Positions 1-64,000 of a DNA stretch of 64,000 bases are shown in pieces. Position 1 is the stretch's first letter. Each line of letters starts with the position of its first letter. This DNA comes from Fragilaria crotonensis (taxonomy: Eukaryota; Bacillariophyta; Fragilariophyceae; Fragilariales; Fragilariaceae): the NCBI GenBank assembly GCA_022925895.1, contig JAKSYS010000253.1, positions 1-64,000 on the forward strand, given 5' to 3'. The position numbers and the translations under genes are program-made. The notes below the pieces were generated by a model that had not been told where the DNA came from, made no database searches, and worked only from the letters and a program-made list of their open reading frames with translations.

Positions 1-2
1 CG

Positions 3-407
3 CTCCGCCAACTTGCCGGGAAAAGACATCGTGGACATCCTGCCAGGGCATTCCGCAACCACCGGATGAAGGGCACCCACCCATCGCACCACAGGGCATC
101 GCCAGGCTCTCGTACGTTCAGGCATGCTGCTGTCCCCCATCATCAAGGCAATAAACAAAGGATGAATGGCAGTAGCCACTCCTCTTCTCGTCATTCAATG
201 CCTGGATCGCACAAAACGATGAAAGGCAAAAAAACCGGAGCTCGTGGCAATGTTGGTTCAAGAAATTTTTATACGGGCGAAGATGATGCTGCTCCTGGCT
301 GGGGCCACTATGTTACTATAGGTGATGATTGGGCCACCCAAGACATGGTATGGGTTAGTAACGACGATTCTGACGAAGATGACGGCTGGGGCGACTATTA
401 TTGGTGA
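3..407 (+). CDS. 3' end of an unrecognised His/Arg-rich protein
   Basis: The frame is open from the left edge of the window to a TGA at 405-407, so this is probably the C-terminal 134 residues of a gene that starts outside. The visible part is rich in His, Arg, Ser and Gly, then switches to an acidic, aromatic tail (SNDDSDEDDGWGDYYW) with an imperfect repeat around GDDW. No domain is recognised. The low-complexity composition makes a chance open frame possible. The first internal ATG is at 66, which would give a 113-residue protein if the gene started inside the window. Confidence 0.4.
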   Translation, partial: LRQLAGKRHRGHPARAFRNHRMKGTHPSHHRASPGSRTFRHAAVPHHQGNKQRMNGSSHSSSRHSMPGSHKTMKGKKTGARGNVGSRNFYTGEDDAAPGWGHYVTIGDDWATQDMVWVSNDDSDEDDGWGDYYW

Positions 408-1347
408 TGATTGGTCCACCTTTATCATCGAATGGGCTGATGATGATGATTGTTGGGACTGGTAGTTGGACCTGTCCTTTGAACGAGCCTTCGCGCACTA
501 CATAGTTCGTGTATTTGCGCATATAATTTATGTTAACAAGTTCAATGATTATCCAATGCAAATTCTAGATCACCAGGAGAGGATCAGACCAGGCTGCGAA
601 GGTCACTGGACAAACAGTGACATGCGAGCGGTTCGAGGTTTCACCTGGATTCAATGTTTTGACACAAACCGGAACCCCAAAGGATCATGTTTAATAATTC
701 ATTGGGCTGGTTGCAAGCAGGAGCAAGGTCGAGGCAGACGTGAGAAGTTGCCGTCTAAATGCAGTTCGAGAGATTTTGATTGTGACCCCGTTCCTACCTC
801 CAGAAAACGTTTTGGCATTCGTCATCAAGAAGTGGAAAAGTTGAAACGATTACAAATTTTGGCGTTTTGGGCGAAGATTTCGTTGACGACAAGTGTGCAT
901 TATGCAGGATGATCCGTCGTACTTGGGAGCTATCGAGAAGGCGCACGAATTCGAACTTTGTTCTGAATTGACGAACCCATCAGATTCGAAAGTGTTGCTT
1001 GTCATCAGCTCATTCATCGTGTCACAGATTCAATTTGTACTCGACTGAATTGTGGACAAGAATGTTTTGGTTATCCTAACACTAACTGTAATGATGAACA
1101 TACGGCAGAGGTGCGAGGGAGGTCTTTTTGTCGCAAGAATTCATTGCTTCGCCAAGTCGTTTTGTTATTGAGTTTGAATGAACATTGAAATGCAGTTCAA
1201 GTCAGCAGTTTCGAAACACTTTTTGTTGACGTATGCATTTCATGGACAATCGAATGCCCAATCACCAGTTCTGCCTCCACAATCGGAACAACAGCCCAGC
1301 TTGCCGGGTCAAACAATCATCAACTAGATCCTTATTCTAGAATGAGA
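408..1347. other. Region without a recognised gene
   Basis: A 148-codon open frame on the plus strand (466-912) has no recognisable domain and no neighbour that supports it. The rest shows nothing I can name. The segment just before 1348 is the 3' flank of X-family gene A. Confidence 0.4.
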
Positions 1348-2318
1348 CTAGTAATCACGAGCATTGATTCTACCCTTCACTCTTGTCTGGCTCGGCCCCA
1401 AATCGGGTGCATCTTGCATAGAGACATCCGATGTACTCTCATCAGAACCTCCCATTGTGGCATCGGAGTGATTTCCACTGAGTACTGAATGAACTGACTT
1501 CTCGAGACTCGAATCACTCCCAGTCATATCCACATCACTGTCCACAGCCGAGGACGCATTGTCCGCCAAGGCCTTGATCGCACGTAGAATTTCAACATGA
1601 CTATCGCGCAGGATTGCCAAAAAGAGAGTCACAGTTGTGGCGTGGGCCACAGGTTCAGGATGACAAACCGCAGGGCTCAAACACAATTCAATCACTGCCA
1701 ATTCTCCATCTCGTCCAGTATCAGTGACCTGCAAAAGCTGCCCGAGATTCAATGTCAGCCTCTTCTTTGCGCGGGGACCGAGTTCGTTCCAGAGCGTCTC
1801 AAAGACGGCTTTGAAATCGACTTGAACTTTGAACAAACAAGAAAAGTATTGTAAGCGACCACTGACTTCAACACGTGGTGGATACGAGCAACATGGCCAA
1901 CTCACCGGAGACTTGAGTTCCGGCGGGAACGCTCTGTTGGTTTGACATGATGGACGTCAGTGATTCAAAAGATTTGTGTCGTTCTAACACATCGACTTTA
2001 AAAGGCACAACTGAAAAAAACCCACAACTGAAACACCCACAACTGCAAATTATGCGGTCGAAACAGAAAAACACACAACAAGAATCAGTTATGCATCAAC
2101 TGCAATTTCCATGTCAAACTGACCTTTGCTTGTCTTTGTCGTTGACTTGTCGAAATCTTGGATGTCATCGTCGTACTTGTATCCTGCAATGTGCTGCTGA
2201 GTGGTGCGGTTGCAGCTGCCACCAAATCTTCATGCTCTCGAATTGTTTCGAGAGAAGTAGCATTCCGAGGTGTTGGTTTCCTGACAACTTTTTGGCGTGT
2301 CCGCGATGAGCGAGACAT
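1348..2318 (-). CDS. Family X paralogue A (unrecognised three-exon gene)
   Basis: Proposed exons on the minus strand are 2318-2124 (65 codons), 1933-1906 (a 28-base micro-exon) and 1820-1348, giving 231 residues. Donors are AAAG|GTCAGT and CCG|GTGAG, and the frame stays open across both joins. Exon 1 encodes a basic N-terminus (MSRSSRTRQK). Exon 3 encodes a conserved core (FETLWNEL, LGQLLQ, ELAVIELCLSP, FLAILRDSHVEILRAIKA), then an acidic Ser/Asp-rich tail. Three further copies lie at 4.2, 9.7 and 12.9 kb. I do not recognise the family; the basic head and acidic tail suggest a nuclear protein, but that is only inference. An in-frame ATG 15 bases before the micro-exon acceptor could be an alternative start that skips exon 1. 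Confidence 0.65.
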
Positions 2319-3190
2319 TGTGTTTTATGAATTCGTATCTCATATTGGAGAAGCACATCGTGATGGTAGTTCCTTCATGATTTTTGACTATGAGTCAACT
2401 GATCCATTGGAAATGGTGTCTCCGAAAGAGGCACAGTACTACCGGTAGTGCTTGGAATCATGTGTACCAAATTTGGTGGATCGGTTCGTCCATACAACCA
2501 AAAGAGTACCGGTGTCTTGACTGTGTGTATAGCGAGTGTTCGTTTCGTTGTATGCGTACTCCAATCCAAGTAGCTAGTGCGTGGCACTTGGTTCAATCCA
2601 AATGTCCAAGTTGTCCACTTTTATATGTAACCAATGATCAATGATGCACAGTCCTCTTTGCCACCCAGTATCTACCGACACACTCTGCCTTCGACTGAGT
2701 GTTGGCGGCATTTCCATTTTTGTGTTGTCACATCATGGACGCTTCATCCGATGGAACGCATCAACGCATCCAACACTATATAACCATCGACCGCGCCATC
2801 CATGGATACCTTACTGACTCTGAGAATGGTACAACTAAAATATTATAAGCTTTGTACAATGTACTGTAGAATGAACAGTACCAGGTACGATTAATAAGGG
2901 TCATAAGTCATAAGTCATAATCTTCTATCATAGTTGAATTATTCTTACGTCTTACTGCGTACTGCGTACCTACCAGGTACTTGTGCTGTAGTCTCTACTA
3001 TGTCATAGTAGTATCCAACAATCCAAGGACCAAAGGTACGATTGTATTTTGTATTCATATATTTTATATATACAAGAATATAACTTATATAATTTTATTG
3101 AGTACGCATACTCTGAGTACGACGATGACACAGTGCTACAGTAGGGCCACTACGTACCCGTACCACACATACTACTATCGGAACATAATA
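2319..3190. repeat. Duplicated 5' flank of family X and GTAC-rich spacer
   Basis: About 2330-2540 resembles the upstream flanks of the other X copies: an ATGAATCAACTG-like word, a CTCCGAAAGAGG-like word, then GTGGATCGGTTCGTC. Related segments lie near 5340-5430, 10830-10930, 13780-13880 and 20120-20220. From 2640 to 3190 I see no gene, only spacer with repeated GTAC-containing palindromes. No JmjC-derived sequence remains beside copy A. Confidence 0.55.
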
Positions 3191-4159
3191 GGGAGATCCG
3201 GGTAGAGTCGTGTTTCCACTAAGTTTCCCTTTTATCATAACGGAAATTTAGTGGATGCGAAACTCAAAATAAAATTGGAAATTAGAGATCCGGCTTGACT
3301 TTAAACAAGCGAAATTTCTACTAAATTCTACGACAAAGATTCCTACTGGACACCAAGTAGGATTCCGCTTTGAGTTCCTTTTTCATCTACTAGCTGTTGG
3401 TGCGCTGTTCTCGCCAGATTTGGATTGCTGAGCACTGTCGTTTCTCCCATTGGATTCGCCGTATCAATATTAGTCTGTTATCTAGAAGGTAGTGAGTCGT
3501 TTAGCCGCTACATCGCCGGTATTGCAATCGTCGTCATGGCAAATGAGTTGTGATATTGATTTTTACTTGAGTGCGCACACAAGAACGCGCGAAACGTCGC
3601 ATGAATTCGAGGACAAGGATTCCTCCGACACGTCAAATAAGATTCCGTACAAGGGTTCATTGATGTCAACAATCTGTTGGTGCTTCGTTCTCGACCGATT
3701 TAGATCTCTGAGCACTGTCGTTTCTTTAGGTGGATCCGCCATGTAAATATTAGTCTACGTGTGATTGTTAGTCCGAGGTGTAGACTCATAAGCATCGGTA
3801 TGGCAATCGTCGTCATGGCGGGAGAGAGATGACAACTTTTTTCTGCAGGGGCCGACTAATTCGAACGCTTTTGTTGACAGCTTTGTTTTCAAGTACTAAG
3901 TTCTGCTTTGGCCTACAGAAATATGGTGCAACGTGGAACTACGAATGCAATAAACTGAACACGTGTAACGGAATCTTGAATAACAGAAACGTAGTGGAAA
4001 GAAGCAGCTCCTAATTTCCACTAAAGGCCCCAAAATCGACCTTTAGTGGAAATTGCGAAACAAGAGTCACTAATTTGTTTCCGTTGTTTTGACTCATAAC
4101 CGGTTCTGAGTCCAAATAACAGAAACTTTAGTGGAAACACGACTCTACCCGGATCTCCC
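3191..4159. mobile_element. Non-autonomous DNA transposon with 32-bp TIRs and TA target
   Basis: Perfect 32-base terminal inverted repeats start GGGAGATCCGGGTAGAGTCG and are flanked on both sides by TA, as in Tc1/mariner-like elements. The word TTTAGTGGA and its complement recur just inside both ends. Two diverged direct repeats lie inside, at about 3340-3490 and 3618-3770. No transposase frame is present. The flanks rejoin to sequence matching the uninterrupted paralogous site near 9615-9630, so insertion followed the segmental duplication that made copies B and C. Confidence 0.85.
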
Positions 4160-4194
4160 TAATGTCAACCAGTTTACGATCATAAACCAGATCA

Positions 4195-5297
4195 TTACAT
4201 TCTCTCAGATTTGCGACTTATGGGCAACGGGTACGCATCGTCCATTGTGTCGTTCGATGAAATAGTCTTAGTACTCCTTTTGGAAGATGTGTCACTCTCA
4301 CTCATGGCAGACAAGGCATCAGACAAGGCATCGCGAGCGTTTGGCATTGGAGTGTCACCGTTACTCCTGTCCAAGACATCCAAGTTAATCGTCTCGATGA
4401 CATCCAAGTCAGTCATCTTCCTAGTCAACTTCATCCATTAGCTCATCCCTCGTGTTCCACATGTCTTCAGCCCGTGCCTTGATCTCACGTATAGCTTCAA
4501 TGCGGCCTTCGCGCAGGATCGTCATAAACGAAGTCACAGCCACGGTCTCGGCACCGACAATAGGGCTTATGTTTAGCTGAATTGTCCGTAATTCTGAACT
4601 CCTCAAGTCCTCCCGTCCTTGATCCACAAAATCGACAAGCTGCCTAAGCTGGATCGTCAGAGTTTTCTTCGTGAATGTATCAATTGCGTTCCAGACTGCT
4701 TCTAACGCATCTATTAAAAAATCTCATGGTAAGTAAATGCTGTTTAAAAAGTGAACACACGCAATGGAATGGTGCAAGAGCGGGAAGGTCGCGTAAGTTA
4801 CAGTTTCGATTCTGATATGAGAGAGCTTAACTTCTGGTTTGCCAGACATTCACTATAAACTCATCCAACTCACCGGAGGCCTCGGTTCCAGGTACAAGTA
4901 CTGCAAGACGTGGGGTCTGAGCTCCCTGTGGAATTTCGAAGGACGACATGGTCGTTGTCGGCGAACATCCAATAGATAGAAGAGATAAGTAATTTGTGAG
5001 GTCAAATCTGGTGTCTCATGAAACATTCCAAAAATATTCCGTTGGTAAGGTTGATGAGATTTCCCTGTCGCATCATTGTACGGGAATGCTACTTACCTTG
5101 GCCTTAGCTTTTCTTTGTCTTCCACGCTTTGAGGTGTTTCGAAACATGTTGGATGCGATCGCCGTCGGATCATGCAATGTGCTGCTGAGTGTTGCGGTTG
5201 CGACCAAAGCTTCATCTTCTCGAACTGTCTCGAGAGTGGCATGCCGAGGGGTTGGTTTCCTTGCAAACTTCTTGCGTTTCTGGGATGGGCGAGACAT
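4195..5297 (-). pseudogene. Family X paralogue B, truncated by an insertion
   Basis: Closest relative of copy C at 9.7 kb. Exons are 5297-5097 (67 codons, donor AAG|GTAAGT), 4925-4874 (52-base micro-exon) and 4710-4421, where the frame ends in TAG right after DELMDEVD. Compared with copy C, this point carries seven extra bases. They introduce the stop and throw the tail out of frame; the downstream tail sequence (4195-4434, acidic and Ser-rich) is still readable in another frame. The product would be 180 residues instead of 247 and would lack the acidic tail. Head and core are intact, so it could still be expressed as a short form. Confidence 0.65.
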
Positions 5298-6409
5298 TCA
5301 TGTTTTTTAATGAATTCACATTTGACATTCGGCAATAATCAACTGCTATGAGTAATGACGTCTCCGAAAGAGGTACCGAGAGTCTTGCGATCCAAATTTG
5401 GTGAATCGGTTTGTCCATATATTGTAGAGAGTATCAATGAAGCACTCCGAGTGCATTGATATCTTCTCGGGTGCTACATCTAGGATGAATAACATATATA
5501 CATATATTTTGTCATAGCAGTTGACGGAATGTTTAATGCATCTATTGTACTGAACGCCCGTAAAACTTGCGTACATCTCAGGCTGATATTATCATATCAG
5601 AGTTAAAATTGAATCTCATAGATTGCATTGATCAACCCAGTTTGTGACGACGTCAGGGATCCTAACCGACTACACCAAATTACTTTCATAAGCATAACGA
5701 CACAAATTATCAGGATTGTTCAGCTTTCATCGGAAAACGTGGGATTGTTCGAGTCCTTATGAATTAGACGTTGGTGAGCGAAGGGAGGAAATGAAGTGTG
5801 ACCTTGCGTTCGACACGGTGGTCAGTTTCATGAAAAAGCTCTTCAAGGAATGACAGAGCTCAAGGCAACACATTCGCCGACTTGTTGTATTCTTCAGTCG
5901 GACCTCGGTCCATCAAAGCGGCTGGCGATCTGAATTGGATGGATGGTTCTCATAAGACGGCAATGGTCGATGACAAGACTCCGTCTGAGTGGGATTCCTT
6001 GTTTGGGGGATCAAGCGCGAGTTCGTGCAGTATCCGTTCAATGTTGGTGACTAGGAAATTGTCCAAAGGAGACCGCGGTCGACAACGAGGCTTCCTTGAT
6101 CGTCAGGATTGAGCGGTATACTTCAACGTTGGCTGGGATGTGTCCAAGAAGGCCATGGTCGACAACGACCTGATTGGGATTCTTGATCGACATCTCTATC
6201 TATTGATGGGAACGTCGAAGACTTTCACGTTGTACCCCGGTTGCTGCTTTCGGCGAGCAATGTCGTCACCGAAGTGGACATTCAACAAACTCTAAGCATT
6301 GCCATCACATTCATGTGGTGACAAATCCATCATACAATTGCGACGTCCCTCGTCCCAAGACTCCATCGTTCGTACGTCGGAACGAACCATGCAAATCCTC
6401 AGATTAACG
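5298..6409. repeat. Duplicated spacer between X-B and the JmjC pseudogene
   Basis: About 5298-5430 is the shared X-family 5' flank. About 5880-6400 resembles parts of 11160-11700 and 8940-9130 (for example a GGCGAGCAATG word at about 6250 and 9043, and a GTTGGCTGGGAT word at about 6127 and 11457). The last 100 bases match the region downstream of the intact JmjC gene around 20450-20500. No intact gene is seen. Confidence 0.5.
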
Positions 6410-7640
6410 GCGTCCTACTCAAGAAAAGTGGTTGGGTTTTCTCTCCGACTGCGAGTCATCGGCTTGGCCACACATTTAGTCAAAGTTGTCCCTGGCTCCT
6501 TGTCCAGAATCATTGCTTTCTTGGTTGCTAACTGTATCGCTTCCACTCTCTTCACCGCCATACATTTCATCCTCGTTAGTGTCGAGCTGCTCGTCGCCGT
6601 GTCATCATCGTCGTCCGTTGCTTGCTCCGCAGGCAGACGGTCCAGTCGTGTTTCACTACCGACATACTCGGAAGTAGTTAATAAGACCATTTGGATGACG
6701 GTGATGCATCTCTTCATCGGCCTTCATGTGCGGAGCGCAGCAGTCATGTGAAAAGAGTCGAAAAGTCTTGGATCCGTGCAGCAAAATATTAAAAAAGTGC
6801 CATAAAAGCAGAGATGCAACCCCGAACTCCTTGCGGTACGGGCAGCACCGACGCCATTCGTTCCCAACCACAGATTACACGAATAACGAATCACATTTCC
6901 TGCTCATGACAACTGGTTTGGTATGATTTTGTTGTCAATCAGTTGTTTGCAGGGAGTTGTCACAATTGGCCTTGCCGCATTGTCATCATCATCATCATCA
7001 TGATGATTTTGTTGCGTGGATAGGTAAAGCAAACGTCCATCTGATTTGTCTAGCGTTCGACAAAAATCCTGGACTTTCATCGTTAATTGCCAATCGGAGG
7101 ACGTCTCACTCGACCAAGTGTTTCTCGAGCATTCTGCCAACGTTCCACCTGGACTAGGTCCTGGCCTGTCACTCGGACTTGGATCAGTTGTTCTTTTTCC
7201 CAACAACAGAGGCTTCGTAGCTTGGTAGTCACCATCATAATCGTCATCAATATTAGCAAATACTAGAAGAACGTGAATTGCATACAAGGCTTTCCTTGCG
7301 ATATAGAATTTTGTGATGTAATGTTCGTATGAATGTCAGAATCCCCATGCCCACTTGGAACCGTAACTTGGGACCAAGAACACGTTGTCGGGGCCTGCTT
7401 TGTCTTAGTTTCGGCAGTACAAGTACTCGTACTGCTACCAGTAGCACCATCGCCAGAGACGGTCAAGGACGGTGAAAGCGAAAATCCAACGTAATACTAC
7501 TGGGTCGTGACCTTCCACGCCGCGCCATTGCATCCGCCATCACTGTCGCTCTCTCGTCGTCGTCGTTGTCGTCGCAGCCGTCTTGTCTTCTGCATCTCCT
7601 GACCTGAATTGACTGACGGCACATCTGGCGCTTATCGCAT
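6410..7640 (-). pseudogene. Decayed JmjC-domain hydroxylase copy
   Basis: Pieces in three frames match the intact JmjC gene at 20543-22090 in the same order: a piece near 7263-7466 containing GDGATGSSTSTCTAETKTK, then MKVQDFCRTLDKSDGRLLYL with PIVTTPCKQLIDNKIIPN at 6904-7287, then HGSKTFRLFS with HPNGLINY at 6656-6871, and the acidic insert at 6415-6717. The metal-binding HHD triplet of the intact copy has become HLC here, so even a repaired frame would lack the Fe(II) ligands. It is the partner of X-family copy B, just as the intact gene partners the flank remnant near 20 kb. Confidence 0.8.
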
Positions 7641-9190
7641 TGTCTTGGCGCACTTAAACTGACGTACGATGTGAAGAATGATTTACATTGATCCCGGCAT
7701 CGTGCTTGCTCAGCTTTGCCAATTGCTACTGTAGATCAGATTGGGGGTACTGTACCTACTACCGTAGTTTGACACTGTCGAGTATTGTACTGGAATACTG
7801 GAATACTGTAAGTTCGCGGACAGCGGAAACGGTGTGCTATGCAATATGCACAAAATAGACAAATAGACTATACCTGTACCGTACCTGGTACTGAAAGGAG
7901 TGTTTGCCCTAGAAAACTACAGCACGGTGTCCGGTATTAGTGCAAGGTACATGCATCGGACAACATGGTACAAGTAATACGTCGTACCGGTACAGTCCAA
8001 CCGTCAGGCACATGTGACTCGGGATTCGGGAGTCTGGACGTCGGGAGTCGGGACTCGAGACACGTGAGATCTGATGGACGACACAATTCTTGAAGCCTGC
8101 GGTCCAAGGACATTGACTTCCTTTCTTCCATCTCCGCTCCCCTTCGCTGTCGAATCTGCAGCAAGCAGGACGAGAAGCAACCGCGAATGCGTACTATACA
8201 TTGGGATCGCATCTGAAAACGTTGGACCAAATAGGACTGTGCGCCTCTTGCATATGAGTATGATGCCACGGTGGCAATCATCGGAGATGGGCATAGCACC
8301 GTCAATTTTGATGACGCAAATGGTCCCATGTCGTTTGCTAGCTTCGATTGAAGCCACACGTCTCGTCAGGCCCGACGTCGTCCTGCCCTGGGGTGGTGGT
8401 GGTGGTGAAAGGGCGTGGCAGTCGGATGTGAGTGCCAAGTCAAGATCATCCTCTCTACTCGACTTTGCCTGTTAGCGCCAATCAGCTTTTGGGACATTTG
8501 CTGGAGATTGCGATGAATTCAACGCTCTCCCTCTCTCGACTTCGAAAGCGAACCGTTTGTTGACGACAATCCAAATGTCAACACTTCAATTTTCGAACGC
8601 TGATGCCTGGCACTGCCAGACACTTTTGGAGTAGTAGGCACTTCAACGAAATTGACAAATGTCCCAAGCACGCCACTTGTAATCAGGATGCCATGAAAGG
8701 CAGCAACACATATAAGACGCAGAACGAAGATGATGAGTTGGAAAAGAAGTCGCACAATCGGCGAGCTTGACTTTGAGAGATATGCTGGGCCACTGTGGAA
8801 GTCTCTACCGGTGCTATTCAACCTGCTATTCTTTCGTTTATGGTTGGTAATAATCTTCCAACGCCGCACGAGATGAAAGATAAACGAGTGTATCCTTATG
8901 ACCATTATCAGCTGCTGGTTGTTTTGCAAGCTATGGATCGCACCCATAGTTCCAGTTATCGAGAGCTACAACAATTGAAGAAAAATGGTCAGATTAATTA
9001 TCGCTCAAGACTTTCAAGTTGTTCTCCCGCCAGTGCTCTCGGCGAGCAATGCTGTAAGCGACGAAGGGGACATTCAGCAAACTCGTAGCGTGGACCATCG
9101 TTTCTTTGTGTTTCCTTCTGATTCTCAACGTGACGCCACCGATGTGAAATCTTACCACAGCAATGCCTACCAAAGTACTTCAGTACATTA
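7641..9190. other. Spacer with short open frames, no recognised gene
   Basis: Open frames of 130-144 codons overlap on both strands at 7937-8475, and a 142-codon minus-strand frame lies at 8519-8947. None shows a domain I recognise. Parts of 8760-9130 are related to 11700-11770 and 6230-6300, so this stretch belongs to the amplified block. A poly-(GGT) tract lies near 8393-8407. Confidence 0.4.
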
Positions 9191-9688
9191 AAACTGATTT
9201 TGTAGTGGTGCTACTCGATGTACTGTCCCTAAATAAAAGTAAGTGTCCTTTCAGTGTGTCGGATTTTCGTTGAGAATCTTGTAACCTAACCACAATACTG
9301 TTCATCTCGTCCGTCCCTCTAAAAAGTCGTATCGTCGTGTTGCCTTAAACTTTTGAAGCATTTGCCGATGAAGTATCGATGGAATGTGATGGATCATGTC
9401 ATTCTGGAGAATATCGACATGGACTTGTTGATGCCTTTGCCATGCAGGCGGCTTGAGTTGGAGTTCCTCCCTCCAAAGGTGATGAGTTATGAGGCCTCAC
9501 AGGATTCAGTGTTCGATACGCACTGGTCCTACAGGAGCGTGTTATTCGTTGGTAGAAATGAAAACTGTTGCCATAGGATGATGGGATCAAATAAGGTCAA
9601 TCAGTCACTACTATCTGAACAAATGTCAACGAGAGTTTACGATCTTATACCAGATCATTACATTCTTAGATCAAGACTAATGGCTTAC
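9191..9688. repeat. Duplicated 3' flank of family X
   Basis: The segment with CTCGTCCGTCCCTC, then AAGTCGTATCGTCGTGTTG, then an ATGTCATTCTGGAGAATATCGA-like stretch reappears in diverged form at 12650-12800 and about 19940-19990. The sequence at 9605-9660 is the uninterrupted version of the site that carries the transposon at 3191-4159. Confidence 0.6.
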
Positions 9689-10800
9689 TTAGGCCAATTT
9701 GTTGATGGGCAACGGCTCCACTTCCTTCATTGCTTCATTCGATGAAACAGTCTTAGTACTACTTTTGGAAGATGTGTCACTCTCACTCATGGCATCAGAC
9801 AAGGCATCGGGAGCGTCTGGCATTGGAGTGTCACCGTTACTCGTGTCCACGACATCAAAGTTACGCGTCAAGATGACGTCCAAGTCACCTTCCAAAACTT
9901 CATCCATGAGCTCATCCCTCGTGTTCCACATGTCTTCAGCCCGTGCCTTGATCTCACGTATAGTTTCGATATGGCCTTCACGCATGATCGTCATGAATGA
10001 AGTCACAGCCACGGTCTCGGCACCGACAGTAGGGCTTAAGTTTAGCTGAATCATTCCCAATTCTCCACGCCCCAAGTCCTCCCGTCCTTGATCCACAAAA
10101 TTGACAAGCTGCCCGAGCTGGTTCGTTAGATTTTTCTTCGTGAATGCATCAATTTCGTTCCAGACTGCTTCTAACGCATCTGTAAAAAAATCTCATGGTT
10201 AGTAAATGATGTTAAAAAGTGAACACACGCAATGGAATGGTGCAATGGCGGGAAGGTCGCGTAAATTACAGTTTCGATTGTGATACAAGACAGCTAAATT
10301 TCTGGTTTGCGGGACACTCTCTAGAAACTCATCCAACTCACCGGAGGCCTCTGTTCGAGGTACAAGTACTGCAACAAGTGGGGTTGGAGCTCCCTGTGGA
10401 ATTTCGAAGGACGACATGGTCGTTGTCGGCGATGATCCAATACACGTATAGAAGAGATTATTATAATATGTGAGGACGACTCTGGTGTCTCATCTTTTTT
10501 CAGTTCGATCACGTTGATTTCAAAAGTATTCCAAAAATATTCCGTTGGTAAGGTCGATGAGATTTCCCTGTCGCATCATTGAACTGGAATGCTACTTACC
10601 TTTGCCTTAACTTTTCTTCGTCTTCCACGCTTTGAGGTGTTTCGAAACACGTTGGATCTGATTGCCGTTGGATCCTGCAATGTGCTGCTGAGTGTTGCGG
10701 TAGGGACCAAAGCTTCATCTTCTCGAACTGTCTCGAGAGTGGCATGCCGTGGGGTTGGTTTCCTTGCAACTTTCTTGCGTTTCTGGGATGGGCGAGACAT
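9689..10800 (-). CDS. Family X paralogue C (full-length member)
   Basis: Minus-strand exons are 10800-10600 (67 codons, donor AAG|GTAAGT), 10393-10342 (52-base micro-exon, acceptor CAG, donor CCG|GTGAG) and 10179-9689, giving 247 residues. Intron 2 has a TACTAACC branch-site-like word and a T7ACAG acceptor, which supports splicing. Head: MSRPSQKRKKVARKPTPRHA. Core: ALEAVWNEIDAFTKK, NQLGQLVNF, MTIMREGHIETIREIKARAEDM. Tail: acidic and rich in Ser/Thr. This is the most complete copy and the reference for B. Function is unknown. A conserved ATGTCG in the same frame 24 bases before the micro-exon acceptor offers a second possible start. Confidence 0.7.
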
Positions 10801-11779
10801 TCATGTTTTTTATGAATTCACATTCGGCAATAAATCAACTGCTATGAGAAATGACGAAATCTCCGAAAGAGGTACTGAGAGTCTTGCGATCCAAATTTGT
10901 GGTGCAGCGGTTTGTCCATACAACTATAGAGAGTGTAGAGTATGGAGTGCACAATCGCAGCACTCCGAGTCTTCTCGAGTCCTACATCCACGAATGGCGA
11001 CAGAATGTTTTATGCACCTCCTGAACTATGAACTATGAAACGATGGATCAACCTCACATGCGATGAAGTACTACTATCTGAGTACTGTTGGAATCTTTGT
11101 TAGACATTAAAGGTGGCACTTGATACACGGGATACCACTGGACTGGAAGTTTTCTTTGCAATCGAAACGTGGCGAGCAAACCGGATAACGCCTTGGCGAA
11201 AATGATCAATTTGTCAAAAGGATCGAGACGAATGCTGAATCAACTGGCGTCAGCAGCCGTCGTGTCGGCGGACGTTTCGCATTTTGCACAATCAAGAATC
11301 AGTTCAATTTCCCCGCCCGCGCGAGTAGTTTTATGTCTGGAATCACACATCGTAGGGTCGTTGGAAATGTAGAAAGACGAGCGATCAGATGACTCAGCCA
11401 CCAGAAAACTTGATTGTAAGAATCAACCGTGAGTTCGAATCATATCCGTTCTCGATGTTGGCTGGGATCTGCCCGAAGAAAATTTCATCAGGTTATGCAA
11501 AAATGGACGACCAAGCAACTGTTGAAGGCAACCAATGTGCTCTCCAAACCGATGAAAAAATGTGCTAAACTGCATGCCCCTTCCAACTATATCATCAAGA
11601 AACATAGCGCAGTATCGGACAAGTCAGACCCCAAGATAGCTATGGAAAGAGCGTAATGAAATCGCTTTTGACAAGAGGATGGTGCGTAGCCGGAAACGAA
11701 GCAGTCGTACAATGGCCATCAGTGATCGCATGCATTTCCTCTTTGTCGACGTTGAGTATGAGAGGTATGCTGGACTACG
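10801..11779. repeat. Duplicated spacer between X-C and a JmjC fragment
   Basis: 10801-10930 is the shared X-family 5' flank. 11160-11700 resembles 5960-6300 in scattered words. Short minus-strand frames here (for example around LDPFDKLIIFAKALSG at 11169-11240) may be remnants of a third duplicated gene that I cannot name. Confidence 0.45.
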
Positions 11780-12005
11780 CTTTTGTTGACGTTCGTAAAT
11801 CGTTCGTGCTCTTTTCTCAACTCCTCAAATGAACGGCCTCGATGGTCTATCCAAGAAAAGTTGATTGGTTTTCTCTCCAAGTCATCGGCTTGGCCTCACT
11901 GTTCGTCAAAGATGTTGTCCCTGCCTCCTTGCCCAGAACCATGGTTGGTGTTTTCATCGCCATCTGCGTTGCCTCCGCACTCTGTGGACCAAGTAGTACA
12001 ATATG
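11780..12005 (-). pseudogene. JmjC gene fragment (C-terminal part)
   Basis: The plus-strand sequence TCGTGCTCTTTTCTCAACTC and the following 200 bases align with 20750-20945 inside the intact JmjC gene (TCGTGCTCTGTTCTCAACTC and on). Only the part covering the acidic insert and the stretch before the last catalytic His is left. It sits downstream of X copy C in the same relative place as the longer pseudogene beside copy B. Confidence 0.7.
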
Positions 12006-12854
12006 AAGAATTATTCACATGATCCCCATCATTATGGTTGTTTAGTTCCTTTGATCATTGCAATGTACTGTACGATCATTTTATCGTAGATTAATTCGAA
12101 ATAAGACATCTGTTAGCATGCATACGGGTTACGGGTTACGGGTGTAATGCATTCTACATCTCACTGGACCGGTGTACGGCGTTTTCCAAACTTTGTTTAC
12201 TGTGTACTGTATGATATGTGGAGAGTTCCCGTACTGTAGTACAGTATAGTACAATTTTGCAGTACTCCGAGTACCTGGTACAAGTACTCGAGTACTGTTC
12301 GCATTGTTTGTACTACTATGACATATGACGACAACTCGTTCCGTATCTCATCGTGTAGACATCATATGAAATACGTGCATATATTCGGGTGCGGGTTGTT
12401 TGTTGAAATGGGGACGGGACATTCCATATCATACAACCAACAATCAACTCTGTTAGCAATTGGGACATTCATCAATCTCTTGGCATGGGCCATCGGCTCC
12501 ATGTGTTTTGTATTTGTGTGAAACACCTACTGAAGAAGAAGAAAAGAACCGATTTCATAGCTGTGCTAAAGGATGAATTCTCCTTGGTGGAATATACATG
12601 TATTTGTCCTTCCGATGTCGGGAATGTCGCTTGAGGCTTGAGAATTTTGCGACCTAACTACCAGGTACCGTTTTGCTCGTCTCGTCCCTCCCTGAAGTCA
12701 TATCGTCGTGCTGTCCAAACTATTGAAAAACGCACTGATGGCTATTGATGGACTTCCGATGGCTCATGTTATTCAAGACGACATTGACATTGACTAAGCT
12801 TTACTTTCAATTTACCTAATTCGATTCGTTGTTGGTGGGCGGAGGCGAACACGA
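12006..12854. other. GTAC-rich spacer and duplicated 3' flank of family X
   Basis: 12100-12320 is dense in GTAC words. 12590-12800 is the diverged copy of the X-family 3' flank also found at about 9240-9420. No gene is recognised. Confidence 0.5.
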
Positions 12855-13725
12855 CTACACTTCATCCATTGTGACATTCGATGCGTCACTCCGAGAACTC
12901 TTAGTTCCGGTAGAAGAGTAATCCATGGAAGAGTCGCTTCCAGTCAGCATGTCGACGTTACTGTTCCTGGACATGTCTTTTCCAATTGCCTTCAAGTCAC
13001 GTATAATTTGCATGGGACCCGCATGAAGGATTGCCATAAAGGGAGGCACCACTGTCAACCTCAATGGAGGAGGAACAACAGCGCGGTCCAACATGAACTC
13101 AATAATTGCCAATTCATCGCCAATCATGTCCATGAAACCTCCAACCTTGGCCCTTTGGAGCTGCCCAATATGGTACATCAGATTTGATTTTGTGTGCTGC
13201 TGATTGATTGCCCTCCAGAGCGCCTGGAACACTTCCTTGACATCTTTGAAAATTAATTTGAACCAACAAGCAACAGCACATTGGTCAGTGAATATGGTCA
13301 TCACGGAATGATGCAACGGCAGTAAGAACATTGCTCAGCTCACCGGAGGCTTGAGTTCCTGCGGGAACACGCTGTTCGATTGACATGATGGTCGACGGTG
13401 ATTGGAAACAAGATATGTGTCATTTTAGCATAACGTTGGTTTGACGAGGCACAATTGAACATCACCCAGAGGACATGGCAAGAATCAGCTATGCGTCAAC
13501 TGACTTTTCCATGTCGCAACTGACCTTTGCCTGGTGTTGTCGTCGTCTTCGACTACTCCTTGACGGCGTCTTTTGAAATGTGTTGGATCCTCCGATCGCC
13601 ATTGGATCCTGCAATGTGCTGCTGAGTGTTGCGGCTTCATCCTCGCGAATGGTATCAAGAGTGCTGGCATGCCGAGTTGTTGCGTTCATGGCACCTTTCT
13701 TGCGTTTCTGCATTGGGCGAGACAT
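12855..13725 (-). CDS. Family X paralogue D (divergent member)
   Basis: Minus-strand exons are 13725-13525 (67 codons, donor AAAG|GTCAGT), 13371-13344 (28-base micro-exon, acceptor CAG, donor CCG|GTGAG) and 13243-12855 (acceptor TTTTCAAAG), giving 205 residues. The exon phases are the same as in A and C although the sequence has diverged, which argues that the gene model is real. Head: MSRPMQKRKKGAMNATTRHA. Core: VFQALWRAINQQ, HIGQLQ, DELAIIEFML, FMAILHAGPMQIIRDLKAIG. The acidic Ser-rich tail ends in MDEV. As in A, an ATGTCA start-like codon lies 15 bases before the micro-exon. Function is unknown. Confidence 0.65.
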
Positions 13726-13984
13726 TTTTTTTATGAATTCCAATCTCGTACTCGAGTGGTACATGATGGTTGATGCTCCATTATTTAACAATGAATCAAC
13801 TGTTCCATTTGAAATGGAGTCTCCCCAAAAGAGGTATTGGGAGTCTTATGGTGGATCGGTTCGTCCATACATAAGCAACTATGACACTAGAGTAAAGTAC
13901 CGGTGCCTAGAGTGTATACTAGAAACACTCGAGTACGTCCTCTAGTGTAATGTTGTATACGATAAGCCACCACATTCATGGGAA
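13726..13984. repeat. Duplicated 5' flank of family X copy D
   Basis: Contains AATGAATCAACTG, AAAGAGGTATTGGGAGTCTTA and GTGGATCGGTTCGTC in the same order as 20125-20215, where no X gene remains. The shared flank marks the edge of the duplicated unit. Confidence 0.6.
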
Positions 13985-14590
13985 GCCGCTAGTAGTCATC
14001 TTCTTTCTTCATGTTTCACTGCTTTTCATGGATAACATCTTGCGTCAAGCATGAGAAAGTACAAAATGTTGCGACACGAATCACCATTTGGCAAGCGCCC
14101 AGCCATAGGCTGGTCGTTGCTGTGACAATGAACCAAAAAAATATCCATCAAAGAAATGAAGCAATGCTCCTCGTCGCGCGAGATGCCAATTGTTCACGCG
14201 TCGGAATGAACCAAGCGCCTCGATCAAGGGAGTGGGAATCATTAGATAGCCCCGCACAGCACGAACGCATTGTTGTCAGTATCTATGGTGGGCAGCAATT
14301 GAAGTCAATTGAAGTCATCGAACCTTGTCCGGTGGGGCGAGGATGGAACCAGAAGCTGAGAGCCATGATGCTGTGATAATAATGATCCTTTGTAGATTGA
14401 CTGGTAACTTTATGGCACTAACCGGTCGATGCGAGAAAAATTGTTGGGTTTACTCACCGGCGAGTCATGGGTTCCTTGGCCACACATTTTCAAAAGTCGT
14501 TGTCCCTGCTGGCTCCTTGCCCAGAACTCATGGTTGTCATTCGTCGCCATTTGTGTTGCTTTCACTCTCTGGACCAAGTACAATGCGAAG
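13985..14590 (-). pseudogene. JmjC gene fragment with its 3' flank
   Basis: 13960-14060 matches the sequence downstream of the intact JmjC gene (GATAAGCCACCACATT, CTTTTCATGG). 14330-14590 matches 20590-20945 inside it (GATCCTTTGTAGATTGACTG versus GGTCCTTTGTAGATTGACTC; GTTGGGTTT; GGCCACACATTT). The middle is rearranged. This is the JmjC partner of X copy D. The 193-codon frame at 14410-14991 on the same strand is mostly spacer read through. Confidence 0.7.
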
Positions 14591-15045
14591 AATTCTTCTG
14601 TATACAATCCCATCATCGTTGTCGCTCGTTGGATCTCCGCTCCATTATCTTTCTTTGTGTATACATATGATACGATGTAGACGACTCCAAGATTCATAGA
14701 TATGTCTGGGGACTGGGGACACGTACGGGAGTCCTGTCTTCTACATTTTACTGGAACGGTGTATGTGCATGTACGGTGTATGGAGAGTGTAGAGTTCACG
14801 TACTGTACAAGTTGCAGCAAGTACTGTACCTGGTACTGTACGTCTGGTTTGTATCCATGGGAGCACACGAGCACACCTTCGTTCAGTATCTCATCGCGTA
14901 GACTATGCATACATACTCGAGTACTACATAGGGTAGAATCCGGTCCTGGTTGTTGCTTACCATGCGCGACAGGAACACAATCCACACACACAAGATCATC
15001 GAGTTGTTGTTAATCATCAAGACACAATAGTAATCCTTCATCATC
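14591..15045. other. Spacer upstream of COPS2
   Basis: No gene seen. Rich in GTAC words (14750-14850). The last 50 bases are the presumed 5' leader of COPS2. Confidence 0.4.
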
Positions 15046-16546
15046 ATGTCTGACGACGACGACGACGAAGAGGAATACGAGTACGAGTATGATGATGAAC
15101 AGGATGAAGAGATGGAAGATAAGTTTGAATACACGGACGAGGAAGAAGAGGCGGACGATGGTGAAATCAAAATGGAAAATGATTATTACAATGCCAAGGG
15201 CTTACGAGACACCAATGTCACCGAGGCGATTCAGGCATTCGAAAAGGTCATTGCTACCGACAGTCAGAGTGAACAAGTCAATTCTCAAGGAAAGAAGTAT
15301 GGACAATGGTCCTTCAAAGCTATGAAACAGCTCATCAAGCTTCATTTGCGAACTGGAAATTCAAGTGAGATTCTGCGTCATTATGAACGTTTGATGGAAT
15401 GCATTTCGGAAGGAACTATCAGTCCGAACGCTGTAGAAAAGGGAATCAATGGTATGTTGGACAGAATCTCGTCCATTCTGCAAGGAACTCTTCGTCAAGG
15501 GTTCAAGATCCACGCAACCTTGCCAGTGAAATATACGAACGTACCATCAAGTTCTTTGAACCCAAGAGAGGGCCCTTTCCAAACGATCGATTGTGGTTCA
15601 AGACAAATCTCAAGTATGGTCAACTCTTGTACGAAACGAATGAAACGGGAAAACTTCAATTGGTATTGCAAGATCTCAAGAACACTCAATTTTCAGAATC
15701 CAGCAGTTCATCGACTCATTTGATGGAAATTTACGCACTTCAGATTCAGCTCTACTCACGCCAGAAGGATAACAAGGAGCTGCGCAAAATATTTGAAAGG
15801 CGCTCGCGGTCCGCGGTGGTATTCCCCATCCTCGCACTCTTGCCTTGATCCAAGAACTGGGAGGTAAGATGCATCTGGCAGCCAGAGAGTACGAGGCGGC
15901 AGGCAAGACGTTCTTTCAGGCATTCAAATCGTACGATGAAGCTGGAGATCCGAGTCGATTGAGATGTCTCAAGTACTTGGTCATGGCGAGTATGCTTCAT
16001 TCCTCCTCCATTAACCCATTCGATTCTCAAGAAGCGCGACCGTATCGCGATGATCCTGAAATCGTTGCCATGACGAATCTTGTACAAGCGTTTCATAGTA
16101 ATGAGATTCAGGCGTTTGAAAAAATATTGCGAGAGAATCAAGGTCGAATCATGGAGGATGAGTTTGTGCGAGAGCACGTGGAAGACCTGCTTCGGACCAT
16201 TCGCCGTCAAGTCCTACGACGCGTCATTCAACCATACACTCGTATTTCCTTGGAAGCCATTTCGAAGGAGTTGAATGACATTTCAGTGCGGGATGTCGAG
16301 TCCCTTCTCGTCGGTCTTATTCTGGATGGGAAATTGGACGGCGAGATTGATCAAGTGGATGGGGTGTTGTTGTTGAAAGGTACTTCCTCGAAGAATGCTG
16401 TCATTTCGAACCAGATTGAAGTTTGCGATGCGCTCGATCAGATGGCGACGGCGTTGGAGGGCGTCTCGAACTTCATCACAGGCAACCGGTTGAAGGAGAC
16501 TAATCAAGGGGCCATGAGGAGTATTACCAATGTCGCAGCTCATTAG
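15046..16546 (+). CDS. COPS2: COP9 signalosome complex subunit 2 (two frame changes)
   Basis: COPS2/CSN2 is a PCI-domain scaffold subunit of the COP9 signalosome, which removes NEDD8 from cullins. The acidic N-terminus (MSDDDDDEEEYEYEYDDEQD) and AIQAFEKVIATDS, WSFKAMKQLIKLHL, NDRLWFKTNLKYG, LMEIYALQIQLYSRQKDNKE, GGKMHLAAREYE, CLKYLVMASML, INPFDSQEARPY, DPEIVAMTNLVQAF and SKELNDISVRDVESLLVGLI follow the family in order and length. The frame slips twice, near 15485 and near 15800, each consistent with one missing base; both sides of each slip are fully conserved and there is no room for introns. Sequencing error is the likelier cause, recent inactivation the alternative. The PCI/winged-helix region lies at about 16080-16400. 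Confidence 0.93.
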
Positions 16547-18100
16547 TGTGCCTATCGCTGCCATGTGGCTGGATGCAGGAAAAAGACGTTTTGGATGCCC
16601 CGTAGTAGCTCGTTTTGGATGATAGGAATATACATGTATATTTAGTATTATTTGACTCAACGCATGGAGCGATTCGTTGTTTTACTGTGTCATCACTTAC
16701 GCGATGCATTCATCAGCATCAAATGAGATTTGAATGCAGGGAGCATTAAAAAAACTAGAACTCAATCTACCGTACTACCGCAATGCCCAAGACGAGAAGA
16801 CATTCGACCCGCATGCAGGGAGCATAGTGCACCCAGGCCCAACAACAAAGAGGATATAGTAGAGGCTTCCTTTGTTCTGCATCATTTACCATGATGCGGT
16901 TCGTACCAAATTGCAACATCTATTTCTACCGTAGTTGTGTCAAAGGCAACCAATACTTCATTTTCATCGGTCGTCAAGTCTTTGCAGTATTTTTTTTCAA
17001 ATGCATATCATGTCGTATGTATGATAGCATCAACTTATGTGAAGGTACTCCAGTACAATTCAATTACAGTACAAGTACCGTAGTCATTTCGCAGCATTCC
17101 AGAAACATGTCATGTACTACCGGTAGTACCATATATGACGTATGCATATGATTGATCCGTAATATTGTACTGTAGCATTCTTTTACTGAAGTGCTCCGGT
17201 ATTGTTGTACCAGGATCACTGTAGAGCAAATACTTCATACGTCATATTTCATATTCATACGGACGGGGCATTATGTGCATCCTTCTCAGCTCATGCGCCT
17301 ATATGAATACACGAACAACAAACCAAGTTTAGGATTTTTCGATTTCAGTCTTGTGTCTTGTCGACAGAGTAATAACTAATAACCGTAATAACTCGAGCAA
17401 TGAACCGACATCGTAAGGAAGACGACAACGTCATCGAGTACCGCTTGCTGCCCGCATGCGCTTGCTAAAACTCAGTTGTATTCATACTTGTGCTTTGATC
17501 TACTTTGATAGTAGTACTTGTACCAGAGAACTGAACTTGGAGGATTGAGAGTATACGAGGGAATAGAAACGAATGTGACGAATGCACATTAGCGTGTATA
17601 TATACGTATATGACATACGCACATGCTGTGCCCTTTTTCTCGTTGTTGGAAGATGACAAATATCAGGTTTCTGTGTATGTGCGATTAGGTTTCACCAATT
17701 TGACGTCAACGCCCACGTCACAGTACTGATGTCTTCACGTTCAACGTACTGACATACAGTACTACAGTAAGACAGTAACATACTGAGAGCGTCCTGATTG
17801 GTAAGCGCTGACGTCAAATTGGTGAAACCTAATCGGATCTGGTTTATGAGTTCCAGAACCCAATTTTTAACAATGGGAAACAAATTTGTGGCGGGCTACC
17901 GTTATCGAACGTTACAGATTTGTGTAGTAGTGCTTGAAAAATGTGTTTTTGTGTTTTCATTCGTTCAAGAACGCAGAGTACGGTAGCAGATGTCTGATCC
18001 ATGAGACGTCGTTGCGTACCTGGCATATTAGTACTCATGCTGCGCTGGGGAGAAGATTCTCACAATACACATTCCTCGACTCTCCTAAGGTTCAGCTGCC
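16547..18100. other. Intergenic, GTAC-rich, with one small MITE
   Basis: Short open frames only (62-86 codons), none recognised. GTAC words are frequent between 17040 and 17240. A small inverted-repeat element lies at 17682-17835. The last 60 bases are the presumed leader of the Hint-domain gene. Confidence 0.45.
17682..17835. mobile_element. 154-bp MITE with 31-bp inverted repeats
   Basis: The left end CGATTAGGTTTCACCAATTT and the complement of the right end agree over 31 bases with one mismatch. The interior is short and non-coding. No clear target-site duplication is visible, so the superfamily is not assigned. Confidence 0.75.
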
Positions 18101-19840
18101 ATGAAGCTCTCTGTTCTCCTCGTCATCCTTGGCGTTGCTGTTGAAGGTCTCGACATCACTGTCGAAGATGCTGTTTCTATTGTCGAGGACTCGAGTTCCG
18201 TTAACTTCGAGACCACAACTGGCAGCACAACTGAAGGTTTCCTCGCTGTCGAGATCGAGGGATCCAGTTCTGTTCTCACGAGGAAGAATTCCGGCACTGT
18301 AATCCAACGTGGCCTCAAGAAGGCGACTGGCAAAGGCAAATCCAAGCGTAAGCGCAAGATAAAACCGCATAGTCCCGCACCAACAGCTGTATCTACCGCC
18401 AAACCTTCTGCCCGCAAATCGAAGCACAAGCGCAAGGTAAAACCAACTGCAGCACCAACCTCCACACCAACCGCCACACCAACCGCCACACCAACCGCAG
18501 CACCTACATCAGCACCTACATCAGCACCTACATCAGCACCTACATCAGCACCTACATCAGCACCTACATCAGCACCTACATCAGCACCTACATCAGCACC
18601 TACATCAGCACCTACATCAGCACCTACATCAGCACCTACATCAGTACCAACCGCCGCACCAACCGCAGCACCAACCGCAGCACCAACCGCAGCACCAACC
18701 GCAGCACCAACCGCAGCACCAACCGCAGCACCAACCGCCGCACCAACCGCAGCACCAACCGCAGCACCAACCGCCGCACCAACCGCCGCACCAACCGCAG
18801 CACCAACCGCAGCACCAACCGCAGCACCAACCGCAGCACCAACCGCAGCACCAACCGCAGCACCTACATCAGCACCTTCATCAGCACCTACATCAGCGCC
18901 TACATCAGCGCCTACATCAGCGCCTACATCAGCGCCTACATCAGCGCCTACATCAGCACCTACATCAGCACCAACCGCAGCACCAACTTCCGAACCAACC
19001 TGCTTCTCTGGTGACGCAATCGTCACGGTCCACGGGAAGGGTCACGTGAGAATGAGGGATGTCAAGATTGGAGACCGTGTTCTTGGGATGGGTGGGGAAT
19101 TTCATGCTGTCTACGCTTTCGTACATTGGTCAATTGATGCATCCCCTGTGTATATCCGTCTCCATACAAATGGTACCTCAGCTCCACTCGAGATCTCGTC
19201 GCGTCATTTTGTGTTTCGCTTCGATCAACAGGAAGTTCCTGCGGTGCCTGCATTCTTAAAGGTTGGTGATGTCCTTCTTGGCGCGGATTCCACTCAGGGC
19301 GCGCGTGAGATTATCAAGATTGATACTGTCATGAAAAAAGGATTCTATGCACCACTCACCTCTGATGGTACGATTGTTGTCAATGGAGTCGTTGCCTCAA
19401 GCTACGCGTTACCGCAATCTCACTCCCTCGTCGAGGACCCACATGATTATGTGTATTTGTGGGGAAAACACAAGATCATGTCAATCAATGCGTTTAGTCA
19501 TATTCGACACAGTCCCCTCCGCCTTGCTTCTCTAGGAATTTCGCCTTGGTTTGGCACGCTGGCGGATAAGGAACGAAGGAATTTCCTTTCCCTAGCTTAC
19601 AAAATATCCGGCACGTGGATGCATTCCCGCACTCATGGCTTCGGCGTTGTGGCATTGGGAACTGTGCTCTTTTGTGCCTTGTGTGGGTTTTCTTTCTTTT
19701 GCTATTTGTTCGAGTGTATCGTCGGACCAGTCATGGGTCCAACTGTCATGGCTTTGGTCATCCTCGCATCCGTGGTGACATTCAAGAAGCAGCGCCAGAC
19801 CAGGACCGCCGGCGGTATTGTGAAGCTGAAAATCCATTAG
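18101..19840 (+). CDS. Secreted or membrane APT-repeat protein with hedgehog-type Hint domain
   Basis: This 579-residue protein starts with a signal-like peptide (MKLSVLLVILGVAVEG), followed by a Lys/Arg-rich linker and about 180 residues of APTS/APTA tetrapeptides (about 110-295). A Hint autoprocessing domain runs from about 301 to 440. Visible Hint marks are the N-terminal Cys301 in TCFSGDAIVTV, IGDRVLG, the block-B-like SSRHFVFR with His369, and VNGVVASSYA, which matches the hedgehog GVLASCYA end. Two hydrophobic segments follow (about 508-560), then a basic tail. The domain order fits a cell-surface or extracellular matrix protein whose repeat region might be released or lipid-linked by Hint cleavage at Cys301; that activity is inferred, not shown. 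Single exon, intact. Confidence 0.85.
   Translation: MKLSVLLVILGVAVEGLDITVEDAVSIVEDSSSVNFETTTGSTTEGFLAVEIEGSSSVLTRKNSGTVIQRGLKKATGKGKSKRKRKIKPHSPAPTAVSTAKPSARKSKHKRKVKPTAAPTSTPTATPTATPTAAPTSAPTSAPTSAPTSAPTSAPTSAPTSAPTSAPTSAPTSAPTSAPTSVPTAAPTAAPTAAPTAAPTAAPTAAPTAAPTAAPTAAPTAAPTAAPTAAPTAAPTAAPTAAPTAAPTAAPTAAPTSAPSSAPTSAPTSAPTSAPTSAPTSAPTSAPTSAPTAAPTSEPTCFSGDAIVTVHGKGHVRMRDVKIGDRVLGMGGEFHAVYAFVHWSIDASPVYIRLHTNGTSAPLEISSRHFVFRFDQQEVPAVPAFLKVGDVLLGADSTQGAREIIKIDTVMKKGFYAPLTSDGTIVVNGVVASSYALPQSHSLVEDPHDYVYLWGKHKIMSINAFSHIRHSPLRLASLGISPWFGTLADKERRNFLSLAYKISGTWMHSRTHGFGVVALGTVLFCALCGFSFFCYLFECIVGPVMGPTVMALVILASVVTFKKQRQTRTAGGIVKLKIH
18465..18995 (+). repeat. 12-bp coding minisatellite (APT tetrapeptides)
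   Basis: More than 40 units of 12 bases in three homogenised blocks: CCTACATCAGCA (APTS), then CCAACCGCAGCA (APTA), then CCTACATCAGCG/CA again. Blocks of identical units point to recent slippage or unequal exchange inside the gene. The length keeps the frame, and it also opens a long antisense frame. Confidence 0.95.
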
Positions 19841-20542
19841 GGTGTTGCTGCGCTGATGTACAAGAACCAGGCATACACGCCATACTCCGAGTACTTCGAT
19901 GAACATTAGGTAGTAGTATATTGGAATTGTTCTTCTCGTCTGTGCCGTTAAAGTCGTATGTCGTATCGACGTGTTGTCCAAATTTCTGAACGGCCAAATC
20001 AAGGCAGGTCAATCCGAAAGGAAACTATGCATGCAACGATCATATACCAGATTGCCAAACTAGAACAAGACTACCAGGGTTAACTTACTATTGGGCCTAG
20101 TTTTACTCGTCTTTGCTCCATCATTTGACAATGAATCAACTGCTACGTGCGAAATGGAGCCTCTCCGAAAGAGGTATTGGGAGTCTTATCGTGGATCGGT
20201 TCGTCGATACACAACTGGAGTAGACTCCGAGGGCGTTGAGATCTTGTCGAGTCCTCTAGTGTAATGTCGTATACTATAAGCCACCACATTAATGGGAAGG
20301 CGCTGTTGGTCATATTCCTCATTGTATTTGTCACCGCTTTTCATGGACGTATCATGCGTAAAGCATGAGCTGGAAAGTACAAAACTTCCGACACGTCACC
20401 ATTCTGCAAGTGCCGATGGTCGTCGCCGTGACAATGAACAAACAAATAAAATAGCGACGTTCCTCGTCGCGAGACTCCATCGTTCGTGTGTCGGAACGAG
20501 CCAAGAGTGCGCCTTAGTATACAATCTATCAACGAATCGTTG
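19841..20542. repeat. Flanks of a lost X-family copy and JmjC 3' flank
   Basis: 19910-20000 resembles the X-family 3' flank (GTTCTTCTCGTC, AAGTCGTATG, GTGTTGTCCAAA). 20040-20090 resembles 9630-9690. 20110-20260 is the X-family 5' flank. The flanks lie only about 100 bases apart, so the X gene itself has been deleted from this unit. 20270-20500 is the 3' flank of the JmjC gene, shared with 13960-14060 and 6330-6400. Confidence 0.6.
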
Positions 20543-22090
20543 TCATCTGATTGCCCCGAATGCATCTTTGTCAGTGTACGGACAACTGAAGTCGTCCATC
20601 TTGTCCGGAGGATTGAACCAGTAGTTGAGAGCCATGTGATAATGGTCCTTTGTAGATTGACTCGTAACTTCATGGAACCAACCAGCTGGTAAGTAAAGTG
20701 ACTGTCCTGCTTTCAAATGCACAACAGCTTCGTTGACACACGAAAATCCTTCGTGCTCTGTTCTCAACTCCTCAAGGGAACGGCCTCGCAGGTCTATCCG
20801 AGAAAAGTTGTTGGGTTTTCTCTCCGACTCCGAGTCATCGGCTTGGCCACACATTTCGTCAAAGTCGTCCCTGGCTCCTTTCCCAGAAACATTGTTGTCT
20901 TCGTCGCCATCTGTATCGCTTCCACTCTCTTCACCAAAGCCCTTGCCATACAACGCTTCCTCGTCAGTGTCGTGCTGTTCGACATCCGTGTCATCGTGGT
21001 CGTCTGTTGCTTGTTCCACAGGCAGACCGTCCGGTCGTGTTTCACTACCAACATAACTAATGAGACCATTTGGATGAATGCGATGAATCTCCCCATAAGT
21101 CTTCATGTGCGGAGCGCAATCGGGCGAAAAGAGTCGAAAGGTCTTGGATCCGTGCAACAAGACATAAAAATTGTCATGAAAGTCGTGATGCAACCCCGAA
21201 CTCGTCCCGGTGTGGGCAGCACTGCCGCCATTTGTTCCCATCCACAGATTGCACGATTGAAGTATCAAATTTCCTGCCCATGACAACGTGTTTGGAATGA
21301 TTTTGTTGTCAATCAGTTGTTTGCATGGAGTCGTTACGATTGGTCTAGCCACATCGTTATCACCATTCTCATCATCGTCCGTTAGTTGTGTGGATAGATA
21401 AAGCAAATGTCCATCTGATTGTTCTAGCGCTTGACAAAAATCCTGGACTTTCATCATCAATTGTCGATCGGGACATCGCAACTGACCAAATGTTTCTCGA
21501 GCATCCAGCCGACGTTCCACCTGGACTAGTTCCTGGCCCGCCACTCGGATCAGTTGTTCCTTGTCTAACACCAGCGATTTCGTAGCTCGACAGGCATCAT
21601 CATCGTCGTCTTCATCATTAGCGAGTATTGGAAGGGCGTGAATCACACAAGGCTTACGTTGTGAGATGCAATCGTTCCATAGAATTTGTGGAAATTTGTT
21701 CGTGTGAATGTCAGAATCACCATATTCGTTTGGAACGTAACTTGGGATCATGGTGACGATGTTGGGGCCTGTTTTAGTCTTCGTTTCGACAGTACAAGTA
21801 CCTAAACTACTACCAGTTGCACCAGTACCAGAGACCGTCAATGATGACGGTATTAGCGAAAATCCAACATACTGGTTCCTGACGTTCCACGCCTCGCCAT
21901 CGCTACTATCACTCTCGTCGTCGACGTCGCAGCCGTCTCTTCTGCATCTCTTGACCTGACTTGGCTGAAGTATCTGCAGCTGGTGTTTATCACATTGTTT
22001 CACTTTAACTGACGAATGATGTGAAGAACTATTCACATTGATCCCATCTTCGTGCTTGCTCATTTGCTCATCGCTATTTTGTGTGCCCAA
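20543..22090 (-). CDS. JmjC/cupin-8 domain 2-oxoglutarate hydroxylase-like protein
   Basis: 515 residues, single exon. JmjC proteins of the cupin-8 type are Fe(II)/2-oxoglutarate-dependent hydroxylases acting on proteins; the substrate cannot be told here. The core reads WAGNLILQSCNLWMGTNGG, then GLHHDFHDNFYVLLHGSKTF with the H-x-D iron ligands at about 301 and 303. An acidic low-complexity insert follows at about 350-430, then LKAGQSLYLPAGWFHEVTSQ with the distal His at about 473, and ALNYWF. The N-terminal about 100 residues are low complexity. It is the only intact copy in the window; decayed copies lie at 6.4, 11.8 and 14.0 kb, each next to an X-family gene. Confidence 0.88.
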   Translation of the reverse strand: MGTQNSDEQMSKHEDGINVNSSSHHSSVKVKQCDKHQLQILQPSQVKRCRRDGCDVDDESDSSDGEAWNVRNQYVGFSLIPSSLTVSGTGATGSSLGTCTVETKTKTGPNIVTMIPSYVPNEYGDSDIHTNKFPQILWNDCISQRKPCVIHALPILANDEDDDDDACRATKSLVLDKEQLIRVAGQELVQVERRLDARETFGQLRCPDRQLMMKVQDFCQALEQSDGHLLYLSTQLTDDDENGDNDVARPIVTTPCKQLIDNKIIPNTLSWAGNLILQSCNLWMGTNGGSAAHTGTSSGLHHDFHDNFYVLLHGSKTFRLFSPDCAPHMKTYGEIHRIHPNGLISYVGSETRPDGLPVEQATDDHDDTDVEQHDTDEEALYGKGFGEESGSDTDGDEDNNVSGKGARDDFDEMCGQADDSESERKPNNFSRIDLRGRSLEELRTEHEGFSCVNEAVVHLKAGQSLYLPAGWFHEVTSQSTKDHYHMALNYWFNPPDKMDDFSCPYTDKDAFGAIR

Positions 22091-22589
22091 CTACCGAGTC
22101 CCGACCCCAGATGTCCATACTCAGAGTATAGTACAAGTACCAGGTACCGGTATTGTACCGGTACTGCTCCCGTCTATAGACCTACTGGATTATTAACTTA
22201 CAGTCGTACACGGCACGCGACACTCAGGACAGTACAAGTATGCATACCCCGTATGATACAGAAAAGATCCAACTATTTTGCGATATGTCGTGGCATGAAG
22301 GTCATACGTACGAATTCTAATATAACCCAGGTACGATTCACCAACGTTCCGATTCCTTTGATTGCCTCCTTTCCTTGCGGATGAATCATGATAGTTCTCA
22401 GCTCATAATGCTGCTGATTGATGATAGCAGTGCATCACCTACACTTCATTTTCGCGTTTACTTTTGCCTCTCAAGGACGCGACGAGTCCTACAAAGTTGT
22501 GCATTGTTGGCACACTAGGAGTTGTACTCGGATTATCGGAGGAAAACTGGTTGCAAGGACTTTGAAGATCAATCGCGATCGCTTCGGCC
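22091..22589. other. Spacer between the JmjC gene and the first LRR gene
   Basis: Probably the promoters of two divergent genes. Contains GTAC palindromes at 22120-22240. No gene seen. Confidence 0.4.
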
Positions 22590-23983
22590 ATGTCATCGGC
22601 TCCTTCTACTTCCTCTGCGATCGCTTCGTTACCGGCAGCCTCAACGGTTGAACGTCACAACCAAGGAAGTGCTAGTGGTAAAAAAAGATTGGAACATGCA
22701 CCACCGAATGAACCAATACCTTCAACCGGAATTCGAATGGCAGACTCTTCGGAAAGGCCTCCGGTTTCTAATGCAAGGAATCAAGACGGCACTGCCGGAG
22801 CACTTCCCTTGGCACCACCATCGCGCAATACTGCAACAAATGGAACATTCCTGTCTCCAATAAGTGCGTATGATCCCCCAGACAGCTAACGAATGAAGAC
22901 TCCGCAGGAGAATATACCAGTGGGCACAACAGCAATCGCATGGCTGCCGAAAGCGATGTAGACATTGTGGAAGCCTATCGAGTACCCACGCAATGGTATC
23001 GACGTCCCGTGTATCGATTGATTTTGGTGGGCAGTATCTTGCTTGTGTGCTGTCTTGTTGGCGCGGTGGTGGCACTGGTTATACTTGTCAATCGACCCCC
23101 ATCTGCAGCAAGCAGCTCTTCATTGACGTCCCCCACCCCTGTTATAACTACATCCCCAGAACGAATTACAGCGACCCCCATATCAGCGCCAATTTCTTCA
23201 CCAACTCCTGGGGAGCCCCCCACCGGGGCCCCAAGTACAGCAGCGCCCACCACACCCGATCCGACTGCGGCGCCCGCGACCCCGGAACCAATCACGGCGA
23301 CCCCCATATCAAGTTTTTCACCAATAACGGTAGTGCTCCCCACCAGCGCTCCAACGACAGCAGCGCCCACAACCGCCGAAGCAACTGCGGCATCTCCCAC
23401 GCCGGATCCAATCACGGCGCCGCCTTCGCGGGTACCAACCACAGCGCCTCCGACCTTGGAACCGACCGTCTTGACGCCGGAACTAATCGCCTGCAACTTT
23501 CTTTCCATGCGATACGTGAATGTGTGTCGATCGGCCTTGGGGTTTCAAGACACTACGAGGTTCCACAATTCCAAGTGAGATCGGACTCTTGACGCAGTTG
23601 AAGTATTTGAACGTCAACTTCAATTCGTTGACTTCCACAATTCCAAGTGAGATCGGTTTGTTGACACAGTTGACGGCATTGGATTTCGGCGTCAATTCGT
23701 TGACATCCTCAATTCCAACTGAGATCGGACTCTTGACACAGTTGACGGCATTAGGTTTCTCGTACAATTTGTTGACTTCCACAATTCCAAGTGAGATCAG
23801 TTCTTGACACAGTTGACGTGGTTGGATTTCTCCAATAATGCTTTGCAAGGGACAGTTCCGTCATCGCTCTGCCCAATCACTCCTAGCGACGGGTATAGCT
23901 TTATCATTGTTGACTGTTTTGAAGTTACATGTGTTTCAGGTTGCTGCTGGGATCGTTATGAGGATGGTTCTCTCTGTAGCTGA
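22590..23983 (+). CDS. LRR single-pass membrane protein, copy 1 (frame interrupted)
   Basis: The parts appear in order but in shifting frames. A Ser/Ala-rich cytosolic N-terminus (22590-22889, containing APPNEPIPSTGIRMADS) is followed by a membrane helix (LILVGSILLVCCLVGAVVAL) with a Thr/Pro/Ser stalk (22940-23500), then about five LRRs of the type TSTIPSEIGLLTQLT (23560-23850), and a Cys cap ending SGCCWDRYEDGSLCS. Frame changes near 22890, 23560 and 23805 look like single-base losses; at 23805 GAGATCAGTTC replaces the usual GAGATCGGACTC. The layout suggests a surface receptor or adhesion protein with an extracellular LRR domain. It shares its plan and its convergent RLP24 neighbour with the LRR genes at 29.8-33.2 kb. 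Confidence 0.75.
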
Positions 23984-24359
23984 GGGAATGAATGAACGAA
24001 TAAACGAATGAATGTGTGGATGAATAAAGGGAAGAATGGATGAAGGCACCAAGGCAAAGGCACACGAGGCTGTTCGTGTGTGAGCTTGAGATCGGATCGG
24101 AAATGTATGGTGCGTGATGGATAATGGGTACTACCAAGCAAACGTTGATTGGACAGCCAGGGTCGGATAACTTCCATGCTCGAATCGTCTCCAGTAATTA
24201 TATAAATGTTTACTCCAGTACACTACCATGTCTATAGTCGATCACTCTAGCTACCGTAGTAGAGGAGTACACCACAACGATGGAGCCATTACATACAAGT
24301 TTAATTTGTTGCTAGTTATTCCAATGTAAACAAGTCTTACTAACAGCAAGTTCCTACTC
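23984..24359. other. Spacer between convergent genes
   Basis: No gene seen. GAATGAATGAACG-type short repeats near 23985-24045. This is the 3' region of both the LRR gene and RLP24. Confidence 0.4.
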
Positions 24360-24908
24360 CTACTCCTCCATTTGATCCGCATCACCACTTCCAGCACCAG
24401 CAACGGTAAGTCTCTGAGCCGAACTCTTCTTTCGAGCAGCAATTCTGGCACGTGCCGAATCGACCACATTCCTCATAACTTCCTCTCTCTTTGCCACAGC
24501 TGGAGCCAACAATTCGATTGATTTCTCAATTTCAACTCTTGCTTGCTTTTTCTTTTCCGCCTTGGCATCAGTCATTCTGTTTTGAAAGAATCGTTGTTCA
24601 CGACTCTCCTTAATCTGTTGTACTTTCTGCATGGCCAATATGGTCTTGCTCATGAGATCACGACCATACTTGACTGGTCGATTTCGTCTCTTTTCAAATT
24701 CAAACGTGGAATCGACAGCCATTTCCTTCCCCCGGGTCTTGCGAAAGGCCTTGGTCCAGGCAACCTTTCGTGGATTGCGCTTCTTGTTGAAATTGCGATG
24801 ACATTTCGAACGACAGAAACGGAATTGTTTCGCATCGTTACGAACAAATGTCATTCCATGACCAGGATAACACGGTGATGAACAGAAGTAACACTTTTCA
24901 ATTCTCAT
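24360..24908 (-). CDS. RLP24: Ribosome biogenesis protein RLP24 (60S pre-ribosome, L24e-like)
   Basis: 182 residues, single exon. RLP24 (RSL24D1) sits in the nucleolar pre-60S particle at the site later taken by ribosomal protein eL24 and recruits the AAA-ATPase Drg1. The sequence opens [20 protein letters not shown] with the zinc pair Cys6/Cys9, then [20 protein letters not shown] with Cys32/Cys36, then [21 protein letters not shown] basic helical C-terminus ends in an acidic tail. Length and order agree with the family. It is convergent with the LRR gene, and a decayed copy lies at 33.5 kb in the same arrangement. Confidence 0.95.
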
Positions 24909-25952
24909 GATGCTGCTTTACAAAGAGATGTTGTTGTGGATGATTGCTGTTGTTGATGACACTGTTCTGCAAATGGAACGAGTGTATGGAAATTGGTCGT
25001 ACAATTGATACACTGGCAACGTCGCTGCCGAAGTTGGACGATAGTACTGTACGCCTTACCCGTATTTCACTTGAAAACGAGAAATCCATGGAGGCGAAAT
25101 CGGTGGTGGGGATTGTCTTCTCGAGTCGATTTAAGCACGAACGACGGACGGTGAGAATTCATCCTCGAAATCGGACAGATCGACACTGCAAAGTACGGAG
25201 TACGGTACAGTACTCCAGTACATTTGCGTCCTACAGTCTACAGTCCTTGTACCGTGTTGTTAAGTAATAATTGTGCAAGTACTGGAGTGCTAGTACCAGG
25301 CACATGGGGTACTGTAGTACTCCTGAGTGTACCGTAAATTGCTCCTCGGTTTTGAAGAGATTTTGACGGAATCTCATGTTCATCCTAAAAAGCAAAATAT
25401 AGTGGTTCTTAAGAGATGCTTATAGAATAACATTCTTGCATGGCACGCATTGATCATGAGCACCATTCATCACCCAACTGGCATCACCATGGAAATTGTT
25501 TTGATAGAAGCCAATAGCAATGGTTGATCATGTTATCAACATGATGTTTGTGGCACACTTATTGAGGAAGATGTTGATCTAAGGCTCCAGAGTGTACAAA
25601 TTCTCAACAGTCTTGGCAGAGAAGAGACTACAATTGCTGCATACCATGTATTGGATGGCATTGACTAGTGTCGAGTAGAATTTTCGCATTGTCAAGAAGT
25701 CGTAGTCCATGCCAAAACATTTGATGGCATTTTGGTACAAGTGATAGAGATCTTTTTGCCGGTTGGGAGCGACAGGCCAATCAAGCAAAAAAGTGGTGAC
25801 AACAACACGGTTATCAACATCATTCCGATGCTGAAACTCCTCTTTTCACCATCCTTGATCCTCAAATTGCCTCCATTTTAGGTGTAACAGTCCTTAAAGG
25901 CAGAGGAGTATGGTTTTCAGTACATTGGTACAGTAGTATTGTAGCAGAAGAG
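24909..25952. other. Promoter region and AT-richer stretch without a recognised gene
   Basis: A 107-codon plus-strand frame at 24944-25267 overlaps the presumed RLP24 promoter and shows no domain. 25360-25870 is richer in A/T than its surroundings and has a 69-codon minus-strand frame (25579-25788) that I cannot name; its style resembles the 27.5 kb and 56 kb stretches and may be decayed mobile DNA. The final eight bases (25945-25952) are the left target-site duplication of the next element. Confidence 0.4.
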
Positions 25953-26404
25953 CAGAGTCCTGCACCGGGTATGACGCCTGTGCCCATGGGTACCCAAGGC
26001 TACCGGTAGGCAGGCTTGGACCACCCATGACCCACCCACGCTTCGCGCGGTCACGCTTGGACCACCCGTACCCACCCACGCCCGCTAGGCCGTACCCATA
26101 CCCACCCAGTACCCATTTTCCCTGCAAAAATTTAGCCCGCCGCAGGCTTTTTTTCTAAAAGTTGCTCTCACCGTGTACTATACTCTACTACTCCTTACTA
26201 GCTACTGTATACTCAGAGTACACACTGGTCGATTCGTGTGGGCAGGTTAGACCACCCATTACCCACCCACGGTTTGCTCAGTGGAGTTTGGACCACCCAT
26301 ACCCACCCACCCACTGGTTGGGCATGCCCATACCCAACCATTAACCATGGGTATGGGTGGGTAGTGGGTGGGTACTGGGTATGGGTACCCAGTGCAGGAC
26401 TCTG
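25953..26404. mobile_element. hAT-like non-autonomous element with 8-bp target-site duplication
   Basis: Ends CAGAGTCCTGCAC and its complement, flanked by identical CAGAAGAG at 25945-25952 and 26405-26412. An 8-base duplication and a CAGNG-type terminus are hAT hallmarks. The interior is made of iterated GGGTGGGTATGGGT-type words in both orientations rather than coding sequence. The intact duplication suggests recent insertion. Confidence 0.88.
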
Positions 26405-26635
26405 CAGAAGAGAGTGTCCTAGCAGTACCATTACCTGAAGTACTATGCACTGTGCACGGACCACGATGCTGTGCGCGCAACGACATGCTTTTGCTTCAAA
26501 CTCTTCAAACGCCTTGGGAGTTGGGAGTCTGTCGTATGTATGCATGTGTATGTAGATCTTGGTTTTTCGTCATGCGATCACTCCAGTCCCGGATATGGAA
26601 GTGTATAACAGGATTTTTTCATTCAAGTTGTATTA

Positions 26636-27226
26636 GGCTCAATCTTAGCGAGGACACAGTGTGTTGAAAGAGAACACAAACTAAAAAAATATTTGTTGAT
26701 GTCAGAACACGGTTCGATGGTCGTGTCGCTTGCCTTCGGACCAAAGATTTGAAAGTGTGTTGTCATCGACACAGCGGAATCTGTATCGTCTACCCAAGTA
26801 CTGGAGTACATAAGTACTGTAGGATGAAAATAATTCAAATCTGAAAATCTCTGACTAGAACGACTTCATGCTATTGGTTAAGAAAATCATTTTGTGTCGT
26901 ATACTCTGAAGTACTCGAATACCGTAGGAAAATATTATGCGAATTTAAATTCTCTGACTAGAACGACTTAATGCTATTGGTTAAAATTCAGTTTGTGTCG
27001 ATGCTCGACACACGAGATTTGAGTTTGTGTCCGCGAAAACAGGGACACAATTGTATTTTCATCAAATCTCGTGTGTCGAACGCCGACACAAACTCCAATT
27101 TACTGTGTTTGTGTCCTGGTTGTGTCCACGCTAAGGCAAAAAACACAGACACAAATCATTTTTTTCGGAGAAACTATTTCGTTTGTGTCGAAAAAAAACA
27201 CACTGTGTCCACGCTAAGATTGAGCC
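26636..27226. mobile_element. PIF/Harbinger-like MITE with TTA target
   Basis: Terminal inverted repeats of 30 bases with one mismatch (GGCTCAATCTTAGCG start), flanked by TTA on both sides, the target typical of PIF/Harbinger. Inside are a direct repeat around CTCTGACTAGAACGACTT (about 26852 and 26952) and a hairpin formed by CGAGATTTGA and TCAAATCTCG (27007-27080) with many GTTTGTGTC words. No transposase. Confidence 0.8.
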
Positions 27227-28101
27227 TTATACTGTATTATACCATACCACGTGGTATAATACAGCTGTTCTGACAGTAGCCAGTAGTCTAGTACTAGAGT
27301 ACCCCAGTACGACTGCCAACACGGAATCGAGCCAGGTGGTGGGCCCGCCGCAGTTGGAAAATTTTGTTGAGTTTGGTGTAGGCACTTCATGCAAAATATC
27401 ATGTCAGAATTATTGTTTGGGTGAGGTTTGCTATGATACTTTCACTCATTTTCCACGGCTGGCACTGAGTTGTACGAATTGTGAGGGCAAAACATAGTTT
27501 TAGTCATATCAAAGTCTCCTTCCATTTCTGTTGGCAGCTTGAAAACACTCATACATATTCACATCAAACTCATTCATTTGAGAGCCTTTGGCATTATGTT
27601 TTACTCATATGTCCGATGGAAGTTCACAGTATTGTTCCGAAAGAATCCCTGTTTATTGAGATACTTGAGTTTGGCTCTGTATTGATATGCATTGACCCTC
27701 CATAAAAGCATCAAGCTATCCAAAAGCTCTACTGTGCTTCTTGCTTCTTGCACTTCAGTCAATTATCTTGAAGTCTGCCTGAGCATTATTGCAATCTTGG
27801 GCGTGTCTGTCTCTGACTCATCTCCTCTGAGCCTGTAGAATTCAACAAAATGTTCACAAATTTTATCCCATTCCTCATATTTAGATTCACCTCTGATATT
27901 TGTGTGCTTTTGTGCTGGTTGCAGATCTGGAGGATGTCAATACTATCAGAATTGTGTATGTATGATGATACTCGTCGCTCGAAACACCCGCATGACCATG
28001 AAACCCTAACTCTAAACATGATTCCAATAATACAATTATACCTAACACCCTCAAAAATGGAGTGGTATAATACCACGGTATGATAAAATTTGAATTATAC
28101 C
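27227..28101. other. AT-richer region without a recognised gene
   Basis: Short frames on both strands (up to 104 codons) without recognisable domains. 27480-27860 resembles 25360-25870 in composition. A palindrome built on ATACCACGTGGTAT lies at about 27240-27260. Confidence 0.35.
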
Positions 28102-28318
28102 GGGAGCCCGTCTATGTCCCCTTTTCGAGCCGGTCAAACGTTCTATATAAATCTACTTCGTGAAATTAACTGCGTCGTCAGCCAACCATGTACTTTTTAT
28201 GGGATAAAAAAAAAACCTCCAGAATCTCATCTCCGGATGGTATTCGTATAGACAGTGATGTAGAAGCTACGCAAGTAAAAGATTGACCGGCTCGAAAAGG
28301 GGACACAGACGGGCTCCC
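28102..28318. mobile_element. 217-bp MITE with 36-bp inverted repeats
   Basis: Both ends read GGGAGCCCGTCTRTGTCCCC and continue to pair through TTTTCGAGCCGGTCAA, with one mismatch in 36. A further partial end (CATAGACGGGCTCCCC) follows at about 28326-28341, so a nested or truncated second copy may be present. No target-site duplication is seen. Confidence 0.78.
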
Positions 28319-28515
28319 AAACATACATAGACGGGCTCCCCATCCATAATCCCGGAGCACATATTGTGGCCTAATCGATGAGTACCAGTAATACGTGGTA
28401 CTAGTACCTAGTACCCCAGTCCACCATGCTGAAACTGTGCGCGTCCGAAGGTTTTCGGAAGTTGCTTGCATATATGAATCCGAGTAATGGGCGCAATGTT
28501 CGGTATGTTCCAGAT

Positions 28516-29415
28516 GAATATGCCTAATGCGCTTAGAATTGATGCGCTTATAAAGCACTTGCACCAATCAAAATCGTCCGAATTTCGGTTGGGGTTGCCC
28601 CTTCCCGAAAGAGTCATCTACCTGTTCTGAAAATATCAATAACGGTTCAAGGCAGGTTGCAAGCAACACCTGTCGAGAGTTTATATATCTTAATTTCGCC
28701 TTCATTGTAAACATTTACGACGGTGTTGGTGCTGGGAAGAGCGAGACTTGAAGGTTCAACGAACTTGACGGTTACTGAACGCACGCTCGTAGAGCGTGTG
28801 CGTGATGGTGTTCTTTTGGTTTTTTTACGATCTCTTGGTAAAACACAAGTTACTCGAGTGTTGCGAAGTGCGGCGAAGACTGCTAATTTGGTTGATCTAT
28901 TTAAAAGTACTGAGTACACGGGTGATATTCATACAAGGTAGTTCAGCTACGGCACACGTACAGACTTCGTGTTACATGTTACATGTTTGATCTTGTGGTC
29001 ATGAGCGTTAAAGTGACCTTCATACTTAGGCAGGGGTGTAACAGAATTATTGACTTCGAAATTGCAACGGTGATGGTGTTCTTTTGGTTTTACGATCTCT
29101 TGGTAAAAACACAAGTACTCCGAGTGTTGCGAAGTGCGGCGAAGACTGCTAATTTGGTTGATCTATTTAAAAAGTACTGAGTACACGGAGTGATATTCAT
29201 ACAAGGTAGTTCAGCTACGGCACACGTACACAGACTTCGTGTTACATGTTACATGTTTGATCTTGTGGTCATGAGCGTTAAAAGTGACCTTCATACTTAG
29301 GCAGGGGGTGTAACAGAATTATTGACTTCGAAATTGCAACGATGACGTTTTGGACGATTTTGATTGGTGCAAGTGCTTTATATGCGCATTAATTCTAAGC
29401 GCATTAGGCACTCTC
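28516..29415. mobile_element. Mutator-like (MULE) non-autonomous element with 9-bp target duplication
   Basis: Inverted repeats of about 59 bases (from TGCCTAATGCGCTTAGAATT at 28521 to 28579, and 29352-29410) differ at only a few positions. Identical GTTCCAGAT flanks lie at 28507-28515 and 29416-29424. Long inverted repeats plus a 9-base duplication are typical of Mutator. The interior holds a direct tandem duplication of about 268 bases and short open frames that I cannot assign (28723-28941 plus, 28647-28919 minus). Confidence 0.82.
28802..29343. repeat. Tandem duplication inside the MULE
   Basis: Unit 1 (28802-29069) and unit 2 (29070-29343) are nearly identical. Nearly all the differences I see are one- or two-base length changes, mostly in short homopolymers (for example GGTTTTTTACG versus GGTTTTACG, TTAAAGTG versus TTAAAAGTG). 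Confidence 0.9.
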
Positions 29416-29424
29416 GTTCCAGAT

Positions 29425-29779
29425 CCCAGTTTCGTTCGATCTTCTTGCTATTCTCCTTCGTCGAGGGCTCTCAGCTCATGAAGCTGGTACTCAGGTACCT
29501 GGTACTCTACTAGTAGTAACATTGCTCTACTAGCAACAAGGTATTGAGAAATACGAGTTGTGATTGTACTCCAGCACCCTTCTGACCTCAGAGTACTTGT
29601 ACTGAAAGAGTCCCTAATCCGAGTATCATACTCGAAGGTGATCTGATTCGATCAACTCACGTGCACATTTTCTACTCCAGTACTCCAATATAGATATACA
29701 AGTAGAAATCTTGTTTTCTGATGGAAAATCGAGGCAGTGCCGACGACATTGACAACGTTGTTGTCGAGGCATTCTATGG
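29425..29779. other. Spacer upstream of the LRR gene pair
   Basis: No gene seen. GTAC words at 29490-29620. Confidence 0.4.
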
Positions 29780-31730
29780 GTGACGGCATCGAGGAGGAGG
29801 ACGACGACGTTTTCCGAAGAAAGTTCGTCGGATGAATTTCCAGGGATGGCCACGGAGTCTTCGGCTGCTTCTGGTTCCTCACTTCCGTCCGCTTTGGTAT
29901 CACCATCATTGGCACTGGTGAATAATGCCGATGAGGATAATGGTGGTCGTCGCGACCTTGTTCATGATGTTGTTGAAACAAAGAAATTGGAACTTGCACC
30001 ACCGAGTGAACCAATGCCTTCACCTGGGTTGCGGATGGTAGACTCCATGGCAAGAAGGCCACCGGCAGGTGTTGCAAGCAATCGCGACGTTGGTCCCGGC
30101 GCATTTCGAGCGAAGGATCCGATCGCATCACAGCGGCACGTTGGACATTCAGGCCACCAATTCGTTCGTATGATCCGACCATCAGCCAGTTAACAACAAG
30201 TGAAGAATTCAAGCAGGAAGAGTGCCAAACTCCGCAGGGGCATATACTGGTGCGCACGACAACAGCAGTCTAATTGCAACTGGAAGTGGTTTGTACGCTG
30301 TGGACGCACAACAGGTACCGGATGGAAACGAGGAGGAACGGTGGTAGTTGCCGAGGCCCAGTACGTTAGAATGAAGCGGTACCAATCTCGATGCACTTCT
30401 TTGGGTCTTGTCTTATTTGTGAGCTGTCTTGTTGGCGCGATGGTTGCAGTTGTTTTCTTGTCGTTCGATCAACAGCTGCAGGTAGCAGTTCTTCGTCGAT
30501 GTCCTCTCCACCACCATTCCAACCCCGACACTGGCACCAACTAAAAGCCCATCTGCGGCGACCACTTCACCAGCCGCTTCACCAACCACTGACTCCACTC
30601 GAGCACCAACTGTAAGTGTATCCGTCATCCCGACGACGACCTCCACGACGCAGGTGGTAATTGCTTGTAACTTTCTTTCCATTGCAAATGTGACGAGGTG
30701 TCGATCGACATTCACGTTTGGCAACGCAACGACTGGTTCAGCAATCCCAAGTGAGATCGGGTGTTGACACAGTTGACGTACTTGAATTTGGACAACAGTG
30801 CGTTGACTTCCACAATCCCAACTGAGATCGGACTCTTGACACAGTTGACGTACTTGAGTTTCTACAACAATGCGTTGACTTCAGAGTCCCAAGTGAGATC
30901 GGACTCTTGACACAGTTGATACAGTTGGATCTCGCCGTCAATGCCTTCATCCGCGATTCCAAGTGAGATCGGACTTCTGACAACTTTGACGACATTGGAT
31001 TTTTCCGGCAATCTTTTACTTCCACAATCCCAAGTGAGATCGGACGCTTGACAGAGTTGACGTTGCTGGATTTCTATGGCAATTCGTTGACATCCGGAAT
31101 TTCAAGTGAGATCGGACTCTTGACAAAGTTGACGGCGTTAGATCTCTCCAACAATCAGTTGACTTCCACAGTCCCAAGTGAGCTTGGACGCTTGACGCAG
31201 TTGACACAGTTGAATCTCGCCAACAATGAGATGACTTTCACAATTCCTAGTGAGATCGGGCTCTTGACACAGTTGACAACCTTGTATTTCAACAACAATT
31301 TTTTTTCTTCCACCATTCCAAGTGAGATCGGACGCTTGACGCAGTTGACGTGGTTGGATTTCTCATTGAATTCATTGACGTCCACAATTCCAAGCGAGAT
31401 CGGACTCTTGACACAGTTAACTGATTTGGGTTTCTCCAACAATCAGTTGACTTCCACAATCCCAAGTGAGATCGGACGCTTGACACATTTGACGGCATTG
31501 AATTTTTACGACAATTCGTTGACATCCGCAATTCCAAGTGAGATCGGACTCTTGCAAGAATTGGCGGCATTGGATTTTAACAGCAATCAGTTGACTTCCA
31601 CCATTCCGAGTGAGATGAGACTCCTGACACAGTTGACCACGTTGGGTTTCTTCAACAATACGTTGAAGGGGACAATTCCGTCATCCCTCTGCTCAATCCC
31701 TTCTCTTTTTGATATCTTAATCGACTGTGA
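29780..31730 (+). CDS. LRR single-pass membrane protein, copy 2 (frame interrupted)
   Basis: Same plan as the gene at 22.6 kb. A cytosolic N-terminus (29780-30193, LELAPPSEPMPSPGLRMVDS) is followed by a membrane segment and Ser/Thr/Pro stalk (30316-30660), CNFLSIANVT, and more than a dozen LRRs of TSTIPSEIGLLTQLT type (30730-31690; continuous from 31048), ending in SLCSIPSLFDILIDCD. There the gene runs straight into the second copy of its own membrane segment at 31731, losing the normal Cys cap. The 5' half has several frame changes relative to the next copy, all short indels. The start codon is uncertain; MATESSAASGSS inside the first frame is an alternative. Confidence 0.72.
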
Positions 31731-33110
31731 TACCGGATGGAAACGAGGAGGGAACGGTGGTAGTTGCCGAGGCCCAGTACGTTAGAATGAAGCGGTACCA
31801 ATCTCGATGCACTTCTTTGGGTCTTGTCTTATTTGTGAGCTGTCTTGTTGGCGCGATGGTTGCAGTTGTTTTTCTTGTCGTTCGATCAACAGCTGCAGGT
31901 AGCAGTTCTTCGTCGATGTCCTCTCCCACCACCATTCCAACCCCGACACTGGCACCAACTAAAAGCCCATCTGCGGCGACCACTTCACCAGCCGCTTCAC
32001 CAACCACTGACTCCACTCGAGCACCAACTGTAAGTGTATCCGTCATCCCGACGACGACCTCCACGACGCAGGTGGTAATTGCTTGTAACTTTCTTTCCAT
32101 TGCAAATGTGACGAGGTGTCGATCGACATTCACGTTTGGCAACGCAACGACTGGTTCGGCAATCCCAAGTGAGATCGGAGTGTTGACACAGTTGACGTAC
32201 TTGAATTTGGACAACAGTGCGTTGACTTCCACAATCCCAACTGAGATCGGACTCTTGACACAGTTGACGTACTTGAGTTTCTACAACAATGCGTTGACTT
32301 CCAGAGTCCCAAGTGAGATCGGACTCTTGACACAGTTGATACAGTTGGATCTCGCCGTCAATGCCTTCACATCCGCGATTCCAAGTGAGATCGGACTTCT
32401 GACAACTTTGACGACATTGGATTTTTCCGGCAATCTTTTTACTTCCACAATCCCAAGTGAGATCGGACGCTTGACAGAGTTGACGTTGCTGGATTTCTAT
32501 GGCAATTCGTTGACATCCGGAATTTCAAGTGAGATCGGACTCTTGACAAAGTTGACGGCGTTAGATCTCTCCAACAATCAGTTGACTTCCACAGTCCCAA
32601 GTGAGCTTGGACGCTTGACGCAGTTGACACAGTTGAATCTCGCCAACAATGAGATGACTTTCACAATTCCTAGTGAGATCGGGCTCTTGACACAGTTGAC
32701 AACCTTGTATTTCAACAACAATTTTTTTTCTTCCACCATTCCAAGTGAGGTCGGACGCTTGACACAGTTGACGTTGCTGGATTTCTACGAGAATTCGTTG
32801 ACATCCGCCATTCCAAGGAGATCGGACTCTTGACAAAGTTGACTGAATTGGACTTCGGACTCTTGACACAGTTGACGTCATTGGATTTCAACAGCAATTC
32901 CTTGACATCCGCGATTCCTAGTGAGATCGGACTCTTGACAAAGTTGACGGCATTGGGTTTTAACGACAATCAGTTGACTTCCACAATTCCGACTGAGATG
33001 GGACGCTTGACACAGTTGACCACGTTGGCTTTCTTCAACAACACGTTGACGGGGACAATTGCGTCATCCCTCTGCTCAATCCCTTCTCTTTTTGATATCT
33101 TAATCGACTG
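30316..33110 (+). repeat. 1.4-kb tandem duplication in the LRR genes
   Basis: Unit 1 begins at TACCGGATGGAAACGAGG (30316) and unit 2 at the same words (31731). The first 1.0 kb (30316-31327 versus 31731-32750) is nearly identical: by eye I count seven indels totalling eight missing bases in unit 1, and one substitution. After that point the LRRs of the two units diverge clearly up to the SLCSIPSLFDILIDC end. Confidence 0.9.
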
Positions 33111-33156
33111 TGAAATTGCATGTCCTTCAGGTTGCTGCGGAACCTGTGATCCATGA
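31731..33156 (+). CDS. LRR single-pass membrane protein, copy 3 (lacks its own N-terminus)
   Basis: Continuous frame through the membrane helix (SLGLVLFVSCLVGAMVAVVF), Thr/Pro/Ser stalk, CNFLSIANVTRCRSTFTFGN and about ten LRRs (to 32833), then a second frame with the last LRRs and the Cys cap ACPSGCCGTCDP. The frame changes where PSEIGLL should be but RRSDS is read. The cytosolic N-terminus found in copies 1 and 2 is missing because the duplication breakpoint lies just before the membrane helix; the frame opens at a GTG, so a genuine start is not evident. Likely the 3' half of one duplicated gene together with copy 2. Confidence 0.68.
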
Positions 33157-33489
33157 ACGCATGAATGAATTAAGGGACGAATGGAGGAAGGCCGCAAGGC
33201 AATGCTTGGGAGACGGGCACGTTTGAGTTTGAGGTCGGATCGGAAATGAAGGACGATGGTGTTATGATGCCTGAAGGATATTTGGCGTTGAATTGTAATC
33301 GTGTTTGATAGGATCGGATGGGTGGGTAGTCTGGAGTCTGGGTAACAAAGATTAAAAGGTGATTTGTTTTCCAAGGTCAGGTAACTTCCAAGTCTTGTGC
33401 TCAATGGTTTCCAGTAGCTCGATATTGTAACATTGCATCCAAGTCAAGTCCTATAATCCATTGTAACCAAGTTAAGTCAAGGCATGCAA
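33157..33489. other. Spacer between convergent LRR gene and RLP24 pseudogene
   Basis: No gene seen. Partly similar in words to 23984-24200, the equivalent spacer of the first LRR-RLP24 pair (for example GAGATCGGATCGGAAATG against GAGGTCGGATCGGAAATG). Confidence 0.5.
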
Positions 33490-33945
33490 GTAATAACAGC
33501 AAGTTCCTATTCCTCCATTTGGTCAGCTCCATATCCTTCGCCCCACACCGGAACGACCAGCACCAGACAAGATAAGTCTCTGAGTCGAACTCCTCGTTCG
33601 AATCGACATAGCTCCTCATAACTTCCTCTCTCTTTGCCACACAGCTGGAGGCAACAATTCGATTGATTTTACAATTTCAACTCGTGCTTGCTTTTTCTTT
33701 GCTGCCTTGGCATCTGTCGTACTGTTTTGAAGGAATTGGTGTTCACAACTCTCCTTAAATTGGTGTACCTTTTCCATGAGATCACGATCATATTCGACAG
33801 AGTCGATTTTTCATAATTCAAACGTGGAATCGACTGCCATTTCCTTCCCCCGCATTTTGCGCAGGGCATTGGCCCATGCGACCTTTTTCTTGGATTGCGC
33901 TTCTTGTTGAAATCGCAATGACATTTGGAACGACAGAAATGGAAT
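33490..33945 (-). pseudogene. Decayed RLP24 copy
   Basis: Pieces in several frames match the intact RLP24 at 24360-24908: FCRSKCH and FNKKRNPRK near 33920, [20 protein letters not shown] near 33830-33890, and MAKREEVMR near 33610-33640. The first zinc pair and the N-terminal about 30 residues are missing. It stands in the same convergent position after an LRR gene as the intact copy, so the LRR-RLP24 pair was duplicated as a block. Confidence 0.85.
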
Positions 33946-34953
33946 TGACAGTATCAGTCCGTCGACTACTCGTACGTCACCTGTCTCATTGGCTCTACGG
34001 TAGAGTTGGTCGCCTGACCGACTAGAGAGCGCGCACAAAATGAAAATGTGTTGTGGAAATTCTAGTGATTTGCCACCCATGATATGGTCCTTCACACTGC
34101 CGAACAACGAGTCTTATTTCTAATTTCCCAAGGTACTGCAATGAAGCTCGGCTGGTGTCACATCACCACACATACACAGCACCACCACCTCCATCCATTT
34201 CTCTCAGCTGTGATGGAAAACCGCGTACGTCTCGTCCACTTGTTGGTTCACAACAACCACTGAAACGAGTTTGTTTGTTTGTGATTAGCCTTGTCGCCGA
34301 ACAGTACGCCGAGGTGCGTACGTACATGCAATGGAATGGTGTAGTCAGCGATAGCTTTCGTGTCTTCATTCGACATTTGACAACGGATATCATTGAGTTC
34401 TGGTCGTCCGTGATTGGAAGCGGAAAGGGTCCGACACCAACAAGCTTTATCAAAACAAAATGCAAATGCCAAAGCCAGTAGGCCTCCGTTTGTGCAATCA
34501 TGCAATTGAACTGGGGTAGAGAGCAGCAAAACACATCACACACGGTATTTGTAGCCTGATTTGGGATTCACGTCCAGGCTATTGAGCTGGTTTTCAGGCT
34601 TTCATGACTTGTCGTTGTACTTTGTATTACTAGCCACTCTGCTGGTAGCCGCTCTGATGAGCACCAAGCTGCCAAGCTGCTTCATCTTCGTTCTGCTAGT
34701 GGCAGTCTGCCAGAGGCAGTGCTTCCAAGAAAACATTTTGTCATGGTCAATGAAGAGATCTCAAGTCATCGAGTACGATCTCGGAATAATTCGCAGTCAT
34801 CTTTACTATCGCTGGTCATGTCGTCTTGCGAGCGAAAACAAGCAAGCAAGCGAAAGCAATGGATTCTCCTTGGATATCGTTGGATTATTAATCAGAGAGG
34901 GTAATGATCGTATGTTCGAGGGCGTTCCAGAATATCCTGTTATCTTTTGGCGC
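33946..34953. other. Region with two unrecognised open frames
   Basis: 34155-34481 plus (108 codons) shows no domain. 34561-34959 plus (132 codons) starts with a hydrophobic signal-like stretch (YFVLLATLLVAALMS, FIFVLLVAVCQ) and runs to the edge of the retrotransposon, where its stop lies. It may be the upstream part of a host gene interrupted by that insertion, but no homology supports this. Confidence 0.35.
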
Positions 34954-35300
34954 TGTTGAATCTAGCTGACGGGACCAGCTGGCCGACGACGAATGTACAT
35001 GTCGCATCGGACGGTTGGGTCATGGAGAGCAAAACCTTATAAACGGATGTCGCACGGGAGCGAACAGTCTCCGAGTGTTATGCGTGCAGGGTCACGTGTG
35101 AATAGCGGATCCCGTGTGAACTGGGCGGAATTGTCCACGGCTGAACGGAATGAGATTATTGGAGAAGATGAGATAGATAGTCTCACTTTAAATTAATTAT
35201 CCGGTTTACAAGCGATTCGACCACCACAATTAATCACATCACATCCGGATCTGTTATCTGATTGATACAGAGGATTGGTCTGTAAATTGTGGTTTCAACA
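34954..35300 (+). repeat. Copia 5' LTR
   Basis: 347 bases, TG...CA ends, near-identical to 40135-40483. Confidence 0.95.
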
Positions 35301-35331
35301 TAATTAATTTAAAGGCACGTCGTGTAGTGCC

Positions 35332-36560
35332 ATGACGACCCCCACGAGTAAAGTGGAAGCCGGAGACGGTTCATCTAATAACAAGGATAGCAAGGAAGGA
35401 GCTGGTGACGCCAAGAAGGGCAAGTCCAACTTTTCCAAAGGTCCATACAGGCATGCTTCAAGCGTCAAGTTCGACGGAAGCTGCGAAGACCTCAAGGGTC
35501 ACATATTCGATTGTGCCGACGTGAAACAGTCGGACATCTTCGTCGAAACCACCAAGGCGATTGCAATCTACGTTGGAGCAAAATACAAGTATGGAGCCGA
35601 TACATCCACTGCAGTCGAGACCCTGGAGGAGCAGATCATTGAAGTCCCACCGCCATGTGCCGATGTCGAAAACCCAACCTTGAAGAGGATTTGGGAGAAG
35701 AAGATTGATGAATACGTGAAGAGGACCACCTACATCGAGGAAAATAACAAAACGTTATATTCTCTCGTTTGGGGTCAGTGCACGGATATCATGCAACAGA
35801 AGGTCAGATCGAGTGAAGGTTTTGATGTTACGATGAAGACAAAGAACGGAGTCGGGTTGTTGACAGCAATCAAGAACATCGCATTCTCGTTCGAAGGTCA
35901 GAAGTATCACCCTTGTCTTTGCTTGAAGCGAAGAAAAGGTTCCTAAACCAAGTTCAGGGACGAACTGTCACAACCCAGGCATACTACGAGAAATTCCGAA
36001 ATACAATGAATGTGTTGAAGGCAATTGGCGCTGACATCGGATTAGATTCCGGGATGCGTAAGATCCTGAATGGAGACAGGGACATGTCGACAATGACTTC
36101 CGATGAAAGAAGGCAATCGACGAAGAAGTCGTTGAACGCTTCATGGCCATCACGTTGCTCATGGGAGCTGATCGCACGCGTTACGGAAGATTGTTGGATA
36201 ATCTTGAAAACGAATTCGTCGCAGGTCACGACAACTATCCCAAGACCTTAACCGACGCGTACAATCGTCTGGTTTACTTCACCAAATCAGGCGAGCAGAA
36301 TGGACTTAAGGAATCAGTGGAGGCGAGGTCGCCTTTGTCAACGCTGAAGGAAAAAAAAGAGAACCAGCCAAAAGCGAGGTCGAATGCCGTCGCTGCAAGA
36401 AAAAGGGCCATTACGCAAGTGAATGCGACAATGAACGGTACATTGAGGAGCAGAGGCGAAGCCAAAAAGCATACCGGAACCACGCTACTCACCGATGGAG
36501 TTTACGACGCGGACTTTCTTGACGATCAGCCGGACTACTCTGAGTTCCAGTTCATTAATC
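35332..36560 (+). other. Copia gag region
   Basis: Gag-like acidic and basic protein beginning shortly after the 5' LTR. The zinc-knuckle stretch (CRRCKKKGHYASEC) lies near 36380-36430. Fossil coding region of the retrotransposon. Confidence 0.75.
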
Positions 36561-38000
36561 ATGACGTCACCATGAACGAAACCGCAGTCACCATGCAAAT
36601 CGGAAGAGATGGACGGTTGCCACGCACTTGGATATTGCTCGACAACCAGTCGACAGTTGATGTCTTCTGCAACCGGGAGTTGCTGTCCAACATTCGTGAG
36701 CACGAGCACGATGGATATTCACTGCAATGCAGGTATCACCAGTACAAAATTGATCGGCGAGCTACAAGGCTACGGGACAGTTTGGTATAATCCAAAAGGT
36801 ATTGCAAACATCCTATCTCTTTCACGTGTCAAGGAACGTGGGTACCGCGTGACTTTCGACAGTTCGGACGGAAACGCCTTTCACCTTCATAAATCGGATG
36901 GTGGCGTTCGCATTTTCACCCAATCCGACAAGGGGCTTTACTATTTGGACACTCAGGAGGACACCACGGGGGTGAGCCTTGTCAACACGGTAGCTGATAA
37001 CGCTACTAAGTACTCTGAACGGGATTACTCGAAGGCTAAGCTGGCGCGCTCGATACAAAAGATTATCGGACGTCCAAGTACAAGGACATTCATCTCCATC
37101 GTTGAGAAAAACCAACTCCCTAATTGTCCTGTGACTCGAGACGACATTATCGCCGCAGAACGTATCTTTGGGCCCGATCTCGGGTCATTGAAGGGGAAAA
37201 CCGTACACAAGCGTCCGGATCCTGTCAAAATTGACCATGCAAATATCCCAGGGTCGGTTGTCTCGCGGTACCGAAATGTAGTGCTGGCCGGCGATATTAT
37301 GTTTGTTAACAAGTTGCCATTTTTCGTAACGATTTCACGACATATCAAATTCGGCACTTCGGAGCTTCTCACGAATCGAAAAATCGAAACTATCTTCGAA
37401 GCGACAAAACAGAGTATACCAACAGTACATGAAACGCGGTTTCAAAATCACGAGCATACTAATGGATGGCGAATTCGACACTGGCGGTTATCGTGGCGAA
37501 CTGTCTGCACTTGGGATCACGCTCAACGTCGTCGCAGCTGAGGAACACGTCCCCGAGATCGAACGTCACATTCGTGTCATCAAAGAACGCGCACGCAGTG
37601 TTATCAACACGTTACCGTTCGACAAGGTGCCCGCACGTGTGATTATCAGATTGATTTATTGCGGCTTCTGGCTCAACAGTTTTCCCGCTGCCGGTGGCAT
37701 CTCTGACACGATGAGCCCTCGAGCCATTGTCGTCGGAACGACGGTTAATTATGCCAACCACTGCAAGGTCGAGTTTGGCGAATATGTGCAGACGCACGAA
37801 CCACACGACAACAGCATGCAATCACGAACTGTCGGCGCGCTTGCTTTCGTCCTACAGGAAACGCCCAAGGAGGACATTATTTCTACAGCCTCGCCACCGG
37901 ACGGCGACTCAACCGCAACCATTGGACATCGCTCCCTATGCCCGCCGAAGTCATCGATCGCGTCCACGAATTATCCAATCAAGCCCCCGGTACCCCGCTG
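36560..38000 (+). other. Copia protease and integrase region
   Basis: Protease-like LLDNQSTVDVF near 36640, then GAG-pre-integrase/integrase-type sequence, including the region around VVAAEEHVPEIERHIRVIKE near 37530-37590. Fossil coding region. Confidence 0.75.
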
Positions 38001-40134
38001 ATTGAATTTGCAAACCGGGCAGGAGTGCCTTTCGATGACGACGATCTCCAAGACGACGACATTTATGACGATGACAACGATAATGATGACGACGATGAAT
38101 ACAATCCCAACGTTGAGATTGCAGGAGTGGATGATGAAGGAAGCGACGACGAGGAAGTCCATGATGACGATCATGCTGACGATGCTGATGACGATGATAA
38201 TGACGATCAAAACGATCATGCTGCCGATGCTGATGACGATGATAATGACAATGACGATCAAAACGACCACATCGCCGCTCTTGAAAATGACGATCAAAAC
38301 GACCACATCGCCGCTCTCGAAAACACCGGGCCCCCCGAAACTTTTGAGCCAGTCGAGCCTGCCGCCGCAATCGAACATACAATTGAGGAACAAATGGATG
38401 AAGCATATGGACCACGCAACAGTGAATACAACTTACGTCCCCGCAAGCCACGCGACTATGGTCACATTCACACGATCCTGGAGTCGACAGCCATGACACA
38501 ACATAGTGTAAAAAAAGGGCTGAGATTGTTCGGCGACAAAGGAGTTGACGCGGTCATGAAGGAGCTAGACCAGCTCCACGTCCGAAAGGTTCTGAAACCA
38601 ACAAAAAACCTTAACTGTAAGGAGCGACGTGACGCGTTACAATATCTCATGTTCCTGAAGGAAAAGAGAAATGGTATCATCAAAGCCCGCGGATGTGCGG
38701 ACGGACGGAAGCAACGAGCGTTCACAACCAAAGAAGAAGCAAGTTCTCCAACAGTTTCAATCGAGTCGGTCATGTTGTCTTGTGTAATTGATGCAAAGGA
38801 GCGTCGTGATGTCGCAACTGTTGATTTGCCTGGAGCGTTCATGCAAGCTGACATGGAGGACACAGTTCACATGAAACTTGAGGGCAAAATGGCCGAGCTA
38901 CTTGTGAAATGCGATCCCAAATTATATCGAGAGTACGTTCAAATGGAAAACGGAAAAGAGGTTCTATACGTACAGCTGACAAAAGCACTCTATGGAACGC
39001 TGAAGGCAGCACTGTTGTTCTGGAAGAGGTTGAGTAAACAACTGATTCAATGGGGGTTCAAACTAAACCCATACGACAGCTGCGTTGCGAACAAAACAAT
39101 CGACGGTAATCAATGCACCATCCTTTGGCATGTCGATGATCTGAAGATCTCACATGTGGACCCAAAGGTCGTGACGGATGTGATTGAGTTGCTTAAGTCC
39201 GAGTTTGGAAACGAGGCTCCGTTGACCATTACACGTGGCAAGGTACACGAATACTTGGGGATGACCATTGACTTTAGCATCGACGGCAAGGTCATGTTTA
39301 AGATGTTTGATTATATCAAGACGATGTTGGACGAACTACCAGCTGACTTTGGCGGAACCGCTCCGAACCCAGCGAGCATGAAGCTGTTCGATGTCGACCC
39401 AGCGGCGGCACGAATTTCAAAAGAGTTGGGAAAATTGTTCCATCACAATACCGCCAAGCTGCTATTTCTCTGTAAGCGAGCTCGACCGGATGTACAACCA
39501 CCAACGGCTTTCCTGTGCACTCGAGTGAAGGATGCTGACGTCGATGACTATAAAAAACTGCGTCGAGTCATGCAATACCTGCGCGGGACGGCGCTTATGC
39601 CTTTGACATTAGAAGCTGATGGCATGAGCATCATCAAGTGGTGGGTGGATTCATCGTTCGCGGTGCATCCCGATATGAAGGGTCACACAGGTGGCATGAT
39701 GACATTGGGAAAAGGAGCAATTTATGGGACATCGACTCGCCACAAAATTAACACAAGAAGTTCGACCGAATCGGAGCTGGTGTCTCTATATGACGTTATG
39801 CCACAGATACTATGGACTAGGTATTTTCTCGAAGCCCAGGGTTATGGAGTAAAAGAGTCCATTGTGCATCAAGACAACAAGAGCACTATTCTACTCGCGG
39901 AAAACGGGAAGGGCTCCAGCAGTAAAAGAACGCGACATATCGAGATCCGTTACTTCTTCGTTAAAGACAGAATTGATTCTGGGGATCTTACAGTTAAGTA
40001 TTGCCCCACTGGAGAAATGATTGCGGATTACTTTACCAAGCCGTTGCAGGGTACATTGTTCACGAAGCTTCGCAATGAGATTATGAATGTCAATCCTGAT
40101 CACGTCGACTACGCGCTTGAGGATTGCAGGAGTG
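38000..40134 (+). other. Copia reverse transcriptase and RNase H region
   Basis: An Asp-rich linker (38030-38270) precedes Copia RT motifs: DLPGAFMQADM near 38820, LTKALYGTLKAALLFWKRL near 38980 and ILWHVDDLKISH near 39120. RNase H-type sequence follows, with KINTRSSTESELVSLYD near 39750 and KYCPTGEMIADYFTKPLQG near 40000. The reading frame runs on into the 3' LTR. Confidence 0.9.
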
Positions 40135-40483
40135 TGTTGAATCTAGCTGACGGGACCAGCTGGCCGACGACGAATGTACATGTCGCATCGGACGGTTGGG
40201 TCATGGAGAAGGCAAAACCTTATAAACGGATGTCGCACGGGAGCGAACAGTCTCCGAGTGTTATGCGTGCAGGGTCACGTGTGAATAGCGGATCCCGTGT
40301 GAACTGGGCGGAATTGTCCACGGCTGAACGGAATGAGATTATTGGAGAAGATGAGATAGATAGTCTCACTTTAAATTAATTATCCGGTTTACAAGCGATT
40401 CGACCACCACAATTAATCACATCACATCCGGATCTGTTATCTGATTGATACAGAGGATTGGTCTGTGAATTGTGGTTTCAACA
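40135..40483 (+). repeat. Copia 3' LTR
   Basis: 349 bases, TG...CA ends, near-identical to 34954-35300. Confidence 0.95.
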
Positions 40484-41036
40484 CTGCCGTTTTCGTGTGG
40501 CGATGGTCTGTCAAGACTGAGGGCACCATCGAGTATGAACAGTCAGTGGCGTTGGGAGGGTTGTTTGCCATGCAACGAGGACGGTGTGCGTCCTGCAAAG
40601 ATCCCATGTGGGAACGGGGCCAACGTTTGGCAGCTCCGTATGCTATGGTCATGGCGAAACCGTTGGGAGTTGTTCCGGATACGAATCTGTGTTACGATAG
40701 TGGCTACAAAAAGGGACCGGCTGACGTGAAGGTGACCATCTACTCGGACTTGGGATCACTCGCATATGAACTATGGATTGTGTTAACAGTTGCAATGTGG
40801 CATCTCCCGCAATCAGTGTTCGCCTTGCTTGGAACCAATGAATTCAAGAAGGATTGAAAAATTGTTGACAAGGCATGCCCAAGGCTTCGTCCTTATCGTC
40901 AGCCGCAGTTTCTCCTTATTGCTAGGGTCAAGAATGTCCTGTAGAGAATACATGCGAGAAATACATTCGTACCAGGTCAGACATGCGTGGAAACGCTGAA
41001 TGCCTAACAGATAGACTACCCTGTCCGTGTTACACC
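40484..41036. other. Open frame next to the Copia 3' LTR, and spacer
   Basis: A plus-strand frame continues from the LTR edge to 40857, including RGRCASCKDPMWERGQRLA and DTNLCYDSGYKKGPADVKVT. It has no start of its own outside the LTR, so it may be the downstream part of a host gene that received the insertion. I recognise no family. 40858-41036 is spacer. Confidence 0.35.
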
Positions 41037-43789
41037 CTACCAGAAAAGTCCACCACTCTGCGACTTCTCAAGTTCTTTAGCCATCTTTGCAAAATCTTCT
41101 GAAGCGTTCATCAGCTTCTCTGTCTTTTCGCTAAGTGTGTTGAGGCGATCTCCTCGCTCATTCAAAGCATCTCGTGTTTGCCCCAAAGAAGCATGAAGTC
41201 CTCCAACTGCATCAATATCGTCGTCGCCACTCAAGAGACTCGTCGCCTTCTCCATGATTCCGCCGAAGAGGCTATCTCTTTGAAGTTGGTCGGCCTTCTC
41301 CTTCTCCAACCTCTGCAATCTAGTATGTTCCATTTGCTCTTTGCGTCGCTGTAACATTTCTTGTTGCTCCTTGAACTTGTCGGCTTTGAGCCGCACAACG
41401 TCTGTGCGAGCAAGCGAATACTGCCCGTCGCTAGTTCTTTGATCTTGATTATCAAGTTTAATGCGTTTGGTTGAACAGTCGTCGCATACATATCTCACAC
41501 TAAAACGGCACTTGTGTTTGCGATTCAGAATGCTACCGAAGACGCCCCAGCAAATAGCACAGCTCTTGTCATTGCTCCCACCAGGTGCATCCGATTCCGT
41601 CAACACTGTATCATGGTTCAGAGGCGCCTTGCCCACTCCCACAACAACCTTATCTTCGAGCCAGATTTTTCTACATGCTTCGAGCCTTTCCTTTCCGCCC
41701 AAAAGGTCCATCAGGTCCTTGTTACCATCAATCTTGACGCGATGGCGATCCACATCCGGGAGACTGCTTGCGCTGTCATCTGCAGGAATACGTGGCGGAT
41801 GGCGCGCGAGTCGTTCCAAAGGCGGCGGCTCCATGTTGATTCGGGCGCCGAACTGCACCAACACATCGGCAGCACCCGCCAAGGTGCTAGCAACAGAGGA
41901 CAGAACCGACGTGGAGATTTTCACCCCAGATTTGGAGAGCTGTTCTGCGTCCAGTGCCGCAGCGGCTAGGATTTGAAGTGGTGTGAATCCCACATGCTCC
42001 ATCAGGTCGGCACGCCCTTCAAAAGAGATTGCCACACGGTCGAGGCGCTCGTTGGGCTCGAAACCGTGTTCCAAGAGAACTTGAAGTGTGCCTCGCAATT
42101 GCGACTTCAGTTTGTCGCCCCCGCCAAAGCCGTGATCAGCTTTCAGCGCACCGATAGTTTGTATCCTGCGGCGAAGTGCGACCAAGGCCGTATGGGTAGG
42201 ATAAAGATGGTAGGCGCCAACTGATATACCTGGTACAGGCAGTGGATATCGATATTCCTGGTTGGCAAGAATGGGACCTAAGGCATCATGCTTCCAATGG
42301 GAGACCAGAACGCTCAGTGACGTACGGAGTGATCCCATGTTGCCACCCCACGCTTCGAGAGCCGACAAGCACTTACTCAGCGCTGTGGGATCGTCAGAGG
42401 TTCCTTCAGTTGCTGCAACGTACATTGCAGTTCGACCATGACTATCCAGGGCATTAGGATCTGGGCGACGTGGAGCCGCTAGTATGGTAGAGAGGGACAA
42501 GTGATCGAGTAATCTAGCTGAGACGTGGATGGGGAGGAGTTCCCCCTCCTCTGACGATAGGGGGATCGAAGCGCTTGCTCCCGCAGCAACCAAAGCGGCC
42601 ACTGCTGCGCTGCTGCGACGTGCACAGGCATAGTGCAATGCAGTACGACCACTTTCATCCATCTGATCCACGACATGAACAGGGAGCGTCGAAGAACGAT
42701 TGGGATTTCTTGCGATGGCAGCATCGATAGCTTTCTCCAGCTGAGTTTGGGAGCCAGAGATAACAAACGATGTCAGCGTACCCAATACGAGCTGGTGTTT
42801 CCAGGAAATATCTGAAGACTTGTGTGATCGACTGGGCAGTGAGCTGCGAATAGGGCATTTCCTATTGCAATCTCCATCGTCTTGGTCTCAAGAAAACCAA
42901 CGCTATTCCGCATGATCGCGCCATCCTCCTTTGGACGAAGAGCTGATAAGAGAACGATTTCAGAAGGAGTGACGAGCTCAAAACAAGTCAGTCGGTGAGG
43001 TGAAACATTGTCACCCGCAGCTGTGCTTTCAATAGACGTGGGAGTTGTAAGCGGTGAAAGTCGAAGCTTACAAGTCATCGGGTCGACGATGGTCTCCGCA
43101 ATCAAGTAGTGTCGAGGATTCACAGGCTCATCTCCAATATCTAGGATTGATTGCACCTCTTTCGCGTCGATTGGCGGCCGTAGAATCAATGTGACATTGG
43201 GCTCGTCATATATTGCTAATTTTCGAGTTTCGAACGACTCTGTTGAAGACCCTGTGAACCACTTTTTCTGACCCACAGTCAGTCTTGTACACAATTCGCA
43301 GAAACGAACCGAACGTTTATAAGACAACCACTGCAAGTTAGTCCATGGCGTGGTTACAGAAGTCAAGGTTTGGGGGAAAATGACTTCTCCTCCAACCCTC
43401 TCGATTTCCACGTCATAAGCTGATAGCTGTTCCACCGTTGGAGCATCGTCTGTTTGGACTACTTCAAAGTCCTCCTCATCTTCAAGGTCGTCGGCAAGAG
43501 TCTTGTGCGATTCTTGTACTTGTGACATCGAATTCTGGTTCGAGTCAGTCGTATCTTCGGCACATATACTATAGTTTGGTTCGAGGTGGACTCCAGGAAC
43601 TTGTTCGTTCTCCACGACGACGGCTTCATTCGCCTCATCACCGCTACCCTTATGTTCCAGAACAATTCCTTCGAGACCCAATTCTATTGGATTATCATCC
43701 CCAACATCATCAACAGAATCATTCTCAACGGAAGCGAGTTCCTCTGGAAGATTTTCTGTTGAAACCAACGTTTCTGATTCCTCTTTCAT
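41037..43789 (-). CDS. PH-like, ankyrin, FYVE-like and SNARE-like multidomain protein (one frame change)
   Basis: Two minus-strand frames abut: 43789-42773 (338 codons) and 42785-41037 (582 codons, no ATG at its head). One missing base near 42790 would explain the change, so this is probably one gene of about 915 residues. Part 1 has an acidic head and a PH-like segment (about 145-310; CFELVTPSEIVLLSA, TMEIAIGNALFAAH). Part 2 has ankyrin repeats (DESGRTALHYACARRSSAAV; DSHGRTAMYVAATEG) and a FYVE-like zinc finger at about 409-440 (CAIC, NRKHKCRFS, CDDC). A basic coiled coil (465-505) follows, and a C-terminal R-SNARE-like coil at about 527-574 (LNERGDRLNTLSEKTEKLMN) with Arg at the zero-layer position. 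The combination suggests an endosomal tether or fusion factor. No membrane anchor follows the coil. Confidence 0.78.
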
Positions 43790-44557
43790 CGCGCTGGATA
43801 TTTCGCACGGGAACTTGATAAGTTATCCAACGATATGTGTCAGTGGAGCCTACGTTGAAGAGTGGAAAGGGTGGCGTGCTGGCTCTCGGGTTTGCGATCT
43901 ATGATGGCAATGCACCATGTACGACTGGCAAGTGGCGAATGGCCATTCTGTAACAACGGGAAAACACAGGGACCGCATAGTGCTTTTTGTTGCTGCATCA
44001 TAATCACAACCACCTACCGGTATAAATATATATACAGTAGAAGTACTCCGCACTCCGCACTCCGCACTCCGGTACTCCATCGACAGTGCTCCAGTACTAC
44101 CGTACTACAAGTACCAAGTACTAGTACCTGTGCCTCCTCACTCCTCAACTACGACTACGGCACAGGTAGGATTACAGTATAATACAAGGACCAACGCCGA
44201 AATGCAGCCACTATATGAAGCACCACTCACAATATCACAATACTTCGAGTGTATGCATAGAGTGTACAGGAAGAAACGGACTACTCCCGTGGGCCATGCG
44301 CAGAATAAGTATTAAAGGAGCTGCTTGGCTGATACTCGGAGTACTAGTACCACACATCACACAACAGGAAACTAGGACTGCTAAAAGGTCCATTCTGTCG
44401 GTATGGTAGATGTCTGACAGTTTAGCTAGAGCGTCAACTTAAACCAACGATGAACTAAGAAAGTAGAATTCAGATAATAACGTAAAAGTAAGTAGAGATG
44501 TAACAACGACGAATGACTTCATTCCACCGCTCCACTCCCATAAAGTTTGAACAACAT
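43790..44557. other. Intergenic, GTAC-rich
   Basis: Short frames only. Repeated CCGCACTCCGCACTCCG and GTAC words at 44040-44130. No gene recognised. Confidence 0.4.
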
Positions 44558-45754
44558 TCACTCAGTCTTCTTGACTTCATCTTCATTCGCCGCAGGTTGT
44601 ACCGAACGCAACTCGCGAAAGGTAGTTGCCGTGTGTTTGAGGGCGTTGGCCGTACGGAGCATGACGGCGCGCGACTGCAACGACGAGCTTCGTCCGGCAG
44701 CGGCAAAGATTTGTTGTGGAGAATCTGCGTTCCAGCGATGCATGTTGAAGACTTCCCTCTGGTAAACTTCATTGGTGAACTCGGCGCCGAAGATGTAGAA
44801 AGCGACCAAGGAGACCAGAATGGCAAAAATCATTTCAATCCATTCGAGCACTTCCGACCAACCAGCGAGAGAGGCAGCAAACACCTTGCAAGCAAGGAGG
44901 CCAATCAAGAGAGTAGTGAGTTTGCTGGCGATCAGCGTTTGCTTGTACAAAACACAAACGAAGGCAGCGATGTAGAAGTTTCGGAAGAAATCGCCAACCG
45001 GATCCGGTGCGGACAGATACTGTTCAGGAATCTGATCAGGGAAATAGACAGTCAGAATGAGTTTGGTACTAGTGGCCAACCAGAAACACCCGAATGCAAG
45101 GAATGCTGTGCCTCCATAAATATTGTTGCGGCTTGCTTCGACCAATCCAGCAATAATCTGCAGCACACCGGATACAAAGAAGGCATAGGGTCCCCAGATA
45201 AGGTAGAAGGACGGATTAATGGAGTTTTCGACCAGATTTCCGAGGAGATGGACAACATCCATGATAACAGTCAGGGAAAAGGCGAAAAGGCCCAGCGGGG
45301 CGAGAGTACAGAAACCTGACCGTGTCTGTTCAGTCTTCAGAACGGGATCTCCCGCGTCGCCCGAACTGAGATCGGTCAATCGAAAATTCAGGACGCCAGG
45401 ATTTCCGGTCGTCGCATTCGAGAAATCAAACACGACGTCGGCATCTAGAGCATCGAGCATCATGTAGCACTCATACTTGTCTAGGAATACCTCTGCCAAT
45501 AATTTTTCATCGTCAGCCTCCTTGATTCCCTGCACATCAAGAAACGCACGGATGTCCTCTGCCTTGCAAATTACTGGGGCTCCTTTCCATATACGTGCAC
45601 TGGATTGCTGCAAGCCATAACCGGCTCGATCCAAAAAGTAGCGAACCACGACGAGGCGTTCGTTCGCATTCTCATGGTCGCTGCTCTGAAACGTGGCGTG
45701 CATCCTTCTACCGTGCTTGTTTTCGTGAGTCCTGGATTTGCAACAATCTGGCAA
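44558..45754 (-). CDS. GPR1/FUN34/YaaH (acetate transporter) family membrane protein
   Basis: 398 residues. The AceTr family moves acetate, succinate or ammonium-related substrates across membranes. The first helix carries LAPLGLFAFSLTVIM, matching the family NPAPLGL signature. The central helices read IWGPYAFFVSGVLQIIAGLV and YGGTAFLAFGCFWLATST. Six hydrophobic segments lie between about 149 and 330, followed by a hydrophilic tail rich in Ala/Arg. About 145 residues before the first helix are unusually long for the family; an internal start or an extra regulatory head is possible. The substrate cannot be read from the sequence. Confidence 0.85.
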   Translation of the reverse strand: MPDCCKSRTHENKHGRRMHATFQSSDHENANERLVVVRYFLDRAGYGLQQSSARIWKGAPVICKAEDIRAFLDVQGIKEADDEKLLAEVFLDKYECYMMLDALDADVVFDFSNATTGNPGVLNFRLTDLSSGDAGDPVLKTEQTRSGFCTLAPLGLFAFSLTVIMDVVHLLGNLVENSINPSFYLIWGPYAFFVSGVLQIIAGLVEASRNNIYGGTAFLAFGCFWLATSTKLILTVYFPDQIPEQYLSAPDPVGDFFRNFYIAAFVCVLYKQTLIASKLTTLLIGLLACKVFAASLAGWSEVLEWIEMIFAILVSLVAFYIFGAEFTNEVYQREVFNMHRWNADSPQQIFAAAGRSSSLQSRAVMLRTANALKHTATTFRELRSVQPAANEDEVKKTE

Positions 45755-46711
45755 TGACGATGAAGATGACGATGCCGACGGAGGAGGAGAACTTCTAAAT
45801 TTATGAGCACCATTAAAAACGACGATGTACGAGTGCCTGAATCTTAAGAGGTTCTCTACTCAATACTCAACTGGTATAGTACTAGAGTAGAGTACTCGTA
45901 CCAGAGAAATAAAGAGTCGCGTGTCGCCAGGTGCAATACGTACCAGTATGAATAGTAGTAGTACTAGTAGTATAGTGAGTTGTGCACAGAGTTATCAACA
46001 TCGTGCTCTACCTGGTTCGTACATATACCGGTAGTAGAGTGATGATTGTATGTACTGCTACGTAGATTTTAAGTATCGGAAGTTCGATTGGTGTGTATTT
46101 GCGGGAATCCTCGAATGCGAACCATCGGGTTTTAATGGGAACCTACCGGTAGTAGTAGCAGCGAACGTCGATGTCATCAGCAGAATCTAAATGACTGTAG
46201 ACCAGCGACGGGAATTTCTGAAAACACTGCAACACATGCAATCATTGGGCCCCCAGCCCCCACGCATGAATCTGTCCTCAAACTGAAACCATCGAATTAT
46301 GCATACTCCTGCCCAAGCTCACCCAGAACCCGCACCCTGTTGCAGTTCGACCCAAACCCAGTAGGCAGTAGCAGTACTACCGTACTTGTAGTCCGCATAG
46401 ATCATAGAGTAGAGATTTATATCTTCTATCTATGACATATCATACTCCTACTAGAGTAGGATGTATAGTTATTAAGATTATTAGAAAGAAGTAGCGCCTA
46501 TGATACGCGTACACTCGTACCGTACTTGTACCCGAGTCTACTTTCATATACCATATGGTACACGCCGAAGTACGATGTGTGGTGTCTAAAAATGCTTTCT
46601 ATTATTATCTATCGAAGGCCATCACCTGTGTCACGCCAATCACGCGACTGGGGAAGTCTCTACCCAGATTCGAAAACAGGCGCAGGCTTCGTCTCCACAA
46701 TCCCATCTCGA
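45755..46711. other. Intergenic, GTAC-rich
   Basis: No recognised gene. Palindromic GTAC words dominate 45870-46060 and 46360-46560. The promoter of the acetate-transporter-like gene must lie at its left end and the 3' region of cyclin H at its right end. Confidence 0.4.
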
Positions 46712-48378
46712 CTACGCCTTGGTCGGTGTTACCTTCGGGACTTTTGAGTACGTTGAGGTCTCTGGAGACATCAGTGTCGATTCGGAAAACTTGCGCTTTT
46801 GGCAACATGTGCTGAACGTCGACCTGGCGGGTTTCGGGGCTGAGAGCATATAACTGACTTTGTAAAAGACTCGGCGAAGTTCGTCCGCTTGCTCAACCAT
46901 AACACGGTCGCACGCCACACTGCTTCTCGACAGGTCAATCATTTGCATGTCCATAACAGGGCTTTCCCGAAGCGCACCAACAATTGCCAAAATTTGGTCT
47001 TCAAAAGCAAGAAGATCGTCCTCCGTCTTGGAAATAAATCGATCTCGCAGGTACGTTCGAAGTATCAGAGGCAAACCCACAGACTCGTGACCTTCGTCAA
47101 TGGACATAGCGACGGCAGCAAAGGCGATTTGTCCAGGGGGAAACAGAAAAAGGACATCTGAAAAAAGCATCGAGTTTTGTGCAATCAGCGACGCGCGCTC
47201 CTCAATTCCCAGATCGACTTCTTCGTCCTTCACCCCACACACGTCACGGGGTGACAGCAGATTCCCATTATTGTGTCTCCACTCGAACACATTCTCAAAA
47301 GTAAAGTATCTGGGATCTTCGTCTCTTACCATAAACTTCTCAACTTCCGCGGCAAGAACACGGATGGCGTTGAACGGATGATGACACCTCATTTCATAAT
47401 TGATTCCATCCATAAGGTCTCTCTCCGCCACTTCAATCTCTTCCACAGTTACGTATGGGAGTTGATCACGACAGAGGGGCACTCCAAGAACCTTTCGCTG
47501 AATCAAATCAGTAGCGTGCTCCAAGGCGTCGATCTGCAAAACAAAATGTGAGTTAAAAGAAGAAGAAGAAGAAGAAGAAGAAGGAAAGCAGAAAAAATGA
47601 GCCCATGTAATCCCACACGACTCCTTCGGATCTTCGACATCGGTTTTAGCAATCGTAGCCGGCGGTAAAGTTGAAATTTTGTCTGCCCTGTGATTCGCCA
47701 AAACATTTAAGGATATATGTCCTCGCGACACGAAGATCATAAAGAAGAAATTTCACATGACCACACAAAGAAAATTGATATCGAAAAACAAAAATAACGC
47801 CTTTCAACGAAAAGTCAAGATACTTAGGGACTTAACCCTGCAACGGGTCGCAAGCACCCTGCTATCCAACAGCTTAGAAGACTCACCTCGACTCTTTGAT
47901 CTTCCACCTTGGCAGCAAGGAAAGCCGCAGCGACTGCCATTCTCCTTGGTTTAAAGTCAAGTATAGAATTAGATAGATAGAATCGTCGAAAGAACGTAAT
48001 TGCCGTAGCCAGAACGGTTCGGTCGCGCACCAGGGATGGTAAAACTGCTGTCGGGCCGATAAGCATGGTGATCTGATGAGCATGGAATCTCACGAGGATC
48101 GCTTGCTCTTTCGAAGTCAAACAAGGCTGAGTCACCAATGACACACATCGACGATACGAGTCATTTGATGTTGATTTAGGAAAGTCAGTGTCCGAATGTG
48201 AGATGGGAACAGCGACGCATCGTTGCCTGAATCCAGAGGCAAACTTCCTCACTTTCGGAAAATCCCCATCGAGCTCACATTCGGGCATTCGTTCGCTCAT
48301 CGCTTTCTCACGACAATGATGAAGTGATTGTTTGTCAAAGAGCCAGGAACGGGCATGAGTAGAGTGTTCAAAGTTCAT
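46712..48378 (-). CDS. CCNH: Cyclin H (CDK-activating kinase / TFIIH subunit)
   Basis: Exons 48378-47887 and 47533-46712 join in phase 0 across a 353-base intron (GAG|GTGAGT donor, TTTTGCAG|ATC acceptor with a TTC-rich pyrimidine tract), giving 437 residues. Cyclin H binds CDK7 and MAT1 and activates CDKs and RNA polymerase II. The N-terminal STHARSWLFDKQSLHHCREKA matches the cyclin H opening. The cyclin box holds RFHAHQITMLIGPTAVLPSL, ATAITFFRRFYLSNSILDFK, PRRMAVAAAFLAAKVEDQRV and ERDLMDGINYEMRCHHPFNA; the second box includes LFLFPPGQIAFAAVAMSI. The tail is Ser/Thr/Pro-rich. I judge cyclin H over cyclin C from the WLF opening and the two-box spacing. Confidence 0.87.
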
Positions 48379-49478
48379 CTTCGACTTAAATACGTAGTAG
48401 ATGTTTCTTCGGTTGTGGAGGGAAGATGACAGAGAGTGATTCTATCTCTGGATTTATAGCGCTGAAGGCAATCTCAATTCTTAAGTACATTTGGTACAAA
48501 ACAGACTTGAGTACTTTGTATGGTAGTACATGTATTAAAAAAATATGTCTTTATACAAACTTGAAAAAAATATTCAAAACATCTTCCTTAACCGTTCGAG
48601 AGTCAACTTAATGAATTTCTGATACGTGCAAAAAAATCGCTGAATTTTCCACGAAAAATTGCGGGACGGCGCTCTTGGCCTGCCTCATTCATTCTTAGTG
48701 ATGTCGCCAGAACCACTTACAGCGAAATTTATTCCCACAACAGATAATCAGTGGTTTGCCACAAACGATTGATGGTCCGAAGATACCTTCTTAATTGTTT
48801 ACGATGCATCACAAGACTACTCCATAGGTAACGCTGAATGAGAAGTAACGTAATTCACATGATTCCTATTCAGTAGCAATGTCGTGCCCGGAGCAGCCAA
48901 AAGGCTAGTCATAAAAAAAGTAGTCATGTGCTCCATATAATCAATGAGAAACAAGTTAGCTTCCTAGCTTCCTCTGCACCAGGTTTTGCGTTACCCGATG
49001 GCCGACCCAAAATGCCCCGTTCTTCCTCTACGTTCGCACAACAAAAACGCGAGGCAAACGTAGTGTTGGCAAATGCCGAACTGAGTCTATAGGCAGAATC
49101 GATCAAATCCTCAAATTTGCAGACCTTTCTTATTTCGTTATGCCACGTGTTTGAAGAAACATACGCTTACCAGAACGTCAAGTTTCCTGGCCTGCAAGTG
49201 ATGTAGGTGCATCCAGTCATGGACGATAACTCATCGCTCATTGAAACTGGACGACATCGTGCACTTCTGTTGAAGTGGACAACGCCGCATGGTCAAGCCA
49301 CACAACGCACACCGCAGACTGGAGTTGTTTGCAGCTACGTTGACTCGTCATCCCGGAGCACTTAAGTATGGCAGAGCGGCATGGCAGTGGAAGTGTTCCT
49401 ACCGTAGGTGTACACGGTATGTTCCAGTGCAAGTACAGTAATAAGTTCACTACATATCCTACTATATTATAAATTAAT

Positions 49479-49510
<32 letters not shown>

Positions 49511-49515
49511 TGCGT
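49479..49515. repeat. (TG)n(CGTG)n microsatellite
   Basis: TGTG repeats pass into six GCGT units. Confidence 0.9.
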
Positions 49516-49853
49516 CTGTTACGGAGTATGACCACTCTGGGGTACTGGATCAAATGTTGCACTGTTACGTGGATTACATGTACTACAGGTCTACAGTACA
49601 TAAACGGACGGTAATTTATGTTGAAACGACAGTGTGTTACGTTACTGAACCACAATACTGTACGAATTCATGAAGTTTCCTACGTTGGTACCATGGTACT
49701 GCATACTGTAGGGGAAAAAAGTAGTGGTACGGAGTACGACCAGGTTGGGGGTACTGTACGTTCAGTTTCCTGTAGTAGACACTCCGATCAAATGTGAGGC
49801 ACCCACTACTAGTTATACATATAACATACAAGTACTCCGAGTACTCAGAGAGA

Positions 49854-49902
49854 CTGTACACTGTACACTGTACACTGTACACTGTACACTGTACACTGTA
49901 CA
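49854..49902. repeat. 7-bp tandem repeat, seven units
   Basis: Seven perfect CTGTACA units. The unit is one of the GTAC words common in the spacers, so this is a local expansion of that motif. Confidence 0.9.
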
Positions 49903-49975
49903 AGTACCTGGTACATAGTACATACAATACGGAATCCGGCTCATTCAATTTATATATATATTGTTGTATATATAC

Positions 49976-50692
49976 CAGGGTTGGGAAAAACCACTATGAC
50001 ATACTCTACTAGCTAGAGTACTCGTTATTTTGCCGAAAGTGGTTTTTGCAAAGACCACCCAAAAACCACTTTGCGTGTTAAAATCACGTAGTAAGGTATT
50101 GCCACGTAGAAAAGGTACCGTTATTGACGTTGCATTGACAGCAAAAATCACCTGCACACTAGCTACCGGTAGTTGATGACTTGCATTCAACACAACCACT
50201 ATAACTCCATACATCATGCTGTGAATCATAAGATTGGCAATCACTGTCAATTCCATCAATATCAATGGGTTAGGCAAGATTCCTCCTTATCAAATCATGC
50301 GATAATTCGCAACTAAATAATGCGATCATGACAGTTCATCATTTCCGGGCTCCATCTTCACTCCATTGGCAGCATTCTTTGAATGGACAAGTGCTGGAGG
50401 TTGTGTGCAAACACGTGAACACAACGATACAAGAAATATGATCAGTTACACTCTCTGGGGCGCGTGGTCATTGGACAGGTGAGTTACGATGCCTACGTAC
50501 AATGTACTATGTACGTATACTGAGACTACTGGTACTGTGTGTCAGTATGACGGTGTGGGCCTCACTTTACGTACGAGGTCTGCTATTTAATTAGCAAAAA
50601 CCACTTTTTAGCTCGAACTAGAAAAACCACTTAAATTTTGGGAAAGTTGTTTTTGGGGGTTTAAACCCAAAAACCACACCTTGCCAACCCTG
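49976..50692. mobile_element. hAT-like non-autonomous element, older
   Basis: Ends CAGGGTTGG and CCAACCCTG fit hAT termini. AAAACCAC-type words repeat in both orientations near both ends. The flanking octamers (ATATATAC and CATAATAC) agree only in part, so any target duplication has decayed. No transposase frame. Confidence 0.65.
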
Positions 50693-51034
50693 CATAATAC
50701 TATTCATAGGAGTACTATATAAAACGTATAGAACTGGTACTGTAATTGTACTCGGAGTACTGGGTACTGGTAACTTGTACCAGCAGTAGCTACTGTAGTA
50801 GATACTAGCGCAGCTACTGTAGTACTACCTGGTACCAGTACTAAAAAGGTATGATGTTCATACAATGTACAGTATCATGTCTTCTCATGTCCATACTCAT
50901 CATGTCTACGTGTCCTGGTAGTACTATTTGCATGTCGAGTCGTTTCTTTCCGTTATAACCGAATTCTGGGTAACCATTTCAAGTCGACGTTGCCTCATCT
51001 TTTCATGATGATTCGTTGATGTCCATCATCACAT
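50693..51034. other. GTAC-rich spacer, promoter of the DUF3754 gene
   Basis: Repeated GTAC/GGTACC palindromes at 50735-50850; no gene. Confidence 0.4.
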
Positions 51035-53266
51035 TTGTCGCAACACCCCATCGGCATAGCTAGCTCCTTTCCGGCTTTTCCTTTTACTGAATCCATACAA
51101 ACGTCGTTTTCCATTCCCAGGCTATTGGGCTTCGTGAACGGAGAAATGCGGTTTATTCGGTGGCTTTCTCCTTATGCACTCTGCGCGTCATTTGTTATCA
51201 TCGGACGCAAGATCGTAGCCTTTCACCTACCTGTTCCCCGGCATCGATTCACTACGGTTACGTTTTTGACAACCAGGGTGGATGGGTCGAAAAGGACCAA
51301 CGATGATAAGGAATCCTTCGAGAACTCAGTTTGTCGAATTGTTGCATCCTCAGACGGTAAACTACCATCGTCAAAATCAGCTCTTCAAGGCCCGGGCGGT
51401 GCGCCCCCTTTCATAGGAGACAAGCTCGATATGATTTATCATGCCCTGTCTCACAAGGAGACAAGAAATCTGGAGTATCTCGAGACAGAAGGTGCATCAA
51501 ATATGGAAGAGGAGGAGAAGCTGTTGTTGGTTCTGCGGAAGTCGCTCGAGGACGCTGGATTCCAACGATTGACGCAGCGTGATTTGGATCTTTGCGATGC
51601 TCTCAATGCGGGATATCTCTTGAGACTTTCAATCCAGCCCGATGTATCCGATCTGGATCCGCTGACTGCGGTAGAAATGTATCCCGAACTTGTAGCAAAG
51701 AATGGGACCTCATCAGAGTTCCTCTTTGACGGGCGTGTCTTAGTTTATCGACGTGGATACTCTTCGGAGACAACGAAGGGACGGCTCTTACTCCCGAAGT
51801 TGGACTACCTACAGGCGAGTTTGGTTCAAGAGTCAGCATTCAAGGTGACGCTGCAGCTGGGAAAGGTGGAACGCGCAATAACTCAGTTGGCTGCCCGCGT
51901 TACGAGGAGAATCCGACTCAGGGTCAAGATGTGGTTGGAATCAGCAGCTAACATGCTACGTCCGAGATCTCTGGGAGAATATGCTCGACGTGCATTGGGT
52001 TGGAGGCAGCCGACATTCATTGAGCTGAAAGAAGAGATTCGAAGAGACGAAACAAAGGAAAACGTGTTGTTCAAGCTACGACGATATGGAGGGAGTAAAA
52101 TTCGCTTTGTGGGAGCCCCAAACATAATCAACGCCTTGTCGCCATTCTTGATCTGCATGACTCCCGGAAACGAGGAAACAGACAATACTTTTCCAAATGG
52201 AGGCAAGGTTGAAGAGAATGCTACTCATGAGATCTATACCAGTTTGAATAAAGGGGACTACACTTGTCAATACGATGCAGAACATCCGGATCGATACCAC
52301 AAAGGACCAATGCCAACCACATTGCTCAAGAGGATAAGCATTGGCAACGTAGTGGATGTCTTCAGCGCGGTTGGCAGACGGCGGATGCTCCGCAACTTCC
52401 TGTCGATTGTCGAGCTTGTGGAACCTACGTACGAAGAGGTCGTGGTGGTTTGGCGACCAATGCAGAAGAAACGCAAACCCGAGATGAAGGAAAGAATACC
52501 CGCAGTTGTGTACGAAATGGCAGAAATTTTCGATATGGAACACAAGCTGCCAGACAAATTCAGTCGTATGAGAAAGCCTAAACGACCAGCATTGCAGATT
52601 CGTGCCTTCACTGGCGTTCCGATGGCCAATCTACCTGCAGTCTTTCCGAAGACTCGCCTCATTTTTCGACCAGCTGATGCTTTTCTCTTTGATTTAATCT
52701 CTGTCTTGACCTTGATCCTTGTTCTTGGCTCGCAGCGCTTCGACAATCCGAAACTAGATCTTGTAGCGATCATATCCGTGTCTTTGTGGCTCTTTCGAAC
52801 CGTCCTTCGCTACAGCAACAAGTTGGCTCGCTACGATTTGTTGGTCAAGAATTTTCTAACATCAAAGATAGCCCATCGCAACAGTGGTGCTGTCAAGTAT
52901 GTCAGCAATGAAGCAGCATCACAACGAGCAACCCGTGCGGCGCTCTTGTATTCGTGGCTCGCGCGAAGACCCAATCACACCATAACGCTGGATCAGCTGA
53001 AAGAGGAAGCCTTTGTGGGAGTGAATGAGTTGCTGGGCAGCGATCAATATGTTGACGTCAATGTCCTTGCAGGGCTGAAAGACTTGGAAGCCTTGAATTT
53101 GGTTTCGTTGTCAGACGATGAAAGTGAGGTGATTCAGGTGGCACCTCAGAGGTCGACGGTTGATATTCTTCAATTTACTTGGACAGACATCTTTGACGGG
53201 CAATCAAAAGGCGTGACAAGACTTCGCAATCAGACTGTCGAACAATTGACGAACGTAACTGATTAA
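51035..53266 (+). CDS. DUF3754 (TMEM143-like) membrane protein, possibly plastid- or organelle-targeted
   Basis: 743 residues, single intact exon. The C-terminal half matches DUF3754: EVVVVWRP, LQIRAFTGVPMANLPAVFPK, a hydrophobic pair at about 552-590 (LFDLISVLTLILVLGSQRF, LVAIISVSLWLFRTVLRYSN), then LARYDLLVKNFLTSKIAHRN and RATRAALLYSWLARRP. The biochemical role of the family is unknown; in plants and algae it is often organellar. A second Met (51146, 706 residues) starts MRFIRWLSPYALCASFVIIG followed by IVAFHLPVP, which looks like a signal peptide with an AF-type diatom plastid cleavage site. That start is my preferred alternative. Confidence 0.78.
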   Translation: MSQHPIGIASSFPAFPFTESIQTSFSIPRLLGFVNGEMRFIRWLSPYALCASFVIIGRKIVAFHLPVPRHRFTTVTFLTTRVDGSKRTNDDKESFENSVCRIVASSDGKLPSSKSALQGPGGAPPFIGDKLDMIYHALSHKETRNLEYLETEGASNMEEEEKLLLVLRKSLEDAGFQRLTQRDLDLCDALNAGYLLRLSIQPDVSDLDPLTAVEMYPELVAKNGTSSEFLFDGRVLVYRRGYSSETTKGRLLLPKLDYLQASLVQESAFKVTLQLGKVERAITQLAARVTRRIRLRVKMWLESAANMLRPRSLGEYARRALGWRQPTFIELKEEIRRDETKENVLFKLRRYGGSKIRFVGAPNIINALSPFLICMTPGNEETDNTFPNGGKVEENATHEIYTSLNKGDYTCQYDAEHPDRYHKGPMPTTLLKRISIGNVVDVFSAVGRRRMLRNFLSIVELVEPTYEEVVVVWRPMQKKRKPEMKERIPAVVYEMAEIFDMEHKLPDKFSRMRKPKRPALQIRAFTGVPMANLPAVFPKTRLIFRPADAFLFDLISVLTLILVLGSQRFDNPKLDLVAIISVSLWLFRTVLRYSNKLARYDLLVKNFLTSKIAHRNSGAVKYVSNEAASQRATRAALLYSWLARRPNHTITLDQLKEEAFVGVNELLGSDQYVDVNVLAGLKDLEALNLVSLSDDESEVIQVAPQRSTVDILQFTWTDIFDGQSKGVTRLRNQTVEQLTNVTD

Positions 53267-53320
53267 GATGAAATCAAGAAATGCGGTACCATTTTCATCT
53301 GGAGGAGTGAGTTGGCAAAA

Positions 53321-54247
53321 TCAACAGAATATTGGATTGCCATCATGCGCTCGTGGTAGTAGCCGTCTCATCAAAAGGAGCGCTGCGTAGACGATGACGT
53401 TAAAACCCTGCCATCTCAATAACAATCGAAACAGATACACATGGGCCGGTGGATTGTCCTTGCTAATTTGCAAGCCTTCCAAACTGATATCCTTCCACAG
53501 CTCGTGTGACAAGTTAACATTGAGGTACTTGTCTTTTATGTGAAAGGGTGTAAGCAATCGCGACAAACATACGTGTATTATCATGAGCAGTCCACTGAAA
53601 AGCAGTGCATGATAGGGAAGTGGGGCCGCCGCGTAGCCGAGAAAGAGAGGTAGCGTCCAAAGGTGATGTGTGCAGGTGAGGCGAGTCCACCATGTCGTCG
53701 ACGGCCATGTTAAGTACTTGGCCACGCCGACGGCGAATCTGCCTGTTAGGAACCAAGTCAGTATATCAACATACCATAATAGCTGGTCAATGCCGACCGT
53801 CACACAGAACGCTGCTGCAATGACGGGTCGGCGATACCAAAAGGCGAGAGATCCAATGACCAAGGTCGTGTTACAGAGCCATGTTCCTTCGTACAGAACG
53901 GAGGTTCGATGGCTTGACGTTTGCCAGAGTCGACAGCTTAGCTGAAGAATGGCGTAGATTCCTGTCCCGATGGCGCAGACGACTTGGCGACGACGATATT
54001 GTTGATATTCAATGCTGGTGTCTCGTTCACAATGGGAAGCATCTCCAACTATGAGATCGTGCGCCCCGAAGACCGTCATCATGACGACTGAGTAGTGAAT
54101 AAGGTAGACCATGCAAGGATGAAACCATTCCTGATGCTTCTTGGCCTCGTTTCCCTCCTGGAGTAGCCACATCAACATGGATACACACAGTTCCACGCCA
54201 TGAGCGAACGGTGCAATCACAATGATGGATGATGGATCGGCTCTCAA
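53321..54247 (-). CDS. Unrecognised multipass membrane protein
   Basis: 308 residues, single exon, about seven hydrophobic segments (among them CVSMLMWLLQ, MVYLIHYSVVMMTVFGAH, PVIAAAFCVTVGIDQLLWYV, LWTLPLFLGYAAAPLPYHAL and VYLFRLLLRWQGFNVIVYAA). I do not recognise the family. Its 3' end lies 54 bases from the stop of the DUF3754 gene (convergent), and it is divergent from selenoprotein T. Codon use looks coding across the full length. It could be a small-molecule transporter or an ER or Golgi membrane enzyme. Confidence 0.65.
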   Translation of the reverse strand: MRADPSSIIVIAPFAHGVELCVSMLMWLLQEGNEAKKHQEWFHPCMVYLIHYSVVMMTVFGAHDLIVGDASHCERDTSIEYQQYRRRQVVCAIGTGIYAILQLSCRLWQTSSHRTSVLYEGTWLCNTTLVIGSLAFWYRRPVIAAAFCVTVGIDQLLWYVDILTWFLTGRFAVGVAKYLTWPSTTWWTRLTCTHHLWTLPLFLGYAAAPLPYHALLFSGLLMIIHVCLSRLLTPFHIKDKYLNVNLSHELWKDISLEGLQISKDNPPAHVYLFRLLLRWQGFNVIVYAALLLMRRLLPRAHDGNPIFC

Positions 54248-54670
54248 GATCTCAATTGTACCTCGTACTCGTATGCATATGAATAGCTGTTGGACGAGTC
54301 GAGCTCGCGGTTAGGGTATGCCCATATACGTACATATATTATGTGCTTATGATACCAAGTACAAGTACAACTAACAAGTACCGGTACTCGGAGTACTGCC
54401 AGTACTCCACTTTTCCAGTACTCGTACAGCTCTGGTACCGGTACCTGGTAGTACGATACAATAAAGGCCCTGACCGGGGGGACGTCGAACCTGTGGTGAT
54501 CGCTGAACTCGAGGAGCAGGTACAGTACAAGGTGGACGTGCACTTAGCACTTGCAGCTATGATCGTATGATAAAGACATGAAACATATCGGTTCTGTACT
54601 ATCTCCACGTGTTGTTGTCTTCTCCTGCCAAGTACTTGTACCGCCTGAACGGTGAATAGCTACGACGGCC
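54248..54670. other. Divergent promoter region
   Basis: Between two divergent genes. GTAC palindromes at 54355-54460. No gene seen. Confidence 0.4.
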
Positions 54671-55337
54671 ATGACGTTCTTGTTGAATCGCCGCTTGCTA
54701 TTGACTGTGATCCTCCTCATCTCGGTTGTTGTTGTTGTTGGATCGGAGGTGAGCAATTCGAAACTAAACTCTCCTTGTCCGATGAGCAGACGAGGAAAAG
54801 TCTCACGCCTTGTTTTTGTTGTCTCAGGTTGAAGCCTTCGCCGAGGAGAAAGCAGGATCTGCAAAATATAGTCCATCAAGCGTGCATGTTATCTACTGCG
54901 TTGGGTGAGGCATGAAGAGGAACTTTTTGTACTTACAAAAGTTCCTCGAAGAAACGTTTCCTGACCTTTCTGGAAAGATCACTGGCGGTAACTACCCACC
55001 CCCGCCAGCTGTCGAGTTCCTCCTGAACATCCTTTCGGGCGTTCAGCTTTTTGCCATCGCGTTGATAGTCTTTGGTGATCGCGTGTGGACCAGCATGTTG
55101 CGATTCCGAGAGGTCCCTTCGTGGTACTATTCTATCAAGGCTTATGGTTTTCAATGCGGCGTCGCTTTGTTCTTTGTGATTCCAAATATCTTGAGTGGCT
55201 ACGTCGTCACGGGAGCCTTTGAAATTTATGTGGATGGAGAGTTGGCATACTCCAAACTTGAAACGGGCCGACTGCCCTCTATAGCAGATATTTTGGCGGT
55301 GTTTGAGAAGTTTGGATTAGTTGCTTCCAAGATATAG
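54671..55337 (+). CDS. SELENOT: Selenoprotein T (in-frame TGA read as selenocysteine)
   Basis: Exons 54671-54748 and 54828-55337 join in phase 0 (GAG|GTGAGC donor, TTGTCTCAG|GTT acceptor). Reading the TGA at 54906-54908 as selenocysteine gives 195 residues with a CVGU motif at about 50-53, the thioredoxin-like CxxU centre of SelT. SelT is an ER-membrane oxidoreductase. The first exon encodes a hydrophobic signal or anchor (RRLLLTVILLISVVVVVG). After the Sec come FLYLQKFLEETFPDL, GGNYPPPPAVEFLLNIL, FFVIPNILSGYVVTGAFEIY and AYSKLETGRLPS, all typical of SelT. A gene finder that treats TGA as stop would split it. I could not place a SECIS element in the 3' region with confidence. Confidence 0.92.
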
Positions 55338-57549
55338 TGGGCGAAAGCGATGGATTGATTTCAACCAGAATGACACGCCCTTCTTCTTGGAATGGCGTTG
55401 ATAATGATTGATGTCTTTTCTGTCGAAAGCCTCCCCTAGAAGCTACTTGCCTTTCAGTGCGCGGCGAACGATCAAGAATACAAACCTAGCGTTGGAAACC
55501 GATGGCTGGTACATGTGCCCTCGTTATATGGTTTGCCAGTTAATATCATGGAATCTGGGTTTTCATTCGTCTAATCCGTCGGTATAGTTGTATTGTTTCT
55601 TGAAGCATCGACGGACTATTCTCGTCGTTCTACTGCACACGACCATTTCACATGCAGTCTGAGATGCTGCCCCTTAGCCTGCATTGTTGACAGATCTAGA
55701 ACGCTCGTCAGTAAACTTTCCCCCTAGTTTCCTGCACAAAACTCTATTGAATTCCTCCCCGCTTTTTAATCTATCAGCAAATACCCTCATGAAATTGAGC
55801 TGGTTCAATCCATCGTGTGACCAGGTTCACTTGCTTCCACAAGCTCCCCTCCGTAACAATTGACGAGTTCTCTGGGTTTCTTAGTGGATCATGACAATTG
55901 AGCATGTCCTCATAAATCCATTTTCTACTTACCCATCAAGGCACAGCATTAGGAAGTCCTCATCAGAGATTGTGACTCACTCACTCATTGCTCTAGTTGT
56001 CCCAAAGGCTTTGTACATTGCAACTGTCTCTATACAGAAATCCAACCAATCAGTGTATACATCCATTGAAGCCAACTTATCATCCCTTTACAATTTGGCT
56101 CATGTGAAAAGTTGTGACCACCTATATTCCTGCAGCTACATTTCTGTGGGTGGTACAACTTATCTCATTAAGCTGTTGTCAGAAAGACTCAAGGCATGTC
56201 ATCAGTGTCATCTCACCTGTGAACAGCATCTGAATAGTACTCTTTTTTCTTTTGCTTCTATGTTTTTTGGCATGAAGTGAAGGTTTAATCTTGGCATCAC
56301 CCGCCATTGATCTTCATCCTGCCTACTCCTTCATTTCAGCCTTGTTGACATGTGTTGGCAGACTCAAACGGATGCCTACTACTGAAGGCAAGGTCTCCAT
56401 CAAGTGTTGCACCTTTTTCTTTCACAACACATCCAAAGCTGTATCCTTGCTCTGGCATGGCAAGTAAGGTCTTGAAAAAGCAGTTACTCAAAAGTTTACC
56501 AATTGTGAGAGAAAGCTAAAGTGAAAACAACGAGCGTCAATCCAAACTCCTCGATACTTCCTTTGAGTGATTGTTCTTTGTGTTCTCATTGTTTTTGTCT
56601 TCTATACGAGAATTGTGATACTGCTGAGCCTTCTTGCATTGTTACATGCATGATATTCACCACTTGTTTCATGCATGGCATCGATGAACATTATCATTGT
56701 TGATGCCTCAATCCAAACTTTTTGGGAGCATCATGGTTTGGCTGCCATTTATGATTCTGAAGAATGTCTCGGTCATGTCATTGGGGGATGAATGATGATG
56801 TATGTGGATAGCGGAAGATGAAATCATCATTAAGGCAGAATTGGGAAATCTGGAAATGTCAACAAGCAAGTTATCATTAAAAAGCTTTGCAGCTGGGTGA
56901 AAGGAGAGGAGGTAAAGTATGACCAAAGGCAGAGTGGTAGCCAGTGCCAATATGCATGCCTTTAAGGCAACATCTTCATTCATGACCAAGTTAACCAATT
57001 TGTCTGCAATGCCCAGTTTTTTCAGCTGGACACCATGATTTTTCTCATTTTATCTTGAAGACCATTTGCAACCACATGGAAGCCTTCTCCCAGAGTTGCT
57101 TTACACGACACACATGAGATTTACCCAGAGCGTATATGCACCAACAAGCAGTGCAGGTAAAACTTCTGAGTAAGGGCTTTTGAAAGTAGGTGTTTAGCTA
57201 AGCATATTGAAATTGAAATTGAAATTGTGAGATGTTGATTCAGCACGCGCCTTCTGGGTTTTGAGTCCAAGACAGGTGTCGAATCTGGGTTTTGAGTCCA
57301 CGCCAAGCATGATATTTGCACACATGAATGGATCCGTCACTTAGTACAACTCTATGTTTTCGCGTGTATTCACTTCCATGATACCGTGTTGGTTTTGCGC
57401 ACACTACAGTACTACAGTATGTTACGTTCCAGTATCATCACTCTCCTTCTCACTGCCAACATATGTGTTGAGTCTTTACCATCCTATGAGTGTTTTTTAT
57501 TGGCAGTAATGTGTCTCCACATTCAAAGCGGCTAAGTCCGCCGGTCAGT
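55338..57549. other. AT-richer region without a recognised gene
   Basis: 55338-55800 is the 3' region of SelT and should contain its SECIS. 55800-57100 has frames of up to 129 codons (55891-56280 plus; 56708-56998 minus) that I cannot assign; composition and lack of flanking gene signals suggest decayed mobile DNA. A GGGTTTTGAGTCCA word repeats at about 57257 and 57288. Confidence 0.4.
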
Positions 57550-59040
57550 CATTCATTTGGAGATGATGAATAATTATTTCTTTTCTCTCGACGTGATCCC
57601 TGAAATGATGAAGCTTGACATTGAGGTCTTTCGTCCGAGGTCAATACTTGACAATGTACTCTGGCTTGCATTGTCGATACCAGATAAACTCTCTTCTTCA
57701 TTTCCTCCAAAAGCACCATCACTGCTGGGATCACATCTCTGAGGACATTGTTCAGACTGTTGTTCACTTTCTGTTGATGATGGAGCCACCTCCATTTGTA
57801 ATTGAGACGTACATAGTAACAAGGGGCAATCAGCATAATTGGTTATGTAACCGTGTTGTGACCTTGTCGTATCACAACCAGTCTCTGTATCCTTGCTTGG
57901 TTGGGTCAAATTGCCACAGAAGCTTGCATCCTCAGCAAATACCTCCAAGTCCTTGTCCGTCATCAGTTGCATGTTTGTTCCTCTGTCTTGGGTTCCCAAA
58001 AGATATCTACCTAACCATTGCGCCCCAATCTGGCACACTGATGAACAGCGCACGCAGTGTCCCTGCGCGTTGCCTTTTCATTCAACTTCCCAATCAGCAA
58101 GCGAGAATTGAACAAGTTGTCGAAGGGCTCTGAATCCGAATGTCATGTCAGGTTTTTAAGATGCGGCAGATGTCGAACACGATTTACATTTGTCCCATTC
58201 AGCCTCGGGTTGTCCAGAATCTGGTCAATGAGGTGTTGTTGCGACAAATGAATCATTCCATTCACCCTCCGGTCTATGCTGATAACGAGGACATTGGTCA
58301 GGTCACCTTCCACCACCATTGCGAACAGCTTTGTCTTTTGCAGCTTATAATGATTTTATCAATCGTCTCTGCTTCGTCAGGACCATCCAAGAGGCTGTCA
58401 TTGGTGTATGCAAGTGGCTTTTCTGTTGATGCCATTGGTGTTGCCCCTAGGAGGGGCGGTGGTGTACTGGATGGGTCATCAAGGTTGTCGTGGGCTGGGC
58501 TGCTTGCTATGATTTGGAGTCATTCGGACTCCGCCATCCGTTGTTCCTCTGATCCTGCTTCCAGTTTGTTGTCATCATTGTCATCTGACACCAATCCTGA
58601 TGGCATTGTGATCACGTTCCGACATGTTTCATCAAGTTTGGCTTCTCAACAACAACCTTGAAACTTATCAAAGCCAGATGCCATGGAAAGGTAGCAACAT
58701 TACTATCTCTTTTGCCAAGAGGGTTTTCCATTTTGAACTTTCCACCACCACGACCCCAAATCAACACACACTCATGTCCATTGGTGTATTTTCCACATTG
58801 GTCTGTGACCAGTGTTGGAGGCTTAGGAGGCGGACTCATCCGTTGGGAACATAGACGGAATTCGGAATGGTGAAGGAGTGCTTCCTTCCCAATTCATCTT
58901 CCCAACTCCAACAATCAATGCGCCAAGTTATTCCTGTCCCCGTAAATCCCTTCATGACCCAATCTGTTGATCTCATGCAGCTCTCCAACAAAGTTCTCCC
59001 GAACATGGGATATACACCCTGAATATTGGTTATCAATCCC
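57550..59040 (-). mobile_element. Decayed Copia retrotransposon fragment
   Basis: Minus-strand pieces match Copia pol: a protease-side piece with DELGRKHSFTIPNSVYVPNG near 58850-58920, an RT end piece near 58080-58260 (LIDQILDNPRLNG), and an RNase H-side piece at 57574-58053 (WLGRYLLGTQDRGTNMQLMT, TTRSQHGYITNYADCPLLL). Much of the element is missing, many interruptions are present and no LTRs are seen, so it is an old fossil, of a different lineage from the young copy at 35-40 kb. Confidence 0.8.
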
Positions 59041-59298
59041 TATCATTTTGGAATCCGTGTAGAAGTGAGTCTTCCTGCCTCTCAGCTTGCAATTGTTGCA
59101 TTAAACTTTATATTGTTGCTTGTGTGAACCCTCCTCGCATACTACTGGCCGTTCTCAAATCAAGGGTGGCAATGCTAGGGGTTTAACTCAACTAGGGTTT
59201 TCTACACAATTTCTAGTATCTAGATTTCGCAACCACATTCTGTCCGTCGCCCGTAAGCAGTAGTCCATCTACTACGAAACCTCTCTTGAAGCACCACC

Positions 59299-62247
59299 AT
59301 GCCAGCAGGAGCGGATCCCCCTTCCTTTCTCACCATGCAATCCCTTCCACCAGATGACGATCCAATTTTTGGATTCCGCTTGTCAAAGTGGTTCGAACCA
59401 ACTGAGTTTAACCCATCTCCACCTGAAACTAAAGAAGAACGTTACAAAAGACTCCATGATGAGGCGGACTATCGCCATTCGACTAATCCCACCTATTGGC
59501 ATCGATATGCAACTCTTGGAAGATATGTCGTAGATGGTAACACCTTCGATCACATTTGCCAAGAATTTGAAAGTGACCCGACCCACCTCCATCTACTTAT
59601 TTGGTTCCAGTACATGTACCATGTTGATCGAAAAATGGATATCCCTCAGAAACTTGATGACTGGGCCACGAAACGTTCCCAAGCTTACTTGGCGATTCAC
59701 GTTCCACATGCGCTCCACCTAGATACTACCAAAGTATCCTGGAAGACCTTCGAAAACATGAAACCGGTCAACAACCCATGGAAAACAGTGGCTCCTAAAT
59801 CACGTCAGAAATCCAAGCAGAAATCCAATGGTCTCTCTACGAACACACCCGTTACATTCTTCAAGCAAAACTCGGTCACCCCACCGATTGCAGAGGAAAC
59901 CGAGGACGTAACCGATGTCAGTGAACAACCACCCCAAGTTTCAGATCTTCAGGACATCCATACGCCTCGTAAAGAGCACGAAGATTTGTCTGATGAGTCG
60001 ATCGATGGAAAAATGTCAGCACTGATTCCAAACCTAAATGTCCCGGTCAACGACGGAACAATGCGTGTCATACTCAGGTGGAAAACAACTGTGGAAGTCT
60101 CTCGTCTATCACAAAGCTCGTCTCAGATGACTGCCACAATTTACGGACTTCTAAATGAACTCTTCACTGATGAGGATGGTTTGCTCTACAAATGGAGCGA
60201 TGAGGGTTTGGAAAATTTCAATTCCATCTCAAAAATGTCTCCTGCAGAAGTCAGATCCTATATCTCACCATCAATTACAATCATGCCAGGCCAGTCTATG
60301 ATCATCATTCCATTAAGGTTTGGGTTCACAGGAAGGACATCCACCTCTTGGAGGAATCAAAACACGACCAAGTCGGCTCTCGATCGTAACAACGTCACTG
60401 TCGGTTTTTCAAATTCCAAGAGCACCAGCGGGAAACTCGTCATATCCGGTTACATTCTCCTGAAAGCTCCACGAACCACTCATCGTCTCCGATACCTCCA
60501 AAGTCTTCGTACCAAGCTTTCTGAAAACACACCAGCTTTCGACATATTGCTTCACCGACGCACTCCATTGGAACAAGAGATAAACCATCTTGTGGTCCAA
60601 TGTGGAGAAAACCACGTGCATCCGTTGAGCCAAGCTCTCCTAGCTACAGTGGACGGCTCTGGCGCCGGAGTCTATATACCAAGATTTGCTTTTGCCAGGA
60701 TGTCTAGAGAACAAGCTATGTCTCTGTTCGAAAAACATGACTCCTACATCAAAGCACTTCGGTTCGTAGCACTCTCACCGATGATCAACAATCTTGATAC
60801 AATCCGTACGGAATACTTCCAAGATGGCACTAAAGTAGAAAGATCGGTAAGAGATTGGGCAGCCACTATCATGTCACCGGATGGAACAGAATCAGCTCAT
60901 TGCGATGTGGTAAATGGAGGTTATGACCAAAAATCATTCCTTCTCATGCCACCTCAATATGAGGCTACAGTCCGATCCGCTTTTGAAGACTATCGGCGCA
61001 GGATTTTTCCTTTCACGCAACGCGAGGAACGTTTTCGAGAAAACATCGGCCCTCCGCCGTCTGTTATTCATATAGACTCCAAAGTCATGGCCAATCTTCA
61101 ATTTCTTGAGAAGCTTTCCTCCTCCACAACAAAATGGAAATCCACGGACGCCGACCTATCTGCAACAGTTGACATGGAGTCTAACAGTGCTGCGTCTAGT
61201 TTATCGAAGGAGTCCTATCGCCCACAGACAAGCTCTACTCCAGGTGACAATCGCTCGGAAAACACAGGAGACGACAGCGCTGAACAGGTAAAACGGCCTC
61301 CCACCCCGCTTGAATCATTAAAGAATCTTTATCAACAACGCTCCACGGACAATACTACTGCTTCTTCGACATCCTCTACAACTGCATCGGAAAGATCTCG
61401 GCAATCTATGTTAACAACATCAAGCGCTCGATTTATCGAACTGGAGGCACGTATTACTCGTCAACAGACCGAGTTTGACCGTAAGGACAAGATATCATCA
61501 GATCGACTATCACAGATTGAAAGGCAGTTACATCGATTTGACGACGTAGACTCGAAATTGGACACGTTGCGAAGTGATATTGACAACAAATTTGAAGTTT
61601 CACGGAATGCTCAGACAGAGGAATTGAAGAACATGAGTGGCCAGATTTTCACAGTCATGGAGAAGCAAGTCGGTTTTGGTGCGTCGATTAACATATTGAG
61701 CGACAAGATAAGCCTCCTTATGGGACTGATTTCCGAAAAGCATCAGGCCGAACAAGAAGACACCTTGAAGCTCCGTCGACCGTCTCCAAATTCACCTCCT
61801 ACTGTCAAGACAGCAGCATCGTTGCGCACCTCTGGTTTCTTAGCTCTTACACACCTAGCCGAGAATGCCAATGCAACAAACGAAACCAAAACACAAGACA
61901 TCAGGGAGGAAGATGGGAGTGTATCAATGAAATCATCAGAATCTAAGTCATCAACCTCGACAGAATCTGAAAAATTTCGATCACCGGAAAAGAAGAAGCA
62001 ACGTCCTGGTACGACAAATATCGACCATGCATACAGTACGGAGGTTATTGACGATATGAATACGTTGGAATCAACTGAACTATATGACTCAATGGCGATG
62101 CCCCATAGCCCTTTTATCACGGCCGAAGCAACTCACCTCAACAGTGATGGCGATGAACCTTCACAATCTGATTTGGACAATATCACAACTGATCTTGAGA
62201 GTCGATACAATACCCAAAACTCTCCTGATCGGTGCGACGCATCATGA
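59299..62247 (+). CDS. LINE-like ORF1 protein, 982 residues
   Basis: Starts MPAGADPPSFLTMQSLPPDD. No zinc knuckle or RRM is visible. Residues about 245-600 form an ordered region of unknown fold (MRVILRWKTTVEV, ISPSITIMPGQSMIIIPLRF, KLVISGYILLKAPRTTHRL, VYIPRFAFARMSREQA). A low-complexity Ser/Thr-rich stretch follows (about 630-710), then a coiled coil at about 708-794 (FIELEARITRQQTEFDRKDK, LSQIERQLHRFDDVDSKLDT), which could trimerise as other LINE ORF1 proteins do. The C-terminus is acidic and rich in Ser. The stop TGA at 62245-62247 overlaps the ORF2 ATG, suggesting termination-reinitiation. It is much longer than usual ORF1 proteins. Confidence 0.75.
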   Translation: MPAGADPPSFLTMQSLPPDDDPIFGFRLSKWFEPTEFNPSPPETKEERYKRLHDEADYRHSTNPTYWHRYATLGRYVVDGNTFDHICQEFESDPTHLHLLIWFQYMYHVDRKMDIPQKLDDWATKRSQAYLAIHVPHALHLDTTKVSWKTFENMKPVNNPWKTVAPKSRQKSKQKSNGLSTNTPVTFFKQNSVTPPIAEETEDVTDVSEQPPQVSDLQDIHTPRKEHEDLSDESIDGKMSALIPNLNVPVNDGTMRVILRWKTTVEVSRLSQSSSQMTATIYGLLNELFTDEDGLLYKWSDEGLENFNSISKMSPAEVRSYISPSITIMPGQSMIIIPLRFGFTGRTSTSWRNQNTTKSALDRNNVTVGFSNSKSTSGKLVISGYILLKAPRTTHRLRYLQSLRTKLSENTPAFDILLHRRTPLEQEINHLVVQCGENHVHPLSQALLATVDGSGAGVYIPRFAFARMSREQAMSLFEKHDSYIKALRFVALSPMINNLDTIRTEYFQDGTKVERSVRDWAATIMSPDGTESAHCDVVNGGYDQKSFLLMPPQYEATVRSAFEDYRRRIFPFTQREERFRENIGPPPSVIHIDSKVMANLQFLEKLSSSTTKWKSTDADLSATVDMESNSAASSLSKESYRPQTSSTPGDNRSENTGDDSAEQVKRPPTPLESLKNLYQQRSTDNTTASSTSSTTASERSRQSMLTTSSARFIELEARITRQQTEFDRKDKISSDRLSQIERQLHRFDDVDSKLDTLRSDIDNKFEVSRNAQTEELKNMSGQIFTVMEKQVGFGASINILSDKISLLMGLISEKHQAEQEDTLKLRRPSPNSPPTVKTAASLRTSGFLALTHLAENANATNETKTQDIREEDGSVSMKSSESKSSTSTESEKFRSPEKKKQRPGTTNIDHAYSTEVIDDMNTLESTELYDSMAMPHSPFITAEATHLNSDGDEPSQSDLDNITTDLESRYNTQNSPDRCDAS

Positions 62248-64000
62248 TAAGTAAGACTGCTGTGAACGATACCGCCCAAGGGAATTCCCATGTTCCGCGT
62301 CTCTCGTCTGTCTACAGGAAACAATCTACAGATACGTCAATTCCATCCATCCCCATTTCCAAACTTCTTCTTCTACCTAAGTCACGCCCAGGCAGAAAAT
62401 GCAGGGAACAGTCTCTTGATCCTTGTCCGTCAAAGTACTATGGTGACGCTATCATTCAGAAGAGTCGATCATCGACAAGGATTTTCTTTCACAACGTTAA
62501 AGGTCTCACTTATTCTACCGGATGTGAAGACTATCGCTACTATCTCTCCTGTCTACAAGCATACGATATAGACATCGCCGGTCTCTCAGAAACGAACACT
62601 TGTTGGTCCCATTCCCATCTTTCAACTGAGTTCCGAGCCATCGTACGACGATACTATCGGCAAAGCAAGATCATGTTTGGAAGCGTCTCGCCGACGATAG
62701 ATAAGTGTTTGGAACGTGAATCATTCCAGTCTGGAGGAAATCTTACTCTAGTAACTGGATCATTGGTTTCTCACGCCTCCGAATCCAAACAAACGTCAGA
62801 CCCCAGGGGACTTGGCAGATGGAGCAGCGTTACTCTCGAAGGTAAAGGGAACTCAAAAATCACAATCATCACTGCATATCGAACGTGCCAAGGATCCGTC
62901 CGTACTTCTCCACTTGGGAGTGTCTTCGTCCGAGAATACACGTACTTAAGGGATAATCAACATACATCCCTTAATCCCCGCCAAGTTTTTCTAATAGATC
63001 TCCGGGAATTCATACAGCAACTCCAAGATGAAGGAAATGCAATCATACTTATGATGGATGCCAACGCAACAAGGGAGAGCGATTTTAAGTTTGAGAAATT
63101 CATTCAGTCGTGCGACCTGTACGATTTACACTCCACGGACCCAGCCCAGTCGACATATATTGGGGCAGCAACAAGACGGATTGATTTTATTTTCGGATGC
63201 CAAAAGATTCGGGAAGTCATGACACGATCCGGAACGTTATCATACTTTGAAGGGCCTCAATCAGACCATAGAGGGTTGTACGTTGATCTTGATTTGGGTT
63301 CCTACTTTAATCGTCAGAGCGCAACAATACCTCCACCAGAGTATAGATACCTCCAAACAGGAAATCCAGAAAGAGTATCGTATTACCATGCAGAAATGAT
63401 GAAATATTACAAGTCACACAACATGGAGAAACGTATTGATGACCTGCACGACACACATTTATCCAAGACGAGAGAAGAAGTTCGAAGACTACTGACAGCC
63501 TGGGACAATGATCAAGGTAGAGCTATGCTCAGCGCCGAACGTTCATTAAGACAGCCTCCCAAAAAGTACCAATGGTCTCCGATACTACGGAATTCAGCTA
63601 TTGTTCGCCGCTATTGGAAGTTGAGGCTTCGTGAAGTTCAAAAAGGTGAAGACTACCAAAGCACATTTGCCAGGTGGCAGGAACAACTGCAGGTTCACGA
63701 TCCAGCATTCACCTTTCCCCGCTTAGGGGAAGCGTTGTCACAAGAAAGTATTCGTGAACGCCTCAATTCTGCCACACGTGTTTTCCGAAAATGTCAGAGA
63801 TCGTCAACCACTCTTCGTATGAAAACATATCAGGAACTACTGGAAACGTATGAAGAAGACAAACATCCTACAACGCGAGCAGACTCTCTACGGAAGGCAA
63901 AGATTGTACGCAGAACTATTGCTGGAGAAGTATGCAGGAACACTTTTCGACACATTGGGAACATCGTCAAACCAACCATTCCATCAAGCATCACAAAAAT
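62244..64000 (+). CDS. LINE-like ORF2 with AP-endonuclease-like domain (partial, runs off the end)
   Basis: Open for 585 codons from the ATG at 62244 to the window end. An endonuclease/exonuclease/phosphatase domain lies at about 80-355. Visible motifs are RIFFHNVKGL (catalytic Asn), IAGLSETNTCW (Glu), ITIITAYRTCQ, AIILMMDANATRES (Asp-x-Asn), RRIDFIFG and GPQSDHRGLYVDL (Asp-His pair). In LINEs this domain nicks the target DNA for target-primed reverse transcription. After it comes a basic helical region without RT motifs up to the edge. All the catalytic positions I can check are present. Confidence 0.75.
   Translation, partial: MISKTAVNDTAQGNSHVPRLSSVYRKQSTDTSIPSIPISKLLLLPKSRPGRKCREQSLDPCPSKYYGDAIIQKSRSSTRIFFHNVKGLTYSTGCEDYRYYLSCLQAYDIDIAGLSETNTCWSHSHLSTEFRAIVRRYYRQSKIMFGSVSPTIDKCLERESFQSGGNLTLVTGSLVSHASESKQTSDPRGLGRWSSVTLEGKGNSKITIITAYRTCQGSVRTSPLGSVFVREYTYLRDNQHTSLNPRQVFLIDLREFIQQLQDEGNAIILMMDANATRESDFKFEKFIQSCDLYDLHSTDPAQSTYIGAATRRIDFIFGCQKIREVMTRSGTLSYFEGPQSDHRGLYVDLDLGSYFNRQSATIPPPEYRYLQTGNPERVSYYHAEMMKYYKSHNMEKRIDDLHDTHLSKTREEVRRLLTAWDNDQGRAMLSAERSLRQPPKKYQWSPILRNSAIVRRYWKLRLREVQKGEDYQSTFARWQEQLQVHDPAFTFPRLGEALSQESIRERLNSATRVFRKCQRSSTTLRMKTYQELLETYEEDKHPTTRADSLRKAKIVRRTIAGEVCRNTFRHIGNIVKPTIPSSITK

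Follow-up and report, generated by a model that had tools for sequence, protein, structure and literature searches.

Diatoms are known to harbor lineage-restricted tandem gene families. Among 2OG oxygenases, the Cupin_8/JmjC class is marked by a motif made up of an HxD … H iron triad and a 2OG lysine. Here, we describe a family of small genes in the diatom Fragilaria crotonensis, termed X, that is linked to sequences of this JmjC class. As far as the summary portions of the published account of such families go (e.g., in Seminavis robusta, PMC7335047), X is likewise small, multicopy, partly tandem, and without a known domain, but it differs in its linkage to JmjC remnants and in having a family-specific upstream element. 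At the level of titles and abstract openings, the literature named no case of an orphan family that combines JmjC-remnant linkage with an upstream element of its own. Our best reading, to which we assign a probability of roughly 0.6, is that X is an orphan family whose proteins are probably nuclear and whose genes have a promoter element of their own, and that the JmjC neighbor is a bystander duplicated along with X.

The window that we analyzed comprises 64,000 nucleotides (contig C173, positions 1-64000) of a 62.1 Mb genome assembled in 881 contigs. By comparing the window with itself on both strands, we located the shared blocks and found an array of four X genes (A through D), JmjC remnants next to B, C, and D, and a fifth unit, E, which lacks X and holds the only intact JmjC frame of the array. 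The units have spacers, order, and strand in common, with JmjC followed by X on the minus strand. The B unit (4161-5432) matched the C unit (9622-10934) at 84% over 1,338 columns, and the JmjC gene of E was matched by the remnants of B (6422-7728 vs. 20801-22076, 77%), C (11782-11983, 79%), and D (14424-14577, 79%). Flanks are also shared, as the spacer of D (13774-14423) matched E (20114-20683) at 69%, and C and D have 3′ flanks in common (9270-9425 vs. 12638-12795, 71%). Unit E retains the X 5′ flank; no X exon was found in it. This self-comparison agrees with the original prediction that four X genes and an X-less unit repeat together with JmjC copies on the same strand, and that the unit, including its flanking spacers, was duplicated as a block.

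The array is real, but it makes up only a portion of an orphan family that is dispersed in the genome. About 12 X copies, some perhaps alleles, are spread over contigs, about eight of them outside the window (on C12, C34, C121, C87, C827, C798, and, twice, C870). Weak matches were also found on C669 and at two places on C218, one of which was read. Given their closeness, some of the C12-C34 and C798-C870 copies may be alleles. Gene A shares 70% identity with the C12 copy in exon 3 and 40% with C, while the nearest copy to D is that on C121 (55-56%), and B and C, at 83% protein identity, are the window's sole close pair. The C870 protein is only 20-29% identical to the window copies, and exon-3 pS between lineages ranges from 0.34 to 0.70. 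These low identities and pS values indicate that the array is a set of old lineages and not one young amplification, contrary to the suggestion that X was newly amplified. We took these relationships from pairwise identity and not from a protein tree of 11 X rows, in which most forks were weak (5 of 8 open) and A did not group with C12 and C34. The stretches read on C626 and C152 are haplotypes of window positions 10,920-31,051 and 12,318-31,213, and D and E are repeated there. No second haplotype was found for A to C; in window coordinates, C626 begins at 10,920 and C152 stops at 12,318.

All four X genes of the array lie on the minus strand. Gene A (1348-2318; nearest copies on C12 and C34) has exon 1 at 2124-2318, a small exon 2 ending at about 1906, and exon 3 at about 1348-1826, and its frame is open. 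Open frames were also found in gene C (9689-10800; exon 1 at 10600-10800, exon 2 ending at about 10342, exon 3 at 9689-10179) and in gene D (12855-13725; exon 1 at 13525-13725, exon 3 at 12855-13243), which has alleles in C626 and C152. The frame of gene B (4421-5297; exon 1 at 5097-5297, exon 3 from about 4710) breaks in its acidic tail. A phase-0 GT donor closes exon 1 in A through D as well as in C12, C34, C121, and D's C152 allele. In the diverged copies on C827 and C870, scanned in the same way, none turned up. The second donor (GTGAGC in D, read by eye) and the exon-3 acceptor lie at corresponding places in A through D, and the expectation that X genes other than B keep their frames and exon phases was thus confirmed.

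In the general layout of X, exon 1 encodes a basic arm (+7 to +14 net in six copies). A tiny exon 2, its 5′ end uncertain, separates it from exon 3, which encodes a core of ~90 residues followed by an acidic, serine-rich tail. The net charge of this tail is -4 to -17 in 10 of 11 rows, the truncated C87 copy having -1. The core is predicted to form five helices, with pLDDT of about 90 at residues 1-50 and 61-80 and 76-78 between residues 50 and 61 and after 80, and the tail is predicted to be disordered. Conserved W, F, and KA positions are present in all 11 rows of the core alignment, which were picked as hits and include one D allele, and one lysine is invariant among them. The basic arm, five-helix core, and acidic tail suggest a small protein that resides in the nucleus, as judged from composition, and whose helical core may bind a partner.

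The original prediction had called for profile and structure searches with the X core, and these left the family nameless. No Pfam family scored above its cut-off for any of the 11 X rows, and NCBIfam and PHROGs returned nothing for copies C and A, the two submitted. A sequence search of the PDB gave nothing significant (best E = 0.03, a designed protein), and Foldseek with the core found no solved (PDB) or viral (BFVD) structure at E 0.001, the best matches being a designed cage (PDB, E = 0.54) and a BFVD model (E = 0.62). The helical domain PADR1_N (PF21728) matched 2 of the 11 rows weakly (best E = 0.002). We took this match as chance, since its 18.9 bits fall below the curated cut-off of 25.7 and it is placed over the last helix of the core and the tail predicted to be disordered. 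No X homologues were found in prokaryote contigs or, by scans that need a short exact seed and that distant relatives could escape, in viral contigs. Judged against Pfam, NCBIfam, PHROGs, PDB, BFVD, and the viral and prokaryote contigs, X is best read as an orphan family.

To assess selection, we chose one pair of copies per lineage. Exon 3 gave a pN/pS of 0.65 (P = 0.002; pairs A-C12, B-C, and D-C121) and exon 1 a pN/pS of 0.48 (P = 3e-5; pairs A-C34, B-C, and D-C121), with C12 excluded there on account of a poly-serine stretch. Combined, the two exons gave 0.58 (P = 5e-7). When A-C34 was swapped into exon 3, the value was 0.72 (P = 0.02) and the combined value, with A-C34 in both exons, was 0.62 (P = 1e-5). 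We also simulated neutral evolution for nine X pairs, with substitutions only and starting from open frames. For the five most distant pairs (A-C, A-D, C-D, D-C827, and C-C870), the simulated chance of finding no stop in either member was 0.09-0.6%, compared with 3% for D-C121 and 9-47% for A-C12, A-C34, and C12-C34. Under neutrality, open frames are therefore unsurprising in close pairs but unlikely in distant ones. Speaking against selection, D and its C152 allele have identical introns but 20 differences over the 390 bases of exon 3. Purifying selection on X is long-term and moderate, and it is weak in recent pairs. The proposal that X is under selection is supported by the combined data; the pair A-C34 is near neutral (dN/dS 0.98).

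A block upstream of X exon 1 also aligns across diverged units. We wrote a 21-base pattern from this block and searched the genome with it, allowing up to two mismatches and using the reversed pattern as a control. Twelve of the 13 matches fell at X units or at the X-less unit E, and the reversed control gave one; the remaining match, on C368, has two mismatches. Six of these come from D and E, each counted once per haplotype (C173, C152, and C626), which leaves B, C, D, E, C121, C798, and two C870 sites as separate units. Within the window, the core of the element lies on the minus strand at 5364-5384 in B and 13825-13845 in D (one mismatch each), at 10863-10883 in C, and at 20165-20185 in E, where the C152 and C626 haplotigs have the same core. 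Diverged versions at A, C12, C34, and C827 were picked up by alignment alone, the one at A (2401-2494, minus strand) containing an insertion and being missed by the pattern, and C87 had none. Because the pattern was built from copies that it later matched, most of these recoveries were to be expected; neither C798 nor the second C870 copy contributed to it, but both are 83-92% identical to one that did. On sequence grounds, what is informative about the element is its near absence elsewhere, together with the retention of the first C870 core (18-20 of 21 bases shared with B, C, D, E, and C121) despite an exon-3 pS of 0.65-0.70 between C870 and the four window X genes and C121. We rejected a short upstream reading frame, as the frame differs between copies when read by eye, and the element is therefore noncoding. 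It is likely a promoter element of X.

The JmjC copies fared differently. On the minus strand, the remnant of unit B (6368-7728) is nearly full length with many stops and frame changes, that of unit C (11770-12026) joins the start region to a C-terminal piece with the middle missing, and that of unit D (14337-14676) retains the C-terminal part only. Of 10 units searched by blastn and tblastn on both strands, six have JmjC remnants upstream of X in the same orientation, namely B, C, D, C121, C827, and C12 (the others being A, C34, C87, and C870, with C798 and the second C870 copy outside the count). Each remnant is truncated differently, with a C-terminal part left in C121, a middle part in C827, and an N-terminal part only in C12. 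As the remnants differ in what survives, JmjC decay followed different routes. Support is weakest for the C12 remnant, with 45 bases at a blastn E of 4e-5 and a tblastn E of 0.1, but its sequence follows the JmjC start in alignment. Neither search found JmjC upstream of A, C34, C87, or C870, where C34 has only 980 bases upstream, and in these units remnants may be undetectably old, lost, or past the contig end. Four downstream stretches gave chance-level matches only (best blastn E = 0.07 over 24 bases at C870, best tblastn E = 0.5), those at C12 lying on the opposite strand (E 0.5-0.8). The exon-3 frame of X is open in all units with JmjC remnants except B (five of six), and none of the remnants read next to X genes has an open frame.

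The assembly appears to contain many single-base errors. Gaps of one base interrupt the E frame in two haplotigs, at positions that differ between them, and a CSN2-like gene has a different break in every one of three haplotypes. We therefore regard the haplotig frameshifts in E as probable assembly errors rather than real decay. Isolated frameshifts such as that in the tail of B, which could be either real or an assembly error, are likewise not trustworthy as decay. By contrast, the numerous stops or large deletions in the JmjC remnants are evidence of decay, in line with the expectation that all JmjC copies in the array but one had decayed.

That one copy, the intact JmjC (Cupin_8) gene of unit E (20543-22063, minus strand), encodes 506 aa with the HxD, lysine, and distal histidine in place, and it scored well above the curated cut-off for Pfam Cupin_8 (E = 4e-29; 102.6 vs. 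27.4 bits). H292, D294, K307, and H464 are invariant in an alignment of four proteins, and its predicted structure is of poor quality (mean pLDDT 35). Its best solved relative is the Cupin_8 JmjC lysyl hydroxylase JMJD7 (E = 1e-5), with which the HxD, lysine, and distal histidine align; E differs in carrying a long acidic insert and an N-terminal extension. We rejected E as the JMJD7 orthologue because a protein on C78 is a far closer match to JMJD7 structures (E = 9e-36 to a chain named GH14974p and 6e-32 to 3e-30 to those named JMJD7). A JmjC paralogue nearer to E lies on C222. With both of these genes present, E may not be essential. The original prediction that one JmjC copy suffices fits the array, but the genome also has this canonical JMJD7 and the closer paralogue.

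These results are best explained by an ancestral unit in which a JmjC hydroxylase gene was followed by X on the same strand, and which would have been duplicated anciently and repeatedly into the local array and onto other contigs. With a probable promoter carried by most copies, X, on which purifying selection is moderate, would have stayed expressed at each new site, while JmjC copies would have been redundant passengers that acquired stops and deletions differing from unit to unit; in unit E, JmjC would have stayed intact and X been lost. On this account, X would need no linked JmjC gene. We consider it unlikely that X is instead a partner or substrate of the hydroxylase, with the pair duplicated because the two work together and E now serving all X copies in trans. 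Such a partnership would fit the recurrence of order and strand at six units whose X copies are very diverged, as well as the retained catalytic residues of E and the invariant core lysine, yet block duplication alone accounts for the linkage, no remnant beside X is open, X persists at loci without detectable JmjC, and E lost its own X. X is at most a candidate for the partner or regulator originally suggested. A more elaborate version, which we regard as very unlikely, would make X a dispersed regulon of new nuclear regulators co-expressed from the shared family-specific element, with the E enzyme modifying a lysine or another core residue in trans and linkage lost once it served all copies. 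A duplicated pair in which one member repeatedly decays and the other keeps its frame and upstream element is a natural replicate test of which part is useful, and it makes available a well-delimited orphan family whose cis-element can be tested and whose small fold is predicted with confidence.

It is also quite unlikely that the array is segmental-duplication debris of little function, in which X copies are mostly decaying or drifting neutrally. In favor of this reading, besides the near-neutral A-C34 pair (A-C12 has a dN/dS of 0.69) and the close-pair frames that chance could leave open, exon 3 is no more conserved than the introns between B and C, and the C87 copy is partial and broken, lacking exon 1. 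However, exon-3 frames are open at 29-58% nucleotide distance, the combined pN/pS stays at 0.58-0.62 under either choice of pairs, splice phases are conserved in A through D, C12, C34, and C121, and the upstream element is conserved. That a mobile or viral element carried the JmjC-X unit along would fit the dispersal of copies over several contigs, but we consider it highly improbable. The viral contig collection, scanned with a short exact seed that distant relatives could escape, contained no relatives of either X or the E JmjC. A MITE-like insertion does lie between A and B (3189-4161, no strand assigned), with perfect 34-bp terminal inverted repeats at 3189-3222 and 4128-4161, but its ends are dispersed in the genome and occur on many contigs without an X match.

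The duplicated segments may extend beyond the X/JmjC units themselves, because LRR-like repeat genes adjoin X or JmjC units on the window's contig (22500-34000) and on C34 and C121, two contigs that carry further X copies (stretches L027 3800-5700, L028 7700-8200 and L039 500-2900). The LRR-like label is our own reading of the translations.

The unit on C121 (L028 5273-5571) carries an X gene, of the orphan small-gene family, that resembles the gene of window unit D, but its 3′ flank resembles that of unit A and of the C12 and C34 copies, as might be left by exchange between units. When D (12700-13920) was compared with its allele on the haplotig C152 (L025), the introns were identical but exon 3 differed at 20 of 390 bases, as might be expected of a recombination breakpoint within the gene. 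Exon 1 of the X copy on C12 encodes a long poly-serine tract (L026 5497-5793); in the C34 copy this tract is short.

Between D and the X-less unit E lies a CSN2-like gene (15046-16546). Its frame is broken in three haplotypes, and because the breaks fall at differing places, they point to single-base assembly errors. The protein encoded at 18101-19840 combines a Hint module with an extended PT/PTSA repeat (Pfam Hint and PT). Its frame is open over 579 aa in the window, but the corresponding parts of the haplotigs C626 and C152 have no frame longer than ~300 aa.

Between A and B lies a MITE-like insertion of ~970 bp (3189-4161) whose ends, 34 bp each (3189-3222 and 4128-4161), are perfect inverted copies of one another. 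Such ends, oppositely oriented and ~0.9-1 kb apart, also occur on at least six other contigs (C54, C56, C94, C204, C613 and C869).
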